This document shows, in pieces, positions 1-64,000 of a stretch of 64,000 nt of DNA. Under the pieces are notes generated by a model. It had not been told where the DNA came from and did no database searches. It saw nothing but the letters and a program-made list of their open reading frames with translations. This DNA is from Candidatus Eisenbacteria bacterium (GTDB lineage: Bacteria; Eisenbacteria; RBG-16-71-46; JAFGJU01). The DNA is taken from contig JAPLKG010000008.1 in assembly GCA_026388185.1 (NCBI GenBank), forward strand, positions 1 to 64,000, in the 5' to 3' direction. The translations under genes were made by a program, and so were the position numbers. Within the stretch, counting starts at the first letter, position 1. Each line of letters starts with the position of its first letter.

Positions 1-1410
1 TGCACGGTACACCTTGAACCTCACCTGTCCCCGACAGCTCCACTCAACCACCACCCGCTCTCCCTCTACACGAGCGCTGAAACCCTTGACCCACGGCTCG
101 GACAGAAAATCATCCGAATACCGAGCCCAGATGTCATAGTCGCTCCCACTGGGACCACCGCTCCGCTCCCACACTACCCATACCCTCCCTCCTGCACCTA
201 CACCAACCTCAGGACACTCGTCCACTGCAGTGAGCTCGCTGTCAGGCTCCGTCACCATCTCCTCCCCCTTCCACCAGCAACCCGACCAACGGCTTATGTA
301 CACGTCCCCACGATACACGTCGTTATGATCTTCCCTCGCCCACACAACTACCGGGCCGCTACTCTCTACACCACTCATCCTAGGCCAGTAATCTGACTGA
401 CTAGGAAGATCGAGCGGCAAAGGAATAGGACCACTGAAACTCCAATCCTCACCATCCCAGAAGGCACCGCAAATATCAGAAGTGCTGTCAAAATACACTA
501 TCCAAGGTCCCTCACCACCACTGAAACATATCGAGGGGGCCGCCCCCTTAATGGAGAGAAGGGACTCCGACCAACCTGTGTCACCCCGATAAATGCAGTG
601 AAGCGTATCTATATAGTCCATCGCTTGCCATACAACCCAAGGTACACCTGCGTCAGATACCGCTATGTCAGGACTCACGTCCTCGATCTCCGGGTGATCG
701 ATGTGCTCCAATGATGACCAAACCCCATCCACACGACTACGAAAGAAAAGGTCACCATCGTAACCAGGGTGCCTGGCCACATAAGTGCTTATGACAGCCC
801 AGACCAAGCTCGTGTCCCTGCTGGCTATCTCATACATCTGTCCTTCCCCGCCTCCCGCATACAGCGTCTCAGGCTCACACCAAGCATCACCAACCCAGTG
901 CGTCGTCAACACGTCACAGTACGGCGACGTCCCACCTCGATACCGCTCCCACACTACCCACGGAATACCATCCCGCCCCATGGACGCTCCCCCCAACCAC
1001 GCATCCTTCTGCACGTTGTCCGGGTGCACCCTCTCCTCGGGTGTCCAACCTTCCCCTGTCCAACGAGAGTACATAATCTCAAAATCACCCTGACTAGCGT
1101 CAATACCCATCCAAAACACCCAAGCCGTCCCTGCACTGTCAACAACCACCATGGGGTTCCAATCAGCAGACGTATCCTCCACATTGACCTGCATCTCAGG
1201 ACTCCACGTGGCAGCAAAGGCAGGCGATGCTGTTGGAAGGAGAAAAGCAGAAGACAGAACAAAGATCGTCAAGAGCAGTACTGTGCGGTCGAGCAGATGT
1301 GTGCGGCTAACACCGCACCCAAGCCAGTGGGCACGCCCATGGCCGAGACCACTCAAACTTAGCCTCCCGCCTTGCCTGCGTGAAATAGCCCCCTGACGAC
1401 CGGACCACAT
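1..1410 (-). CDS. secreted beta-propeller-like repeat protein (3' end beyond window)
   Basis: Reading the minus strand gives one uninterrupted frame of 470 codons from an ATG at 1410 to the window edge; the C-terminus lies outside. After a short basic leader comes a signal peptide (hydrophobic VLLLTIFVLSSAFLLP, then PAFA before ATW, about residues 38-62). The mature part has recurring blocks built around (P)WVVW or equivalents (AWVFWM, PWVVWER, PWVVWQA, PWIVYFD, VWVVWER), each followed by a loop and a W-rich strand such as RWTGEGW. This is the periodicity of BNR/sialidase-like beta-propellers. The last visible stretch (FSARVEGERVVVEWSC...VRFKVYR) resembles the fibronectin-like module that often precedes a C-terminal sorting domain in secreted proteins of FCB-type bacteria. 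The start is uncertain; a TTG at about 1356 or later codons could serve. Ligand or substrate unknown. Confidence 0.75.
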   Translation of the reverse strand, partial: MWSGRQGAISRRQGGRLSLSGLGHGRAHWLGCGVSRTHLLDRTVLLLTIFVLSSAFLLPTASPAFAATWSPEMQVNVEDTSADWNPMVVVDSAGTAWVFWMGIDASQGDFEIMYSRWTGEGWTPEERVHPDNVQKDAWLGGASMGRDGIPWVVWERYRGGTSPYCDVLTTHWVGDAWCEPETLYAGGGEGQMYEIASRDTSLVWAVISTYVARHPGYDGDLFFRSRVDGVWSSLEHIDHPEIEDVSPDIAVSDAGVPWVVWQAMDYIDTLHCIYRGDTGWSESLLSIKGAAPSICFSGGEGPWIVYFDSTSDICGAFWDGEDWSFSGPIPLPLDLPSQSDYWPRMSGVESSGPVVVWAREDHNDVYRGDVYISRWSGCWWKGEEMVTEPDSELTAVDECPEVGVGAGGRVWVVWERSGGPSGSDYDIWARYSDDFLSEPWVKGFSARVEGERVVVEWSCRGQVRFKVYRA

Positions 1411-1649
1411 CTGACAGACCTCGAGTGAAACCAGGGTGCACTTCGTCGTAACCAAACTTCTGCCGCAGCACAAAGCTACTGCCATCTAGCCCTCCTGTCA
1501 ACACATTTTTGCGAGTGCAGCAGGAATGGCCTGGCGTGTGTGTCGCTACCGGTGATGTCGCGGTCACCCAGGACCCTTGAGCGGGACGAGGATTCAGAAA
1601 TCACACAACCTTGGTAATTGAGATGTCATACCACAACAACCCCCCGAAC

Positions 1650-1679
1650 TTGACACTCCGAACCCCGCTGTGGTAGCAT
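1650..1679 (+). promoter_or_regulatory. sigma70-type promoter for the EF-G-like gene
   Basis: TTGACA at 1650-1655 and TAGCAT at 1674-1679 are 18 bases apart, about 100 bases upstream of the EF-G-like start. The 371-base gap 1411-1781 between the divergent propeller gene and the GTPase gene holds no other feature I can support. Confidence 0.6.
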
Positions 1680-1781
1680 CTCGACGGCTGGCTCTGGTCA
1701 CGCCTGTTTCTTCGCAAGGGATTCTTCCCGCACGCTTTTCTTGTTTTCTTGCGACGGTTGTTGGTATGCGGAGGTGCGATT

Positions 1782-3860
1782 TTGAAAGAATACGATGTGG
1801 CCAAACTCAGAAACGTAGTGTTCGTTGGTCACGGAGGGGCAGGGAAGACCTCGCTCTGCGAGGCTCTTCTGTTCAATGCTAAGGCCACTAAGAGGCTCGG
1901 CAAGGTCGATGACGGCACTTCTGTTCTCGACTACACGCCCGAGGAAATTCAGCGAAAAATCACCATTTCGCTTTCTCTGGGACACCTGGAGTGGAAGGAT
2001 CATTTTTTCAATCTCGTTGACACACCTGGGTACGCCGACTTTGTGGGCGACGTGAAGGCCGGTCTTTCCGTTGCGGACAGCGCCATGATCCTTCTGCGGG
2101 CCGCGGGAGGCGTCGAGATCGGCACGATGAAGGTCTGGGACTTTGTCGAGGAGAACTCGCTCCCCGCGTTTGCCTGCGTGACCATGATGGATAAGGAACA
2201 CTCGGATTTCTGGGCGTGCGTGGAGGGAGCGTCTGAGTCGTTGTCCAGAAGAGTGATTCCGGTGATTCTGCCCATCGGAACAGGCGATTCTTTCGCGGGA
2301 GTTGTGGATGTTCTCTCGATGAAGGCATACCTGTATGACGATCAGGGGCAATTTACCGAACAGAAGGACATTCCTGCCGATGCAAGAAAGCGCGCCGAAG
2401 AGGCCAGAGAAAAACTGTTAGACGGGATCGCGGAAAGCGACGATGGCCTTCTCGAGAAGTATCTTGAGAAGGGGACGCTGGAGCCGAAGGAGATAGTCGA
2501 GGGGCTGCGGAAAAGTCTCGTGAAAAGGGCCATACTTCCCGTGGCTGCCGTTTCGGCGCACAAAGGGATAGGCATTCCTCAGTTGCTCGACCTGCTTGTC
2601 ACCGTTCTCCCTTCGCCGGTAGATAGGGGGGTGATCAAGGGCACGGTTCCCGGGACCGATAGGCAGGTTGAGAGAAAGCCGCTCGTCAGCGAACCGCTCT
2701 GCGCGATGGTCTTCAAGACGATTTCGGAACCACACGTGGGAGAGCTTTCCCTCATGAGAGTGTTCTCAGGCACGCTGGAAGCCGGTTCCGAGGCCCTCAA
2801 CTCCAGAAAGAGCAAGAGCGAGAAGATCGGCCAGCTCTTTAGGCTCCAGGGCAAGGAACGGACGGAAGTGACTTCCCTGAAGCCGGGAGAGTTTGGTGCG
2901 GCAGTCAAGCTTAGAGACACCTCGACGGGAGACACTCTGTGTTCCTCGGCGAGCCCGATTCAGCTTGAACGTATAAAGTTTCCCGAGCCCGCACTTTCGG
3001 AGGCGCTGAGACCGAAGGCGAAGGGCGACGAAGAGAAGATAGCAAATGGACTCTCGCGTCTCAAGGAAGAGGATCCGACTTTCACGGTCTTTGTCGACCC
3101 GGAACTCAAGCAGACTCTTCTGAACGGCATGGGCGAGCTACACCTCGAGGTCATCGTGCGCAAGCTGCGCGACCGCTTCGGCGTAGAAGTGGACATCGTC
3201 AAGCCCAAGATACCTTACAGGGAAACCATAAAGGGTAAGGCAGAAGTCCAGGGCAGGCACAAGAAGCAATCCGGTGGCAGAGGTCAGTTCGGAGACGTCT
3301 GGATAAGGATAGAGCCGAGAAAGAGGGGAGAGGGGTTCGAGTTCGTGAACGAAGTCGTGGGAGGCTCCATACCCACGAAATATATTCCTGCGGTGCAGAA
3401 GGGAGTCGAGGAGGCGTGCAAGGAAGGAGTTCTCGCGGGCTACCAGATCGTTGATTTCAGAGTCTATCTGTTCGACGGTTCATATCACACGGTGGATTCT
3501 TCTGACCTTGCTTTCAAGATCGCGGGTTCCCTGGCCTTCAAGAAGGCGGTGACCGAGTCCAAGCCGATTCTGCTTGAACCAATAATGGAAGTGGAGGTCA
3601 CCGTTCCCGATGATTGCATGGGTGACGTGATGGGCGACCTGAGCAGCAAGCGCGGCAGGATTCTTGGGATGGATTCTTACGGCAAGATGCAACGTGTGAA
3701 GGCGCTGGTCCCTCAGGCTGAGCTTTACAAGTACTCCACGAACTTGAGGTCGTTGACGCAGGGAAGGGCATCTCACACTGCGAAATTCGCTTCCTACGAA
3801 GAGCTTCCTCAGGAGATGACCGAGAAAGTAATCGCAGAGGCCAAACAAGAGAAGGAGTGA
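1782..3860 (+). CDS. elongation factor G-like GTPase (FusA2-type)
   Basis: A 692-residue translational GTPase with the five-domain EF-G layout: G domain (about 1-275) with P-loop GHGGAGKT and G3 DTPGYADF, domain II (about 300-390), domain III, domain IV (QSGGRGQFGDVW) and domain V. The opening KEYDVAKLRNVVFVGH is typical of the EF-G paralog group rather than the canonical translocase near rpsL/rpsG. I chose TTG at 1782 because GGAGGT lies 6 bases upstream (1770-1775); the longer frame from 1749 lacks this. Odd: the G4 motif, normally NKxD, reads TMMD (residues 134-137), so guanine specificity may be relaxed. It is followed 6 bases later by yebC. Exact role (translocation, recycling or accessory) cannot be told from sequence. 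Confidence 0.85.
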   Translation: MKEYDVAKLRNVVFVGHGGAGKTSLCEALLFNAKATKRLGKVDDGTSVLDYTPEEIQRKITISLSLGHLEWKDHFFNLVDTPGYADFVGDVKAGLSVADSAMILLRAAGGVEIGTMKVWDFVEENSLPAFACVTMMDKEHSDFWACVEGASESLSRRVIPVILPIGTGDSFAGVVDVLSMKAYLYDDQGQFTEQKDIPADARKRAEEAREKLLDGIAESDDGLLEKYLEKGTLEPKEIVEGLRKSLVKRAILPVAAVSAHKGIGIPQLLDLLVTVLPSPVDRGVIKGTVPGTDRQVERKPLVSEPLCAMVFKTISEPHVGELSLMRVFSGTLEAGSEALNSRKSKSEKIGQLFRLQGKERTEVTSLKPGEFGAAVKLRDTSTGDTLCSSASPIQLERIKFPEPALSEALRPKAKGDEEKIANGLSRLKEEDPTFTVFVDPELKQTLLNGMGELHLEVIVRKLRDRFGVEVDIVKPKIPYRETIKGKAEVQGRHKKQSGGRGQFGDVWIRIEPRKRGEGFEFVNEVVGGSIPTKYIPAVQKGVEEACKEGVLAGYQIVDFRVYLFDGSYHTVDSSDLAFKIAGSLAFKKAVTESKPILLEPIMEVEVTVPDDCMGDVMGDLSSKRGRILGMDSYGKMQRVKALVPQAELYKYSTNLRSLTQGRASHTAKFASYEELPQEMTEKVIAEAKQEKE

Positions 3861-3866
3861 CGGCGC

Positions 3867-4619
3867 ATGTCTGGTCATTCAAAATGGAGCACGATAAAAA
3901 GGAAGAAAGAGAAGGTCGATCAGCAGCGTGGTCGGCTCTTCGGTAAGTGCATCAAAGAAATCACCGTTGCTGCCAGACAGGGCGGCGGCGACATGAACGC
4001 GAACGCCCGGCTGAGAGCAGCCGTGCAGTTGGCGAAAAGCTTCAACATGCCGGCCGACAACATTGAAAGGGCCGTCAAGAAGGGTACCGGCGAACTGCCT
4101 GGCGTGAACTACGACGAAATTTCCTACGAGGGATACGGTCCCCACGGTATAGCCATCCTGGCTGAGACCGTGACGGACAACAGAAACCGGACGACCTCCG
4201 AGATAAGACACATTTTTTCCAAGAACGGAGGCAACCTCGGCGAAGTCGGCTGTGTTTCTTGGATGTTCGACCTGAGAGGCCTCATTACTGTTGAAAGAGG
4301 TTCTGCCGACGAAGAAAAACTGATGGGTGTGGCGCTCGACGCAGGGGCCGACGATGTCAATGACGAATCGCCGGAGTACTACGAAATAACGACAGAGCCT
4401 TCCAAGCTTGACGCCGTGAGAGATGCTCTCAAGAAGGCCGGCATCGCTCTTACCGGAGCAGAACTCTCGCGCGTCCCGCAGTCGGCCATCACGGTCGGCG
4501 AGAAAGAGGCGGAACAGATCCTCAAGCTGATGGAGGCACTCGAAGAGCACGAGGACGTCCAGAAGGTTTTCGCAAACTTCGACATCCCTAATGAAATCAT
4601 GGCGAAGCTTGGAAAGTAG
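3867..4619 (+). CDS. yebC: YebC/PmpR family protein
   Basis: 250 residues, full length for the family, opening with the signature [16 protein letters not shown] and containing the GPHGIAI and TTSEIRHIF segments of the second domain. Family members are cytoplasmic; YebC-type proteins act as transcriptional regulators of ruvC in some bacteria and, more recently, as translation factors that relieve ribosome stalling at proline-rich stretches. ATG at 3867 follows AAGGAG at the end of the upstream gene. ruvC begins inside its 3' end, the usual yebC-ruvC-ruvA order. Confidence 0.95.
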
Positions 4620-5196
4620 TGGCCAGGCCAGAGAGTTCACGGTACTCGGGATCGATCCGGGAAGTCTCGTCACGGGCTACGGCTTGATCCACAGAGTGCA
4701 GCCGGCGCTCGAATGCCTCGATTTCGGATGCGTGCGGCTTCCTCCAGAACACTCCCTCACACTCAGACTGGAACAGATTTACGATAAGCTTTCAGAGATT
4801 GTTGCCGCGTTCAAGCCCGACAGGATGGCCGTGGAGACGATATTCCACAGTCGCAGCGCCAGGTCGGCTCTCATCATGGGTCACGTGAGAGGGGTGGTGC
4901 TCCTCGTCGCTGCGAAGGCGGGCCTCGAGATTTTTGAATATACGCCCTTGGAAATCAAGCTATCGGTTGTGGGCACAGGGGCCGCATCAAAGAAGCAGGT
5001 GCAGTTCATGGTTTCGAGGATACTCTCGATCTCAGGGAAGCTTCCTCTGGACGCCTCCGACGCTCTGGCCGTGGCGCTCTGCCACGTCAACAAGTGTGCG
5101 AGGGGACACTACAGTGGCGTGTCCCGTGTAGGAGCCTCGGGGATGTGGGCCGCCTTGGGAGTGAACGGAGAAAAGAGCGCGAAGGGTGGACTGTGA
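4591..5196 (+). CDS. ruvC: Holliday junction resolvase RuvC
   Basis: RuvC cleaves Holliday junctions symmetrically after RuvAB branch migration. Catalytic acidic residues are visible in LGIDPGS (first Asp), [14 protein letters not shown] (Glu) and the C-terminal [12 protein letters not shown] (paired Asp). 201 residues with a 15-20 residue N-terminal extension compared with the family if translation begins at ATG 4591, which overlaps yebC by 29 bases; TTG at 4609 is an alternative start. ruvA follows 53 bases later. Confidence 0.93.
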
Positions 5197-5249
5197 GAAG
5201 GGCGCGTGAAGGGTACGCGAGGTCGCGCGAGAAATAGGGAAGGGTCATC

Positions 5250-5849
5250 ATGATATTCTGTCTCAAAGGCACGCTGATGGAAAAGACCCCCACCAGGGTC
5301 GTCCTGGACGTGGGGGGCGTGGGCTACGGGGTCAACGTGCCGCTCTCGACGTACGAGAAGATCGCCGACGTCGGTAGTCCCGTCGAGCTTCTCACGCATC
5401 TACACGTCAGGGAAGATTCCCTGGATCTCTATGGTTTTGCGACCCCGGAAGAGAAAGAACTCTTCGAGCTCCTCATTCTTGTTTCGGGAATAGGGCCAAG
5501 ACTTGCGCTGGGGATACTTTCCGGCAGTGCAGTCCACTCGTTCGCGGAAGCCGTCGCCTCTGCAAACACGGCCATGCTGACAACGATTTCGGGCGTCGGA
5601 AAGAAGCTGGCGGAGAGGATTGTCGTGGAGCTGAAAGACAAGATTGCTGCTCTTGTCCACGTGCGTGAAAGGGCAGTCGCCTTCGGCGGCGAGTCTCCTC
5701 AATTCAACGACGCTATCCTCGCTCTGGTTTCGCTCGGCGTCACGAGAGCTTCAGCCGCAAAGGCCCTGAAGCGGGTTGTCGCCGAGGCCGGAACCGACCT
5801 CACACTGGAAGAGATGGTGCGGCGCGCGCTCTCCCTTGCCGGGGGATAG
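5250..5849 (+). CDS. ruvA: Holliday junction branch migration protein RuvA
   Basis: 199 residues with the normal three-domain layout: N-terminal OB fold (GTLMEKTPTRVVLDVGGVGY), two helix-hairpin-helix motifs (LLILVSGIGPRLALGIL and LTTISGVGKKLAERIV) and a C-terminal RuvB-binding domain (about 150-199, ILALVSLGVTRASAAKAL). RuvA tetramers hold the junction and load RuvB. The RuvB gene lies 6 kb away, at 12201, separated from ruvCA by an inserted minus-strand cluster. Confidence 0.95.
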   Translation: MIFCLKGTLMEKTPTRVVLDVGGVGYGVNVPLSTYEKIADVGSPVELLTHLHVREDSLDLYGFATPEEKELFELLILVSGIGPRLALGILSGSAVHSFAEAVASANTAMLTTISGVGKKLAERIVVELKDKIAALVHVRERAVAFGGESPQFNDAILALVSLGVTRASAAKALKRVVAEAGTDLTLEEMVRRALSLAGG

Positions 5850-5893
5850 GGTTTTTCGGCACGCCGCCGGCGAAGCGACTCTTGGCCACGTCC

Positions 5894-7675
5894 CTACGAC
5901 GCCTGGTCGGCAAACTGAAGCTCCCACAGTCTCGAGTAGATGCCGCGCTTTTCCATGAGCTCTTCGTGTGTGCCTTCCTCTTTGACGCTTCCCTTGTGAA
6001 GTACGATTATTCTGTCGGCGCTTCTTATCGTGGAAAGTCTGTGAGCGATGACGATTGAAGTTCTACCCGAGAGAAGAGACTTCAGGGCCTCTCGTATTCT
6101 GAACTCAGTCTCCGGATCGACGCTGGACGTGGCCTCGTCGAGTATGAGAATCGTTGGCTCGTGAAGAAGCGCGCGGGCAAACGAGATTAGCTGTCTTTGT
6201 CCCGCAGAAAGCGAGATTCCTCTTTCTCCAACCTCTTCGTCGTAACCGTGGGGGAGTCTCGATATGAACTCGTCGGCCTGCACTCTACGCGTCGCTTCGA
6301 CGATCTGCTCTCTTGTCAGGTGTGTCTTTCCCAATCTAAGGTTTTCTTCTATTGTAGCGGAGAAGAGAAACACGTCCTGCGGAACGATTGCTATGTTCCT
6401 TCGAAGTTCCCTCTCCGGGATCTTCCGAATGTCAATATCGTCCACCCTGATCGATCCTTGCCGTAACTCGTAGAATCTGGAGAGTAGGCTCATGAGAGTG
6501 GTCTTGCCCGCGCCCGTGGCCCCCACGATGGCCAGCGTCTTGCCTTCTTCGACTTTGAACGAGACGTTTTTCAAGACTTCCTCGCCCCTGTCGTAGGAAA
6601 AAGTGACATCATCAAATTCCACTTTCCCTTTGAGCCTATCAACGTGGATAGGAGTTGAGGCGTCCTTGATTTCTGGCTCCGTATCGAGCAGGTCGAATAT
6701 TCTCTCCGCCGAGGCCATCGCCGCCTGCATGGTGTTGTATTTCTCGCTCAGGTCGCTGATCGGTCTGAAGAACCTCTGCGTGTATTGAAGGAAAGCAACG
6801 AGGGCGCCGATTGTCAAGGCGCCATGAAGTGCTCTCCCCCCGCCGTACCACACGATCAGCGCGACCGCCACGGCGCCGACGAGCTCCATCACGGGAAAGA
6901 AAATGGAGTGATAGAGAACGGACTTGAGGTACGCCTCCAGGTGCGATGCGTTCAGCCTGTCGAATTGAGCCATGCTCCTTTGTTCGCGCACGAAAACCTG
7001 GACGATCCGGATGCCGCTCAGAGTCTCCTGCAGAAACGCATTCAAGCGGGCGATGCGAGCCCTCACCATGCTGTAAGCCACTCTCACTTTTCTTCTGAAC
7101 ACCATGGTGGCCACAAAAATGCAAGGCACGACTGTGAACACCACCAGTGCCAGCCTGAGATTCATCGCGACAAGGACGACGGCTATTCCGATGAGCGTGA
7201 AGATGTCGCCGAATATCGCGACCACTCCGCTCGTGACCAACTCGTTCAGCACCTCGACGTCGTTTGTTACCCTGGTGAGAAGCCTTCCTACGGGGTTCTT
7301 GTCGAAAAAGGAAATCGAGAGCCGCTGCAAGTGCGAGAAGATCTCCGCTCTTAGGTCGGCCATGACCTGCTGCCCCGTCTTGTTCATCATGTAGACCTGC
7401 CAGTAGCGGAACAAGAAGCCGACGATGAGAGAGAACACGTACAAAGCTGAAAGAAGTGGGAGCCCCCTTGAATTCCCCGCTGAGATATACTTGTCTATGC
7501 CAATCTTCACGAGATATGGTCCGACCAACTCCGACGCCGACACGAGAAGGAGGAGCAAGACCGACACGGCCACGACGGCCTTGTATGGAGCCAGATACCC
7601 GAGCAGTCTTCTTGCGAGGCGCGAGTCGTAGGCCTTCAGCAGGATTTCCTCTTCTTCATGAATGCGCGGCGGCAT
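5894..7675 (-). CDS. ABC exporter half-transporter (catalytically complete NBD)
   Basis: 593 residues: six-helix exporter transmembrane domain (about 25-310) followed by a nucleotide-binding domain with Walker A GATGAGKTT, signature LSAGQRQL, Walker B ILILDEATSSVD (catalytic Glu present) and H-loop IAHRLS. It is of the MdlA/MsbA/multidrug type. It lies 75 bases downstream of a second half-transporter on the same strand whose Walker B lacks the catalytic Glu, so the two very likely form a heterodimer with one active and one degenerate ATP site. ATG 7675 has GGAAGG upstream. Substrate (drug, lipid or peptide) unknown. The gene converges on ruvA with a 44-base gap. Confidence 0.9.
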   Translation of the reverse strand: MPPRIHEEEEILLKAYDSRLARRLLGYLAPYKAVVAVSVLLLLLVSASELVGPYLVKIGIDKYISAGNSRGLPLLSALYVFSLIVGFLFRYWQVYMMNKTGQQVMADLRAEIFSHLQRLSISFFDKNPVGRLLTRVTNDVEVLNELVTSGVVAIFGDIFTLIGIAVVLVAMNLRLALVVFTVVPCIFVATMVFRRKVRVAYSMVRARIARLNAFLQETLSGIRIVQVFVREQRSMAQFDRLNASHLEAYLKSVLYHSIFFPVMELVGAVAVALIVWYGGGRALHGALTIGALVAFLQYTQRFFRPISDLSEKYNTMQAAMASAERIFDLLDTEPEIKDASTPIHVDRLKGKVEFDDVTFSYDRGEEVLKNVSFKVEEGKTLAIVGATGAGKTTLMSLLSRFYELRQGSIRVDDIDIRKIPERELRRNIAIVPQDVFLFSATIEENLRLGKTHLTREQIVEATRRVQADEFISRLPHGYDEEVGERGISLSAGQRQLISFARALLHEPTILILDEATSSVDPETEFRIREALKSLLSGRTSIVIAHRLSTIRSADRIIVLHKGSVKEEGTHEELMEKRGIYSRLWELQFADQAS

Positions 7676-7750
7676 GTGTTGGTTACCTTCCAGCGTTCAT
7701 CATGTGCGAAGTGTCCGTTGGCTTCCCTGTGCCAATCCTGACGAGTCTAT

Positions 7751-9505
7751 TCAGTCGGTTTCGAGCTCTTCCGTGAGTTGCTGTCTTCTGTAGAGCTCCT
7801 TGTATAGTCTTCCGGTTCTCAGAAGCTCCGCGTGGGAGCCCCGTTCCGCTATTCTTCCGTTCTCCAAAACGATGATCTCGTCGGCCTCGTTGATCGAAGA
7901 GATGCGATGGGAGACGATGATCCAGGTCCTGTCTCCGAGTCTGTCTCTCAGGCGCCTCAGGATTTCCCTCTCGGTGGCCGCGTCCACGCTGGAGAAGGCG
8001 TCGTCGAGAAGGAGAATGGCCGGGTTGATGATGACCGCCCTCGAGATGGCAGTCCTCTGTTTCTGACCTCCCGAAAGTGTGATGCCCCTCTCGCCGATCA
8101 GTGTGTCGAACTTTTCTCCGAACTCCTCAACTTCCTCGGTCATTCTGGACATGACCGTCACCTCGGCGATCTCTTCGTCTCTTGCGGAAGGCCTTCCGTA
8201 TGCGATGTTTTCCCTTATCGTGTCCGAGAAAAGAAACGACTCCTGCGGCACGTAGCCTATTCTGGTCCTCAGAACGTGAAGCGGAATTTTCCGGGCATCG
8301 ACGCCGTCTATGAGTATTTCGCCGGACGTTGGGTCGAACAATCTCGGCAACAGATTGATGAGGGTGCTCTTCCCCGAGCCGGTCCTGCCCACGACCGCCA
8401 CCTTTCTCCCGCGAGGGAGCTTGAAGCTTACGTCCTTGAGTATCGCCGGACCTCCCTCGAAGTAGGAGAACGACACGTTTTTGAATTCCACCTCGCCGGC
8501 TATCTTTGTGATGGAGAGAGCATCTACGTCCGAGATTTCGGGCTTCTCGTCGAGAATCTCCGCCACCCTTTGCATCGAGGCCGAGCCTCTCTGTACAAGA
8601 TTCACGACCCATCCGAGCGATATTGCGGGCCAGGTCAACATTGCGAGATATCCGCTGAAGGCCACGAAATCTCCCAGCGAAATTTTTCCTCTGACTACCT
8701 CCGTCCCTCCTATCCACAGCACTATGACGGCGCCGAGACCGCCGACGAGTGCGATCAGCGGGTGGAATACTCCCCATATCTTGACGAGTCCGAGGTTCTT
8801 GGAGATGTATTCCTCGTTCAGCTTTCCGAATTGCTCTTTCTCGAACTCCTCGTTCCCGTAAGCTTTCACTATTCTGATTCCCGACAGATTCTCGTGCACC
8901 CTCGCCGTGAGCTTCGAGAATTGTCGCTGTACCTGTTCGAACCTCTCCCTCACGAGCCCTCCGAATCGATTCACAAGCAGGGCGAGGGCGGGGATGGGTA
9001 GAAGGGCGCAGGCCGTGAGAAGGGGATCTATGTAAAGCATCAGCGACGTCGCGGCCGCAAACGTGATGACGGTGTTTATCGAGTACATTATCCCTGGGCC
9101 GAGAAGCTCTCTCACGGCGTTCACGTCGTTCGTCGCCCTGGCCATGATGTCCCCTGTCTTGGTGCGCGTGAAGTAGGAAGGAGACAGTCGAACGAGGTGT
9201 GCGAAGAGATCGTTCCGCAACTCGTATTCCATTTCGCGCGACGCGCCGATCATCAGCTTCCTCATGTAGAACCTGAAGACCCCCTGCACCGCCGCTGCGG
9301 CCACGATGAGAAGGGCGTATCTCAAGAGAACTCCGGGGTCGGCCCTGCGGGAGATGCTGTCCACGGCGAGCTTGCTGAGCCAGGGGATGAGAAGGGCAAC
9401 GGCTTGAAGGGCCGCGATGCATAGAGAGCCGATGACGAGAACCTTCTGGTGTCTCTTGACGTATTTCGAAAGCCTGAGCAGTGCCCTTGACGACTTCATG
9501 GTCAT
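7751..9505 (-). CDS. ABC exporter half-transporter (degenerate catalytic Glu)
   Basis: 584 residues with exporter transmembrane domain (about 15-320) and NBD: Walker A GRTGSGKST, signature LSGGQKQR, Walker B ILLLDDAFSSVD, H-loop VSHRIS. The residue after the Walker B Asp is Asp, not Glu. This is the pattern known from heterodimeric exporters such as TM287/288, where one site is hydrolysis-poor. I set the start at ATG 9505 because it overlaps the upstream stop as ATGA (9505-9502), implying translational coupling; the frame is open much further upstream but that part overlaps the polyferredoxin gene. Partner: the gene at 5894-7675. Confidence 0.9.
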   Translation of the reverse strand: MTMKSSRALLRLSKYVKRHQKVLVIGSLCIAALQAVALLIPWLSKLAVDSISRRADPGVLLRYALLIVAAAAVQGVFRFYMRKLMIGASREMEYELRNDLFAHLVRLSPSYFTRTKTGDIMARATNDVNAVRELLGPGIMYSINTVITFAAATSLMLYIDPLLTACALLPIPALALLVNRFGGLVRERFEQVQRQFSKLTARVHENLSGIRIVKAYGNEEFEKEQFGKLNEEYISKNLGLVKIWGVFHPLIALVGGLGAVIVLWIGGTEVVRGKISLGDFVAFSGYLAMLTWPAISLGWVVNLVQRGSASMQRVAEILDEKPEISDVDALSITKIAGEVEFKNVSFSYFEGGPAILKDVSFKLPRGRKVAVVGRTGSGKSTLINLLPRLFDPTSGEILIDGVDARKIPLHVLRTRIGYVPQESFLFSDTIRENIAYGRPSARDEEIAEVTVMSRMTEEVEEFGEKFDTLIGERGITLSGGQKQRTAISRAVIINPAILLLDDAFSSVDAATEREILRRLRDRLGDRTWIIVSHRISSINEADEIIVLENGRIAERGSHAELLRTGRLYKELYRRQQLTEELETD

Positions 9506-11064
9506 GTCTTTGTGGTCAAGAGGAGGGAGCGCTCGGGAGAGCGGGATTCGTTGATGTTGGTCACGTATATGGCAGGCTCGTCCGAAACGGGGCACTTGTA
9601 CTCGCAGATTCCGCACCCTATGCAGAGACCGGGTACCACGACCGGCAGCTTCAAAGTGATCTCCTCTCCGTCGGGGCCGACTTTGTTCACTTCTTCGAAG
9701 ACTATCGCCTTCTTGGGCGTGGGACAATGTTCTTCACACACTATGCAGTTTACGTTGAACGCGTGGGGGAGACACCGATTCTTGTTGATGAAGGCGAGAC
9801 CGATGATCGTCCTTCTCTTTTCTTCGACGGGAAGTTTCTTTATGGCCCCGGTGGGGCAGATCTGCCCGCACAGCGTGCAGGAATACTCGCAGTAACCTAT
9901 TCTCGGAACCAGCACGGGAGACCACATCCCCTCCAGTCCGGCCTCGAGGAGGGTGGGTTGAAGCCCGTTCGTAAGACACACTTTCATGCATTCCGAGCAC
10001 TTCACGCACCTTTCCAGAAATGCCTTTTCCGGAAGGGCGCCCGGCGGTCTTATGAGACGAGGATTAGGTTTCACAAGACTGGGAGAAACTCGTAGAAGGG
10101 GAATTGCCAGCACTCCCGCCCCCGCGGACCAGAGAAAAGCACGCCTGCTCAGGTCTATTCGTCCCTCCTCCCTGCGCGGCAAAGCAATGCCGAAAGAGGC
10201 GGCTCCCTTTGGGCAGGCTTCCACGCAGTTCCAGCAGAAGATACATTCCGCCTTTCTCCATCCGTCGCCCATCGCGGGGGAGGCACCCGTCGGGCATGCC
10301 CGTACGCACTTTCCGCATTCGTCACACGCGTTGCTGACCCGGAGCCTCACGAGCGATGCCTTTGAGAACACCCCAAGCAGTGCGCCGAGAGGGCACACGT
10401 ATCTACACCAGAACCTGCTTCTCGAGAGATTGAGGACGAGTAGCCCGACAAAAAGCGTTCCCAGCAGGGCCCCTTGCAGAAAGCGGGGCTGGTTAAACGC
10501 AAGTACGTGTTGCCGCAAGAATGCGTAGATCGTCTCGGTGAAGCGCGAGATCCACAGGGGACCGCGAGCGTAGATGCCGTCGAAGACACTGCGCGTCAGA
10601 AACTCGATGGCGGGCCCGATGCCCGCGGCAAGAGAGCGCACAGTGAGAGAAAGCGGATCCAATACCCCAAGAATAGACATCGAAAAAAGCCCGCTCAGGA
10701 CGACGGCGACGAGCACCACGTACTTCCACCTGAGGCGACTGGTGTAGAGTCCGTGCTCGATCTTTCTGGGTCTGCGCGCGACCTCGCCCGCCGCGTTGTG
10801 AAGCGTTCCGAAAGGACAGAACCAGCCGCAGAAAAATCTGCCGAATAGAAGAGAAATACCGACGGTGACAAGGCTGAGCAGCAAGATGGGCTTTATCGAA
10901 AAGGAAGACAACAGCAGGAGACCCGCAAAGAGAGGGTCGAGATCCAGAAAGATTTTGACGGGATAGCTGATTTGATCCTTGCCCGAGTACTGGGTCTGTG
11001 TCAGGAGAAAGAAGAAGGCAATCACAAAAACTACTTGTGAAACTCGCCTCAGGTTCGCCATCAA
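9502..11064 (-). CDS. membrane polyferredoxin, NapH-like plus NapG-like fusion
   Basis: 520 residues. The N-terminal half has several transmembrane helices and the NapH/NosR/CcoG-type membrane motifs CGWFCPFG (Cys79 and Cys83) and CRYVCPLG. Then come ferredoxin motifs CDECGKCVRACP and CIFCWNCVEACP, a basic SRRAFLWSAGAG segment with a hydrophobic stretch, and a NapG-like ferredoxin region with CVKCSECMKVC, CTLCGQICP, CIVCEEHCP and CIGCGICEYKCP. It should carry several [4Fe-4S] clusters and pass electrons between membrane and periplasm; donor and acceptor are unknown. It starts 5 bases after the DUF362 gene, and its stop overlaps the ABC gene start (ATGA). Confidence 0.85.
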   Translation of the reverse strand: MMANLRRVSQVVFVIAFFFLLTQTQYSGKDQISYPVKIFLDLDPLFAGLLLLSSFSIKPILLLSLVTVGISLLFGRFFCGWFCPFGTLHNAAGEVARRPRKIEHGLYTSRLRWKYVVLVAVVLSGLFSMSILGVLDPLSLTVRSLAAGIGPAIEFLTRSVFDGIYARGPLWISRFTETIYAFLRQHVLAFNQPRFLQGALLGTLFVGLLVLNLSRSRFWCRYVCPLGALLGVFSKASLVRLRVSNACDECGKCVRACPTGASPAMGDGWRKAECIFCWNCVEACPKGAASFGIALPRREEGRIDLSRRAFLWSAGAGVLAIPLLRVSPSLVKPNPRLIRPPGALPEKAFLERCVKCSECMKVCLTNGLQPTLLEAGLEGMWSPVLVPRIGYCEYSCTLCGQICPTGAIKKLPVEEKRRTIIGLAFINKNRCLPHAFNVNCIVCEEHCPTPKKAIVFEEVNKVGPDGEEITLKLPVVVPGLCIGCGICEYKCPVSDEPAIYVTNINESRSPERSLLLTTKT

Positions 11065-11069
11065 CCTTC

Positions 11070-12008
11070 CTATGTCACCTCAATTGAGGAGAACCGCACC
11101 TTCTTGAGATCGATTTCTCCGACTCCGGCCTTCGCAGCCTTGACGAGGTAGCCCAGATCGGATCCCTTCAGGCCGAAGAACGTGGCTCCGTAGGAATCAA
11201 CCGCCAGTTGGTCCGTCCCCACGACAAGAGTGTTCAGTCTCCGCACGTCCTTGATGTTTCCTCCCTGGGGGCCGTTCGCGACCAGAATCCGAGTCGCATC
11301 CAGAACTGTGAGCGTGGGCTTGAAGAAATGCGCCAGGTCGGCAAGGCTGAGGTCTATTTGTTGATGAAGCTTGCCTCGGGGGTCCCCGATGACTCCCATC
11401 CAGTTCTTCACGGACATCGACAATCGAGACATTCCGTGCTGCTTGGCCACGGGGACGTTTATCACTTTGTCACAATCCAAGACTGCTGAATAGATGGGCC
11501 ATTTATCTAGCACGGCACCGTGCATGTTGATTTGTCTGAAGTCTCTCTCGTCCACAAACTTGACTTCCGCTCCCGCCTTTCGGGCGGAGTCGGCGATTCC
11601 GCTTTTCACGTAGCAACGCCTGGGGTCGTCGCAGCTCCTGTCAAAAACCTTCACTTTCTTGGCACCGGCCTGGAAGCACATTTCAACCATGGAGTAGACG
11701 AGAGCAGGATCTGTATTTGCGGCCTGTTCCGGCACGCGGTCCCAGCCGATGTTGGGTTTTACGACGACGACGTCTCCCCTGGAAATGTACCTCGAAATGC
11801 CTCCGAGGGCGTCGACGGCCGAACGAAGGTTCCGCGCCACAGACGGGCCGTGCGCGACGACAAACGTGGGAGGAGGCGCCTCCTTCGCGTGTGCGAGAGG
11901 GCCAGCCGAGGCCAGAGTGGCAGCGGAAGTGAACGGCGCTCGCAGTCCGGCAAGAACACTTCCTGCTGCACCGGCCATGATCAGTCGTAAAAAGTCTCTT
12001 CGGTCCAT
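11070..12008 (-). CDS. Tat-exported DUF362 protein
   Basis: 312 residues from ATG 12008. The N-terminus MDRRDFLRLIMAGAAGSV is a twin-arginine signal, so the folded protein should be exported. The rest is a DUF362 domain: VVVVKPNIGWD, then a cysteine-containing segment FDRSCDDPRRCY, KVINVPVAKQHG and MSVKNWMGVIGD. DUF362 proteins commonly sit next to ferredoxins; their reaction is not established. The immediate downstream polyferredoxin gene suggests a shared electron-transfer function. The frame remains open upstream to 13493 but that part overlaps ruvB and is not coding. Confidence 0.85.
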   Translation of the reverse strand: MDRRDFLRLIMAGAAGSVLAGLRAPFTSAATLASAGPLAHAKEAPPPTFVVAHGPSVARNLRSAVDALGGISRYISRGDVVVVKPNIGWDRVPEQAANTDPALVYSMVEMCFQAGAKKVKVFDRSCDDPRRCYVKSGIADSARKAGAEVKFVDERDFRQINMHGAVLDKWPIYSAVLDCDKVINVPVAKQHGMSRLSMSVKNWMGVIGDPRGKLHQQIDLSLADLAHFFKPTLTVLDATRILVANGPQGGNIKDVRRLNTLVVGTDQLAVDSYGATFFGLKGSDLGYLVKAAKAGVGEIDLKKVRFSSIEVT

Positions 12009-12014
12009 GTGACG

Positions 12015-12065
12015 CGCTCCGTGTGTTGATACGCTCCGTCTGTTGATGCGCTTCGAGTGTGTTTG
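12015..12065. repeat. three tandem 17-base units in the DUF362 operon leader
   Basis: Consecutive 17-base units at 12015-12031 (CGCTCCGTGTGTTGATA), 12032-12048 (CGCTCCGTCTGTTGATG) and 12049-12065 (more diverged). Units 1 and 2 match at 15 of 17 positions, units 2 and 3 at 11. They lie directly upstream of the DUF362 start on the minus strand. Confidence 0.7.
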
Positions 12066-12146
12066 GCTTGAGTCAGGATACCACTTCGCCGTTCCCCGTG
12101 TCAAATGACCGGACTCCGCCGAAGCCTGCCCCGCGCCCGTTTTCTC

Positions 12147-12176
12147 TTTGCAGACGTGAGTTTGGTGTGCTAGTCT
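12147..12176 (+). promoter_or_regulatory. candidate promoter for ruvB
   Basis: TTTGCA (12147-12152) and TAGTCT (12171-12176) with 18 bases between, 24 bases before the GTG start. The -35 box is weak. Confidence 0.35.
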
Positions 12177-12200
12177 ACGACCTGAAGGGAGAGAGACTGC

Positions 12201-13247
12201 GTGGCTGAAAAACATCTCACTTCCCCGGCCCTGGTCGAGGAAGAACTGGCCATTGATAAGGCGCTCAGGCCCACAAGCTTGGACGAATTCGTGGGCCAGA
12301 CTCAGCTCAAGGAAAACTTGAAAGTATTCCTGCAAGCTGCTGTACAGAGAGGAGAAGCGCTCGACCACATTCTCTTTCACGGTCCTCCGGGGCTTGGGAA
12401 AACCACCCTCGCCAACATCATGGCGAACGAGATGGGCGTGGAAATCGTCCATGCCACGGGACCCGTCATCGAGAGACCCGCAGATCTCGCGGGTCTTCTT
12501 ACAAACCTGACCGAGAGAGCCATTCTCTTCATCGACGAGATTCACAGGCTGAACCACGTTGTGGAAGAGTACCTCTACCCGGCGATGGAGGATTTCAAGA
12601 TTGACATCATGATTGACAGGGGTCCGAGTGCCCGTTCGGTGCGCCTCAAACTCCAGCACTTCACCCTGGCGGGCGCCACAACGCGCGCAGGTCTCATCAC
12701 TTCGCCCTTGAGAGCCAGGTTCGGCATGATGTGCCGCATCGGTTATTACAGCGCCGAGGAACTCTGTCAGATTGTGAAACGCTCCGCACGAATCATGGAA
12801 GTTCCCATCGACGAAGAAGGGGCAAGAGAGCTTGCCGCGCGATCTCGAGGAACTCCCAGAATCGCAAATCGTCTCTTGAGGAGGGTTCGCGACTTCGCGC
12901 AGATAAAGGCGAGTGGGAAAATCACAGGACGAGTGGCCGAAGATGGCCTGCAAATGCTGGAAGTTGACAAACTCGGGCTTGACGACATGGATAGGAGAAT
13001 GCTGGAAGCCATTATTATGAAGTTCGGCGGAGGTCCCGTGGGGCTCAACAACCTCGCAGTCGCGGTCGGAGAGGAAGCAGAGACGCTTGAAGACGTGTAC
13101 GAGCCCTTCCTGATACAGGAAGGGCTTATCAAGAGGACGCCCAGGGGAAGGGAAGCCACGAGTCTCGCCTACGAGCACTTGGGCATTGCTGGCCGCGACA
13201 AAGAGACGGAACAGAACGGCACTCAGAAAGAGCTCTTTAAGGAATAG
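12201..13247 (+). CDS. ruvB: Holliday junction DNA helicase RuvB
   Basis: 348 residues, normal length. AAA+ motor that drives branch migration with RuvA: N-terminal [12 protein letters not shown], Walker [13 protein letters not shown], Walker [10 protein letters not shown], sensor [19 protein letters not shown], and the C-terminal winged helix ending in a [14 protein letters not shown] segment. GTG start at 12201 after GGGAGAGA. Divergent from the DUF362/polyferredoxin/ABC cluster. Confidence 0.96.
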
Positions 13248-13370
13248 CTGCGTTCGCGACTCGCTGCGCCCCAGGTCATTCATACTGTCAAGCACTCTTC
13301 CAGATCGAACTGACGCGTTGGAGGACGATCGGCGCTGACGGAATAGCTGTGTCCGTGTTGCGGAGGGAGA

Positions 13371-13952
13371 TTGGCGGAAAAAATCCTGCTCCATGCCTGC
13401 TGCGCTCCCTGCTCGACTGTTCCCGTCCCTGCACTTACGGAGGACGGGTTCGAGGTGGTGGCCTTTTTCTTCAACCCGAACGTCCATCCCCATTCGGAGT
13501 TCGTAAATCGGTTGAGGTCAATGCAGCAATTCGTTAAAAATAGGGAGATTAGCGGTTTCTTCTACAAGGGCTACCCTCTCGAGAGTTTCCTGCGGATGCA
13601 ACTGTCGCAGCTCGAATCCAGATGCGAGGGTTGCTACGAACTGCGCCTCACGGCAGCAGCGAGAAAGGCGAAGGAAGAGGGGATAAGGGTATTTTCCACC
13701 ACCTTGCTTGTCAGCCCGTACCAGAAGCACGAGTTGATCAGAGATCTGGGAAAGAGCGTTCAGAAGGAAAGCCGGATAGAGTTTCTCTACAACGACTGGC
13801 GGCCTCGGTGGCACGAGACAAGAGATCTGGCGAGAAAGGAAGACCTCTATCTTCAGAAATACTGCGGCTGCATTTTCAGCGAGACCGAACGATACCTGGA
13901 AAAAGAAGGACGGCAGCACAAGAGAGGAAAAGCTGCACAAGCAGATTCATGA
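13371..13952 (+). CDS. queH: epoxyqueuosine reductase QueH
   Basis: 193 residues of the QueH (former DUF208) family, which reduces epoxyqueuosine to queuosine in tRNA and is unrelated to the cobalamin-dependent QueG. Visible cysteine motifs: LLHACCAPCST (residues 5-15), CEGCYELRL near residue 85, and YCGCIFSET near residue 163; these hold a [4Fe-4S] cluster and iron. TTG start at 13371, directly preceded by CGGAGGGAGA. The stop overlaps the queA start (ATGA), and queA and tgt follow: a compact queuosine operon. Confidence 0.92.
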   Translation: MAEKILLHACCAPCSTVPVPALTEDGFEVVAFFFNPNVHPHSEFVNRLRSMQQFVKNREISGFFYKGYPLESFLRMQLSQLESRCEGCYELRLTAAARKAKEEGIRVFSTTLLVSPYQKHELIRDLGKSVQKESRIEFLYNDWRPRWHETRDLARKEDLYLQKYCGCIFSETERYLEKEGRQHKRGKAAQADS

Positions 13953-15010
13953 GTAACAATGAGCTTGCTGCCTTTGAATTCGAGCTTCCCGAGAGCTTCA
14001 TAGCCAAGAGGCCTGCCGTCCCTCGCAGTTCGTCCAGGCTGATGGTTCTGGATCGGGCCGCCCTCAGTATTGAGCATTCTGTGTTCGAATCGTTTCCCTC
14101 CCGTCTTGAGGAGGGAGACTGTCTGGTCTTGAACGAGACGAAAGTACGACCTTGTCGAATGTCAGGAGTGCGGAAGGAGACGGGCGGGAAACTTGAGCTA
14201 CTGTTCGTGCGCGAGAATGAGGGAACCGGGGACGAGAGACCTCGATGGGAAGCGTTGGTTAGACCCGCCAGACGTTTGAAAGACGGCACGGCGGTCTCTC
14301 TCAGCGGTGGGGCAAGCGCAAGGATAGTGGAGAAGCTTTCTGGAGCCTCCTTTCTTGTCGAAGTACCCGAGCAGTTCGAGGACTACCTCGAGAAGCATGG
14401 GCAGATGCCCATTCCTCCCTACATAAGACGCAAGGCGGACGCGGATGACAAGGAGCACTACCAGACCGTCTACGCTCGCGTTGCCGGATCTTCGGCCGCG
14501 CCGACCGCAGGCTTGCATTTCACACGAGAAATACTACGCAAACTCGAGGCTAGAGGCGTTGGAATCGCAACGCTCACATTGCACGTGGGTCCCGGAACAT
14601 TCAGACCCCTGACGCCGGGCACGCTCTCTTCTCAGAAACTGGATCCCGAGTCCTACGAAATAACCGCCGAGGCCTGCCAAATCATCAACAGAACCAGGGG
14701 AAGGGGAGGGAGAGTGTTCGCCGTGGGCACCACGAGCGCACGCGTGTTGGAAACGGTTGCGAATAGCGCCGGCGGCGCGAGAGGGGAGGCTCTTGGCCCG
14801 GCCAAAGGATGGACGGACAGGTTCATCTATCCGCCCTACGATTTCAAGAGCGTGGACGCCCTTATCACGAATTTCCACCTTCCGGGTTCCAGCGTCCTGC
14901 TTCTGGTCTGTGCTTTTGCCGGGCGAGAGTTTATCCTCAAGGCCTACGAAGAGGCAAAGAGGGAGGGATATAGGTTCTATAGTTACGGCGACGGAATGCT
15001 CATCGTCTGA
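13949..15010 (+). CDS. queA: S-adenosylmethionine:tRNA ribosyltransferase-isomerase
   Basis: 353 residues. QueA transfers the ribosyl part of SAM to preQ1 in tRNA. Signature segments: NETKVRPCRM, IPPYIRR, AGLHFT, LHVGPGTFRPL, TTSARVLE and YPPYDF/ITNFHLPGS. The frame is open upstream into queH, but ATG 13949 overlapping the queH stop by 4 bases fits the family N-terminus (FEFELPESFIAKRPA). Between queH and tgt. Confidence 0.96.
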   Translation: MSNNELAAFEFELPESFIAKRPAVPRSSSRLMVLDRAALSIEHSVFESFPSRLEEGDCLVLNETKVRPCRMSGVRKETGGKLELLFVRENEGTGDERPRWEALVRPARRLKDGTAVSLSGGASARIVEKLSGASFLVEVPEQFEDYLEKHGQMPIPPYIRRKADADDKEHYQTVYARVAGSSAAPTAGLHFTREILRKLEARGVGIATLTLHVGPGTFRPLTPGTLSSQKLDPESYEITAEACQIINRTRGRGGRVFAVGTTSARVLETVANSAGGARGEALGPAKGWTDRFIYPPYDFKSVDALITNFHLPGSSVLLLVCAFAGREFILKAYEEAKREGYRFYSYGDGMLIV

Positions 15011-15064
15011 GTCTTTCAATCGAGTCTGTCACACACGTGCTTGTTCTTGGGAAGTGGATTAGAA

Positions 15065-16201
15065 ATGGAATTCCGTCTGGAAAAAAGCGACGGCGAATCA
15101 AACGCCAGGGCGGGCGTTATCGTCACCGGCAGAGGCGAGATAGAGACTCCCATTTTCATGCCCGTAGGTACCCAGGCGACCGTCAAGACAGTCTCCCCTC
15201 AAGAGCTGGCCGAGATAGGCGCCCAGATCGTGCTTGCCAACACGTATCATCTTTACCTGAGGCCGGGGCATGAGTTGATTCGCGAAATGGGCGGACTTCA
15301 CAAGTTCATGAGCTGGCCCAAGGCCATCTTGACGGACAGCGGAGGTTTCCAGGTCTTCAGTCTTTCGAATCTCCGCGTCGTTAGAAGAGAAGGCGTGGTT
15401 TTTCGCTCCCATCTTGACGGATCCGAGCACTTCATTTCGCCGGAAATTGCCGTGGAGATACAGAGAGCGCTTGATTCGGATATCGTGATGACGCTGGACC
15501 AGTGTGTCGGGTATCCCGCGGACATGCCGTCGGCCAAGCAGGCGATGGAGAACACGCTCGATTGGGCGGAACGCTCGAGATCGGCTTGGAAAGACCTGGA
15601 TGCTCCTCCTTCTCGTGCTCTGTTCGGGATTGTCCAGGGAAGCACCTACGATTGCCTCAGAAGGCAGTGCTCAAAAGCGCTTGTTGGAATGGAGTTTGAC
15701 GGATATGCTATTGGCGGACTTTCGGTGGGAGAGCCGAAGAGTGCGACTTTTGAGATGACGGCCGTCACCGTAGATGAACTTCCTCGGCAAAAGCCCAGAT
15801 ATCTGATGGGGGTGGGTTTTCCGCAAGACATCATCGCGGCCGTTTCCCTGGGAGTGGACATGTTCGATTGTGTGATGCCGACCAGGAATGCAAGAAATGG
15901 TACGGTGTTCACCTCCACGGGGAAGCTGGTCGTCAAGAACGTCGAGTACGCAAAGGACGAGAGACCCCTCGACCAAAACTGCGATTGTTACACGTGCAGA
16001 ACATTCTCGAGGGCATATCTGAGACACCTTTTTCAGGCCGGAGAACTGTTGGGGCCGCGGCTCGCTACAGTTCACAGCCTCTGTTTCTTTTTGAGAATGA
16101 TGAAGGAGATGCGAGAGAGTATACTGGAAGGGCGATTCTCCCACTGGAGCAAGGAGTTTCTGGAAAGATACGAATCGGGCGCAGAAGCAAGAGCAAGTTG
16201 A
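15065..16201 (+). CDS. tgt: tRNA-guanine transglycosylase
   Basis: 378 residues from ATG 15065. Tgt swaps G34 for preQ1 in GUN-anticodon tRNAs. Motifs: active-site region LTDSGGFQVFSL, GGLSVGEPK, the nucleophile region VDMFDCVMPTRNARNG, and the zinc site CDCYTC followed by His in LRHLF. The frame extends 24 bases upstream to a TTG, but ATG 15065 matches the family start. Third gene of the queuosine cluster. Confidence 0.95.
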   Translation: MEFRLEKSDGESNARAGVIVTGRGEIETPIFMPVGTQATVKTVSPQELAEIGAQIVLANTYHLYLRPGHELIREMGGLHKFMSWPKAILTDSGGFQVFSLSNLRVVRREGVVFRSHLDGSEHFISPEIAVEIQRALDSDIVMTLDQCVGYPADMPSAKQAMENTLDWAERSRSAWKDLDAPPSRALFGIVQGSTYDCLRRQCSKALVGMEFDGYAIGGLSVGEPKSATFEMTAVTVDELPRQKPRYLMGVGFPQDIIAAVSLGVDMFDCVMPTRNARNGTVFTSTGKLVVKNVEYAKDERPLDQNCDCYTCRTFSRAYLRHLFQAGELLGPRLATVHSLCFFLRMMKEMRESILEGRFSHWSKEFLERYESGAEARAS

Positions 16202-16334
16202 GCCGGCCGGCCAATCAGAAAGGGCCGGGCGGGCAATGAGCTTGGCCGGTAGGCACTCGAGATGAATCACGAGAGCAATCGTGGTTCCGATGGTGAATCC
16301 GAGCTGGACTCGGGCGTCTAACAAGGAGGGTTTG

Positions 16335-16655
16335 ATGCTAGACGTAGCTTACGCGATGGGTACTTCTGGAGGAGGTCAGGGGCAGTCAGGCAGTCCTTAC
16401 GGCGGCCTCCTGATGATACTTGTCATTTTTGGCATTTTCTACTTTCTTCTGGTGCGGCCACAGATGAAGCGGCAGAAACAACACCAGACGATGGTGAATT
16501 CTCTGAAGAAAGGTGACAAGGTTGTGACTACCGGCGGCATTCACGGCACGATAGTGGGCATCAAGGACGACGTTGCGATCATAAAGATAGCCGAGGAGGT
16601 AAAGATCGAGGTGTCCAAGAGCTGTGTGGCCGCGATAAAGGAGCAAGGCGAGTAA
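16335..16655 (+). CDS. yajC: preprotein translocase accessory subunit YajC
   Basis: 106 residues: glycine-rich N-terminus, a single membrane span (LLMILVIFGIFYFLLVRPQ), and a cytoplasmic domain with GDKVVTTGGIHGTI. YajC joins the SecDF complex; it commonly follows tgt, though here secD/secF do not follow. ATG 16335 has GGAGGG 4 bases upstream (16325-16330), which rules out the longer frame from 16281. def starts on the base after its stop. Confidence 0.95.
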   Translation: MLDVAYAMGTSGGGQGQSGSPYGGLLMILVIFGIFYFLLVRPQMKRQKQHQTMVNSLKKGDKVVTTGGIHGTIVGIKDDVAIIKIAEEVKIEVSKSCVAAIKEQGE

Positions 16656-17177
16656 ATGGCTCCCAAGTCCGTCGTCACCTACGGAAACCCGCTTCTCAAG
16701 CGACGCGCGAGAGAGATAACCGAAATTGACGACTCGGTAAGGAAACTTGCGGAAGAGATGTTCGAAACGATGGAGCGCTCGCGAGGCGTAGGACTGGCGG
16801 CTCCTCAGGTGGGCGTTCCACTGCGAGTCATTGTGTTGAGTGTCCCGATGGACGATGGGACACGATGGAAGTGTGCTATCGTGAACCCCGAGCTGGTGTC
16901 GAAGAACGGGAAGATGACGTCGGAAGAAGGATGTCTCAGTGTACCTGGTATCTACGAGGAGATCACGAGAGCCGAAGAGATCGAGGTGAAGGGGCTCGAT
17001 CTTGAGGGGAAGGAAATAAGGGTCAAAGGGAAGGGGCTCTTGGCCAAAGCCGTCCAGCACGAAATGGACCACATCGATGGCATTCTGATTGTAGACAGGC
17101 TGAGCGCAATAAAGCGGCACGTGCTCCAGAGGCGCCTTCGTAAACTTGAGGAAAATGCCAAGGGGAGGGCGTCTTGA
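16656..17177 (+). CDS. def: peptide deformylase
   Basis: 173 residues with the three metal-site motifs: GVGLAAPQVG (motif 1), EGCLSVPG (motif 2, Cys ligand) and QHEMDHIDG (motif 3, two His ligands and catalytic Glu). Removes the formyl group from nascent N-terminal Met. Zero-base spacing after yajC and a TTGA overlap with fmt, whose product adds the formyl group. Confidence 0.96.
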   Translation: MAPKSVVTYGNPLLKRRAREITEIDDSVRKLAEEMFETMERSRGVGLAAPQVGVPLRVIVLSVPMDDGTRWKCAIVNPELVSKNGKMTSEEGCLSVPGIYEEITRAEEIEVKGLDLEGKEIRVKGKGLLAKAVQHEMDHIDGILIVDRLSAIKRHVLQRRLRKLEENAKGRAS

Positions 17178-18109
17178 GAATCGTCTTCATGGGCACGCCG
17201 CGCTTTGCGGTTCCATCGCTTTCCAAATTAGTGAGCGACGGACACGACGTAGTGGCCGTCGTGACGCAGCCCCAAAGACCCAGCGGAAGAGGCCTCGAGC
17301 CGACTCCACCCCCGGTCAAGGTCCTGGCGGACGAAAAAGGGCTGAGGATTCTCCAGCCGGAGAACGTAAACCTCCCCGAGTCCATCCAGGAGCTCACTGC
17401 ACTGGAGCCGGAGCTCATAGTCGTCGTGGCGTACGGCGCCATACTTCGCAGGCCACTCCTCGAACTCCCCTCCTTGGGGTGCGTCAACCTTCACGCTTCT
17501 CTGCTTCCGAAGCTGAGAGGAGTCGCCCCCATCAACTGGGCCATAATGGAAGGCCACAGGGCAACGGGCGTGACGACCATCTGGATGAACGAAAAAGTCG
17601 ACGCCGGCGAGATCATTCTGCAGAGATACGTCGCGATACTTCCCGAAGAGACCGCTGGTGAACTTGAAGAGAGGCTCTGTCACGCGGGAAGTGAGCTGCT
17701 CTCCAGGACGCTCCTCGCGATCAAGGACGGAAATGCACCCAAGATTCCGCAAGACGCCGCGCTTTCAACGTACGCGCCGATGCTCAAGAAAGAGGACGGC
17801 GTCATTGATTGGAGCAGGGACGCCGAGGTGCTTTCGGATCACATAAGAGGCGTGACTCCGTGGCCGAGCGCTCAGACGACGATTCACGGCGAACCCCTCA
17901 AGATTCTCAAGGCCAGAGTGATTGAGCCGATGAGTGCGTATCACGCGGGCAGCATCCTCAAACTCGACGAGGATGGCGCGATCGCCGTTGCTGCAGGCCA
18001 CGGCGTACTTCAAGTCATTGCGGTTCAGCCCGCAGGAAAAAAGCCCATGGCCGCGGTCGACTTCGCCCGAGGAAGGCGACTGCGCGAGGGCGAAAGATTT
18101 GGGACGTGA
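17174..18109 (+). CDS. fmt: methionyl-tRNA formyltransferase
   Basis: 311 residues, normal length. N-terminal Rossmann-like formyltransferase domain (IVFMGTPRFAVPSL) with the catalytic loop NLHASLLPKLRGVAPINWAI and the C-terminal OB-type domain. Uses 10-formyl-THF to formylate initiator Met-tRNA. TTG start at 17174 overlaps the def stop (TTGA) and has GGGGAGGG just upstream; translation is probably coupled to def. Confidence 0.95.
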   Translation: MRIVFMGTPRFAVPSLSKLVSDGHDVVAVVTQPQRPSGRGLEPTPPPVKVLADEKGLRILQPENVNLPESIQELTALEPELIVVVAYGAILRRPLLELPSLGCVNLHASLLPKLRGVAPINWAIMEGHRATGVTTIWMNEKVDAGEIILQRYVAILPEETAGELEERLCHAGSELLSRTLLAIKDGNAPKIPQDAALSTYAPMLKKEDGVIDWSRDAEVLSDHIRGVTPWPSAQTTIHGEPLKILKARVIEPMSAYHAGSILKLDEDGAIAVAAGHGVLQVIAVQPAGKKPMAAVDFARGRRLREGERFGT

Positions 18110-18110
18110 G

Positions 18111-19541
18111 ATGCAGTCCCGTGGCCACAGAGGTAACAGGCGCCACAGTAGCGCAAGCGGCGACAACATGGCCAGACGCCACACGGGCCGCAGGCGAAAG
18201 ACGACTCGCGAGACAAGCGCGAGGGAAATCGCTGCTTCAATACTCTCCGCAGTAGATTCACGCAGTGCCTTCAGCGATCGCCTTCTGTCTTCCTACCTCA
18301 AGAAAGTCGAACTGAGTTCTGAAGACCGCGGCCTTCTCACGTATCTCGTCAAGGGAACACTCCGATGGAGGGGACGAGTTGATTGGGTGCTTTCGGGCGT
18401 TCTCAAGACTGAGCTGGCCGAGCTTCCCACGTGGATTCGGAACGTTCTTCGTCTTGGCGCATTTCAGATTCTTTTCATGGACCGCATCCCGGTCTCGGCG
18501 GCAACAGACGAAAGCGTGAAGCTCGCCCGAAAGAGAGGGCATCCCGGTACCGCCGGGCTTGTCAACGCGGTGTTGCGCAGACTTGTGAGCACGAAAGACG
18601 CCATCGAGTACCCTTCCGTAGAGAAGGGCGACGTCGGCGCCGTCTCGATTCTTTACTCTCACCCGGAGTGGATGCTGGAGAGATGGGTCCGGCGATTCGG
18701 TCTGGAAAGAACAATCAAGATCTGTGAGGCGAACAATCTCTCCGACCATCTGTGCATAAGACCTAACAGGATTCGCGTGGAGCCCGTGAAACTGATCGCG
18801 AGGCTTCGAGAGAGCGGAATCGCGGCCGAAGCCGGCGTCCTCGACCCCTCGATGATAAGAGTGAGGGGTGAACTCTCTCCTGCAACCGACTCGAATTTCA
18901 GGGACGGACTCTACACCCCTCAAGACGAGGGTGAGTCACTCGTCTGTCGTCTCCTCTCGGTAGAGGGCGACGCGACGCTTCTTGATTTGTGCGCGGGCCC
19001 GGGTGGAAAGGCCACCCAGCTTGCGGAGATGACTGATGATGCGAAGCCTGTCTATTGCCTCGAGATTCATCACTCGAGGGCGGCGCAAGTGCGAGAGGCG
19101 GCAAGAAGACTTGGTTTGGGTTCGATAGAGGTGGTGACCGGAGACGGCAGGCACGCCCCTTTCGGAGCGCGATTTGACAGGATTCTTGTCGACGCCCCCT
19201 GTTCGGGTCTCGGTGTAATTGGCAAGAGGGCGGACGCCAGATGGAGGAAGAAGGAGGCGTCTCTCGCCATGCTTTCCCAGCTTCAAGGAGAGCTCCTGGA
19301 CTCGGCATCGAAGCTTCTTGATGATGGCGGTATTATGGTCTACAGTGTCTGCAGTTTTGAACTGGAGGAGACGAGCGAGGTGGTGTCTTCTTTCTTGAAA
19401 AGCCATCGCGGATTCGAGATTGAGCCTGCGTCCAGTTTTGTGGGCGGAGACGTGGTTGACGAGAGCGGCGCCATGTTGATACTTCCCGACAGATATGGTA
19501 CGGATGGCCTGTTCGCCGTGAGGGTGAGAAGAGTCCGATAA
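18111..19541 (+). CDS. rsmB: 16S rRNA (cytosine-967-C5)-methyltransferase
   Basis: 476 residues: an N-terminal NusB-like domain (about 30-170, AREIAASIL...) and a C-terminal SAM-dependent RNA m5C methyltransferase with DLCAGPGGKATQLAEM, DAPCSGLGV and the catalytic-Cys segment SVCSFELEETSEV. ATG 18111 is one base after the fmt stop; ATG 18168 is an alternative because the first 20 residues are basic and low-complexity. Last of the def-fmt-rsmB group; its stop overlaps the PASTA gene start. Confidence 0.93.
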   Translation: MQSRGHRGNRRHSSASGDNMARRHTGRRRKTTRETSAREIAASILSAVDSRSAFSDRLLSSYLKKVELSSEDRGLLTYLVKGTLRWRGRVDWVLSGVLKTELAELPTWIRNVLRLGAFQILFMDRIPVSAATDESVKLARKRGHPGTAGLVNAVLRRLVSTKDAIEYPSVEKGDVGAVSILYSHPEWMLERWVRRFGLERTIKICEANNLSDHLCIRPNRIRVEPVKLIARLRESGIAAEAGVLDPSMIRVRGELSPATDSNFRDGLYTPQDEGESLVCRLLSVEGDATLLDLCAGPGGKATQLAEMTDDAKPVYCLEIHHSRAAQVREAARRLGLGSIEVVTGDGRHAPFGARFDRILVDAPCSGLGVIGKRADARWRKKEASLAMLSQLQGELLDSASKLLDDGGIMVYSVCSFELEETSEVVSSFLKSHRGFEIEPASSFVGGDVVDESGAMLILPDRYGTDGLFAVRVRRVR

Positions 19542-20314
19542 TGCCTTTCTTCCTCCCGCGGCGTGCGGCACGCGAGAATGAAATGAAGAGTAGAGTCAAG
19601 ATATCACCTTTCTGGACTATCGTTCTGCTCGCTCTCGCGGCTTTTGTGGGAGGAGTGCTCATTTTCAATTTCGGCATCATGCCTCTTCTTGTCGGGCATG
19701 GCGGAGAAGCCAAGCTACCCGATTTGACCCTCTGCACCGTTCCGGAGGCGGAGCGAAGACTCAAGGAAGAGGGGCTGAGGCTTGCCGAGACTGGTTCGGT
19801 CTTTAGCGCCGACGTGCCCAAGGGATGTGTTGTTTCACAGTATCCCCCGGCCTTTGCGACCGTGAAGAAAAGCAGAGGCGTGAAGATCAACGTAAGTAGT
19901 GGAGAATCTGGCGTGTCGGTGCCCGAGATCGTGGGACAATCGCTGAGACATGCCGAAATCGTGCTCGGAAGGGCGGGTCTTCAGTTGGGACGCGTGTCGC
20001 AGGTGTACTCTGCCGAAATCCCCGCGGATGCCGTGATCTCGACTTTTCCTGGGCCCGGTGCACTCGCAGAAGAGGGAGGAACCGTTGACGTTCTTGTGAG
20101 CCTTGGCCCTCCCGCGGAGGAGTTCGTGATGCCGCAACTAGTGGGCCAGAACGTCAACGTCGCGCGGAATGTCGTCGAATCGGCCGGGCTGGTTCTGGAA
20201 ATCGAGTCCGGCTCCACGCGCACCGGCGGCAAGGTCGTGGACCAACGGCCTCCTTACGGGACCAAGATCAGCAGGGGGTCGGTGGTATATGTCAGCGTCA
20301 GGAATCCAGGTTAG
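19541..20314 (+). CDS. membrane-anchored PASTA-domain protein
   Basis: 257 residues: a short basic N-terminus, one transmembrane helix (about 24-46, FWTIVLLALAAFVGGVLIF), then three PASTA repeats (about 58-118, 125-190 and 195-256), each starting with (L/V)PDL/VPEI/MPQLVGQ and ending near SRG or EEGG. PASTA domains bind muropeptides or beta-lactam-like ligands in kinases and PBPs, but no kinase or transpeptidase is attached here. The ATG overlaps the rsmB stop (TAATG). Probably outside the cytoplasm; role unknown. Confidence 0.85.
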   Translation: MPFFLPRRAARENEMKSRVKISPFWTIVLLALAAFVGGVLIFNFGIMPLLVGHGGEAKLPDLTLCTVPEAERRLKEEGLRLAETGSVFSADVPKGCVVSQYPPAFATVKKSRGVKINVSSGESGVSVPEIVGQSLRHAEIVLGRAGLQLGRVSQVYSAEIPADAVISTFPGPGALAEEGGTVDVLVSLGPPAEEFVMPQLVGQNVNVARNVVESAGLVLEIESGSTRTGGKVVDQRPPYGTKISRGSVVYVSVRNPG

Positions 20315-20380
20315 ACCACGGGCCGGCCGGCGCAGCGTCCTGAAGCGTGGCCGAGGCTACACTGAACGGAGAGCCGAACG

Positions 20381-21067
20381 ATGATCAAAATAGCACCTTC
20401 AGTTCTTTCCGCTGACTTTGGCAGACTCTCGGAGCAGTTGCGGAGCGTGGAAAGTGGCGGCGCCGATTTGATTCACGTTGACGTGATGGACGGCCATTTC
20501 GTCCCGAACATCACGTTCGGGCCCATCATCGTTTCCGCCATACGCAAGCTCACGAAACTTCCACTGTGTGTCCACCTGATGATCAGCGAACCGTGGAGAT
20601 ACGCGAGCAACTTCTGCGACGCTGGGGCGGATTACCTGAGTTTCCACTGGGAGGCGTCGTCGGACAGAGGTGTTCGAGCGGACTTGATTGAATCCACGAT
20701 CAGCCTTATAAGAGAGAAAAGCGTGAAGCCGGGCCTTGCCGTGAACCCTGAGACGCCGGCCTCTGCGATCTTCCCGTTCTTGGAAACACTGGACCTCGTC
20801 GTCATAATGAGCGTTCATCCCGGTTTCGGCGGCCAGGGCTTTATCAAGGAAGTGCTGCCCAAGATACGCGAGATGAGTCGTAAGCGCCAGACTCACAACT
20901 TCGAAATAGAGGTCGACGGCGGCGTGAGCCTGGAGACGGCGCCTGCAATAGTGGAGGCGGGCGCGACCATGCTGGCCGTCGGTTCCCACGTCTTCGGCTC
21001 TCCGGACCCCGCCTCGCAGGTGAAGGCTCTGCGCAAGAGTGTTGCCGGTATCTGCGGCCGGAGCTAG
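20381..21067 (+). CDS. rpe: ribulose-phosphate 3-epimerase
   Basis: 228 residues, TIM-barrel enzyme interconverting ribulose 5-phosphate and xylulose 5-phosphate. Signatures: APSVLSADFGRL, HVDVMDGHFVPNITFGP, VHLMI, VMSVHPGFGGQ and EVDGGV with metal and catalytic residues (His/Asp) in place. ATG 20381 follows ACGGAGAG. Rpe directly after rsmB/PASTA is common in bacterial genomes. Confidence 0.95.
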   Translation: MIKIAPSVLSADFGRLSEQLRSVESGGADLIHVDVMDGHFVPNITFGPIIVSAIRKLTKLPLCVHLMISEPWRYASNFCDAGADYLSFHWEASSDRGVRADLIESTISLIREKSVKPGLAVNPETPASAIFPFLETLDLVVIMSVHPGFGGQGFIKEVLPKIREMSRKRQTHNFEIEVDGGVSLETAPAIVEAGATMLAVGSHVFGSPDPASQVKALRKSVAGICGRS

Positions 21068-21108
21068 GCAGACTCAAGCGGAACCACGTCTCTGTTGCGC
21101 GATCTCTG

Positions 21109-21137
21109 TTGCGTGTGACGTCCGAAAATGCTAAACT
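21109..21137 (+). promoter_or_regulatory. candidate promoter for ffh-rpsP operon
   Basis: TTGCGT (21109-21114), 17-base spacer, TAAACT (21132-21137), in the 151-base gap before ffh. Its predicted start lies just upstream of a leader hairpin. Confidence 0.4.
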
Positions 21138-21148
21138 ACGAAATTGCG

Positions 21149-21184
21149 GCCGGAAGGTTCGAGCACACAGTCCCGCCTTCCGGC
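21149..21184 (+). promoter_or_regulatory. leader stem-loop before ffh
   Basis: GCCGGAAGG (21149-21157) pairs perfectly with CCTTCCGGC (21176-21184) across an 18-base loop. It sits at the extreme 5' end of the predicted ffh transcript and is not followed by a U-run, so it is not an ordinary terminator. Confidence 0.5.
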
Positions 21185-21218
21185 ACAATGATTTAATGGG
21201 GAATTTGGGCCAAGCGCG

Positions 21219-22541
21219 ATGTTTGACGAACTCACTTCAAGACTCGACGCGGTTTTCAAGAAGCTTCGCGGCTACGGGAAGCTGAGTGAACAGAACATGC
21301 GGGAATCTCTGAGAGAGGTTCGCCGAGTTCTCCTCGAGGCTGACGTCAACTATAAGGTCGCGAAGGATTTCGTGGCGCGGGTAGAAGAGAAGGCCCTGGG
21401 CCGCGAGGTGCTTAAGAGCTTGACGCCCGGCCAACAGGTCATCGCCGTCGTGCACGAAGAACTCGTCGAGCTCTTGGGTCAGAAGGCGGTGGGTCTTGCC
21501 CCCGTCTCAAAACCTCCTGCCGTGCTTCTGATCGTCGGTTTGCAGGGCTCGGGCAAGACCACCTTCACCGTGAAGCTGGCCGCACATCTTCAAGGAAAGG
21601 GTGCAAGACCGATGGTCGTGGCGGCGGACCTGAAGAGACCCGCGGCCGTAGAACAGCTCAAAATCCTCGCAGACTCTGTCGGAATCAAGGCGTTCCTTCC
21701 TCAAGAAGGTGACTCGGTGCTCGCAACCGCTCCGAAGGCCGTTGCCCAGGCCGTCGAGGGTGGATACGACTGGGTGCTATTCGATACGGCGGGAAGGATG
21801 CACGTAGACGAAGAGATGATGGACGAGCTCTGTGAGCTCAAGAAAGCTGTGTCTCCTCAAGAGATTCTTCTCGTCCTTGACGGTATGACCGGCCAGGACG
21901 CGGTCAACGTCGCCAACACGTTTCAGAAGACCGTGGATTTCGACGGTGCCGTCCTCACGAAATTGGACGGAGACGCAAGGGGTGGTGCGGCTCTCTCCCT
22001 GAGGGCCGTGACGGGTAGGCCCATCAAGTTTGTGAGTGTGGGCGAGAAACTTGATGCGCTCGAGGTCTTTCATCCCGACAGAATGGCCTCTCGCATCCTG
22101 GGAATGGGCGACGTTCTCTCGCTCATAGAAAAAGCGGAAAAGACCGTCGACGTGGAACGGGCAAAGGAGATGGAGAAAAGGCTCAGAGAGGCCGATTTCA
22201 CGTTGGAGGACTTTCTGGGACAGCTCAAAGAAGTCAGAAAGATGGGTCCGCTTCAAGACCTGGTGGATATGATCCCGGGTTTTGGTAAGATCAAGAAGGC
22301 CGGGCTCAACGTTGACGAGGGAGCGTTCAACAGAATCGAAGCCATCATCAATTCCATGACTCCCATGGAGAGAAGGACGCCGACTGCCATAGACGGAAGT
22401 AGAAGAAAGAGGGTTGCAAAGGGCAGCGGCACGAGCGTTCAGGAGGTGAACAGGGTTCTGAAGCAGTTTTTCGAGATCCAGAAGCTGCTCAGGCAGATGA
22501 GACGTGGAGGCAGAAAGGGGTTGAGGTCTCTGCCGTTCTAA
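21219..22541 (+). CDS. ffh: signal recognition particle GTPase Ffh
   Basis: 440 residues: N domain (1-90), G domain with GLQGSGKTTFTVKLA, DTAGRMHVDEEMM, TKLDGDARGGAAL and GEKLDALEVF, and the methionine-bearing M domain (about 300-440, IPGFGKIKKAG) that binds SRP RNA. Its RNA partner gene lies in this window at about 38.8 kb. ATG 21219. First gene of the ffh-rpsP-KH-rimM-trmD-rplS set. Confidence 0.97.
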   Translation: MFDELTSRLDAVFKKLRGYGKLSEQNMRESLREVRRVLLEADVNYKVAKDFVARVEEKALGREVLKSLTPGQQVIAVVHEELVELLGQKAVGLAPVSKPPAVLLIVGLQGSGKTTFTVKLAAHLQGKGARPMVVAADLKRPAAVEQLKILADSVGIKAFLPQEGDSVLATAPKAVAQAVEGGYDWVLFDTAGRMHVDEEMMDELCELKKAVSPQEILLVLDGMTGQDAVNVANTFQKTVDFDGAVLTKLDGDARGGAALSLRAVTGRPIKFVSVGEKLDALEVFHPDRMASRILGMGDVLSLIEKAEKTVDVERAKEMEKRLREADFTLEDFLGQLKEVRKMGPLQDLVDMIPGFGKIKKAGLNVDEGAFNRIEAIINSMTPMERRTPTAIDGSRRKRVAKGSGTSVQEVNRVLKQFFEIQKLLRQMRRGGRKGLRSLPF

Positions 22542-22570
22542 TGTTACCTTTATACGTGGAGGTGAACTGA

Positions 22571-23047
22571 GTGTCAGTAAAGATTCGACTCACGAGAACA
22601 GGTGCGAAACACAGGCCATTCTATAGAATCATCGTCACGGATTCGAGAATGCCGCGTGACGGTAGGTTCATAGCAACGCTTGGCACGTACGATCCTCTCA
22701 CCGAGTCAGGGAACATCGAGGTTGACGGCGAACTGGTGAAGCATTGGATGAGCAAGGGCGCAACGCCTTCCCTAGCCGTGAAGCAACTGCTGAAGAGGGC
22801 GGGCGTGGTGACGGTTGAAGCGCCGGCGGCCTCAGCCAAGAAATCCCCTGAGGCGGTGTCCCTCGAGGCTCTACGAGAAGGCGAAGGGGAGGAAGTTGAA
22901 GTGACTCCGTCGGAGATTCCGCTAGAGACTTCTTCCGGGGAAGGGGCTCAGAAACCGTCGCGTGCCAAGAAGGCGCCCGCGAAGCCAGGCAAGCCGTCAG
23001 GCAAAGCGGCTTCGCAGAAGGAAAAATCAAAGCCGACGTCGAAGTAG
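22571..23047 (+). CDS. rpsP: 30S ribosomal protein S16 with long basic tail
   Basis: The first ~80 residues are canonical bS16 (VKIRLTRTGAKHRPFYRI, MPRDGRFIATLGTYDP). The remaining ~78 residues are an Ala/Lys/Pro/Ser-rich low-complexity tail (for example KKAPAKPGKPSGKAAS), which makes the protein about twice the usual size. GTG start 22571 after a strong GGAGGTGA. Confidence 0.95.
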   Translation: MSVKIRLTRTGAKHRPFYRIIVTDSRMPRDGRFIATLGTYDPLTESGNIEVDGELVKHWMSKGATPSLAVKQLLKRAGVVTVEAPAASAKKSPEAVSLEALREGEGEEVEVTPSEIPLETSSGEGAQKPSRAKKAPAKPGKPSGKAASQKEKSKPTSK

Positions 23048-23198
23048 CCATCCTTTGGCGGGTGGGGTAGATTGGGCCAGCCGTGGGCCGGCTTCAACGG
23101 TTTCGGGCGATTAGACGATCCCCAGTCGGACTACGTCGAGCCTGATGGAATTCTTCCGCCAGTCGGTTCCTCAGCAAGTCGGGGAGGATTTGTATCGT

Positions 23199-23429
23199 AT
23201 GAAAGAACTTATTGAGTATATCGCGAAGCGCATCGTCGACAAGCCGAACGACGTCGTCGTCAGAGAAGTCACGGGCGAGAGAACTACCATTTTTGAACTC
23301 AAGGTCGCTCAAGAGGACCTGGGAAAGATAATCGGGAAACACGGAAGAACGGCCAGATCAATCCGCACTCTTCTGAGCGCCGCCGCCACCAAAGCCGGCA
23401 AGAAAGCGGTCCTGGAAATACTGGAGTAG
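23199..23429 (+). CDS. khpA: KH-domain RNA-binding protein (KhpA/YlqC type)
   Basis: 76 residues from ATG 23199, the usual size. Type II KH domain with the GxxG loop IIGKHGRTA. Family members bind RNA and support translation and cell-envelope regulation. The standard position between rpsP and rimM supports the call. GGGGAGG lies 11 bases upstream, slightly far; the frame extends upstream to 23145 without better signals. Confidence 0.9.
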
Positions 23430-23525
23430 CTCTGTTGCGGCCGGAGTTGTGGCAGAACCTGCCTCGCGCATGGCGCTGCTGCGTGGAATCCAGACACCGT
23501 AGCAGCTCTCTTTGCAAGCCCAGTT

Positions 23526-24086
23526 GTGACAGACGTTGACGCGCGCTTTGCGCTCAACAACACGGGAGCATTGCGATTGGTCAGCTTTGTTGTGGTCGGA
23601 GAGGTGATGAAGGCCAGAGGAGTGAGAGGCGAGCTCCTGGTCCGCCCCGCGACGGCGAGCATAGAACGTTTTCTCTCCATACGTTCGGTCTGGCTTGGAG
23701 AGACGGAACGGCGGAATTTCCTTGTGGAACGGGCCAAGGCTCAGGGCGAACTCGTACTGGTCAAGCTGGAAGGGATTGACTCCAGGGAAGAGGCGACGCA
23801 ACTGAACGGGCTCACGCTTGAGATTCCTCGTTCGGAGGTGCCTCCCCGTCCTGAAGGAGAGCACTACATGTTCGAGCTCGTCGGGATGAGAGTAACTAGA
23901 ACCGACGGGATTGATCTGGGCAACGTGGCCGACGTGATGGAGACCGGAAGCAACATCGTTTACGTCGTGAAGAACGCGGACGGGAAAGAGACCCTCGTAC
24001 CGGCAACGCGAGACGTGGTCGAAAGGCTCGACTACGAGAATCGCCAGATTCTTGTCAGACCAGTACGAGGTCTGTTTGATGAGTAA
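23526..24086 (+). CDS. rimM: ribosome maturation factor RimM
   Basis: 186 residues: N-terminal RimM domain (VVVGEVMKARGVRGELLV) and C-terminal PRC-barrel (HYMFELVGMRV through LVPATRDVVERLD). Binds uS19 and helps 30S head maturation. Start uncertain: the first ~20 residues before VVVGEV are not typical; a TTG nearer LRLVSF is possible. Sits in the conserved rpsP-KH-rimM-trmD-rplS order. Confidence 0.92.
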   Translation: MTDVDARFALNNTGALRLVSFVVVGEVMKARGVRGELLVRPATASIERFLSIRSVWLGETERRNFLVERAKAQGELVLVKLEGIDSREEATQLNGLTLEIPRSEVPPRPEGEHYMFELVGMRVTRTDGIDLGNVADVMETGSNIVYVVKNADGKETLVPATRDVVERLDYENRQILVRPVRGLFDE

Positions 24087-24143
24087 AATTGGCGGTATCG
24101 TATGAAACTTGTGATAGGTTTGTTTGATGACTGAGAGCCTCAG

Positions 24144-24959
24144 ATGAAAATGACCGTCGTCACTATATTCCCTCCACTCTTTGAGGGACTTCTCTCGGAG
24201 GGAATAGTAGCGAGGGCAATCACAAAAGGCCTCGTGAAGATAGACGTTCTCAACTTGAGGGACTTCTCGACTGACGGCTACAAGACCGTTGATGATTATC
24301 CCTACGGAGGCGGCCCGGGCATGGTGATGAAGGTCGAACCGATCTTGAAGGCCGTCTCTTCCGTGACCGGCCTTGACTATCTGGCAGGCTCCACTGAGGG
24401 ACGATCTTCTTCTGCCGGCGTCCAACACGGCGTCAAGGTAGGGACCGAACCGACGACAAGGATTGTCGTTCCGTCGCCGCAGGGAAGAAGGTACGACCAG
24501 AACGTGGCAAGCGAACTGTCCTCCTGTGATTCTATCGTTCTCATCTGCGGGAGGTACAAGGCCATCGACGAGAGAGTCGTCGAGATACTCGGTGCCGAGG
24601 AGATTTCGATCGGAGACTACGTGCTTTCCGGCGGTGAGTTGCCCGCCATGGTGCTTATCGAATCGGTTGTTAGACTCATTCCCGGAGCCATGGAGGACGA
24701 GGATTCCGCCGCAGGAGATTCGTTCGAGGAGGGAATTCTCGATTGCGCGTACTACACGAGACCCGAATCCGTCGCGGGGAGGAGCGTACCGGAGATTCTT
24801 CTTTCGGGAAACCACGAAGCAATCAGAAAATGGAGAAGGAAGAATCGTCTCTCGAGAACACTTCAGAGAAGATCAGACCTTCTGGACACAGCAATCCTCG
24901 GCGACGAGGACAAGAAGCTCTTGCGAGAATGCAAGAAAGAACTTGAAGCGGGAGGATGA
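24144..24959 (+). CDS. trmD: tRNA (guanine-37-N1)-methyltransferase
   Basis: 271 residues, SPOUT/trefoil-knot enzyme. Motifs: MTVVTIFPPLFEGLL, DYPYGGGPGMVMK, LICGRYKAIDERV and SIGDYVLSGGELPAM (SAM knot), plus LLSGNHEAIRKWRR at the C-terminal domain. A roughly 20-residue insertion around residue 80 (AGSTEGRSSSAGVQHGVK) makes it slightly long. Confidence 0.96.
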   Translation: MKMTVVTIFPPLFEGLLSEGIVARAITKGLVKIDVLNLRDFSTDGYKTVDDYPYGGGPGMVMKVEPILKAVSSVTGLDYLAGSTEGRSSSAGVQHGVKVGTEPTTRIVVPSPQGRRYDQNVASELSSCDSIVLICGRYKAIDERVVEILGAEEISIGDYVLSGGELPAMVLIESVVRLIPGAMEDEDSAAGDSFEEGILDCAYYTRPESVAGRSVPEILLSGNHEAIRKWRRKNRLSRTLQRRSDLLDTAILGDEDKKLLRECKKELEAGG

Positions 24960-25069
24960 GCCTGCAACTACCCAGTTGGAAGTTTGCTCCAAATGTGAGA
25001 GAATTTCCCCGTATGCGAGAGATTATGACGCAGAGGATTTCGACAAGAGATGGGAACCGGAGGTAACAC

Positions 25070-25423
25070 ATGGATGCAATAGACTTCGTTGAATCAAGGC
25101 ACGTCACGAAGAAGGCCGACAATTTCAGGCCCGGCGACACCGTACGCGTGCACGTGAGGGTTGTTGAAGGTGACAAGGAGAGGACGCAGATTTTTGAGGG
25201 AACCGTCATCAACAAGCGTGGCACCGGTGCGCGCTCCACTTTCACCGTGCGCAAAGTGAGCGGTGGCGTGGGAGTCGAGAGAATATTCCCGCTGAACTCT
25301 CCGGCCGTATCGAGCATTTCCGTTGTGCGAGAAGGCAAAGTGAGAAGGGCAAAGCTCTTCTACCTCGGAAGAAAGAAGGGCAGAGCGGTTCGCATTGAAG
25401 AGAAGCAGGAAGAGAGGGAGTGA
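25070..25423 (+). CDS. rplS: 50S ribosomal protein L19
   Basis: 117 residues, full length bL19: [46 protein letters not shown] and RRAKLFYLR-like end. ATG 25070 with GGAGGT 6 bases upstream. Its stop overlaps the rnhB start (GTGA). Confidence 0.97.
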
Positions 25424-26091
25424 GGAGACGCAAGGCTCCGGCAAGATCGACCTGGCAGGACCGCTTTCTCCTGCTCAAGAGAAACGAAGAGCGCTACCTG
25501 ACAAAGACTGCCGGATTTGTTGCGGGAGTCGACGAAGCTGGGAGAGGGCCCTTGGCGGGTCCGGTGGTGGCCGCGGCAGTGATACTTCCATCCGATTTCT
25601 GCGCAGAACACATTGACGACTCCAAGCGACTGACTCATCTTCAGAGGGAGAAGCTCTACGCCGAGATCTCTGCGGGAGCTCTTTCTGTTTCGTGGGCTTC
25701 GGTGAGCGAAAGAGTCGTTGACGGCGCGGGAATTCTGAACGCCACCCACATCGCCATGCGCGACGCAGTCGGCGCCCTTTCCGTCGCACCATCTCTGGTT
25801 CTAGTCGACGGCTGGAAGATCCCCCTCCTCGAGGTTCCACAGGCGGCCTTTCCCAAAGCGGACGGCACATTTCTTTCCGTTGCCGCCGCGTCGATAGTCG
25901 CTAAATTCGTGAGAGATAGTCTGATGGCCGACGCCCACGAGAGGTTCCCTCAGTACGGATTTGACGTCCACAAGGGTTACGGGACTCGACAACACATCGA
26001 GGCACTACTCCGCTACGGCCCGTGCTGTCTCCACCGGTTTTCCTTCAGGCCAGTCAAAGAAATACAATTCATGAGACGTAATTCAAGCTAG
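25420..26091 (+). CDS. rnhB: ribonuclease HII
   Basis: 223 residues. Removes ribonucleotides from DNA. Catalytic acidic residues in [14 protein letters not shown] (Asp-Glu), IDDSKRL and the later VDG region; conserved SIVAKFVRD and GYGTRQH segments. GTG start at 25420 overlaps the rplS stop by 4 bases. The normal rplS-rnhB-yraN order. Confidence 0.95.
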
Positions 26092-26179
26092 GCCGGCGTT
26101 GTGAGGAAGTGGGGAGGGGGTGTGGCGAATGCGACGTGAGGTTGTGATTGTGCGGATGTGATTGGGAGGTGGTGGGAAC

Positions 26180-26560
26180 ATGACCGAAAGTGTCCACTCA
26201 GGCCGGATCGGCGAAGAGATCGCCGCCCTTTTCCTCAGACTCAAGGGCTACCAAATAATCCGCAGAAATCTCCGAACTAGAAGAAGCGAATTGGACATTG
26301 TTGCGTGCAGGGGCGACTGCCTGGCGTTCGTCGAGGTGAAGCTGAGAGGGCCCGGATCCATCTCGCGGCCCGCGGAATGCGTGGACGCAAAGAAGAGACA
26401 ACGCGTGACGAGAGGAGCCATGCTGTTTCTTCAAGGGTACCCGGCGAACTCGTGCCACACAATTCGCTTTGACGTCATCGCAATCACGTGCACGGGAGAA
26501 AGGCTCATCGTAGACCACATCGAAAACGCGTTTGGGGCAGAGGGGCCGGTGGGATGGTGA
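26180..26560 (+). CDS. yraN: YraN family endonuclease-like protein (UPF0102)
   Basis: 126 residues with a PD-(D/E)XK nuclease-like core: GRIGEEIAALFLRLKGY, SELDIVACRGDCLAFVEVKLR (the Asp and E-x-K are visible). Function unproven in most species; likely DNA processing, often paired with comM and rnhB as here. ATG 26180 chosen over 26162 because of the family start and the G-rich ribosome site before it. Confidence 0.9.
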   Translation: MTESVHSGRIGEEIAALFLRLKGYQIIRRNLRTRRSELDIVACRGDCLAFVEVKLRGPGSISRPAECVDAKKRQRVTRGAMLFLQGYPANSCHTIRFDVIAITCTGERLIVDHIENAFGAEGPVGW

Positions 26561-26602
26561 CGCCACTGGACTAATGTCAGTTTGAAGTGGGGGGTGGTTG
26601 TT

Positions 26603-28267
26603 GTGTTGGCAAGGGTTAGAAGCTGCGCGCTTGTGGGTATCGATGCATATTTCGTGGAGGTGGAAGTTGACGTCGGTAGAGGTCTTCCGAGTTTCTCGAC
26701 GGTCGGCCTTCCTGACGCTGCCGTGCGCGAGAGCCGGGAACGGGTTATTTCCGCCATAAGGAACAGCGGGCTGGAGCTTCCTCCGAGGAGGATAGTCGTG
26801 AACTTGGCTCCGGCAGACACGAGGAAGGAGGGCGCCGGGTTTGACCTCGCCGTCGCCGTTGGCCTTCTCAAGGCAACGGGTCAGCTCTGCGGTGGACACA
26901 TTTCTGATGATGGCGCCACCAGCGGCCCCTCTGCCGGCGCCGAGGTTATCTCGGACCAGATGGGCGACCGCACAGACGGCTGCGTCTTTGTGGGTGAGCT
27001 TTCGCTCGACGGCAGGGTGAGGCCTGTTCGCGGAGTCCTTTCGATGGCCCTTCTGGCGAGAGAGGCGAGCGTGCGTAGCATGATAGTGGCGGCGGAAAAC
27101 GGAGACGAGGCGTCGGTTGCGTTGGAAGAGAAGGTGCTCACTGCGGGCACCCTCATAGAAGTAGTGCGATTCCTCAGGGGAGAGCTGAAACTGGCTTCGC
27201 CCGCGAGAGCAGGCGTCGGCGAGGCAGCGTCTCCTCGCCCGCGTTCAGGTACCGCCGCCGCGTCGCCTCCGCCCGGTGAAGTGACGGCGAAGCGGACGCG
27301 CTCACTTCCCGACTTTTCCGAAGTGCGTGGCCAGCAACACGTGAGAAGAGCCCTCGAAGTTGCGGCGGCGGGAAATCACAACCTTATTATGATCGGGCCT
27401 CCTGGTTCCGGCAAGACCATGCTCGCGAGAAGAGTGCCCTCGATTCTCCCGCCGCTCACTACGGACGAGGCGATCGAAACCACCAGAATATACTCTGCCG
27501 CGGGGAGATTGCGCAGGGGTGTCGCACTCCTTTCGTCGAGACCGTTCAGGTCACCGCACCACACCGTGAGCGTTGCAGGCGCGATCGGGGGCGGCAACGT
27601 CCCTCGGCCGGGAGAGATCAGTCTTGCTCACAACGGTGTCCTTTTTCTGGACGAACTGCCGGAGTTCAGGCACGATGTGCTTGAGGCTCTGAGACAGCCG
27701 CTCGAAGAGGGAAGTCTGACCATATCAAGGGCAGGCGGGACGGTCTCGTTTCCCGCCAGGTTCATGCTCGTTGCCGCCTCGAACCCGTGTCCCTGTGGTC
27801 ACCTCACCGACCCCTTGAAGGAATGTCACTGCACTCCGACACAGATTAGAAACTACGTGGGAAAACTCTCCGGCCCGCTGCTCGACAGGATAGACATCCA
27901 CGTCTCCGTGCCGCGGGTCTCGTTTCGAGAGATCTCTCAGACCCAGGCCGGCGAAAGCTCGAGTAACGTGAGGGAGCGCGTGCTCGAAGTAAGAAGACTT
28001 CAGTCGGAGCGTTACGCAGAGGTTGCAGGCGTGCGCACGAACTCCGACCTGGGAGAGAGTCTCGTCACACATTTTTGCATTGTTGACGAGTCCGGACTCT
28101 CGATTCTCAGGGCCGCAATGGAGAGGCTTGGGTTGAGCGGGAGAGCGTTTCATCGGATTCTCAAGGTTGCTCGCACGATAGCCGATCTCGACGGCGCCGA
28201 GTTGCCACGCGCAGAGCATGTGGCGGAGGCGATCCAGTACAGGAGTCTTGACAGAGTGCAGGGATAG
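26603..28267 (+). CDS. comM: ComM/YifB family Mg-chelatase-like AAA+ helicase
   Basis: 554 residues: N-terminal ComM domain (LARVRSCALVGIDAY, VGLPDAAVRESRERV), AAA+ core with Walker A IGPPGSGKTMLARRVPSILP and Walker B FLDELPEF, and C-terminal lid (GRAFHRILKVARTIADL). ComM is a hexameric branch-migration helicase used in natural transformation. GTG 26603 gives the family-typical M-LARVRS start. A linker of about 45 residues rich in Ala/Pro/Gly (around 200-245) separates the domains. Confidence 0.95.
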   Translation: MLARVRSCALVGIDAYFVEVEVDVGRGLPSFSTVGLPDAAVRESRERVISAIRNSGLELPPRRIVVNLAPADTRKEGAGFDLAVAVGLLKATGQLCGGHISDDGATSGPSAGAEVISDQMGDRTDGCVFVGELSLDGRVRPVRGVLSMALLAREASVRSMIVAAENGDEASVALEEKVLTAGTLIEVVRFLRGELKLASPARAGVGEAASPRPRSGTAAASPPPGEVTAKRTRSLPDFSEVRGQQHVRRALEVAAAGNHNLIMIGPPGSGKTMLARRVPSILPPLTTDEAIETTRIYSAAGRLRRGVALLSSRPFRSPHHTVSVAGAIGGGNVPRPGEISLAHNGVLFLDELPEFRHDVLEALRQPLEEGSLTISRAGGTVSFPARFMLVAASNPCPCGHLTDPLKECHCTPTQIRNYVGKLSGPLLDRIDIHVSVPRVSFREISQTQAGESSSNVRERVLEVRRLQSERYAEVAGVRTNSDLGESLVTHFCIVDESGLSILRAAMERLGLSGRAFHRILKVARTIADLDGAELPRAEHVAEAIQYRSLDRVQG

Positions 28268-28272
28268 GCAAC

Positions 28273-28302
28273 GTTGACACGCTCCATCTCGCGTTGCTAT
28301 AC
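28273..28302 (+). promoter_or_regulatory. strong sigma70-type promoter for TPR/peptidase operon
   Basis: TTGACA (28273-28278), 18-base spacer, TATACT (28297-28302). The TPR gene start lies about 50 bases downstream. Confidence 0.7.
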
Positions 28303-28353
28303 TTAGGTCGATGTGACCCGACCAGAGAAACCGAAACCCACAGGAGGAGCGCC

Positions 28354-29118
28354 TTGAGAACAACTAATTGTACAAGAATGAGTCGGACGAAGCTGAACGG
28401 AGAGCCAAAGCCAAACAGGGGGCGACGCGTTCTCTTGCCAGTCGTTTTCCTGCTCGCCTTGGCGATCCTTCTCGGCCACGCCGTTTCTCAGGCAGACGAT
28501 AACTCGCCGAACAAGCGGCCATCCGCTTCAGGGCAACCGCCTGCGTCCCAGGAGCCTTCTCCCGCCCAGCAGGCGATAGAGGTCATGCGCGCAGAGATAG
28601 CGATCGACTCTCTCAATCCGCAGCTTCACTATGAGCTGGCAAATGCGCTGAGCGAAACAGAGAACAAAGACGGAGCTCTCTTACACTACGATAAGGCTTT
28701 GTTGCTCAAGCCCGATTTCAAGGAAGCCCTCGTCAACAAGGGAGCCGTCCTGAACGAGATGGGGTTTGTAACGGATGCGATAGCCTCATTTGAAAAGGCG
28801 CTCGCGTTGACCCCGCACGATACGAAGGCCTTGGTCAACTTGGGCAATTCGTTCTACGCCCTCCAGCGGTATGATGAGGCCGTCAAGCAATACGAGCTTT
28901 CCGTGGAGGCTGACAGCACTTTTGGTGAAGGTTACTATTACATCGGTGTTGCCTTCGCGGATGCCGGCATATTTCGGGAAGCCGTAAGAGAGTGGGAAAA
29001 GATAATCCAGGTCGCACCGAACTCTGAGGCCGCCAAGACCGCCAGAGAGAACATTGACACGGTGAAGAAGTTTCTCTCATCGGAGACGCAGCCTCGTAAT
29101 AAGCCCACGACGGAGTAA
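28354..29118 (+). CDS. membrane-anchored TPR protein
   Basis: 254 residues from TTG 28354, chosen for AGGAGGAG just upstream. A basic N-terminus is followed by one hydrophobic segment (about 31-50, VLLPVVFLLALAILLGHAV) and a Pro/Ser/Gln-rich linker. Then come about four tetratricopeptide repeats (about 88-225; typical spacing LHYELANALSETENKDGALLHY..., ALVNKGAVLNEMG, ALVNLGNSFYALQRYDEAV, GYYYIGVAFADAG). It probably presents a TPR scaffold outside the inner membrane. First gene of a three-gene unit with the clan CD peptidase and the small basic protein. Confidence 0.8.
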   Translation: MRTTNCTRMSRTKLNGEPKPNRGRRVLLPVVFLLALAILLGHAVSQADDNSPNKRPSASGQPPASQEPSPAQQAIEVMRAEIAIDSLNPQLHYELANALSETENKDGALLHYDKALLLKPDFKEALVNKGAVLNEMGFVTDAIASFEKALALTPHDTKALVNLGNSFYALQRYDEAVKQYELSVEADSTFGEGYYYIGVAFADAGIFREAVREWEKIIQVAPNSEAAKTARENIDTVKKFLSSETQPRNKPTTE

Positions 29119-29138
29119 TCCGGGCAGGACGAAGTAAC

Positions 29139-30467
29139 GTGAGCCGGGAGCAATTACTTTTGGTTTCCAGCCTTGAGAAGCTCAGGCGGAGGTACGGCCA
29201 AGCAGGGCTCGACAGGCTAACGCGCTCGCTCGAAAGATATCGAGACTGCCTTTCTAAGAGAAAGATCGGGCTCACAGCCGCGTTTATTGACGACGGGGCC
29301 TCGATCACACAGTTTGGTCTCAAGCCTCTGAAGGCAATCACGTCTGCCTCCGCAAAGAATGCGATCGATCACATAGTTGCCAGGCTCTCGACGTCGCGTG
29401 ATGCCGGTCCGGACTCGGCTCGCAACACTAGTCCCAAGACTGCACGCGATGCGAGACGAGAACCACCGCGGACAGTCACGCCAAGGCCGTCGCACGACTC
29501 CAACGTCTCGATATTGATTCTTGGAGGAGGTGAAGTGATCCCGTACTTCAGGTTGTCCAACCCCGCTTTTGATTCTGATAGTTTTGTGCTCTCCGACAAT
29601 CCTTATGGTTGTCCAGGCGGGATCGTGAGCACCGAGAAGTGTCTTCTCCCGGAGAGGCCCGTGGGGCGCATGCCTGATGGAAGCGGGTCGGACGTTCACG
29701 TTCTACTGACCCAGATAGACACTGCTTGTGAAGGGGCCGTCTGGCTCTCCACCCATCCTCTCGGCCGGAAGAAGAGTTCGCTCGGTTACACGGCGGCGAT
29801 CTGGAAGAGAGCGTCACGAGAGGTGTGGCGAGACATCGGCTTCACAGGGAATCTTAAGGTGTGTCCCCCTCTTTCTCACGTTGACGTCACGGCGGAGTGG
29901 TTTGGCGGCAAGAACTTTCTGTACTTTAACGTTCACGGCTCTGACACCGCCCCCTACTGGTTTGGTCAGGCCGGCTCGAGCTTTCCGACGGCACTCTCGC
30001 CCGTAAACGTCAATCGCTTGAGTCACGAGAAAAGCATGATTGTGACGGAGGCCTGCTACGGCGCCATAGAAATGGACAGAAACAGGGACACGTCAATCTC
30101 GCTTGCCTTTCTATCGTCCGGTTCTGCTTGTGTGGTCGGGTCGACTTGCACGGCTTACGGCGCACTCGCACCGCCAGTGAGCGAGGCGGATCTGATCGCA
30201 CTGAACTTTTTCAGGAATGTGCACAAGGGCATGGCCTTCGGGAAGGCGCTTACCGGCGCCAGGGCACAGCTTGCCGCCCTGGCAGTTTCGAGACAAGGCT
30301 ATCTGGACGAGGACGACAAGAAGACGCTTCTGCAATTCGTTCTGTTCGGAGATCCTACCGTAAGTATTTTACCTATTTCCCCAGGAAGTGGTGAGGATGC
30401 CAAAGACACTAGGCCCAACAGGGGGCTCAGGAAAGACCGAGCCAGCAAGAGTTTCAAGAAGGAGTGA
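29139..30467 (+). CDS. clan CD (C25/caspase-fold) cysteine peptidase-like protein
   Basis: 442 residues, no signal peptide. The core (about 125-420) has the gingipain/C25 pattern: ILGGGEVIPYFRL, SDNPYGC, LLPERPVGRMPDG, then the catalytic His in YFNVHGSD (His266) and catalytic Cys in MIVTEACYGA (Cys306), 40 residues apart, and a C-terminal LFGDPTVSILP typical of CHAT/C25 folds. The first ~75 residues are helical (SSLEKLRRRYGQAGL) and unrecognised; a Ser/Arg/Thr-rich linker follows. GTG start 29139. The downstream small gene starts inside its 3' end. Homologs with this fold are normally secreted, so a cytoplasmic form suggests regulated proteolysis. Substrate unknown. Confidence 0.75.
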   Translation: MSREQLLLVSSLEKLRRRYGQAGLDRLTRSLERYRDCLSKRKIGLTAAFIDDGASITQFGLKPLKAITSASAKNAIDHIVARLSTSRDAGPDSARNTSPKTARDARREPPRTVTPRPSHDSNVSILILGGGEVIPYFRLSNPAFDSDSFVLSDNPYGCPGGIVSTEKCLLPERPVGRMPDGSGSDVHVLLTQIDTACEGAVWLSTHPLGRKKSSLGYTAAIWKRASREVWRDIGFTGNLKVCPPLSHVDVTAEWFGGKNFLYFNVHGSDTAPYWFGQAGSSFPTALSPVNVNRLSHEKSMIVTEACYGAIEMDRNRDTSISLAFLSSGSACVVGSTCTAYGALAPPVSEADLIALNFFRNVHKGMAFGKALTGARAQLAALAVSRQGYLDEDDKKTLLQFVLFGDPTVSILPISPGSGEDAKDTRPNRGLRKDRASKSFKKE

Positions 30468-30891
30468 AATCCGGAAGGGCGCGAAGAAGTCCGGCCCGAG
30501 AGAGGGGGCGAGAAGGCCCGCGGCAGGCGGGGTCGCGACGAGCCTCAGGGTAGAAGGAGGCGCGGGCAGACCGAAAGCCGTTGCCCCCCGTGTTCTGGAC
30601 AGCGTCAGGAAGGAGATAGTCTCCAGGTTTCCAGAAATGAAAGGTGTGCGTCCTTCGGTCGTAAGACGCAAGGTGCCTGCCGACGTCGGCATAGTCGACA
30701 TGATCGGAAGGATAAACGGTGAGCTCGGCGCAACGCTCGCAAGAATGAAGACGACCGCTCGCAAAGTAGAACTCTACTGCGCTTCTTTTGAGAAGAAGAT
30801 CAAGACGTCGGGCGGCAGTACATTTCAGAAAATCGTGCGTGTGACCTTTGACAAAGAGGGTCACATACTCAAGCTGATCTCGTCTAAGTGA
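30397..30891 (+). CDS. small basic protein overlapping the peptidase gene
   Basis: 164 residues, unrecognised. ATG 30397 lies 71 bases inside the peptidase gene, with AGGAAG upstream. The first ~65 residues are Arg/Lys/Gly/Pro-rich and likely disordered; the rest looks structured (IVDMIGRINGELGATLARMK, then KVELYCASFEKKIKTSGGST and two beta-like strands, IVRVTFDKEGHILKLIS). The overlap implies coupled translation with the peptidase, so it could be a substrate, inhibitor or partner; this is inference. Confidence 0.65.
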   Translation: MPKTLGPTGGSGKTEPARVSRRSEIRKGAKKSGPREGARRPAAGGVATSLRVEGGAGRPKAVAPRVLDSVRKEIVSRFPEMKGVRPSVVRRKVPADVGIVDMIGRINGELGATLARMKTTARKVELYCASFEKKIKTSGGSTFQKIVRVTFDKEGHILKLISSK

Positions 30892-31003
30892 CCGGACGCG
30901 CAGCACGGCACTCGTGCGCTGCTCGTGCCATCGCAGCAAGGGCACGTCGGGAAATGGTAGCGTCCAGTGTTTTGTGCAAGAGTCACTTTTGAGTGCGTGC
31001 GGC

Positions 31004-31033
31004 TTGACAAAGAACCAGGACCTCTGTTAGGTT
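31004..31033 (+). promoter_or_regulatory. promoter for TPR lipoprotein gene
   Basis: TTGACA (31004-31009), 18-base spacer, TAGGTT (31028-31033), about 85 bases before the lipoprotein start. The -10 is imperfect. Confidence 0.45.
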
Positions 31034-31117
31034 TGTCGAAAGGCGAAAGTCTACTCTTTAGAGGCCAGACTGCAGAGGCTAGACTGCGGAGGTGCAGTCA
31101 CGAAAGGAGTGAAGGAG

Positions 31118-32326
31118 ATGCCTAGATTTACGGTGAGAGGTGTGCACCTCGGGTTTGTACTCCTGTTGGTCGCCTTTCTGATCTCCTGCGGATGCGGTCC
31201 TCGTGCAGCAAGTGTCAAGCCTTCCTTTGCCGCTGATACCGCAGTGGAGAAGAAGCCTGCCTCGGAGTCCAAAGAGACGGCGAAGCCGGTTACCTCCTTG
31301 CAGGACGAAGCGCGGAAGGCGTATCAGATGGGGGCGCAGTATGAGATCGACAAGAAGTACGTCGAGGCTGCTGCCGCCTTCAGGGACGCCATCGAACTGG
31401 ACCCTGAATTCGCCGACGCCTACGCTCATCTTGGCTTCGCTCAGATAGAGCTCAAGGATTATCCCGAAGCCATTCATGCCTTCAAGAGGCTGTTGGAGAT
31501 AACGCCGCAGGAGCCCGACAAACTGGCCGCTGTCCACTCGGACCTTGGTTACGCATACGGACTCAACAGGGATCTGGACCGTGCCATAACAGAGTACAGG
31601 AAAGTGGTCGAGCTCACTCCCCACAATTCCGAAGCATTTGCAACGCTTGCCTTCACGTACGGAGAAAAGGGACTCATAGCCGAGGCGGTCGCCGCATATC
31701 AGAGGTCCCTCGAGATCAGACCTGACAACAAGGAGACGATGAGGGCATTCGGAACGCTGTGCAGGGACAACAACCTGTTCGTTGAAGCGACCAACGTCTA
31801 CGAACGACTCTACCGGGCCGACGAAAACGACGTTCAGGCCATACGGTCGCTGGCGTGGCTTTACTTGAAGCTTGAGGCGTATACTAGAGCGATCGACATG
31901 TACAAGAAGCTTCTTACTCTTGAACCCGAAGGCGCCGGCGAGAGGCTCAACCTGGCAATCGCATACGAGAAAAACTCGCAGCCCGACTCGGCTATTGTCC
32001 AGTATGAGAAGGTGATTCAGGTTCAGCCGGAAAACTCACAACTTTACTGTAATCTCGCTTTCCTTTATTCGGACGCCAAGAAGGCCGCGCAGGCGATCGA
32101 AGTCGCCAAGAAGGGTCTCCAGTTGAAGCCCGACGACGCGTGCCTGACGTGCGCTTGGGCAAGGGCGCTCGAGAAGATGACTGACTATGAGGGTGCGATC
32201 GAGAAGTTCCAACTCGTGGTGAATGATGCTCAGTGGGGCGATTACGCAAAGAAACAGATAGACAGACAGCAGAAGCTCATCAAGAGAAGAGAGGCATTGA
32301 AGGAGAAGGAAGAGCTCGGCTACTAG
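31118..32326 (+). CDS. TPR repeat lipoprotein
   Basis: 402 residues. Signal with lipobox: FVLLLVAFLISC then GCG, so Cys near residue 26 should be lipidated. About nine TPR units fill residues 65-385 (for example AYAHLGFAQIELKDYPEAIHA, SEAFATLAFTYGEKGLIAEA). ATG 31118 is preferred because AAGGAG lies 8 bases upstream; a GTG at 31109 is also in frame. Likely an envelope scaffold; such proteins can join outer-membrane assembly or secretion machines, but nothing here identifies the partner. Confidence 0.85.
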   Translation: MPRFTVRGVHLGFVLLLVAFLISCGCGPRAASVKPSFAADTAVEKKPASESKETAKPVTSLQDEARKAYQMGAQYEIDKKYVEAAAAFRDAIELDPEFADAYAHLGFAQIELKDYPEAIHAFKRLLEITPQEPDKLAAVHSDLGYAYGLNRDLDRAITEYRKVVELTPHNSEAFATLAFTYGEKGLIAEAVAAYQRSLEIRPDNKETMRAFGTLCRDNNLFVEATNVYERLYRADENDVQAIRSLAWLYLKLEAYTRAIDMYKKLLTLEPEGAGERLNLAIAYEKNSQPDSAIVQYEKVIQVQPENSQLYCNLAFLYSDAKKAAQAIEVAKKGLQLKPDDACLTCAWARALEKMTDYEGAIEKFQLVVNDAQWGDYAKKQIDRQQKLIKRREALKEKEELGY

Positions 32327-32427
32327 CAATTGTGCGCGGCCCTCGAGACCGGGTGCTCAGGGCGTTGGTTCGGCGACTTCCAGTCTGTTGTCTAAGGATC
32401 CGGCCCTCCCGGCCGACGGAGGAAACG

Positions 32428-33150
32428 ATGAAACGCATTCTTGCTCTCGCTCTGATCGTGTCCGTCCTTCTTTTTCTGATCGGTCTTGCGGCTACCTGCA
32501 CGTCCGCGGACGAGAAGGAGCAGCCCAAGAAAACGGAGCCTTCGGCCAAGTCCGAGGCAAAGGAGACTGGAAAGAGTACAGCCATGCAGAAACCCAACTC
32601 GGCCGACGAAGTAGCCATACTGGAAACCAACTACGGAACAATGGTGGCAGAGTTTTTCCCCAAGGACGCTCCTGGTCACGTGGCGAACTTCAAGAAGCTT
32701 GCGAGACAGGGTTTCTATGACGGAACCAAGTTTCACAGAATCATAAAGGGTTTCATGATTCAGAGTGGAGATCCGAACACGAAGGGCCCGAACGTTGACA
32801 CCTACGGCACGGGCGGTCCCGGCTACACGATCAAGGCCGAATTCAACGCCAGAAAACACGTCAAGGGCATCCTGTCGATGGCAAGATCGCAGGACCCAAA
32901 CAGCGCCGGCTCACAATTCTTCATCTGTCTGGCCGCACAGCCGGGGCTTGATGGCAAATACACGGTATTCGGGCAGCTCATTAGAGGTGCGGACGTGCTT
33001 GAGACTATCGGAAACGTCAAGGTAAAACCCGGTAAGTTCGGCGAGAACAGCGTTCCCGTGAATCCGGTATTGCTCAAGAAGGTGACGATCGCACCCAGAT
33101 CGGAGCTCCAGAAGGCCAAGAAGACGGGACCGGAAGAGGGCACCAAGTAG
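32428..33150 (+). CDS. exported cyclophilin-type peptidyl-prolyl isomerase
   Basis: 240 residues: signal sequence (ILALALIVSVLLFLIGLAATC, possibly a lipobox-like LAATC), a Lys/Glu/Pro-rich linker, then a cyclophilin domain (about 65-215) with TKFHRIIKGFMIQSGDP, GYTIKAEF, GILSMARSQDPNSAGSQFFI and DGKYTVFGQL. The active-site Arg in FHRI and the Gln of the SQFF segment are present. Assists folding outside the cytoplasm. ATG 32428 follows CGGAGGAAACG. A clear terminator follows. Confidence 0.92.
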   Translation: MKRILALALIVSVLLFLIGLAATCTSADEKEQPKKTEPSAKSEAKETGKSTAMQKPNSADEVAILETNYGTMVAEFFPKDAPGHVANFKKLARQGFYDGTKFHRIIKGFMIQSGDPNTKGPNVDTYGTGGPGYTIKAEFNARKHVKGILSMARSQDPNSAGSQFFICLAAQPGLDGKYTVFGQLIRGADVLETIGNVKVKPGKFGENSVPVNPVLLKKVTIAPRSELQKAKKTGPEEGTK

Positions 33151-33186
33151 TCGCGGTTCGACCGCGCCGGATGCCCCCCATCTTCA

Positions 33187-33215
33187 GAAAGGGAGAACGG
33201 CAAGTTCTCCCTTTC
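33187..33215 (+). terminator. intrinsic terminator after the isomerase gene
   Basis: Perfect 12-bp stem GAAAGGGAGAAC / GTTCTCCCTTTC with loop GGCAA; the 3' arm itself ends in a T-rich CCCTTTC run. Confidence 0.75.
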
Positions 33216-33230
33216 GCATTGCCCCAGGAA

Positions 33231-33263
33231 GTACTTGACGAAAATTGTCAACTAATGTATCCT
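33231..33263 (+). promoter_or_regulatory. iscR promoter overlapped by an IscR type-1-like operator
   Basis: Promoter: TTGACG (33235-33240), 17 bases, TATCCT (33258-33263). The -35 lies in an inverted repeat TTGAC-N7-GTCAA (33235-33251). The 25 bases 33231-33255 agree at about 21 positions with the E. coli type-1 IscR consensus as I recall it (ATASYYGACTRWWWYAGTCRRSTAT). This predicts [2Fe-2S]-IscR autorepression of iscR-iscS-iscU-mnmA. Confidence 0.7.
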
Positions 33264-33273
33264 GAGTGGCGCT

Positions 33274-33372
33274 ATGGGACCGGGAAGGGTGTGTCTGGTC
33301 TATCCCGCCGCTAGAGACGGCGTCTGCAGGCTCGTGTATACATCCATCGGCATCCGCAAGGGCAACATCTAA
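33274..33372 (+). CDS. possible 32-aa leader peptide ORF before iscR
   Basis: ATG 33274 to TAA 33372, filling the whole leader between the predicted transcription start (about 33270) and the iscR ribosome site. Two cysteines (VCLVYP and GVCRLV). No good ribosome site, so translation would be nearly leaderless. Speculative. Confidence 0.25.
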   Translation: MGPGRVCLVYPAARDGVCRLVYTSIGIRKGNI

Positions 33373-33383
33373 AGAGGCACATT

Positions 33384-33854
33384 ATGAGGCTCTCGACTGC
33401 GGCCGGACGCTACGGAGTCCGTGCAATGTTCGACCTCGCGCTTCACTACGGCGACGGACCGGTGCCCGGGAAAACGATCTCGGAACGGCAGAATATTACT
33501 CTTCCTTACCTCGAGCAACTCATGACGTCGTTGAGGAGAAGTGGGCTTGTGCGCAGCGTCCGCGGTCCGCACGGCGGCTACGTTCTGGCGCGGAACCCGT
33601 CCACCGTCAAGGTCGGAGAGATAATCAGATCCCTCGAGGGTCCCATCGAAATCACCTACTGTGTGGGTCAGACAGACCGGTCGAACAAGTGTTTGAACGC
33701 CGAGGGTTGCGTGAGTCAAATACTCTTGAGGAAGCTCAACGTACAGCTCAAGGCGGCGCTCGACAGCACAACGCTCAGCGATTTGTGTGCAGAAGCAGGT
33801 TCCGGTGTCTGTCCCACCGGAGGTTCTGCCAAGCGCGGAGTGAGGAGGAAGTAG
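33384..33854 (+). CDS. iscR: Rrf2-family Fe-S regulator, IscR-type
   Basis: 156 residues. Winged helix with the Rrf2 start MRLSTAAGRYGVRAMFDLAL and recognition-wing segment VRGPHGGYVLAR. The three cluster cysteines are present in ITYCVGQTDRSNKCLNAEGC (C-x9-C-x5-C, close to IscR). Expected to sense [2Fe-2S] supply and repress its own operon through the upstream inverted repeat. Followed 3 bases later by the cysteine desulfurase gene. A Gly/Cys-containing tail (GSGVCPTGG) is extra. Confidence 0.9.
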   Translation: MRLSTAAGRYGVRAMFDLALHYGDGPVPGKTISERQNITLPYLEQLMTSLRRSGLVRSVRGPHGGYVLARNPSTVKVGEIIRSLEGPIEITYCVGQTDRSNKCLNAEGCVSQILLRKLNVQLKAALDSTTLSDLCAEAGSGVCPTGGSAKRGVRRK

Positions 33855-33857
33855 TCT

Positions 33858-35042
33858 GTGCGTAAGGTGTATCTGGATCACAATGCCACGACGCCGGTAC
33901 GCCCCGAAGTGATAGAAGCGATGCTTCCGTTCATGAGCGAACGCTTCGGCAATCCCTCGAGCGTTCACTCTTTTGGACAGGATGCGCGTGAAGTGATGGA
34001 AAGAGCGAGAGAGACCGTGGCCGGTGCCCTCGGGGCCAGGAAGGACGAGATCGTATTTACGAGCGGCGGAACCGAGTCCGACAACCTCGCAATCACCGGA
34101 ACGGTCGGAGCTCTCTGCAAGAAGGGGAAGCACATAGTTACCAGCAAGATAGAGCATCACGCAGTCCTTGCCACGTGCGAGCATCTGGCAAGCATCGGCT
34201 TTGAAACAACCGAGGTGCCGTGCGACAAGTACGGCATCATTGACCCCGAGGACGTACGGCGTTCGATAAGGACTGACACCATTCTCGTCACTATTATGCA
34301 TGCCAACAACGAGGTTGGAACAGTTCAGCCCGTGGAGCAAATCGCCGAGATCGTGCGAGGGAAGGGTATCGTATTTCACAGCGACGCGGTTCAGTCTTTG
34401 GGAAAAGTGAACCTCGACACGAGCAAACTCGCGGCCAATCTTCTTTCCGTCTCGTCGCACAAGATTTACGGTCCCAAGGGCGTGGGCGCGCTGTACGTGA
34501 GAAGAGGCACCCCCTTGTCTGCCACCACCTTTGGAGGCCATCACGAAAAGAGAAGAAGAGCCGGCACGGAGAACGTCCCCGGAATCGTAGGCTTTGCCAA
34601 GGCCGTCGAGCTTGCTTCTCGGGACATTGAGCCCAGAAACACGAAAATGCTCTCTTTGAGGAACAGACTCGAAGATGGCATAATGTCCACCATAGCCAAC
34701 GTGAGGTTGAACGGGCACCCGACAAAGAGACTTCCCAACACGCTCAATGTCTCGTTTGAGTTCGTTGAGGGAGAATCTCTGGTCTTGAGCCTTGACATGG
34801 AGGGGATTGCCGTGTCGAGCGGCTCCGCGTGCACCTCCGGTTCCCTCGAACCTTCGCACGTACTGCTCGCCATGGGCGTGCCTCCGGATGTCGCACAGGG
34901 TTCGGTGCGATTCAGCCTCGGGCAGGACAACATCGAGGCCGACATAGATTACGTTCTCGAAATTCTGCCGCGCATTGTGGAGAGGCTGAGGAGTATTTCT
35001 CCTCTTTTCAAGAAGAGTGGCGCGGGAACTGGTGGAAGATAG
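33858..35042 (+). CDS. iscS: cysteine desulfurase (IscS/NifS)
   Basis: 394 residues, PLP enzyme releasing sulfur from cysteine. Visible: IEHHAVL (PLP-stacking His), the Schiff-base Lys in SSHKIYGPKGVGALYV, and the catalytic loop SSGSACTSGSLEPSHVL with the persulfide Cys. The short loop and adjacency to iscU suit NifS/IscS rather than SufS. GTG start 33858 with AGGAGGA upstream. Supplies sulfur to IscU and probably to MnmA. Confidence 0.95.
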   Translation: MRKVYLDHNATTPVRPEVIEAMLPFMSERFGNPSSVHSFGQDAREVMERARETVAGALGARKDEIVFTSGGTESDNLAITGTVGALCKKGKHIVTSKIEHHAVLATCEHLASIGFETTEVPCDKYGIIDPEDVRRSIRTDTILVTIMHANNEVGTVQPVEQIAEIVRGKGIVFHSDAVQSLGKVNLDTSKLAANLLSVSSHKIYGPKGVGALYVRRGTPLSATTFGGHHEKRRRAGTENVPGIVGFAKAVELASRDIEPRNTKMLSLRNRLEDGIMSTIANVRLNGHPTKRLPNTLNVSFEFVEGESLVLSLDMEGIAVSSGSACTSGSLEPSHVLLAMGVPPDVAQGSVRFSLGQDNIEADIDYVLEILPRIVERLRSISPLFKKSGAGTGGR

Positions 35043-35060
35043 AAGAAGGAGAGCAGGGGC

Positions 35061-35447
35061 ATGTATAGCGAGAAAGTGATGGAGCATTTCAGGAATCCCA
35101 GAAACGTGGGAAGTATCGAGAATCCTGACGGAGTCGGCCAGGTCGGCAATCCGGTCTGCGGCGACATCATGAGGCTGGAAATCAAGGTCAAAGACAATCG
35201 CATCGAGGACGTCAAGTTCAAGACGTTCGGTTGCGGCGCCGCCATCGCTACGAGCAGCATGGTCACCGAGCTGGTCAAGGGCAAGACCCTGGACGAGGCG
35301 CTCGCCATATCCAACAAGACCGTGGCGGAAGCTCTAGAGGGACTGCCTCCGGTGAAGATGCACTGCTCGAACCTCGCCGCGGACGCTCTGCACAAGGCGA
35401 TAGAAGACTATCTGGCAAAGCAAAAATCTCAGGGCACGACACCTTGA
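35061..35447 (+). CDS. iscU: Fe-S cluster scaffold IscU
   Basis: 128 residues. Scaffold with the three ligand cysteines: [18 protein letters not shown] and KMHCSNLA, plus the Asp of CGD. The LPPVK HscA-binding motif is seen as LPPVKMHC. hscA/hscB, iscA and ferredoxin genes are not adjacent. Its stop overlaps the mnmA start (TTGA). Confidence 0.95.
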
Positions 35448-36658
35448 GTAGTTCATCGCGTCCACACCCCGCTCGCGTCGCGGTTGCCATGAGCGGCGGC
35501 GTTGACAGCTCCGTTGCCGCGGCCCTTCTCGTCGAGAAGGGCTATCACGTATTTGGCGTCACGATGAAACTGTGGTGCTACGGGGAGGCGCAGGCGAACA
35601 CCAAGCCCTGTTGTTCGCTCGCCGCGATAGAGGACGCCAAATCAGTTGCGGCAAGACTCGGCATCTCCCACTACGTAATCGACCTCGAGAATTGCTTTGA
35701 GACTGAAGTCGTTCGCCCGTTTTGCCTGGACTACTCACGAGGGCGAACCCCGAACCCCTGCGTGCTGTGTAACGCGCGTGTGAAGTTCGGGGGTCTCATG
35801 GACAAGGTCCTCTCGATGGGGGCCGATTTCCTGGCCACCGGCCACTACGCAATCCTGGGGCGGAGTGAGAGCCCAAGTCCCGATCAATCGCGGGGGACGT
35901 CCGGCTCCGATTCTGGCGGAAGATGGCGCCTGCGCCGCGCCGTGGATCCCACCAAAGATCAGAGTTACGTGTTGTGGGGGATAGAAGAGTCCCGTCTTTC
36001 CAGGATTCTGTTTCCCCTGGGTGAACTCACAAAGCGGCGAGTGCGCGACGTTGCATCACGAATGGAACTCGATTCCGCGGAGCGCCCCGAGAGTCAGGAC
36101 GTTTGTTTTGTAGAATCCGACTCTTGTGGCGAGTTTGTCGCGCGGCGGCTTTCTCAGATGGGTTTCCGGGTCTCCCCTGGACCCGTGACCGACGTCTCGG
36201 GCACTCAGCTCGGAACTCACGACGGACTCGTTCACTTCACCATTGGACAGAGGCGCGGCCTCGGTGTGTCCTCGAGTGAACGACTGTACGTCGTGGCCCT
36301 GAAACCGGAATCTCACACGGTGGTGATAGGTGAGAAAAGACATCTCTTGGCCAGAGAATTCGTCTGTTCCGACGTCAACTGGGTCACGGAGTTAGACTAT
36401 CGGTTTCCGCTCGAAGCTTTTGTTCAGATTCGCTATACGCACGCCGCGGCGGAGGCGGAGATTAGCGTAGAGGAGAAGGTTGAGTCGGGTCGGCACGTCG
36501 GGGCAATAGAGGATGGGGCGAGCCCACACAAATTGAAAACGAGGCTTCGAGTCAGGTTCGAGAAAGAACAGAGCGCCATAACGCCTGGCCAATCGGCCGT
36601 CTTCTACAGAGGGGACGAAGTGTTGGGCGGGGGCATCATCGAACGAGTGTGTGGATGA
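35444..36658 (+). CDS. mnmA: tRNA-specific 2-thiouridylase MnmA
   Basis: 404 residues. Thiolates U34 of tRNAs for Lys, Glu and Gln using sulfur from IscS. PP-loop [12 protein letters not shown], catalytic Cys in [15 protein letters not shown] and the second Cys in SQDVCFVE. An insertion of about 15 Ser/Gly-rich residues sits near residue 145. TTG 35444 overlaps the iscU stop; the longer frame from 35231 overlaps iscU and is not coding. The 3' end abuts a convergent tRNA gene. Confidence 0.94.
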
Positions 36659-36661
36659 TGG

Positions 36662-36735
<74 letters not shown>

Positions 36736-36831
36736 ACCGGCGCTAAGGAACGAAGTGTTTCGCCTGTTAGTCTGGAGCTCTTCGCCAAGAAGATGACGGC
36801 CGCAAGTCGAATCTGGTTCGACAATCTTACG

Positions 36832-36924
<93 letters not shown>

Positions 36925-36954
36925 TGCCAGAGCGACTTGAAAAAAACTAACTGG

Positions 36955-37037
36955 CGGAGGGAGTAGGATTCGAACCCACGGACCTTGCGGTCAACGGTTT
37001 TCAAGACCGTCGCCTTAAGCCACTCGGCCATCCCTCC
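36955..37037 (-). tRNA. tRNA-Ser(TGA)
   Basis: Minus strand, class II. Acceptor GGAGGGA paired with the 3' TCCCTCC, anticodon stem ACGGT/ACCGT with loop CTTGAAA (TGA), T-loop TTCGAAT, encoded CCA at 36954-36952. Lies 30 bases from the tRNA-Ser(GCT) gene. Confidence 0.95.
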
Positions 37038-37177
37038 AAGCTTGTAGTTCTTTCGAACTCGCCCCGTGTGCTTCCTAAACTAGCAGCTAGAGAGCCCACT
37101 GTCAAGCCTCGTGGGTTTGTGGGGCGAGGTGCGGCGCCTCTTCGGTTTGTCGCCTCCGGTGTTGCCTCCGGTAGAGT

Positions 37178-37206
37178 TTGACAGCGCTCGCCTGGCGTGT
37201 TATTTT
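37178..37206 (+). promoter_or_regulatory. promoter for lipoprotein-tadA unit
   Basis: TTGACA (37178-37183), 17-base spacer, TATTTT (37201-37206), 46 bases before the lipoprotein ATG. Confidence 0.65.
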
Positions 37207-37251
37207 CCTTAGGACGCAGTGGCTAATTCAAACATTTGGTGGAGGCTTGCC

Positions 37252-37950
37252 ATGAATAAGCTCGCATCTCTGTTGGTTCTTGTGGGACTGGGTGTTGTCA
37301 CGGCACTTTTTCTTACGGGTTGCGCGGCCAGAGAGGCGGTTCATCCTCTTTTTAGCTACGTTGCTCCAGATTTCGGCAGCAGGGGGGTCAAGACCATAGC
37401 CCTCATGCCCCTTGTTGACCGCGGCGAGACCCAGAAGGCATCATCTATCGTGCTCCCCCTACTTGAAGCGCAGGCACTTCAAAAGAGCGCATACATCTTT
37501 CTTTCCCAGGAGGAGGTTGTCGGAAGGGCAATGAGCACGGGCTCAAAAGAGCAGTACGACAGGCTTGTTCTCAACTGGAGGAAGCAGAGCGAGCTCGGGA
37601 AGGAGAACGTCGTTTCCCTGGGGAAAGGAGCAGCCGCCGAGGCGTTTCTGTTCGGAGAAGTCTTTCGTTGGAGCAAAGAACAGATTGCAGGCAACGTCGA
37701 AGGCGCGTCGCAGACTCAAGTGGGAATAAAGCTTATGCTGATCAGCACCACGACCGGCGAGAAAATCTGGGAAGCCTCCGACGAACAAATGCTGAAGAGC
37801 GCATTCTACAGCCCCATATCCGGGATCGGGACGCACGTGGACGAGGCCGGCATGGTTAGGCAATCGTCTGGCGCCAGTGTACCTGAGCCGCCACCTTTTG
37901 AAGAGGTTGCCAGACGCGTGCTCGACGCTATTTTCAGAGTGTTCCCCTGA
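37252..37950 (+). CDS. putative lipoprotein
   Basis: 232 residues from ATG 37252 (GGAGG 6 bases upstream). Signal with lipobox VTALFLTGC then AARE. The body (GVKTIALMPLVDRGETQKAS, AEAFLFGEVFRWSKEQ, GIKLMLISTTTGEKIWEAS) resembles the GNA1162/DUF799 and CsgG-like group of envelope lipoproteins with a nucleotide-binding-like alpha/beta fold; I cannot place it further. tadA follows after 6 bases. Confidence 0.75.
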   Translation: MNKLASLLVLVGLGVVTALFLTGCAAREAVHPLFSYVAPDFGSRGVKTIALMPLVDRGETQKASSIVLPLLEAQALQKSAYIFLSQEEVVGRAMSTGSKEQYDRLVLNWRKQSELGKENVVSLGKGAAAEAFLFGEVFRWSKEQIAGNVEGASQTQVGIKLMLISTTTGEKIWEASDEQMLKSAFYSPISGIGTHVDEAGMVRQSSGASVPEPPPFEEVARRVLDAIFRVFP

Positions 37951-37956
37951 TGCACG

Positions 37957-38463
37957 ATGTACTCAAGCACTGAACAGAACGACGTCCGGTGGATGAATCT
38001 TGCTCTGGCCGAGGCTGAAGAGGCTCGCGGCAAGGATGAGGTCCCAGTGGGGGCAGTCATCGTCCTGGACGGCAGGGTGATCGGGAGGGGACACAATCAG
38101 GTTGAGACTCTCAATGATCCTACCGCCCACGCAGAGATAATCGCCATTGGTGCTGCCGGCAGTTTTCTCGGGTCGTGGCGTCTCGAAGATGCTACCATGT
38201 ATGTTACTCTAGAGCCCTGCGCCATGTGCGCAGGAGCGATTGTACTTGCAAGGCTCAAGAGGCTTGTGTTCGGCGCCAGGGATCCGAAGGCCGGAGCCTG
38301 CGGGTCTGTGATGGAGGTTATCGGCAACGCTTCTCTCAATCACAAGGTAGGTGTAGAGTCGGGCGTGCTTCAGGATGAAGCGGCCTTGCTGCTGAAGGAG
38401 TTCTTCGGGAGAAAGCGGAGAGATGCGAGAGCGGTTGAATCGGGCGGTCTCGAAAACCGCTAG
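37957..38463 (+). CDS. tadA: tRNA-specific adenosine deaminase TadA
   Basis: 168 residues. Deaminates A34 to inosine in tRNA-Arg(ACG). Zinc-deaminase motifs TAHAEIIAI (His and catalytic Glu) and EPCAMCAGAIVLA (two Cys ligands). The protein core ends near FFGRKRRD as in relatives; the last 15 codons and the TAG stop (38461-38463) lie inside the tRNA-Ser(CGA) gene, so the C-terminal tail is encoded by tRNA sequence. Confidence 0.95.
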   Translation: MYSSTEQNDVRWMNLALAEAEEARGKDEVPVGAVIVLDGRVIGRGHNQVETLNDPTAHAEIIAIGAAGSFLGSWRLEDATMYVTLEPCAMCAGAIVLARLKRLVFGARDPKAGACGSVMEVIGNASLNHKVGVESGVLQDEAALLLKEFFGRKRRDARAVESGGLENR

Positions 38464-38503
38464 GCGGGTAACTGCCTCGGGGGTTCGAATCCCTCTCTCT
38501 CCG
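38417..38503 (+). tRNA. tRNA-Ser(CGA), overlapping tadA
   Basis: Class II tRNA: acceptor GGAGAGA/TCTCTCC, anticodon stem GCGGT/ACCGC with loop CTCGAAA (CGA), long variable arm, T-loop TTCGAAT, encoded CCA 38504-38506. Its first 47 bases are also the 3' end of tadA. Confidence 0.93.
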
Positions 38504-38515
38504 CCACGATAGACC

Positions 38516-38603
38516 GGAGAGATGTCCGAGTTGGCTGAAGGAGCACGATTGGAAATCGTGTACTCAGGAGACTGGGTCGGGGGTTCGAATCCCCCTCTCT
38601 CCG
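38516..38603 (+). tRNA. tRNA-Ser(GGA)
   Basis: Class II: acceptor GGAGAGA/TCTCTCC, anticodon stem CACGA/TCGTG with loop TTGGAAA (GGA), long variable arm, T-loop TTCGAAT, encoded CCA 38604-38606. Confidence 0.95.
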
Positions 38604-38618
38604 CCAGAACACTTGTGT

Positions 38619-38691
38619 GGGGATGTAGCTCAGTTGGGAGAGCGCCTCGTTCGCAATGAGGAGGTCGGCGGTTCGATTCCGCTCATCTCCA
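38619..38691 (+). tRNA. tRNA-Ala(CGC)
   Basis: Acceptor GGGGATG/CATCTCC (one G-T pair), anticodon loop TTCGCAA (CGC), T-loop TTCGATT, encoded CCA 38692-38694. Confidence 0.94.
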
Positions 38692-38759
38692 CCAGCGAAA
38701 CTCGCGGGTGGATGACCGGCAGACATGCTCGGTAGCAGCGCATCTGACGCCGGTTATTC

Positions 38760-38995
38760 CTCCAGCAATGTGTTTCGGCCGTGCTAGGCGGGGAGTCAGC
38801 GGTGCCCTGTAACCCGCAATCCGCTATAGCGGGGCTTAATTCCCAGCCCGAGGCTTTCTTTTTCGGAAAGGCCTTGCGGGCAAGTGGCGTTGATAGCCAG
38901 GACCTGCGCAACCATGGCCCATGAACCCCGTCAGGACCGGAAGGTAGCAGCGGTAAGTGATCACCCTGGTGTGCCGTAGGCCTCCCTGACTGGAG
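38760..38995 (+). ncRNA. ffs: signal recognition particle RNA (large, Alu-containing type)
   Basis: The Alu-domain core GGCCGTGCTAGGCGGGGAG...GCGGTGCCCTGTA is followed by CCGCAATCCGCTATAGCGGGG. The S domain carries the hallmark CCCCGTCAGGACCGGAAGGT...AGCAGCGGTAA with the GGAA tetraloop and asymmetric loop that bind Ffh. CTCCAG (38760-38765) can pair with CTGGAG (38990-38995) to close the molecule. The ends are therefore approximate. Confidence 0.9.
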
Positions 38996-39084
38996 TTAAC
39001 TGCTCGCGCGGCCCCCGGGAAGTGAGGTCGAGGATGGGTGCACGGCCTAAGTAAACAAAGAGCCAAACGCGTCCGGGCGCGACC

Positions 39085-40929
39085 GTGACGAGCAAGGAGC
39101 CAAACTTGTCCTATCTCGTTCTCGCAAGAAAATGGAGACCCTCGACGTTCGAAGAGGTCGTGGGCCAGGCTCACGTCACAAGGACACTGGCCAACGCGAT
39201 TGAGTCCGGCCGGGTAGGGCACGCCTATCTCTTCTCGGGTCCCAGGGGCGTGGGGAAAACAACGACGGCCAGGCTTCTTGCGAAGGCTTTGAATTGCCCC
39301 AATGCGAAAGGAGCCGTCCCCTGTAACGCCTGCGATGTCTGTCGCGAGATCACGATCGGAGTGAGCCTCGACGTCATCGAGATCGACGGCGCATCAAACA
39401 GGGGCATCGATGAGATACGCAATCTCAGGGAGAACGTGAAATACGCACCCACTGGGGGAAAATATAAGGTCTACGTCGTTGACGAAGTACACATGCTTAC
39501 GGATGCCGCCTTCAACGCGCTTCTCAAGACTCTCGAAGAGCCTCCCCCTCACGTGAAGTTCATTCTGGCGACGACTGCTCCGCTCAAGGTGCCCGAGACG
39601 ATTCTGTCTCGCTGCCAGCGCTTCGAGTTCGTTCGCATCCCCACACGAGACGTTTCCGCGCGACTCAAGGACATCTGCTCGGCGGAAGGCTTCAAGGTCA
39701 AGGACGATGTGCTCATTCTCCTTTCTCGAAGGGCGAACGGCAGCCTGAGAGACGCCGAGAGCATGTTGGATCAGCTCATTTCCGCCGGCCTTGAAGAAGC
39801 TCCGGAACTCGACGTTGCCCAACTACTGGGCTTGAGCGGCGCGGAGTCCTTCTTTTCCGTGATCGATGCAGTCAAGGCCAAAGACGCCCGTAAGGCTCTG
39901 GAAGCCTTGGGAGCGCTCTTCGACAAGGGTGCAAACCTCGACGAGTTTGCCGACGGCCTCATGGAACATCTGAGAAACCTCCTTCTCATCAAGATTCATC
40001 CGAATCTTGCTTCTCTTGTCGAAGCGAGCACCGGCCACGTGAAACGCTACGAAGAGCAGGCAAAGCAATTTAGTGAGGGAGACATTCTGCGCTTGATCAA
40101 CATCGCGTCGCGAGCCTCCTTTTACGTAAGGCGAGGTGCCATGCCGAGGCTCCATCTTGAGATGGCAATAGTGGAAATGGCCTACCTCGATTCGACAACG
40201 CAGTTGAGTGAGTTGATTGATAGACTCGAACGTCTCGAGGTGAGCCTGTCGGGTCGAAGCGATGCCCCCGGTCAAGTCGACGGCCCAGGGCGAGCCGCGA
40301 TGCGCCCCGGCCGATCCGAGGCGAGCGCTACGCCCGCGGGCGAGGCTGAGGGTACGACTGGCAAGACGACTCCGCCTGCTCAGGCTGAAGAGCCTGGGCG
40401 AACGATCGCGAGGGCGGCCGCCCCATCCGCAGAGGCTGAGGAGCCTGCACCGGCGATCGCCGAGCCGACCGAGACTGTCTCGACAGGAGAATCTGCGCGA
40501 GCGATTCCCAGGTCACCCGTCGAAGACCCCCAAGCCCGCGGCGAGGGAGTCACGCCGGAATCTCTTGAGAAGTGGAACCTGGTCTTGGCCAGAATAACCT
40601 CACGCAAGAAGTCGCTCGGTGTTTGTCTCTCCGTGGCGCGGTTCCTCGGGATTTCCCAAGGAAGAGTGCTTCTCGGTTTCAGGGAGGACAAGAGTTTCGA
40701 GCAGAGCATCGTCGAGCAAAAAGTGAACAAGAAGGTTTTTCAGGAGGAGTGCACCGAGGTTTTCAAGGCGACTCTTCGAGTGAGTTGCGTTAAGATTGAG
40801 CCGGATTCGGAAGAGACGCCGGAGGAAGTTTCTGCAGCCGAGAGCGGCAACAACAATGCGGAATCAAACGCAGGCGGTTCCCTAAAAACCATAATCGAGT
40901 ATTTTGACGGAGAGATTATTGAGGAATAG
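39085..40929 (+). CDS. dnaX: DNA polymerase III gamma/tau subunit
   Basis: 614 residues. Clamp-loader AAA+ domain: LARKWRPSTFEEVVGQ, Walker A FSGPRGVGKTTTARLLA, zinc-binding cysteines CPNAKGAVPCNACDVC, Walker B VVDEVHMLT and sensor I; then domain III oligomerisation region. Residues about 390-490 are a low-complexity Ala/Glu/Pro/Gly linker (for example AEAEEPAPAIAE), followed by a tau-like C-terminal domain. GTG start 39085 right after the SRP RNA. I saw no convincing slippery A-run frameshift site for a short gamma form. Confidence 0.94.
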   Translation: MTSKEPNLSYLVLARKWRPSTFEEVVGQAHVTRTLANAIESGRVGHAYLFSGPRGVGKTTTARLLAKALNCPNAKGAVPCNACDVCREITIGVSLDVIEIDGASNRGIDEIRNLRENVKYAPTGGKYKVYVVDEVHMLTDAAFNALLKTLEEPPPHVKFILATTAPLKVPETILSRCQRFEFVRIPTRDVSARLKDICSAEGFKVKDDVLILLSRRANGSLRDAESMLDQLISAGLEEAPELDVAQLLGLSGAESFFSVIDAVKAKDARKALEALGALFDKGANLDEFADGLMEHLRNLLLIKIHPNLASLVEASTGHVKRYEEQAKQFSEGDILRLINIASRASFYVRRGAMPRLHLEMAIVEMAYLDSTTQLSELIDRLERLEVSLSGRSDAPGQVDGPGRAAMRPGRSEASATPAGEAEGTTGKTTPPAQAEEPGRTIARAAAPSAEAEEPAPAIAEPTETVSTGESARAIPRSPVEDPQARGEGVTPESLEKWNLVLARITSRKKSLGVCLSVARFLGISQGRVLLGFREDKSFEQSIVEQKVNKKVFQEECTEVFKATLRVSCVKIEPDSEETPEEVSAAESGNNNAESNAGGSLKTIIEYFDGEIIEE

Positions 40930-40984
40930 TGTCGAAACCCTGGCGGGATAGTTTTCCTCGCGTCCCGCGCGTCATGAGGAGAAG

Positions 40985-41296
40985 ATGAAAAACATTTCGT
41001 CGATAATGAAACAGGCGCAGAAGCTCCAGGAACAGATCGTGAAGCTTCAGGACGAGCTTGCCGACAAGACCGTTGAGGCGTCTTCGGGCGGCGGCATGGT
41101 GATCGTCGTGGCAAACGGCAAGCAAGAGATAGTCTCCATCAAGATTAATCCCGAAGTGGTCAACAAGGACGACGTCGAGATGCTTGAGGACTTGATACTG
41201 AGCGCCGTGAACGATGCCAAGAGAAAAGCGGAAGAGCTTGCCAAAGAGGAGTTGGGGAAGATTACGGGCGGTATGGTGCCGCCTGGGATGTTCTAA
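40985..41296 (+). CDS. ybaB: YbaB/EbfC family nucleoid-associated protein
   Basis: 103 residues, normal length: IMKQAQKLQEQIVKLQDELADK, central GGGMVIVVANGKQEIVSIKINPEVV, and a Gly/Pro C-terminus (GGMVPPGMF). DNA-binding tweezer-like dimer. Standard dnaX-ybaB-recR order. Confidence 0.96.
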   Translation: MKNISSIMKQAQKLQEQIVKLQDELADKTVEASSGGGMVIVVANGKQEIVSIKINPEVVNKDDVEMLEDLILSAVNDAKRKAEELAKEELGKITGGMVPPGMF

Positions 41297-41297
41297 G

Positions 41298-41903
41298 ATG
41301 AGCGCGAAGTTTGCGTCCGAATCCATCGAGAGACTCGTCGACGAATTTGTGAGGCTTCCAGGCATCGGCAGGAAGTCGGCGCAGAGGCTTGCGCTTTACA
41401 TTCTCAAGGTCTCGCGGCCTGAAGCTCAGAGGTTCGCTTCGGCCATAATGGACGTGAAGGACAAGGTCGGATACTGCTCCGTTTGCGGCAACATCGCAGA
41501 AGCGCAAACATGTTCTATCTGCGCCGACGGGCGTAGAGAGACAGGAATGCTTTGTGTCGTCGAACAGCCTTCCGACATCATCGCCATAGAGAAGGCCGGC
41601 GAGTACAGAGGACTCTACCACGTGCTGTTGGGCGCGATTTCTCCGCTCGACGGGATCGGTCCCGACGAACTGAGGCTTCGGGAGTTGGTGAAGCGGGTCG
41701 GCGAGGAGGAACTCGACGAGATCATAGTCGCCACGAATCCCACGGCACAGGGCGAAACCACCGCGGTTTACATCAGCCAGTTGCTGAAGCCACACGGGGT
41801 CAAGGTGACTCGAATAGCGCGCGGACTTCCCGTGGGTTCTGATATCGAATATTGTGACGAGCAGACCCTCGCGAAGGCATTCGAAGGTCGAAAGGAAATA
41901 TAG
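41298..41903 (+). CDS. recR: recombination protein RecR
   Basis: 201 residues from ATG 41298, one base after the ybaB stop. Helix-hairpin-helix (FVRLPGIGRKSAQRLALYIL), zinc finger CSVCGNIAEAQTCSIC, Toprim domain (LCVVEQPSDIIAIEKAGEYRG) and C-terminal ATNPTAQGETTAVYI. Loads RecA at gaps with RecF/RecO. Confidence 0.96.
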   Translation: MSAKFASESIERLVDEFVRLPGIGRKSAQRLALYILKVSRPEAQRFASAIMDVKDKVGYCSVCGNIAEAQTCSICADGRRETGMLCVVEQPSDIIAIEKAGEYRGLYHVLLGAISPLDGIGPDELRLRELVKRVGEEELDEIIVATNPTAQGETTAVYISQLLKPHGVKVTRIARGLPVGSDIEYCDEQTLAKAFEGRKEI

Positions 41904-41906
41904 CGA

Positions 41907-43187
41907 CTAGCTCAGCAGCCTTTTCTCTCCCTTCAGGTTCTGGATCTCGGTCACGTCCTGTGCGACTTCGAGGCATCCCAGGTACTTCTTCTTCTGATCG
42001 CGAACGGCAAAGTATCGGATGTAAATCACGCGCCCGCCTTGATTGATCCAGAACTCGGCCACGTCCTTGAGACCGCTCTTGAAGTCACTCACCAACTGAT
42101 TCACGACGTGCACGCTGCTCTGAGGATGGCACTGCTGGACTGACCTGCCAATCACTGCCTTCGTTCTGGGAAAGATACGATGCTCGGGTTCGTTGAAGTA
42201 TCTCACCGTGTCTTTGTCGTCTACAAATGTGACATCAACGGGCAGGGTGTTAAGAAACGGCTGAATCGCCTCTGCGGGCAGGGAACCTGTCTCCAGTTGT
42301 ATCGCAGTCTCCGCCTCGATGCCCGCAGCCGGTCTGCCGAAGCTTGGACGGGCGGTTGCGGCGCCCACTTGAGCGGCGGCTATCTTCGCCGATTGCGGTG
42401 TGAACGAGCAATAGCCAAGCTCGTCAAACTGCTGTCTTATGTCTTTCCATTCGTCCTGCGGTATGACCTTCAAGGCCATCTGAAAGAGGATGTTGTTTTC
42501 CTTGTAGAAATGGTTTGAGAGCATCTGCCCGAGAGCGGTTGCCGTTTCCCTGAGTTGTCTCACCGAATCTGCGCTCGGTGCCCCTTTCAGCGTATCGACG
42601 AACCCGTAGAGCCGTTTCTCGATTTCCCTGATCTTGTTGTGATCCATCCACATGACGGCCGGAGGCTCGGTGACACCGTGCTTCTCTAGGTAGGGGAAGA
42701 GCACGTTCTCTTCCCTCACGTAGTGACTTGCCGAATCCTTGAAACGCCCTACGAGTTCCTCAATCTCTTCCATTTGCTGCCGGGCGGCCTCGAACCCCTT
42801 TGCCTTCTGTCCGCCAGGGGCGAAATCTTTCGTCTCGCTCAAACCGTCGGTCACACATTTCAACTCCTCGGCGAACTTGAGAATCATCTTGTGCTCTTCC
42901 ATGAGAATGTGAATCGGGTGACCGGGAGGCGCCGCGGTTTTTTCCTTATCGAGCGAGTCCTTGAAAACGGCCAGGTGAACGTCGCAGAGCCTGTGCACTT
43001 CTTCTCTTGGCATGCCGTCCTTTATCATCTCCTCCTCGAGCTTGCCGATTTCGGTGGCGTCGATGTCCCCCGCGACCTCCTTGAATCTCTCCTTCATCGA
43101 CTCCGGGTCGGCGCCTTCGTGGAGCCTCTTGATGAGGCCCTTGAGAGCTGCCTTCTTGTCTTGTTTGTTGTTCGGGACATTGGTCAC
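41907..43187 (-). CDS. DUF438 / hemerythrin / PAS protein
   Basis: 426 residues, GTG start. DUF438 (about 8-80, LKGLIKRLHEGADPESMKER), then a hemerythrin domain (about 90-230) with iron-ligand residues in HPIHILMEEHKMIL, HYVREENVLFPYLEKHG, WMDHNKIREIE and NHFYKENNILF, and a C-terminal PAS domain (about 315-420, VDVTFVDDKDTVRYFNEPEHRIF) ending in a QDVTEIQ motif. Cytoplasmic, likely a sensor or buffer of oxygen, NO or redox in anaerobes. No output domain. Convergent with recR with a 3-base gap. Confidence 0.88.
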   Translation of the reverse strand: MTNVPNNKQDKKAALKGLIKRLHEGADPESMKERFKEVAGDIDATEIGKLEEEMIKDGMPREEVHRLCDVHLAVFKDSLDKEKTAAPPGHPIHILMEEHKMILKFAEELKCVTDGLSETKDFAPGGQKAKGFEAARQQMEEIEELVGRFKDSASHYVREENVLFPYLEKHGVTEPPAVMWMDHNKIREIEKRLYGFVDTLKGAPSADSVRQLRETATALGQMLSNHFYKENNILFQMALKVIPQDEWKDIRQQFDELGYCSFTPQSAKIAAAQVGAATARPSFGRPAAGIEAETAIQLETGSLPAEAIQPFLNTLPVDVTFVDDKDTVRYFNEPEHRIFPRTKAVIGRSVQQCHPQSSVHVVNQLVSDFKSGLKDVAEFWINQGGRVIYIRYFAVRDQKKKYLGCLEVAQDVTEIQNLKGEKRLLS

Positions 43188-43279
43188 GATTACCCCCTCG
43201 CGTTGTCGATTAGCTCGTCGTCGGCAAGATCGCGTCGCGTGAACATGTAGTTACGAATGTCGATCATCGCGTCATTTTA

Positions 43280-44614
43280 CTACCGCGCCGCCTTCTCCTG
43301 TGCCTCGAACTTGGGCATGATGAATTGGACGACGTCCTTGTGGACCGTGAACTCGAGCATCTTGAGCTTGATATAGTCTTCGCGGAAGAAGAAGTATCCC
43401 TTCTGCTTGCCCCAGTATGCGCGATTCGCGGAGTCCTTGATGAGGAACCAGTCCCGTCCCGCGACCTTCATCGAGGCGAGCAGGTGCACGCCGTGGTCAT
43501 CCTCCGTGGTATGGTTGTCGAATCGGAACTCCCGCGCATCCTGATCGATGTACTCCTGGGGAATGTCGAACGTCGGCACGATTGCGGCGTCCTCGAAGCC
43601 GTAGAGCCCGGGTTCGGATACGTCGCCGCCAATAGCGACGGTATACCCTCGGGCCGTGGCGCGGGTGAGGATTTCGTAGAATTCCTTGAGCGGCACGTTG
43701 CAGTAGTCTTCGGTCGGCCGCCAGTTATCGGGGACGTCGTATTTCCCCTTCGTGTAGAACGGGATCGAGAGGGTCGACATGACGTCCACGTAATCGTCGA
43801 GCTTGAGCTTGAGGACCTCGTCGAAAAATCGTTTCGGAGTGTAACGGTCGCCTCCGTACTCGAATTCCTCAGGCGGTCGCTCCATGTAGCGGTCGAGAAT
43901 CGCCCTGATCTCGCTTATCACTATTCCCTCATCCCAATAGTTGTGATTCTTCGCGAACTCCAGATAGCGCGCCATCTCGCTCGTCATGCCCTCGTCGTCG
44001 TACTTGTCTTTCCCCGGGGCGTGACCAGAGTACGCCGAGGCTGGGACGACGCCGTATTTCTTCCAGATGATTGAAACCGCATCCGACTCGGAACCCTGTG
44101 TGAAAGGCTGGCATCCGCGCTTCGTGATGTACCCGAGTGCCTTCTCGACGTACTCCCAGTAGACCGTGTACATTTCTGAGAGCTTGATCTCCTGCCCGGT
44201 GAGGCGCTTCACCTCGGATTCGAAGAAGGAGGTCGTCGAGAAGCACCAACACGTTCCCGTCCGATACTGGCGGCGCGGCGGAAAATGGAAGGGTGGCTTG
44301 AACGCCTCAGGGGACGCCGGCTTGACGACGCCGCTCCAGTCGAGGCGGATTACGAGCTTCTCGTCCGACTTCTTCTTTTCACTATCGCGGAAGTCTTTCT
44401 GTATTTTCGCCGAGGCGCTATCGTCCACCGCCTTGAGACTGTCCGCTTCGTGTTCCATAGCCTTGATGACAGGGTCTAGATAGTTCTTCTCGTAGCGGAC
44501 GTGGTCGCGGCGGCTGCGCTCGCTCGCCTGGGCAAGGACGGACTGAGCGAAGACGGGAAGAGAGCACGCGGTCGCGAGAAATCCGATCACGCACGCGCGA
44601 AAGACACCGTTCAT
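43280..44614 (-). CDS. secreted C1 (papain-like, PepC-type) peptidase with altered active site
   Basis: 444 residues. Signal peptide (MNGVFRACVIGFLATACS to VFAQ). Papain-family core: oxyanion Gln and catalytic Cys in RRQYRTGTCWCFSTTSFFES, and the His region DDHGVHLLASM. Where relatives have a catalytic Asn (K-N-S-W), this protein reads WFLIKDSANRAYWG, i.e. Asp in place of Asn, and lacks the usual Trp. It most resembles the bleomycin-hydrolase/aminopeptidase C-like group found secreted in Bacteroidota-like bacteria. Activity may be reduced or altered. Confidence 0.82.
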   Translation of the reverse strand: MNGVFRACVIGFLATACSLPVFAQSVLAQASERSRRDHVRYEKNYLDPVIKAMEHEADSLKAVDDSASAKIQKDFRDSEKKKSDEKLVIRLDWSGVVKPASPEAFKPPFHFPPRRQYRTGTCWCFSTTSFFESEVKRLTGQEIKLSEMYTVYWEYVEKALGYITKRGCQPFTQGSESDAVSIIWKKYGVVPASAYSGHAPGKDKYDDEGMTSEMARYLEFAKNHNYWDEGIVISEIRAILDRYMERPPEEFEYGGDRYTPKRFFDEVLKLKLDDYVDVMSTLSIPFYTKGKYDVPDNWRPTEDYCNVPLKEFYEILTRATARGYTVAIGGDVSEPGLYGFEDAAIVPTFDIPQEYIDQDAREFRFDNHTTEDDHGVHLLASMKVAGRDWFLIKDSANRAYWGKQKGYFFFREDYIKLKMLEFTVHKDVVQFIMPKFEAQEKAAR

Positions 44615-44625
44615 AAGAACCTCCC

Positions 44626-44685
44626 GGAATTGTGAACCTTTCCTTGAACTTTCCCTAACTTGTGTACCCGTGCGGAATTGTTCAC
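44626..44685. repeat. direct 13-base repeat upstream of the C1 peptidase gene
   Basis: CGGAATTGTGAAC (44626-44638) and CGGAATTGTTCAC (44673-44685), 11 of 13 identical, 47 bases apart, in the 282-base gap between divergent genes. Possible regulator site. The rest of the gap shows nothing I can support. Confidence 0.4.
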
Positions 44686-44896
44686 ATGATACACGAGACG
44701 CCGTGCGGAGTCACGGACGATGATAGCGTATTCGTCCGAGGCACACGTCGGCCTCAGCACCCGGCCACTCCCAGCCCGCCTTCGGCTTGCTTTTCAAGGT
44801 TCAATGATTCTCCTTGCTGAGAACGTCGGCCAGGCTTAGAATGCCTCGGGTGTGAGGTTGTGATGGCAGTCGTCAGTCCGCACACGGTTGAGGGTC

Positions 44897-47005
44897 ATGG
44901 CTCGCTCTACTTCGCGACACCAGCGGCGTGCTTCAGCAAAACGCTCGTCTCTTCACACACACCGGGACCCGCTTGGTCTTCGTGGACCGGGTTCAGCGAA
45001 GATTGTTGCCTGGCACTATCGGATTGCGATGATCGTCGTAGTGCTGGCTGCAGGCCTCCTCTTGTGGGTCGTACTTGGACCCCACAAGATCGGTGATTAC
45101 TACACGGAAACCGACTTCTACGGGAGCTACGCCGAGGGAGCACGTCTGATCCAGGCAGGCCATCTCGATCCGTCGCGATACGCCGTCGTGGGACCCGTCT
45201 TCGACGCGGTAGTTGCTGCCGTTGGGCTGGCCACCCGAGACCTCTTCACGGCAGCGGAGTTGGTTGCGGTTCTTGCAGCGTGCGGCACACTCATCCTCTG
45301 GTTCCTATTGGTCGCGCGACTCGCTGGATCAGGACTCGCCTTGTGGACCATGCTGTTCCTCGCGGTCAACCCGACGTTCTTTCGCTACGGATATTCCGTC
45401 ACGACAGATGCATTGGGCACATTCGTGCAGGCGGCCGCACTTCTTGCTCTCCTTGTCGGGCGACGGGGGCTTGCGCCGCTGTGGGCCGGGGCACTGGCTG
45501 CACTTGCGGCGCTTACACGTTATAACGCCGTCTATTTGTTCCCCGGGGCTCTCCTCTACTACGCGTGCTTCGATCGAGGCCGCTCGGGTTCTCGCCTACG
45601 CGCGCTGGTCCTCTTTCTAGTCGGTTTCGCCGTCGTGATACTGCCCTGGCTGGGTTTATCGCTTCAGTCCGGCCAGATGCCCGGAGGGGCGCTCTTTCAT
45701 AACATCGCGTACGACATCTATTCGTCCAAAGGCATCTCGTGGGAACGATACGCGGTGCAAGTTCAACCTGAGATTAGCTCGCTCCGGGATGTGGCGCTCC
45801 ATGCCCCGGCCGTCGTGCTGCGCCGTGAGTTCACCAATCTTTTTCGGCACCTGGCTCTGGACGTCAAGCTGCTTCTCGGGTGGCAAGTGGCAGTCTGGTG
45901 CATGTTCGGTCTGATTCTCTCGCTGTGGGACGGAACCTGGCGCAGGTTCCTGCCCGTGTGGATGATGGGCGCTCTTCTCTTCATCACCCTGGTGCCTGCG
46001 ATTCATTCTGAGCGCTACTCGCTGCCGCTCGCCCCGGTCTACCTCACCTTGGCTGGAGTAGCGGCTGCATCGCCTCGTCTGGTCCCCGTTGTCAAAGGAT
46101 GGCTATTCCCGCTCAAGTGGGTGTTGGCCCTCCTGCCGCTCCTGATTTCTGGAGCAGCCAGCCTCAACACCCAGCGCGAGGTTCTGCACAAGCTACCAGT
46201 GGAGGTCCTGGAAGCTGCCAAGGTGCTTGATCGTGCTGCCCCGCGGGGAACTCGAATTCTAGCCCGCAAGCCACACATCGCCTACGCAGCAGGATTTACG
46301 CTAGTTCCATTTCCAGCCGTCGGCACTTTACCGGAGCTCGCTCAATACTGCCTTCGTGAAAAGGTGGAGTTCATCTATTTCTCATGGCCCGAGGCAAACA
46401 CGCGAGCCTATTTCACGTATCTGCTTGACCCGGAAGCACAAGTACCTGGACTCCGGGTGGAACGCTTCTTCCCGAGCGGACCTGCGGTTCTGTATCGCAT
46501 CGAACCTGGGTTCGGGACCACACCGGAATGGTTCGCGAGCGATTCTCTGCGAACGGTGCACGTTACGCGCGCCATCACCTCGATGGGTGCCACACCCTGG
46601 CGAGTGCCGTATATCTGCGGCACCTATGCTTATGAGCAGGGGCAGTTCGCAGCGGCACTTGGGCACTTCAATCTTCTGATGCAGTCGCGCCCCGGCTTCG
46701 CTGAAGCGTACTTCCTGGCTGGCCAGGCCTACGCCGGTCTCGGCCAACTGGAGAACGCAGCCGCAGCCTACGCCCGCGCCCTTGAGCTCCAGCCGGACTA
46801 CCCCGAAGCTCGATTGCGTCTTGGGTGGACTGAGCTCAAGGCAGGGCGACCCCGGAACGCGGCCCGCACCTGGCGCCCGATCGTTGGAGCGGTCAGAGAT
46901 TCGAGTTCGCTCGTGACCATGATCGGGCTCTATGAGAGACTGGGCGATAGACAGGCCGCTCTCAAGGCTCGCGAGACCTTTCTGCGCCGGCGGTTGCCTC
47001 GATAG
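44897..47005 (+). CDS. membrane glycosyltransferase (GT39/PMT-like) with TPR tail
   Basis: 702 residues from ATG 44897 (start uncertain; TTG 44888 also possible). Basic N-terminus, then about ten membrane helices (about 45-430). The first outer loop has acidic residues (DYYTETDFYGSYAEGA) like polyprenyl-phosphate-sugar-dependent GT-C enzymes. Further marks: FLAVNPTFFRYGYSVTTDAL and LAALTRYNAVYLFPG. The soluble C-terminus ends in two or three TPRs (AEAYFLAGQAYAGLGQLENA, then PEARLRLGWTELKAG). Likely transfers a lipid-linked sugar to protein or glycan at the outer face of the inner membrane; acceptor unknown. Confidence 0.75.
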   Translation: MARSTSRHQRRASAKRSSLHTHRDPLGLRGPGSAKIVAWHYRIAMIVVVLAAGLLLWVVLGPHKIGDYYTETDFYGSYAEGARLIQAGHLDPSRYAVVGPVFDAVVAAVGLATRDLFTAAELVAVLAACGTLILWFLLVARLAGSGLALWTMLFLAVNPTFFRYGYSVTTDALGTFVQAAALLALLVGRRGLAPLWAGALAALAALTRYNAVYLFPGALLYYACFDRGRSGSRLRALVLFLVGFAVVILPWLGLSLQSGQMPGGALFHNIAYDIYSSKGISWERYAVQVQPEISSLRDVALHAPAVVLRREFTNLFRHLALDVKLLLGWQVAVWCMFGLILSLWDGTWRRFLPVWMMGALLFITLVPAIHSERYSLPLAPVYLTLAGVAAASPRLVPVVKGWLFPLKWVLALLPLLISGAASLNTQREVLHKLPVEVLEAAKVLDRAAPRGTRILARKPHIAYAAGFTLVPFPAVGTLPELAQYCLREKVEFIYFSWPEANTRAYFTYLLDPEAQVPGLRVERFFPSGPAVLYRIEPGFGTTPEWFASDSLRTVHVTRAITSMGATPWRVPYICGTYAYEQGQFAAALGHFNLLMQSRPGFAEAYFLAGQAYAGLGQLENAAAAYARALELQPDYPEARLRLGWTELKAGRPRNAARTWRPIVGAVRDSSSLVTMIGLYERLGDRQAALKARETFLRRRLPR

Positions 47006-47081
47006 GCAGGTGCAGAGTAAATTCCAACGAGTTGTCCACCGAATCTGAAGGAAGGACGGGAAAATGCGAAAGGAGATTGCC

Positions 47082-47852
47082 ATGAAGCGATCTTTTCTGC
47101 CGGCGTATGTTCTGCTGTGTTTGCTGGCTCTGGTCCTCTTCACCGCGCCGTCGTACTGCCAGACGAACGATATGACGCAGGGGATGAAAATGGGCGATCA
47201 GGCGCCTGACACCACGAAGAGCACGGCTCGAGAGATGGACGTTGCCCATCCCTTCTTCACGCACATGGGTATGCCCGAAGGTGTTGGCAATTACACGCTC
47301 CGACTGGACGGGACCGCCACCACAGGTGAAGGAAAAACCGAGGGGGATTTCGGGTTCCATTTGGAGACCGGATTATCAGAGACCATCGGCCTTCATATCA
47401 GAAATGACCGGGTATCAAGCAACCCACATACAGAGATTACCTTTCAATTCGCCGCCCTCAGCAGCCATGATAGAATGAGCGGCTTCTCTCCCTTCATGGA
47501 GTTTGAGATACCAACTCATGAAGGTGAGAAAACGATCTATACTCTGGTCGGTTTCTCCACTGCCTGGGCGACCAGCGGGTTCGCACTTAACCAATCCTTG
47601 GAGTACAGTCCGAAGGAAGAGGACGTTGAGGGTAGCGCATCGGCAGTGGTCAAGCTCAGTGAACGGTTTTTCCCGGTCGTGGAGTTCATCGGGGAGGCAG
47701 TGAAAGGATCGCCGCCCTTGTATACCATGCTGGGAGGGCTCAAAGGTCGGATTAGCAGACGTGTCCTCATCGGAGCGGCGTATAAGGTGCCTTTATCAAG
47801 CGAAAAGGAGTTCGACTCTCAAGTCTTGGTCGAAACCGATCTCGAATGGTGA
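47082..47852 (+). CDS. putative outer-membrane barrel-like protein
   Basis: 256 residues from ATG 47082, chosen for AAAGGAG 6 bases upstream; ATG 47064 is in frame. Signal peptide (LPAYVLLCLLALVLFTAPSYCQ), a Met-rich stretch (NDMTQGMKMGDQ, MGMPEGVGNY), then alternating beta-strand-like segments (YTLRLDGTATTG, DFGFHLETGLSETIGLHI, ITFQFAALSS, LYTMLGGLKGRIS) ending in an aromatic residue (ETDLEW), as in barrel proteins. Family not recognised. Confidence 0.65.
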   Translation: MKRSFLPAYVLLCLLALVLFTAPSYCQTNDMTQGMKMGDQAPDTTKSTAREMDVAHPFFTHMGMPEGVGNYTLRLDGTATTGEGKTEGDFGFHLETGLSETIGLHIRNDRVSSNPHTEITFQFAALSSHDRMSGFSPFMEFEIPTHEGEKTIYTLVGFSTAWATSGFALNQSLEYSPKEEDVEGSASAVVKLSERFFPVVEFIGEAVKGSPPLYTMLGGLKGRISRRVLIGAAYKVPLSSEKEFDSQVLVETDLEW

Positions 47853-47933
47853 TTTTCGCTTGCCGTCATTCCACGGGGGTTGATCTTGACGCACTTGGCA
47901 CGCGGCGCGCACATGGCAAAGCAATAGGAGTGG

Positions 47934-47996
47934 CTCCTCGGGCTGGACTCGAACCAGGGGCCCGGTAGTTTGAACTTAAGAGGAATTATCCGAGGA
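47934..47996 (-). other. short degenerate tRNA-like sequence
   Basis: Reading the minus strand: TCCTCGG at the 5' end pairs with CCGAGGA before G-CCA (CCA at 47933-47931), with a T-arm-like GGTTCGAGTCC. At 63 bases it is too short, and no proper D and anticodon arms can be drawn; a CTTAAGT element recalls a leucine anticodon loop. Probably a tRNA remnant at the edge of the accessory region. Confidence 0.5.
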
Positions 47997-48041
47997 TCCC
48001 TGGAGGAATACAGGATTTGTGTTCTGCTCTTTCGAGATGAG

Positions 48042-49346
48042 TCAACTTACCACTTTCAGCACTCGCCATGAACCCCCGTCGAGCGGTACGAGACCCAGGA
48101 AGTAGGTATGTGCGCTGGTAAGGATGCGCTCCGGATTTCCCAAAAGCTCAAGCGGAACGTCAAGGATTACTTCTTCTGCTCTGCGCTGAACCCTTATCGC
48201 GTCCGTCGGAAGGGTGCGGTCCTGGTCGTAGATTCGATGTTCAAGTTCACCCAGCTTAATATGCAACTTTGGCATCTGTTGGAAGGAGAGGTCCTTTCGA
48301 TATCCGAACACGTAGACGGAAGCTCCTACTTGTCCCCCCAGAGGTCTGGACCACCTAATAGATAGCACAAATCGCCCATTTTCAATGTGCACGAAGCGTT
48401 CCTGAATGCCGACAAATGCCTCTCGGTTCTCTTCAAGAAGCTGTTCGGGTAGCGCTGTTTTCAAGTCATGGTATTCAGGCGAAATCGCAATTGCGCCGGC
48501 ATTGAGCGACAAAGTGGTGTCTGGAAAATCTCCGAATATCTCGTTGGAACGAACAAAAGAGAGAAGATACCTTCTATTTGCTTCGTACTGTGACCGATGC
48601 TTCCTGAGAGCATTGCGCTTGCGCTCTATCTCGGTGGAATTCAAATCATGATCCTGCCACTGTATCCTCGACTTTAACTCGTGAGGAGGCAACAGGCTAT
48701 CACTGGGACGATATCCCCTCGGTGTGGGCCACTGCCTGTAGTGCACCAGGTAAGGATAGACGACAGGGTTGATCTCATTCTCAAGATCCCAGAGGACGAC
48801 ACGAAGGAAGAGGTAGAGCGATTTGTGATCAGAATTGTGGTCACCGGGGTGAGAGACAAATATCTTCGTCGGCCTGAACTCGAGTAATGTCTTCTCAAGG
48901 TCAGCCAATATTTCCTCTCCCTTGTACGGCGCTCCTGGCCGAAAGGCATTTGGATATGGCACCGCTCCCGCGTGGGTGAGAATGCTTTCAACGGGTGGTC
49001 GATCGCCCCAGTGAGAACACCAGATGTCCAGCGTTCCAAAGTCAGGATATCCGAGAAACGTTAGCTGCGGGGGCGGCACTCCCAGTGCCTTGGCTGCCTC
49101 AAGCGCTTCGTCATGTCGCACTAGCCCCATGTTCCTGGCACCTTTCGGAAGTAACACGGGATGCCTGCGATAAAGCAGGAATGACCACTCATTGCTGTCG
49201 CCATAGGTAAGAAACACAATTCGTAGCGGTAGGTTCAGTTTCATTGCTTCTTGAATGATTCCGCCGGTGCCCAGGACCTCGTCGTCCGGATGCGGTGCGA
49301 GTATGAGAATGCGATCTTGAGGATCGAACATTATTGCCGTTGACAT
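48042..49346 (-). CDS. PIG-L family (LmbE-like) deacetylase
   Basis: 434 residues from ATG 49346 (GGAGAG upstream). N-terminal PIG-L domain (1-230): ILILAPHPDDEVLGTGG holds the zinc His/Asp pair and catalytic Asp, and VSHPGDHNSDH the second zinc motif. These enzymes remove acetyl groups from N-acetylglucosamine-type substrates. The C-terminal ~170 residues are a beta-rich domain (FVLSIRWSRPLGGQVG, LHIKLGELEHRIY) I do not recognise. Substrate unknown. Confidence 0.87.
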   Translation of the reverse strand: MSTAIMFDPQDRILILAPHPDDEVLGTGGIIQEAMKLNLPLRIVFLTYGDSNEWSFLLYRRHPVLLPKGARNMGLVRHDEALEAAKALGVPPPQLTFLGYPDFGTLDIWCSHWGDRPPVESILTHAGAVPYPNAFRPGAPYKGEEILADLEKTLLEFRPTKIFVSHPGDHNSDHKSLYLFLRVVLWDLENEINPVVYPYLVHYRQWPTPRGYRPSDSLLPPHELKSRIQWQDHDLNSTEIERKRNALRKHRSQYEANRRYLLSFVRSNEIFGDFPDTTLSLNAGAIAISPEYHDLKTALPEQLLEENREAFVGIQERFVHIENGRFVLSIRWSRPLGGQVGASVYVFGYRKDLSFQQMPKLHIKLGELEHRIYDQDRTLPTDAIRVQRRAEEVILDVPLELLGNPERILTSAHTYFLGLVPLDGGSWRVLKVVS

Positions 49347-49440
49347 ATGACTCTCCAGCGGCACCCCCAGCTGGGGCGCATCGCGTAATCAATGTGTTCG
49401 CGTTTCTAGGCCGAGCGCATTGTGCAGTCAACCTCCGATC

Positions 49441-50103
49441 TCACAGTCTCTTCCCGAGAATGTAAAACGGCAGGTCTCTTCTCAGGCAGTATCTCAAAAA
49501 AGTTCGCTTCCCTTCAGCCAGCAGGCCGAAGCCCTGCTTCTGAAAAAAACTCCTTGCTCTTTCTGACATTGTGTTGACATGGACGCCTGGTACCGCCTCG
49601 CTTTTCAGAAATCCAAGATAGCGATCCATCAACTGCGTTCCTACCTTCGTCCCTCGGAACCTCGCATCCACGTTGATATGCAGCGTAGCAGGATACTCGC
49701 GTGAGACGTCCGGAGTACAAAACTCCCCTCTAAGAAAGCTCATCATGACATGAAAGAGGAATCTCCACGCCTTAGGTCTGAAGCAAGTCCCCGTGAGCAC
49801 GGCCTTCCTGAAAAGTCGGGGCATTACTTTCGCTCTGAATACCCGTCGCATCGTCGCTGAGTTTTTTGCCCCGGTAACGTAACCCACAACCCTGTCCTCG
49901 TCAACGGCGACAAGACAAGAGTCTGGCTCGTAGTCTGTGAAGTAGAGGGTCAGGGCGTCAGCCAGAATCTCGTCGTCGTCAAAGCAAGAGGCCAGTGATT
50001 CTCCCAGAAAAGCGGTCTCACAGGCTATTCTCCTGACGTCTGCCCTGTCATTATGATCAAGTTTTCTGATAGATATCATGCTCTGTTGCCGTGAGTTAGT
50101 CAT
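49441..50103 (-). CDS. GNAT family N-acetyltransferase
   Basis: 220 residues. Acetyl-CoA-binding motif A as VDARFRGTKVGTQLMDRYLGFL (R-x-x-x-G-x-x-L form), earlier SCLVAVDEDRVVGYVTG strand, and a late FFQKQGFGLLAEG motif B-like segment. A roughly 45-residue insertion (about 88-135) separates the strands. Acceptor unknown. Same strand as the PIG-L gene, 94 bases upstream; co-function on amino sugars is possible but unproved. Confidence 0.82.
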   Translation of the reverse strand: MTNSRQQSMISIRKLDHNDRADVRRIACETAFLGESLASCFDDDEILADALTLYFTDYEPDSCLVAVDEDRVVGYVTGAKNSATMRRVFRAKVMPRLFRKAVLTGTCFRPKAWRFLFHVMMSFLRGEFCTPDVSREYPATLHINVDARFRGTKVGTQLMDRYLGFLKSEAVPGVHVNTMSERARSFFQKQGFGLLAEGKRTFLRYCLRRDLPFYILGKRL

Positions 50104-50370
50104 ACATTATGTGCGCGTAACCTGTGTCCTCTATCTTCCGTCAAATCGTCCTCGGTCGTTTCCGATTATACTTGCGTTACGCGTCGAAGCCAAGAGTGAT
50201 GGGCGCTGCCCCACGCTGATCGAAACGCGGTGACCCCGGAAAGAGAACATCCTGCTGCTCGAGCAAGGAACAGACTAAGCCGGAAGTAATACTCATAAAT
50301 AGACAGTTCGGGTATACTCAGTCGCAGATCTCAATGATGAACAAATGAAGACACAGGAGGGGAAAATGGT

Positions 50371-50853
50371 ATGAAAGAAACCTTTCGTTTCATACTCAAT
50401 GACAACCCCACGGAATTGACATCGGATGGGGAGCGGATGCTCCTATGGATATTACGTACAGACTTAGGTCTGACCGGAACTAAGTATGGGTGCGGAGAGG
50501 GACTCTGTGGAGCCTGTACAGTTCTGGTGAATAACGAACCTGTCCGGTCATGCCGGTTTCCGATGCAAGCTATCAATGGGAAGGAAGTCATCACTATCGA
50601 GGGACTGTCTCGAAACGGGAATCTACATCCTCTACAGAGAGCATTCATAACCTGTGATGCCATGCAGTGTGGATTTTGCACCTCAGGGATGATCATCAAT
50701 GCCTACGGTCTGTTGATCAAGAACCCTCAACCCACTCGTGCAGAAATCATCGAAGGCATGGACGGTAATCTATGTCGATGCGGTTCCTATCTCAGAATAA
50801 TCCAGGCCATCCAAGCCGCAGCTCAGGAGATGAGAGGGGGAGTGACCGGATGA
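50371..50853 (+). CDS. molybdenum hydroxylase small (2Fe-2S) subunit
   Basis: 160 residues of the CoxS/IorA type. Plant-type [2Fe-2S] motif GCGEGLCGACTVLV and the second cluster in CGFCTSGMI and CRCGSYLRI. Passes electrons from the molybdopterin subunit. No signal of its own, while its partner has a Tat signal, so it would be co-exported as a complex. ATG 50371; the stop overlaps the large-subunit start (ATGA). Confidence 0.93.
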   Translation: MKETFRFILNDNPTELTSDGERMLLWILRTDLGLTGTKYGCGEGLCGACTVLVNNEPVRSCRFPMQAINGKEVITIEGLSRNGNLHPLQRAFITCDAMQCGFCTSGMIINAYGLLIKNPQPTRAEIIEGMDGNLCRCGSYLRIIQAIQAAAQEMRGGVTG

Positions 50854-53003
50854 GAGACGATGAAGTCCTGAAGTTGGATTTTTCTGACATGAATGTCGGG
50901 TTTCCTCTCAGCCGTCGAGCGTTCCTGAAAGGTCTTGGCGGGGGGATATTGATCCTGTTCGCTGTTGGAGATCTTTCAGTGCTCCAGGCACAAGAACGTC
51001 GAGGAGGTATCGAGTATCCCAGCGATTTCAATGCCTATCTTTTGATCGGAGAGGACGGTCGGGTTTCGTGTTTTACCGGGAAGATCGAAATGGGTCAGGG
51101 AGCGGTTACCTCTCTGGCGCAGATGTTGGCGGATGAGCTTGAGGTGTCTCTGGATTCAGTTGACATGATCATGGGAGACACGGATCTGTGTCCCTGGGAT
51201 ATGGGCACTTTCGGATCCATGACCACACGTTTCTTTGGTCCGCCCCTCAGGGCCGCCGGCGCAGAAGCTCGAGCTGTGCTGATGGAATTGGCTGCAGAAC
51301 ACCTCCAAGCGCCAATGAGCCGGTTGAAAGTAGAAGCTGGAGTGATATTCGATAAGAACAATAGCAAGAATCAAGTGACCTACGCTCAGTTGGCGAAGGG
51401 AAGAAGAATCGAGAAACATCTTGAAACAAAGCCACACACAAAAGAATTCTCGGAATTCAAAATCATAGGCAAACCGGTTTCACGTCGAGATGCACCGGAA
51501 AAGGTCAGCGGAAGAGCTAAGTTTTCTGGAGACATTCGATTACCCGGTATGTTGTATGCGAGACTCCTAAGACCCCCGGCTCATGGCGCAAAATTGAAGG
51601 GCGTGGATGTTTCGGCTGCAAGAGAAACGGAAGGGGTGCAGATAGTCCAGGATGGTGATCTTGTGGCCGTTCTTCATGAATATCCTGATGTGGCCGCGGA
51701 GGCCATCGATAGACTGAAGGCTCAGTACGATTCGCAGGAAGTGAATGTAGACGACAAGACTATTTTCGATCACTTGCTCAAGGTTGCCCCGAAAGGCGAG
51801 ATGGTTTCCCACGGGGGGGATCTTGCGGAAGGGAGAAAACTGTCTGTCTCCACTTTTGAGAAAAAATACTTGAACGGTTATGTTGCTCATGCTCCCATCG
51901 AAACTCATACGGCTACGGCTCAAGTCGAGGGAGGCAAAGTCACAGTTTGGGCATCCACGCAAACGCCGTTTGGCCTCAAGGAGGAGATTGCTGGTGCACT
52001 AGAGGTTCCCCCTGAGAATGTCCGCGTCATCACTCCCTTTGTAGGAGGTGGATTCGGTGGAAAGACCAACAACCAGCAGGGTGTGGAGGCAGCCCGTCTG
52101 GCAAAGCTAACCGGGAAGCCTGTCCAGGTTGCTTGGACCCGCGGGGAGGAATTCTTTTATGATACCTTCCGACCGGCGGCAGTGGTCAAAATAACATCGG
52201 GAATTACCAATTCCGGTGGAATTTCACTGTGGGATTACGGTGTCTATTTCGCAGGACAGAGGGGCTCTGAGCACTTCTACGATATTCCTCATCACCAAAC
52301 GGTGGTCTATGGATCGGGATGGAGAGGCGCCCCAGGATCGCATCCTTTTGGCACGGGCCCGTGGCGTGCACCCGCCAACAACACAAATACCTTTGCGCGC
52401 GAATCACAGATGGACATCATGGCTTCCAAGGCGGGGATGGATCCCTTGGAATTTCGCTTGAAGAACTTGAAAGACGAAAGAATGATCAGAGTTCTCAAGG
52501 CGGCAGCGGAGAAATTCCGTTGGACTCAGTCAAGAGCGCCAAGTGGTCGAGGCTATGGCGTAGCCTGCGGTATTGATGCAGGCACCTATGTCGCGCACAT
52601 GGCCGAGGTCGAAGTCGACAAGGGGAGTGGGCTTGTGCGGGTCAAGCGTGTCGTCTGCGCTCAAGACATGGGTCTGGCGATCAACCCGGAAGGGGCAAGA
52701 TTGCAGATAGAAGGATGCATCACGATGGGATTGGGTTATGCCCTGAGCGAGGAAATTCACTTTAGAGGCGGAGAAATCCTTGACCTCAATTTCGACACCT
52801 ATGAAATCACGCGGTGTTCCTGGACGCCGGACATCGATACGGTGCTGATCGATGGGGCAGATTCGCCTGCACAGGGAGGAGGGGAACCAGCAATCATTTG
52901 CATGGGTGGAGTAGTTGCCAATGCCATCTTCGATGCCACCGGAGCGAGACTGTTTCAGCTTCCCATGACCCCCGAAAGAATTCGGGACGCAAAGAGCGAT
53001 TGA
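50850..53003 (+). CDS. molybdenum hydroxylase large subunit (isoquinoline/aldehyde oxidoreductase type), Tat signal
   Basis: 717 residues from ATG 50850. Tat signal LSRRAFLKGLGGGILILFA (about 19-40). Molybdopterin-binding domains with FTGKIEMGQGAVTSLAQMLA, TPFVGGGFGGKTN and the catalytic Glu in AQGGGEPAIICMGG. The IorB-like two-subunit layout (no FAD-subunit gene visible) means electrons probably leave through a cytochrome or quinone acceptor outside the cytoplasm. Substrate (aldehyde or N-heterocycle) not predictable. The frame is open upstream to 50772 but overlaps the small subunit. Confidence 0.9.
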   Translation: MRDDEVLKLDFSDMNVGFPLSRRAFLKGLGGGILILFAVGDLSVLQAQERRGGIEYPSDFNAYLLIGEDGRVSCFTGKIEMGQGAVTSLAQMLADELEVSLDSVDMIMGDTDLCPWDMGTFGSMTTRFFGPPLRAAGAEARAVLMELAAEHLQAPMSRLKVEAGVIFDKNNSKNQVTYAQLAKGRRIEKHLETKPHTKEFSEFKIIGKPVSRRDAPEKVSGRAKFSGDIRLPGMLYARLLRPPAHGAKLKGVDVSAARETEGVQIVQDGDLVAVLHEYPDVAAEAIDRLKAQYDSQEVNVDDKTIFDHLLKVAPKGEMVSHGGDLAEGRKLSVSTFEKKYLNGYVAHAPIETHTATAQVEGGKVTVWASTQTPFGLKEEIAGALEVPPENVRVITPFVGGGFGGKTNNQQGVEAARLAKLTGKPVQVAWTRGEEFFYDTFRPAAVVKITSGITNSGGISLWDYGVYFAGQRGSEHFYDIPHHQTVVYGSGWRGAPGSHPFGTGPWRAPANNTNTFARESQMDIMASKAGMDPLEFRLKNLKDERMIRVLKAAAEKFRWTQSRAPSGRGYGVACGIDAGTYVAHMAEVEVDKGSGLVRVKRVVCAQDMGLAINPEGARLQIEGCITMGLGYALSEEIHFRGGEILDLNFDTYEITRCSWTPDIDTVLIDGADSPAQGGGEPAIICMGGVVANAIFDATGARLFQLPMTPERIRDAKSD

Positions 53004-53119
53004 TTGAGGACTTATTTTGGACGCCCTCACGAATCTTTCACGTATTCAATAGCCCCTTATTTGTTAGCTCGTTTTTTGTCACGACACCGTTGTTCAGGAT
53101 GGGGTCTTTCGTCTGATCA

Positions 53120-53698
53120 ATGATCTATCTATTGACTGGTCCTGTACATTCCGGAAAAACGACCTTCTTGGCACGGATCATCCGTTCGTTGAAAGAGAGG
53201 GGGGTTGAGGTTGGTGGTTTCCTGAGTGTGTCGATCTGGAATGGTGACGAGTGCACAGGCTACGATCTGTATGATTTGAGCGAAGAGGAGGCGGTCCCCT
53301 TTATCCGCGCGACGGGAGAAAGAGCTTGGCAAAAGCTAGGCCCCTATTTTTTCATCCCCGACGGTCTCGAAAAGGCCAAGAACGTCCTTCTTCGAACCCG
53401 GAATGCCGATCTCTTGGTAGTGGACGAAGTCGGCCCTTTAGAACTATCAGGGGAAGGGTTGTGGCCGGTTCTGAGAGATGTGATTTCCCAGTGCAAAACG
53501 AACTGTCTCATAGTTGTCAGGGACAGCATTCTCAGGGATTTCGTGGAAATGCTGAACGACTCTGATGCAGAAGTGTTCCATGTTCAAGATAGCGGCATCT
53601 TTGCTCGGATGATAGATGAATTCACGGATCAACGCAGGAGACCCCCTCTTGGGGACGCCCGCAGCGGCAAGCAACTTCGTGATGGACACACTGCTTAA
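53120..53698 (+). CDS. THEP1-type nucleoside-triphosphatase
   Basis: 192 residues. Walker A LTGPVHSGKTTFLARI, Walker B LLVVDEVGPLELSGEGLWPV, family-typical GGFLSVSI after the P-loop. Members hydrolyse NTPs; the biological role is unclear, though such NTPases are often seen near molybdenum-enzyme genes. It follows the hydroxylase genes by 116 bases on the same strand. Confidence 0.85.
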   Translation: MIYLLTGPVHSGKTTFLARIIRSLKERGVEVGGFLSVSIWNGDECTGYDLYDLSEEEAVPFIRATGERAWQKLGPYFFIPDGLEKAKNVLLRTRNADLLVVDEVGPLELSGEGLWPVLRDVISQCKTNCLIVVRDSILRDFVEMLNDSDAEVFHVQDSGIFARMIDEFTDQRRRPPLGDARSGKQLRDGHTA

Positions 53699-53800
53699 CC
53701 GGAAATGGATCCGTTATTACAGGAACGTTTCGGCATCCGCTAGGCATCCCCTCGCTGTTCACGACTTGCGTTGAGGTAGACGCAGTAGAACTCATTGTGG

Positions 53801-53829
53801 CTCCTCAAGTTGTACGATTTGCGAACCAT
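53801..53829 (+). repeat. dispersed repeat, copy 1
   Basis: CTCCTCAAG then TTGTACGATTTGCGAACC then AT. It shares the 18-base core TTGTACGATTTGCGAACC exactly with copies at 53871 and 54805. The 515-base gap 53699-54213 holds copies 1 and 2, a CCGTGGC/GCCACGG hairpin near 53930-53960, and no gene I can support. Confidence 0.75.
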
Positions 53830-53870
53830 CGCCGTAGATCTACCCAGAGTTCGATGAACCGTCCAGAGTG

Positions 53871-53912
53871 CTCCTCCAGTTGTACGATTTGCGAACCATT
53901 AGGGTTGAAGTG
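53871..53912 (+). repeat. dispersed repeat, copy 2
   Basis: CTCCTCCAG then the 18-base core then ATTAGGGTTGAAG. Seventy bases after copy 1, same orientation. Similarity to copy 3 extends past the core (TTAGGRTTSARGTRGC). Confidence 0.75.
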
Positions 53913-54213
53913 GCCAGAAGTGGATGACGCCGTGGCTGTTTGAACAACGGCAAAACGCCACGGTCCACCTTACCGAGCACGCTCAGCGAGATTCCATTGA
54001 CTTGCAGATATGACAGATTTACTCTTGAGTCTGGATTGCGAAGGCTGCTTGAGGGCAGGTCTGGCGTTTATCATCTCTGAGCTGATTTTTGGCTTTTTCT
54101 GGCGCCGCAGGTTGGGCTGGGCCACCCAGAAAATTGCACTGTGAATATCCACGAAAGTGCAACACCGTCCAGTTTCACACACTACGTATACAAGCACACC
54201 TGAGGAGACGACT

Positions 54214-54783
54214 ATGGCAGAGGAAAAGTTCCCGATCGTAAACGATTTTGAGGCGTTTATTCAGGAATTCAAAGACGAATCCGACAGGGCAATCGTCGTA
54301 CTTACAGCAGCACGTCTCGATTTTCTCCTGTCCTTAATCCTTCAGAAATACCTGGTTGCTAATGCCGGTACGGTGGACGAGTTCTTCGAGAATCAGGGAC
54401 CCGGATCAACTTTTAGTAACAAGATAATGCTCGTCTTCAGACTGGGTTTGATAGACTCCGACTTCGCTCGTACGCTCCACCTAGTTCGCAAAATCCGCAA
54501 TGATTTCGCCCACGAAACCGCCGCGTGCTCCCTCGAAAAAGGAAGTCACAAGGACCGAATCAGGGGGCTTGTAGCACCCTACAAGGACATACCCTTCTTC
54601 GCTCGTTTCAAGCGGGTGTACTTCAAGGACATCGGACCATCGCGAGCTGACTACATGACCGTTGTTGGTCTTGCGATCCTCAGGCTGCACTATCTGTTCG
54701 AGGTGCTAGGAACAATTCCAACAGAGACAGCATTGTCACTGTTCAGCTCCAAGATGCGAGCGTCTAAGGAGAAGGAGAAATAG
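54214..54783 (+). CDS. MtlR-like (mannitol-repressor fold) protein
   Basis: 189 residues from ATG 54214 (GAGGAG 6 bases upstream). All-helical MtlR-family pattern: SDRAIVVLTAARLDFLLSLI, LVANAGTVDEFFENQGPGSTFSNKI, LGLIDSDFARTLHLVRKIRN and DFAHE. The family is named for MtlR but has no DNA-binding motif, and relatives are frequent in mobile or defence contexts. Flanked by direct repeat copies (53871 upstream, 54805 downstream) and followed by the multidomain nuclease gene; a functional link is inference. Confidence 0.75.
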   Translation: MAEEKFPIVNDFEAFIQEFKDESDRAIVVLTAARLDFLLSLILQKYLVANAGTVDEFFENQGPGSTFSNKIMLVFRLGLIDSDFARTLHLVRKIRNDFAHETAACSLEKGSHKDRIRGLVAPYKDIPFFARFKRVYFKDIGPSRADYMTVVGLAILRLHYLFEVLGTIPTETALSLFSSKMRASKEKEK

Positions 54784-54804
54784 ATCGAAGAGTCGAGAGA
54801 CCCG

Positions 54805-54840
54805 CTCCCCAAATTGTACGATTTGCGAACCGTTAGGATT
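54805..54840 (+). repeat. dispersed repeat, copy 3
   Basis: CTCCCCAAA then the same 18-base core then GTTAGGATT. Lies between the MtlR-like gene and the multidomain nuclease gene. Confidence 0.75.
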
Positions 54841-55041
54841 CAGGTAGCAAGAAGTATTGCAGGATAGCTGCCGGATAGAACCTCAGTTCGTCGGCGCTAC
54901 GATTCCTAGCTTCGTGGCAGCCTTAATCAAAGGAACTTCGAGGGAATAGCGCAGAATCAGTCGTACCGCCAAGGTCACCCCGGCTCTGTGTGTCAGAAGT
55001 TCAGCTTGAAGAAACAGCCGAATCAGAGCTATAGTCCAAAT

Positions 55042-58000
55042 ATGAGCTCTATCAGCAAGAACCTCGGTCACAAAAAAACAGTCCCCGCCCCCCCGTGTGA
55101 TTTGGGCCAATTCCAGATTCTTCCGATCTCCGATTGGGAAAAATTCGAGCGGTTCTGTAGGGATCTGTGGGCGGACCTATGGAAGAATCCAGAACTTGAG
55201 CGTCACGGCCGACAAGGCCAACCACAGGCCGGCGTTGATGTGTACGGTGAATCGAGGCCCGATAGGAAATTCGGAGGCATCCAGTGCAAACGCAAGGATG
55301 CTTATGCCGACAGTTCTCTCACAGAGAAGGAGCTTCGGAAAATAGTCAATGCGGCGAAGAAATTCAAACCTCGCCTAGATAAATTTGTTGTCGCCTATAC
55401 AGGTAAGCGAGATGTCAAACTTCAAAGGGTGGCCCGGGACATAACCCAAAAGCACAAGGCCTCCGGATGGTTCACCGTTTCTGTGGCCTCATGGAACCAC
55501 ATTGTGGACCTTCTGGGAAGCCATCGAGAGGTCGCGGACAAGTATTTCGGTTTCCTTAATCCGCCCAACGTCAACAAAGCTGCGGTTGACGACTTGAAGC
55601 AGATCGTCTTGGATCGAATGGAAGACATGACCAAGGCAATCTCAGAAATGCCGCAGACCATCGTTCCCATACAAGACGCTTCCCCAGGCGTACTAAAAAC
55701 ACTCCAGACGGATGCTTCTGTAACAGCAGAATTCAACGCAGAACTGGATCTTGCCAAGAAGCTGATAGATGAATTCAGGCCCAAGTCAGCATTGGAGTTT
55801 CTAGAGGACCTAGGGAAGCGCATTCGCGCGGACGCGGATAAGATAGTGAGGTATCGCTTGCTCACCAACAAGGCAGCTGCGAAAGGCCTGATCGGAGACA
55901 AGCGGGGAGCTGGAGAGCTTCTCATAGCGGCGCATCAATACAACCCTGATGATGAAAAAGCTCTGTGCAACCGTGCGCTGGGCCACGCCCTCTTGGGACA
56001 GAACGAAGATGCTCGGGAATGGATAGACCAGGTATTGAAGAGAAATCCTGCCAGTCGGCGGGCCTACGGAATTCTCGTTCACTGCGCTCCTTCGGAGGAA
56101 AGTCTTGACCAAATCATCCAGAAGATTCCCGAGTGGATGAGGCAGACCGAAGAGATTACATCCGCCCTGGGCTATGCCGCGGCCTCACGGGGCAAGCCGG
56201 AAGAATCTGCCCGCTGGTTAGAACTAGCACTCGAAGCTGCGAATAAGGACATCCCCCAACCCGATCTGTGGGCAGACCTTGCAGGAAGTCTTCTTCAAGC
56301 CATTTCTCATAAACTTGAGGTGATCAGCAGGATTCAGGTAACTGCGGCAGACGGAGAGAAAATCCAGCGAATTATAACGCTATTGAACCAGGCAATTGAA
56401 GCAGTTAGAGAAACGGAAACCATCAAATTCAGATCAAGCTGGTTCGTGAACCGCGGCTCGGCCCATCGCCTGTTAGGGGAATTCGATCTTGCTTTGTCCG
56501 ACATCGAATCGGCACTCAGTCTTGACCGCTCGGACGCCAGGTTCCTGAAACATAAGGCGATCATTCTCTATGAACGAGGTGATGTTGACTCGGCGGTCAG
56601 CATCTTTCGCCGGATAATCTGTGATCCCGCCACCCCGGAGATCTCCATTATTCTTGCAGGAATTCTGCATGAAAAAGGTCAAGACGAGGAAGCTGTAAAG
56701 ATTCTAGAGGAGTCGCCTTTCAAGATCATTCCCGATGCATTGCGAGAGGGGAAACAGCATCTTCTTATCGAAATTTATCTTGCCCTAGGGGATTATGATA
56801 AAGCCCGCGCGACTTTGGCGGCCATGCGCGCTTCCTATCCGGGGAACATTCTTAATCTAGTTGAAGCCGCACGAGTCGAAAAAGCAACAGGAGACGAGGT
56901 TGCCGCTAACCGTCTTCTGGACGAGGCATTCACGTACGTTTCCGAGAAAACGCCGTTTAGCCACCGGGTCGAGCTTGCTAACGAGCTTTATGTTCGTGAA
57001 CAATATACGAAGACCTGGCCACTTCTGGAGAAAGTCGTGGATGCCAAGCTCGAGACTCCTCTCACCAATCAGCTTCTGTACTCCTACTACCGGGCCGGAG
57101 AAGTTGCAAAGGGCTTGGCCGCCTGCCGCTCGATACCAGAGGCGAAAAAAAGCAGGTTCGTTACCCAAATCCACATAGCGATTCTTGAGGAAATCAGAGA
57201 CCTTAGCGAAGCAGTTCGGGTCGAAGAAGCATACTTGAGCCGGAACCCAAACGACATAAAGATACGGATTCGTTGGGCGGCAACTTTGTATCGGCTGGGA
57301 GAGCGGGAGAAACTGGACGCCTTCTTGAAGTCCCCGGTGGATCTGAAATCGCTCCCTTTGGACGCCGGGTTGCAGCTAGTCGCACTCTATCTAGAGCAAG
57401 AGATGCCGGAGAAAGCGCTCGATTTGGGTTATGAACTGCGACGCAAGTACTATGAAGATCCAGAAGCGCACTTGAAATATGTGGGCCTTTTTTTCACCTG
57501 CGAGAAGAAGCTCGACCGAGAGAAGCTCTCACCGAGGGAAGTAGGAGAGAATACGGCGGTCCAGGTGGATGATAACGGGTCGAAGGAATGGTATGTCATC
57601 GAGAATCGTCAGAATGCAGAAGTGGCGAGAAATGAGCTCGACTTGAATAATCCGTTGGCTCAGAGACTCTTGGGCAAACATATTGACGATGAAGTGGTGA
57701 CCCGGAAACATGCCCTGGCTGAGACAAAAGTCAAGATCGGTGGCCTGAAGAGTAAGTATGTTCATGCCCTCCACGAAACCTTCGAAATATTCCCACACGT
57801 GTTTCCCGACACTCCCGGCTTGGAGAGGGTGCCCGTCACAATTGGAGAAGAGAAGAAAGACATCGAAAGAATGCTCGAAGTCATTGGAAAACGCGACGAC
57901 CGGATTTCTGGAATTGAGAAGCTCTACTTAAATACTCAGATACCTCTAGGGACTTTTGCGAACTTGCTAGATCAGAACCCGGTCGAAGTCTTGAGTGGTC

Positions 58001-58989
58001 TGTCAAATACCAGCGAAGTTCGGAACTGTTCCGGAACCGCCGAGGAAAGAGAATCTGCGTTGGATTTGATCAGAAATAGCAGAACCGTCGTGGTAGATGT
58101 CACAGCAATTTATACGTGTGCGCAGCTGCAGAAATTGGATCTACTAAAGAAGGTTTTTGACCAGCTCCTCGTTGGCCAATCGACAATTGATTTGCTTCGT
58201 GATGCGATTTCCGAACACAAAGGGGCCACTGAGTCGGGATTCATGAGAATTTGGAAGGACAAGGACGGTTTCCGACGCCGCGAGGTTACGGCCGAGGAAG
58301 TGAGAAAGAACATTCAGTTCCTGGAAACGATGAAGAATTGGGTTATAGCCAACTGCCGTCTAGCTCTCTGCCCCAGTTTGCCGAAGTTGAGAGTCGAAAG
58401 GCCAGAACTCTCTGAGGAAACAATAGGAGAATCGTTTCTCGAAGCATTTGTGATTAGCCGGGAAAACAAAGTTCCTCTTTATTCGGATGATTTGGTAACT
58501 CGACTCATCGCTAGCAAGGAATTTGGTGTTTCTGGTTTCTGGACCCAAGTGGTGGCACTGCATGCACTGAACGAGAAACTCATTTCCCAGGAGGAATACA
58601 GCGGCTTAGTAATCCGGCTTATTCAGCTGCGTTTTCGGCATACGACCATCAACGAAGCGGTGTTGCTTGACGCTGCTCGCAAGTCCGGATGGGCCACCGG
58701 CCATCCTTTTCTCGATGTAGCTGACACTCTGACCAAGCCAGAAATGGAACTGAGATCCATTGTCAAAGTGGCCGCAGAATTCTTCTACCTGCTGTGGCAA
58801 CAGCCCATCTTTGGTATGCGAAGGGACAGTTTGGTTGTGGCTACGCTGGATTCGCTGACTTGTGGAAGGAGAAAGGATGTTGTCCTCAAGGCTCTGGAAG
58901 CAGCTATAAGACACCGGTTCCGCTTCGCTCCCTTGATTGAGAACGACCTCTTACGGATGATGGTAGCCTGGTACTCTCTCAAGGTCTAA
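55042..58989 (+). CDS. restriction-endonuclease-like / TPR / GreAB-C-like / PIN multidomain protein
   Basis: 1315 residues from ATG 55042 (GTG 54988 possible; neither has a good ribosome site). Residues about 25-190: PD-(D/E)XK Mrr-like nuclease, with Glu36, Asp66 in GVDVYGE and Gln81-x-Lys83 in GGIQCKRK. Residues about 240-820: long TPR/superhelical array (for example SSWFVNRGSAHRLLGEFDLA, AIILYERGDVDSAVSIF). Residues about 830-915: a segment like the C-terminal domain of GreA/GreB (NTAVQVDD..., then NPLAQRLLGKHIDDEV at 870-885). Residues about 1010-1165: PIN-like nuclease with Asp1019 (TVVVDVTAIY), Glu1134 and Asp1149 (LYSDDLVTRLIA). This matches a predicted conflict-system architecture known, as I recall, as TPR-GreAB-C-PIN, here with an extra N-terminal DNase-like domain. 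Likely antiphage or transcription-linked defence; untested. Confidence 0.8.
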   Translation: MSSISKNLGHKKTVPAPPCDLGQFQILPISDWEKFERFCRDLWADLWKNPELERHGRQGQPQAGVDVYGESRPDRKFGGIQCKRKDAYADSSLTEKELRKIVNAAKKFKPRLDKFVVAYTGKRDVKLQRVARDITQKHKASGWFTVSVASWNHIVDLLGSHREVADKYFGFLNPPNVNKAAVDDLKQIVLDRMEDMTKAISEMPQTIVPIQDASPGVLKTLQTDASVTAEFNAELDLAKKLIDEFRPKSALEFLEDLGKRIRADADKIVRYRLLTNKAAAKGLIGDKRGAGELLIAAHQYNPDDEKALCNRALGHALLGQNEDAREWIDQVLKRNPASRRAYGILVHCAPSEESLDQIIQKIPEWMRQTEEITSALGYAAASRGKPEESARWLELALEAANKDIPQPDLWADLAGSLLQAISHKLEVISRIQVTAADGEKIQRIITLLNQAIEAVRETETIKFRSSWFVNRGSAHRLLGEFDLALSDIESALSLDRSDARFLKHKAIILYERGDVDSAVSIFRRIICDPATPEISIILAGILHEKGQDEEAVKILEESPFKIIPDALREGKQHLLIEIYLALGDYDKARATLAAMRASYPGNILNLVEAARVEKATGDEVAANRLLDEAFTYVSEKTPFSHRVELANELYVREQYTKTWPLLEKVVDAKLETPLTNQLLYSYYRAGEVAKGLAACRSIPEAKKSRFVTQIHIAILEEIRDLSEAVRVEEAYLSRNPNDIKIRIRWAATLYRLGEREKLDAFLKSPVDLKSLPLDAGLQLVALYLEQEMPEKALDLGYELRRKYYEDPEAHLKYVGLFFTCEKKLDREKLSPREVGENTAVQVDDNGSKEWYVIENRQNAEVARNELDLNNPLAQRLLGKHIDDEVVTRKHALAETKVKIGGLKSKYVHALHETFEIFPHVFPDTPGLERVPVTIGEEKKDIERMLEVIGKRDDRISGIEKLYLNTQIPLGTFANLLDQNPVEVLSGLSNTSEVRNCSGTAEERESALDLIRNSRTVVVDVTAIYTCAQLQKLDLLKKVFDQLLVGQSTIDLLRDAISEHKGATESGFMRIWKDKDGFRRREVTAEEVRKNIQFLETMKNWVIANCRLALCPSLPKLRVERPELSEETIGESFLEAFVISRENKVPLYSDDLVTRLIASKEFGVSGFWTQVVALHALNEKLISQEEYSGLVIRLIQLRFRHTTINEAVLLDAARKSGWATGHPFLDVADTLTKPEMELRSIVKVAAEFFYLLWQQPIFGMRRDSLVVATLDSLTCGRRKDVVLKALEAAIRHRFRFAPLIENDLLRMMVAWYSLKV

Positions 58990-59183
58990 ACACTCCTTAT
59001 CTCAAATTTGTAGTAAGACGTTTGCTGCCAAGATATGAAGAACGTGGAGCAAGCGCAAGTCCTAGCGATTGCACGCCGGCAAAGTGAAACACAAATGGGT
59101 CTTTGGAGGAAGAATTTCTCGCCGCGCCCGAGCGTTTGGCCAGACATCGCAGGACTGAGAGCCTTACCCTCCAACGTCGCTCC

Positions 59184-59564
59184 TCACTCAGTATTTGCCT
59201 TCATATGTCCCCTAAGCCGCGCCAGTTGCCTCCTGACGATCTGCTCCTGGAATTCCAGGTCCTTGTCAGTTCCCCAAAACGGCTTTTCCATCTGAATCTG
59301 ATCTAGTCTATTTTTCAAATATTCAAAATAATCAAGATTCCTAACCAAATCTTTGCAGCCGCCCCGAACTTCCATTTTTCCAAGTAGTTGCTTGAATCTC
59401 TGTATTCCGGACTTTCCCCGTATGAATAATTGAATTCCGCATTCATTACACGTGCAATAGGGTTTTTGATTCTTTGTTATCTCTACCAAGAGCATTTCTC
59501 CACAGACGGGACAGGGGAAATACGAATTCTTCTCTTGGTCATTATCCAACGTTACGTTGTCCAA
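59184..59564 (-). CDS. zinc-ribbon protein of mobile-element type
   Basis: 126 residues from TTG 59564, chosen because GAGGTGA lies 5 bases upstream (a GTG at 59573 is also in frame). The N-terminal zinc ribbon has CPVCGEMLL and YCTCNECGIQLFIRGKSG; the rest is helical and charged. Such small proteins accompany Rep genes of small replicons. It lies 10 bases after the Rep-like frame on the same strand. The gap 58990-59183 holds nothing I can support. Confidence 0.65.
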   Translation of the reverse strand: MDNVTLDNDQEKNSYFPCPVCGEMLLVEITKNQKPYCTCNECGIQLFIRGKSGIQRFKQLLGKMEVRGGCKDLVRNLDYFEYLKNRLDQIQMEKPFWGTDKDLEFQEQIVRRQLARLRGHMKANTE

Positions 59565-59574
59565 TAGAATCACC

Positions 59575-60042
59575 TCAAATGACCGCTATCAGTCTTTCAA
59601 GATCGCTCGCACTTGCGAAGGATCGTAGCAATCCATCATAATCATACTGCTCGGCAAACGCGTCTCCACAAGCTGCGGCGTGTAGAAGCGAAATGCCACA
59701 TTTGATTAGCCACCACCCCGAAGCGGTTCGCTTTTCAAACAGCAGAATATCTCTTGAGGTGCTATATCGCCTGGTTCCCCAAGGAGCAGACAAGATAACA
59801 TCCTTAGCAAGGTACTTCGAGAGGTAGTAGCTTATCCTGTGTAGGTCCCTGATCGCTTCGATGTGGACGATACGCCCGCCGCCCAGAGCTTCCCAATTCT
59901 CAGAGATCCACGCCTGGGGAATGTAGCATTGGATGAGAATGTGCAAATGAGGTATGCCAGACTTGTGAAACTCAACAACGGAAATGAAAAGGACCGACTT
60001 ACCCAATCTCCTCTGCAGATAAACTCTGAACTTGGCCCAGAC
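59575..60042 (-). pseudogene. HUH-type rolling-circle Rep, N-terminally truncated
   Basis: 156 codons of recognisable Rep: WAKFRVYLQRRLGK, VVEFHKSGIPHLHILI with the HUH metal motif (HLH), WISENWEALGGGRIVHIEAI and the catalytic-Tyr segment ISYYLSKYLAKDV, then RRYSTSRDILLF. The usual first ~60 residues with motif 1 are missing: at 60042 the frame runs straight into tRNA-derived sequence (SSMAERPAINRRVAGSSPTR is translated tRNA). So the gene is broken or fused at its 5' end, although the metal and tyrosine motifs remain. Confidence 0.7.
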
Positions 60043-60115
60043 TCCCCGAGTAGGACTCGAACCTGCAACCCTCCGGTTAATGGCCGGACGTTCTGCCATT
60101 GAGCTACGACGAACC
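60043..60115 (-). pseudogene. broken tRNA-Asn-like sequence
   Basis: The minus strand begins GGTTCGTCGTAGCTCAATGG like a tRNA-Asn 5' half, with anticodon stem TCCGG/CCGGA, but the loop is CCATTAA (U33 lost, ATT instead of GTT). After the T-loop TTCGAGTCC the 3' acceptor strand (expected GACGAACC) is replaced by unrelated sequence. Probably an integration or recombination scar. Confidence 0.65.
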
Positions 60116-60169
60116 AGCCACCGACAGTTCCCACGGCCCGCTCTACAAGCTATCATCCCGAGACTTCTC

Positions 60170-60242
60170 TTGACGAAGAGTCAGCTTTCGTTATAATAAC
60201 GAAAAGGCGCCGAAACTTGGTCATTTTCGTTATAGTAACGAA
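60170..60242 (+). promoter_or_regulatory. promoter with twin palindromic operators
   Basis: Promoter TTGACG (60170-60175), 16 bases, TATAAT (60192-60197). Perfect palindromes TTCGTTA-TAA-TAACGAA (60187-60203, containing the -10) and TTCGTTA-TAG-TAACGAA (60226-60242), centres 39 bases apart. Predicts repression by a dimer bound at both sites. Confidence 0.75.
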
Positions 60243-60257
60243 TACACGGGAGGTTGT

Positions 60258-60383
60258 GTGGGGAGTTTCAGAAAGCATCTCGATATCGCGACCGAGAAAC
60301 TGGACGTTCTGGTCACTGCGTATCGGAATGGGCAACACACGGTAGTGGGTGACTTGGGGACAAAGGTGGGGGAGGTTTGGTGA
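60258..60383 (+). CDS. 41-aa protein translationally coupled to nucleotidyltransferase
   Basis: GTG 60258 to TGA 60383, with GGGAGG 4 bases upstream. The product has a helical charged first half (FRKHLDIATEKLDVLVTAYR) and ends VVGDLGTKVGEVW. The stop overlaps the next start as GTGA. Too short to recognise; could be an antitoxin-like partner or the remnant of a DNA-binding domain. Confidence 0.5.
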   Translation: MGSFRKHLDIATEKLDVLVTAYRNGQHTVVGDLGTKVGEVW

Positions 60384-60967
60384 GAAGATTGAACCAAAAG
60401 CGAAACCTTAAGAAACTAGTTGGGTGTCTGGCTCCGATCGGCGGAGTCAAGTCCGTGATTCTCTACGGTAGTTTTGCAAGAGGAGACTTTGGACCGAAAT
60501 CTGACCTAGACCTGCTTATCATTACTGACAAAGCCGGGGCCCGCCACGCTGTTCTGAAAGTAGTTGCTGGGCTCGACTTGGACAGGCGAGTCCAGCCTAC
60601 GGTCAGGACCGAATCAGAGCTTGGAAAAACTGACAGCGGGCTGCTCAAGAATATCTTCGAGGAAGGGAGAGTTGTTTATCTGAGAGAACCCATGGAGATT
60701 CCTGTGAAGGCTCTTCTCGGACTCAAGCCGTTCTCGATACTGGTGTTTGAGCTTACACGCTTGGACCAGAAGACAAAGGCAAGATTCAACAGGGAAATGT
60801 ATGAGAGGAGCAGGGGCAGGTACAAGTATGGGGGCCTCTTGGAGGAGATAGGTGGACGAAGGCTGTCAAGGGGCTGCGTACTCATTCCTCTGTCCGCAAG
60901 AACCCGGTTACTGAGATTCTTCAAGAAATACCTTGTGGGATTTGAGGAGATCGAGGTCTGGAGATGA
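60380..60967 (+). CDS. MNT-type nucleotidyltransferase-domain protein
   Basis: 195 residues from GTG 60380. The N-terminal half is a minimal nucleotidyltransferase: SVILYGSFARGDFGPKSDLDLLII with the GS motif and the DxD metal residues, then a third acidic strand near RRVQPTV. The C-terminal half (about 110-195, FNREMYERSRGRYKYGGLLEEIGG) is basic and unrecognised. MNT proteins occur as antitoxins with HEPN toxins and as stand-alone AMP or nucleotide transferases; no HEPN gene is adjacent. Preceded by twin operators and the coupled 41-aa ORF. Confidence 0.75.
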   Translation: MRRLNQKRNLKKLVGCLAPIGGVKSVILYGSFARGDFGPKSDLDLLIITDKAGARHAVLKVVAGLDLDRRVQPTVRTESELGKTDSGLLKNIFEEGRVVYLREPMEIPVKALLGLKPFSILVFELTRLDQKTKARFNREMYERSRGRYKYGGLLEEIGGRRLSRGCVLIPLSARTRLLRFFKKYLVGFEEIEVWR

Positions 60968-61053
60968 GTCGCTGCTAATCATGCCATCCACCAGGGCCTT
61001 CGACGGCTGGCGGGGTCCGACACGCCGGAAGCATCCCCCCACCTGCATTTGCC

Positions 61054-61082
61054 TTGACGACCCGTGGACTCGGTGCTAAAGT
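61054..61082 (+). promoter_or_regulatory. promoter for por operon
   Basis: TTGACG (61054-61059), 17-base spacer, TAAAGT (61077-61082); the operon start codon is at 61138 with AAGGAG before it. Confidence 0.6.
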
Positions 61083-61137
61083 ATCAGGCTAGTCATTCTG
61101 ACACAGTATGCTCTTTGGATTTAGATAAGGAGTCTTC

Positions 61138-61710
61138 ATGAAACCGATTACCCAGATCAGGTGGCACGGAAGGGGAGGCCAGGGCGCCAAAGTGGCGTCC
61201 TTTCTTCTTGCGGAGTGTGCGCTTGAAGAAGGCAAGTGGAGCCAGGGTTTTCCCGATTACGGCCCCGAGAGAAGTGGCGCGCCCGTGAGAGGATACAACA
61301 GGATAAGCGATGAGAGGATCGACCTGCATTGTCCCATCACGGAGCCGGACATCGTTATCGTGCTGGACGAGACGCTCATCGGTAGGGTGGACGTCTGCGG
61401 AGGGCTCAAGGAGGACGGAATCTGCGTGGTGAACACGTCTTGTGATCCGGCGCTCATGAGGTCCCGCCTGAAGCTCAAGGGGCGGAAGCTGTTCGTAGTT
61501 GACGCTTCGAACGTCGCTCGCGCGGAGATCGGGCGTCCGATCCCAAACACGGCGATGATGGGTGCCGTCTGCAAGGTCTCCGGCGTTCTCAAGCTTGAAA
61601 CGGTGGTCAAGGAAATCCAGAAGATTTTCCAGAAGAAGTTCGGTGCTGAGGTCGCGGAGAAGAACGTCAAGGCGGTCCGTAGAGCTTACGCGGAGGTGAA
61701 GGGCGAATGA
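61138..61710 (+). CDS. porG: pyruvate/2-oxoacid:ferredoxin oxidoreductase gamma subunit
   Basis: 190 residues: ITQIRWHGRGGQGAKVASFLLAE and the ERSGAPVRGYNRIS segment typical of the gamma subunit, with the C-terminal NTAMMGAVCKVSGVL. Forms the alpha-beta-gamma-delta complex that oxidises pyruvate (or a related 2-oxoacid) to acyl-CoA and reduces ferredoxin. First gene of the operon; its stop overlaps the delta start (ATGA). Confidence 0.94.
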   Translation: MKPITQIRWHGRGGQGAKVASFLLAECALEEGKWSQGFPDYGPERSGAPVRGYNRISDERIDLHCPITEPDIVIVLDETLIGRVDVCGGLKEDGICVVNTSCDPALMRSRLKLKGRKLFVVDASNVARAEIGRPIPNTAMMGAVCKVSGVLKLETVVKEIQKIFQKKFGAEVAEKNVKAVRRAYAEVKGE

Positions 61711-62012
61711 GCGAAAAACTACCCGGTTGGAGAGGTCTGCCGATCGGCGGGGTGATTGACAAGGCTGGTAACGCGGAAAACTACGAGACCGGCTCCTGGA
61801 GAGTCAACCGGCCCATACTGGACAAGAACAAGTGCACGAGTTGTCTCTTGTGCTGGATGTTCTGCCCCGACACGAGCATTATTGTTAAGGACGGCAAGGT
61901 CACAGGAATCGACCTCGCTCACTGCAAAGGCTGCGGGATCTGCGCGCGCGAATGTCCGCTCAAGGACAAGGCAATCACGATGCAGCTCGAAAGCCAATGT
62001 GAGCTGGCCTGA
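61707..62012 (+). CDS. porD: pyruvate/2-oxoacid:ferredoxin oxidoreductase delta subunit (2x[4Fe-4S])
   Basis: 101 residues with two ferredoxin motifs, CTSCLLCWMFCPD and CKGCGICARECP. Relays electrons to free ferredoxin. Coupled to porG by ATGA and 13 bases before the alpha gene. Confidence 0.94.
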   Translation: MSEKLPGWRGLPIGGVIDKAGNAENYETGSWRVNRPILDKNKCTSCLLCWMFCPDTSIIVKDGKVTGIDLAHCKGCGICARECPLKDKAITMQLESQCELA

Positions 62013-62025
62013 TAGGAGGATATAG

Positions 62026-63204
62026 GTGAAGGTAGTTGGATTGACCGGGAATGATGCTGTAGCTGAGGCCATGAGGCAGATAAACCCTGACGTGTGTGCG
62101 GCCTATCCCATTACTCCGGCGACAGAGCTTATGGAAAAGTTCGCCCAGTTTGTCTCGGACGGGCTCGTCAAGACGGAGCTTGTTCTTGCTGAGTCGGAGC
62201 ACAGCGCGATGAGCGCCTGTATCGGCGCTTCCGCCGCCGGAGCAAGAGTGATGACTGCCACCTCGGCCAACGGCCTTGCATTCATGTGGGAAATGCTTTA
62301 CATCGCGGCGTCGCTTCGCTGCCCGATCGTCATGGCGGTGGTGAATCGAGCCCTGAGCGGTCCCATAAACATCCACTGCGATCACAGCGATTCCATGGGT
62401 GCGAGGGACGCAGGTTGGATTCACCTCTTTTCCGAGAACTCGCAGGAAGCGTACGACAACACGCTTCAGGCTCTGAAGATCGCGGAGCATCGTGACGTCT
62501 TCTCGCCGGTCATGGTGACGCTCGACGGCTTCATCATCAGTCACACGCTGGAGCGCGTGGAAATCCTTGACGACGAGCAAGTGAAAAAGTTCGTGGGTGA
62601 TTTTGCGCCGAAGTATCCGCTCCTCGACACGAAGAATCCCATCACGTGGGGGCCGCTTGATTTCCACGATTTCTACTTCGAGCACAAGAGAGGCCAGATA
62701 GAGGGACTCGAGAAGGCGCACGCCATAGTGCGGAGCGTTGGAAAAGAATACGAGGCGCTCTCGGGAAGGCGTTTCGATTATTTTGAGCCTTACAAGATGG
62801 AAGACGCGGAGGTCGCCGTCGTTGCTCTTGGTTCTGCGGTCGGCACGGCGAGGGGCGTCGTTGACGAGCTCAGGGAGAAGGGCAAGAAGGTGGGGCTAAT
62901 CAAGCTCAGAGTGTTCCGTCCCTTCCCCAGGAAAGAGATCGCGCAGGCCTTGAAGAACCTGAAGGCCCTGGCCGTGATGGACAGGTCCCATTCATTCGGA
63001 GGGTACGGAGGTCCTGTTTTCTCCGAGATTCGTTCGGCCTGTTACGGAACGGGAATGGACATTCCCATCGTCAATTACATCTATGGCCTCGGCGGAAGGG
63101 ACACCACCTTCGAAGAGATTAGAGGGCTCTACTCGGAGATGGAACAGGTGGTTCTCAGTGGGAAGCGACCCGAGGAGATTCGTTTTCTGAACGTGAGGGA
63201 ATAG
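62026..63204 (+). CDS. porA: pyruvate/2-oxoacid:ferredoxin oxidoreductase alpha subunit
   Basis: 392 residues, GTG start with GGAGGATAT upstream. Domains I and II: AAYPITPATELMEKFAQF, TATSANGLAFMWEM, DSMGARDAGW, and the C-terminal domain VALGSAVGTARGVVDELR. Carries the pyrimidine-side partner of the TPP site. Substrate choice (pyruvate or branched 2-oxoacid) cannot be fixed from sequence. Confidence 0.94.
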   Translation: MKVVGLTGNDAVAEAMRQINPDVCAAYPITPATELMEKFAQFVSDGLVKTELVLAESEHSAMSACIGASAAGARVMTATSANGLAFMWEMLYIAASLRCPIVMAVVNRALSGPINIHCDHSDSMGARDAGWIHLFSENSQEAYDNTLQALKIAEHRDVFSPVMVTLDGFIISHTLERVEILDDEQVKKFVGDFAPKYPLLDTKNPITWGPLDFHDFYFEHKRGQIEGLEKAHAIVRSVGKEYEALSGRRFDYFEPYKMEDAEVAVVALGSAVGTARGVVDELREKGKKVGLIKLRVFRPFPRKEIAQALKNLKALAVMDRSHSFGGYGGPVFSEIRSACYGTGMDIPIVNYIYGLGGRDTTFEEIRGLYSEMEQVVLSGKRPEEIRFLNVRE

Positions 63205-63289
63205 CGACGACCGGAGAGAATCGGATGGAGAGCGATAAGCTCCCCAAAAGACGAAATTACAAAGAAGACGACAAGGAGCTGAGATTCAA

Positions 63290-64000
63290 ATGGCATCACT
63301 CAAGGAACTGGCTTCACGCGAAGACTTGCTGAGCGGAGGGCACCGGGCCTGCGCGGGCTGCGCCATGACGTCCATAGTGAGGCAGGTGCTGCTCGTCGCC
63401 GGGAAGAACGTGGTCGTGAGCTGCGCAACCGGGTGCCTCGAGGTGACCACGACGATCTTTCCGTACACTGCCTGGCGGGTCCCGTTCATCCACAGCGCCT
63501 TTGAAAACTCCGCCGCGACGATAAGCGGCGTCGAGACGGCGTACAGGAGTCTGAGGAAGCAAGGAAAGATAAAGGAAGACACAAAGTTCATAGGCTTCGG
63601 CGGAGACGGCGGCACGTACGACATAGGGCTTCAATCCTTGAGCGGGGCCATGGAACGCGGTCACAAGATGCTTTACATCTGCTACGACAACGAGGCCTAC
63701 ATGAACACCGGCAACCAGCGTTCGAGCGCCACTCCCTTTGCAGCCGACACGACGACTTGCCCCGTCGGATGCGTCGGCAAAGGCAAGCCCCAATTCCAGA
63801 AAGACCTTGCCGCGATAATCACGGCGCACAACATTCCCTACGTCGCGCAGGCCTGTGGATCTTTCTGGAAGGATCTCACGGCCAAGGTGGAAAAGGCCCT
63901 TTCTGCGAACGGTCCGTCGTTCATCAACGTTCTCTCTCCTTGCGTGCTCGGCTGGAAGTACCCCACCGACGAGACAATAGAAATCGGAAAACTAGCTGTT
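63290..64000 (+). CDS. porB: pyruvate/2-oxoacid:ferredoxin oxidoreductase beta subunit (3' end beyond window)
   Basis: Open frame of 237 codons from ATG 63290 to the window edge. TPP-binding segment GFGGDGGTYDIGLQSLSGA followed by YDNEAYMNTGNQRS, and cluster cysteines in HRACAGCAM, CATGC and CPVGC. The final visible part (FINVLSPCVLGWKY) is near the usual C-terminal quarter. Last of the gamma-delta-alpha-beta order, which is the normal layout of four-gene POR operons. Confidence 0.94.
   Translation, partial: MASLKELASREDLLSGGHRACAGCAMTSIVRQVLLVAGKNVVVSCATGCLEVTTTIFPYTAWRVPFIHSAFENSAATISGVETAYRSLRKQGKIKEDTKFIGFGGDGGTYDIGLQSLSGAMERGHKMLYICYDNEAYMNTGNQRSSATPFAADTTTCPVGCVGKGKPQFQKDLAAIITAHNIPYVAQACGSFWKDLTAKVEKALSANGPSFINVLSPCVLGWKYPTDETIEIGKLAV

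Follow-up and report, generated by a model that had tools for sequence, protein, structure and literature searches.

A REase-TPR-GreA/B-C-PIN protein from a Candidatus Eisenbacteria bacterium is a new member of a predicted conflict-system family, in a host family that seems to lack Gre factors

The window analyzed here is a 64,000-nucleotide stretch of DNA from a Candidatus Eisenbacteria bacterium. It contains one intact frame on the forward strand that starts with an ATG at 55042, stops at 58989, and encodes a protein of 1,315 residues; a further in-frame GTG start candidate is present at 54988. The protein, referred to below as the giant protein, is the sole copy in the host genome. Its parts and its surroundings are listed in Table 1.

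Table 1. Features of the giant gene, its upstream neighbor, and the surrounding block (positions in the window)
Feature	Coordinates	Strand	Basis
Giant gene, REase-TPR-GreA/B-C-PIN-helical C-terminus	55042..58989	+	Open frame; PF20698, E 3.2e-26; relatives over at least 80% of the length on 11 plasmid records
PD-(D/E)XK (Mrr-like) nuclease domain, residues 22-175; E36, D66, Q81-x-K83	55105..55566	+	Invariant motif; AF2 topology; PDB matches Cap4, MspJI, Avs4
TPR array and helical scaffold, residues about 228-800	55723..57441	+	Pfam TPR models, E down to 1e-16; matches to TPR structures
GreA/GreB C-terminal (FKBP-like) domain, residues 830-915; loop NNPLAQRLLGK	57529..57786	+	PF01272, E 0.0014; TIGR01462, E 1.4e-4; top 14 PDB structure matches Gre/Rnk/Gfh1
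GreA/B-C to PIN linker, residues 920-1013, helical	57799..58080	+	AF2 helices, low confidence; Nostoc counterpart PF24407, E 0.019
PIN RNase domain, residues 1014-1170; D1019, D1050, E1134, D1149/D1150	58081..58551	+	PF20698 in all 15 members; weak PIN folds by structure; conserved residues
C-terminal extension, residues 1171-1315, without known domain, conserved positions	58552..58986	+	Family conservation: S1239, R1276, W1310
Upstream neighbor, HEPN-fold DUF4145/MtlR-like; Rx4H motif RNDFAH intact	54157..54783	+	Pfam DUF4145, E 6.5e-4, and MtlR, E 0.008; HEPN per PMC3710099; unmatched at related loci
Accessory block with giant gene, about 19 kb, recR to porG-type oxidoreductase gene	41903..61126		recR and por gene about 220 bp apart in G013

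Residues 1017-1157 match the Pfam family PF20698 ("PIN-TPR-GreABC") above its curated cut-off, and PF20698 is matched by all 15 members. This is the TPR-GreA/B-C-PIN conflict system of Kaur et al. (2021; PMC8195603), which has a constant core of TPR, GreA/B-C, and a new PIN domain, carries EAD10 or one of 13 effectors (REase among them) at the N terminus, and is encoded mostly by stand-alone genes. Those authors proposed that the protein docks on the polymerase, that PIN cuts the extruded transcript, and that the N-terminal effector serves as a back-up. The systems are mentioned again in PMC9503650, and an earlier note on this DNA was correct that TPR-GreAB-C-PIN had been predicted as a conflict system by comparative genomics. 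The window protein has the same core in the same order, with an effector of the REase type, and does not differ in kind from the published system; its host belongs to a small, poorly sampled phylum and has no detectable classical Gre factor. We regard family membership as almost certain: both the family and the architecture were already published, the giant protein is a new member, and its mechanism is a prediction. No experimental test of any family member was found in the literature searched, in which subscription papers were mostly out of reach.

By Pfam, the window REase gives a weak Mrr_cat_2 match only (E 0.05); a relative with a 38% identical REase (L021) exceeds the Mrr_cat_2 cut-off (E 7.9e-6). 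None of the residues E36, D66, Q81, and K83 varies among 13 sequences, and all are nearly invariant in the wider family. An AF2 model built from the first 215 residues and 12 relatives, of modest confidence (pLDDT 60), shows the helix and strand order of PD-(D/E)XK enzymes, with D66 and Q81/K83 on successive strands. The best PDB matches of the model were Cap4, MspJI, EcoO109I, and Avs4, with ASFV polymerase subunit chains also among them. The REase is thus predicted to carry a D...(E/Q)xK motif on neighboring strands of an alpha-beta-beta-beta-alpha-beta core, the topology being modeled at modest confidence. The invariant motif, the model topology, and the PDB matches bear out the earlier reading of an Mrr-like nuclease with Glu36, Asp66, and Gln81-x-Lys83. 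The long TPR array that had also been noted is recovered by several Pfam TPR models roughly over residues 228-700, N-terminal to the GreA/B-C and PIN domains, as in the family. The REase resembles the Mrr-like effector domains of Cap4 and Avs4 in its PD-(D/E)XK fold, its Q-x-K, and its position as the N-terminal effector of a defense protein. Unlike Cap4 and Avs4, however, the window protein has no SAVED or STAND NTPase domain, and its scaffold is made up of TPR, GreA/B-C, and PIN.

Residues 833-899 match both GreA_GreB (PF01272), under the Pfam cut-off, and NCBIfam greA (TIGR01462). When an AF2 model of residues 780-1180 (pLDDT 65) was searched against the PDB, ranks 1 to 14 were all GreA, GreB, Rnk, or Gfh1, with a probability of 1.00. 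The model therefore clearly supports the structural similarity to GreA-C proposed for residues 830-915, although the wording "strongly like" had been an overstatement on sequence alone, and it places a GreA/B-C domain in the family position between TPR and PIN. With the secondary-channel factors GreA, GreB, Gfh1, and Rnk (PF01272), the giant protein shares the C-terminal FKBP-like fold and a PLA-type loop; in contrast to these factors, it is fused to nucleases and TPRs and has no coiled coil with catalytic acids. That N-terminal coiled coil (PF03449) had no match in the giant protein or the host genome, and by this measure the giant protein is not a GreA/GreB transcript-cleavage factor. The Gre cleavage residues sit in the Gre N-terminal domain.

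The window Gre domain is also diverged, at 14 to 19% identity with the phylum's own Gre domains, and the residue before the conserved P of the loop is mostly H or N in the giant-protein family versus S or A in the Gre loops of the phylum. This divergence, the missing coiled coil, and the persistence of the giant protein in a lineage without detectable Gre factors would fit a defense protein in which the FKBP-like fold is not a dock but a receptor for an invader protein or an intraprotein contact, and in which sensing by the TPRs releases PIN and REase; TPR arrays are common sensors in defense proteins. Against this, the Gre-like loop core PLAQRLLGK is kept in the window protein, and its best structure matches are the polymerase-binding Gre, Rnk, and Gfh1. 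We consider such a receptor or internal contact unlikely, though it is the strongest of the competing explanations.

After the Gre-family structures, the model of residues 780-1180 matched the PIN folds 3ix7, 1v8p, 2fe1, EST1A, and Utp23, with weak E-values and TM-scores that are sensible for the target. PIN similarity had been proposed for residues 1010-1165, and it is weak by structure and strong by PF20698. Acidic residues had been named at 1019, 1134, and 1149. D1019 is invariant in the family alignment and residue 1134 is acidic (E in the window protein, D in 14 of 14 relatives), but D1150 is better conserved than 1149, and a further conserved acidic residue, D1050, had been missed. In the alignment, D1019, D1050, E1134, and D1150 make up a conserved acidic cluster as in PIN RNases. 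The catalytic motifs of both nucleases are intact. With PADLOC, the PIN part gives weak PDC-S70 matches only. In the Nostoc relative (L005), residues 1006-1053, between GreA/B-C and PIN, give a weak match to HTH_upst_double_PIN (PF24407, E 0.019). The giant protein shares a PIN RNase with DS-3 and DS-5, two PIN-domain proteins found by DefensePredictor whose phage defense requires the PIN RNase (PMC13092281); these were compared by description and are not described with a REase-TPR-GreA/B-C chain.

A tblastn search of plasmids gave 11 records that cover at least 80% of the giant protein at 22 to 25% identity (26.6% for Nostoc). Alignments of the plasmid relatives start at residues 16 to 30, and that of Nostoc alone starts at 228; thus, the plasmid relatives other than Nostoc include the nuclease. 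At the N terminus of the Nostoc protein lies a PNP_UDP_1 (nucleoside phosphorylase) domain (E 2.3e-8), so that the effector is exchanged between REase in the window and PNP_UDP_1 in L005, as in the published family. When bacterial genomes were scanned for the C terminus, 13 further loci came up, all of them with the nuclease. Altogether, REase is present in 27 of the 29 judgeable relatives, a count that is biased because the C-terminal scan was seeded from one clade; the two others are L005 and L018, the latter with neither domain by alignment. The same REase also occurs as part of short proteins or precedes STAND-type proteins. Because the best tblastn score was that of Nostoc (E 3e-117 over residues 228-1314), the C-terminal part of the window protein is nearest to a cyanobacterial relative, and its REase is of the proteobacterial kind. 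The N-terminal nuclease had been taken as a possible mark of a distinct variant. It is not one, since REase already figures in PMC8195603 as one choice of exchangeable N-terminal effector, and relatives that are full-length and bear the REase are common. PF20698 had no match in 46 other genomes of the phylum, single-protein pattern scans of genome contigs and viral contigs found no close relatives, and a two-sequence alignment scan (window and Nostoc) of viral contigs found no relatives. A phage-borne full copy was not seen, as a tblastn search of phage records gave a single REase-domain match only (a Salmonella record).

The neighboring MtlR-like gene had been suggested as a further possible mark of a distinct variant. 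Its Pfam matches to DUF4145 and MtlR are weak, and both families have been assigned to the HEPN superfamily (PMC3710099); the neighbor has a HEPN fold and does not point to mannitol regulation. A search of 30 related loci gave no relative of this gene; it is not a conserved neighbor, and its reading as a partner of the giant gene was rejected. Elsewhere, the giant gene is preceded at a distance of 9 bp by an Abi_2-type HEPN gene that has the motif RNRIAHH (L004, 11278-11997; L016, 7166-7885; L027, 5575-6294); this HEPN gene is truncated in L003 and L028 and is a remnant in L011. Because the Abi_2-bearing loci are close relatives of one clade, we claim no general HEPN partnership.

Known defense genes lie near the family gene in 6 of 8 plasmids (L003, L006, L009, L011, L014, and L015) versus 0 of 8 control stretches (Fisher p 0.007), the plasmids having been picked after the annotation was seen; the controls were stretches of similar size elsewhere on the same plasmid, judged by annotation only, and the strict count over all 15 annotated loci is 6. 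The genes concerned are Gabija, Shedu, Dsr1/SIR2, and TIR genes, and PADLOC confirmed GajA/GajB, SduA, Dsr1, and a TIR effector. The plasmid homologs lie in defense islands, which supports the earlier reading of a conflict or defense effector, although the window itself is not a clear defense island. We conclude that the giant protein probably has a defense role. Many relatives are plasmid-borne, and toxin-antitoxin genes lie near some of them, as might suit a selfish element for addiction or competition. Such a toxin-like multi-nuclease would stabilize plasmids or keep rival mobile elements out rather than act against phage. This seems improbable, as no antitoxin partner is conserved across loci, the neighborhoods of relatives are rich in anti-phage systems, and the window gene is located on a 535-kb contig between core genes.

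In G013, a genome of the same family, recR is separated from the por gene by about 220 bp, compared with about 19 kb in the window. The contents of this block are metabolic and uncharacterized genes, an ORF with a match to the replication protein REP_ORF2-G2P, and a nucleotidyltransferase; with these contents, the block is accessory but not a clear defense island. A predicted tRNA-Asn (anticodon ATT, with C before the anticodon) at 60040-60113 on the reverse strand overlaps the start of the replication-protein-match ORF (59575-60156) and may be what is left of a tRNA gene that decayed at an integration site. The 18-bp sequence TTGTACGATTTGCGAACC has 6 exact copies in the host genome and 0 in the 46 other genomes of the phylum. 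Window copies are at 53810-53827, 53880-53897, and 54814-54831, and other loci are L039 and L040; copies lie downstream of the window HEPN-like gene, in L039 of a SIR2 gene, and in L040 of a nucleotidyltransferase that has a small partner gene. TTGTACGATTTGCGAACC is possibly a cassette or recombination site.

One element of this analysis was unexpected, namely, the Gre-less host. PF01272 is matched in the host genome (97.9% complete) by the giant protein only. Neither a classical nor a long GreA/GreB was detected in 3 of 3 genomes of the host family (G000, G013, and G014), which are 88 to 98% complete and in which a strongly diverged factor may have escaped; the long GreA of the phylum (944 aa; L063) had no match as a query in these three genomes. 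The PF01272 search works in the phylum, since 35 of 44 genomes of other families score over the cut-off, and a GreA/GreB is present in most of the phylum's other families. In most of the phylum, GreA is the C-terminal part of a protein of roughly 900 to 950 residues with a long N-terminal extension (L063 and L064). On the basis of these searches, the host family seems to lack Gre, and no GreA/B-C domain other than that of the giant protein was found in the host genome.

The presence of this sole domain in a genome with neither a GreA N-terminal domain nor a homologue of the long GreA could point to a stand-in for lost GreA/GreB, that is, a housekeeping transcript-cleavage or RNA-surveillance factor of a Gre-less lineage. 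However, Gre and the giant protein are both missing from the sister genomes G013 and G014, so nothing seems to need replacing; moreover, the gene lies inside an accessory block, the protein is without the Gre N-terminal domain in which the cleavage residues sit, and its relatives are plasmid-borne in defense islands. Gre replacement was rejected on these grounds as very unlikely. Without a classical Gre factor, the host has no system of its own from which polymerase binding could be taken for granted.

As the best explanation, we therefore lean toward a conflict (anti-invader) protein that is encoded by a single gene, belongs to the TPR-GreA/B-C-PIN family, carries a REase-type N-terminal effector, and would act by docking and cutting. 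It is favored by the PF20698 match, the Gre, PIN, and REase folds, the conserved catalytic residues, the N-terminal exchange, the defense neighbors of relatives, the location in an accessory block, the absence from 46 genomes of the phylum, and the publication of the same architecture with this mechanism as a proposal (PMC8195603); the diverged Gre domain, the host's want of a classical Gre factor, the setting of the window, and the choice of plasmids after annotation count against it. In the mechanism that we infer, GreA/B-C would dock at the secondary channel of RNA polymerase, with a preference for complexes that have paused or backtracked on invader DNA, and PIN, some 100 residues further along the chain, would cut the extruded transcript. 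The TPR scaffold would relay docking to the N-terminal PD-(D/E)XK nuclease, which may cut DNA, the invader's or the cell's own, as a second line. The model of polymerase docking and RNA cutting is plausible; docking itself we judge to be evenly balanced, and the whole relay, with its trigger and its order of events, is tentative and rather doubtful.

If this mechanism is true, one protein would act as an immune sensor that detects invasion through the state of RNA polymerase and would respond by cutting both RNA and DNA. The window member is a good test case because the family is predicted, apparently without a laboratory test, and because the catalytic residues are clear in both nucleases. 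The absent host Gre factors would, if docking is true, offer a natural setting in which nothing competes for the docking site. It is conceivable, though a long shot, that Gre loss was permissive and that a polymerase-docking defense nuclease settled in a lineage without GreA/GreB, where it would meet no secondary-channel competitor and backtracked polymerase would go unrescued. If so, Gre-less hosts would be the cleanest place to test polymerase-docking defense.
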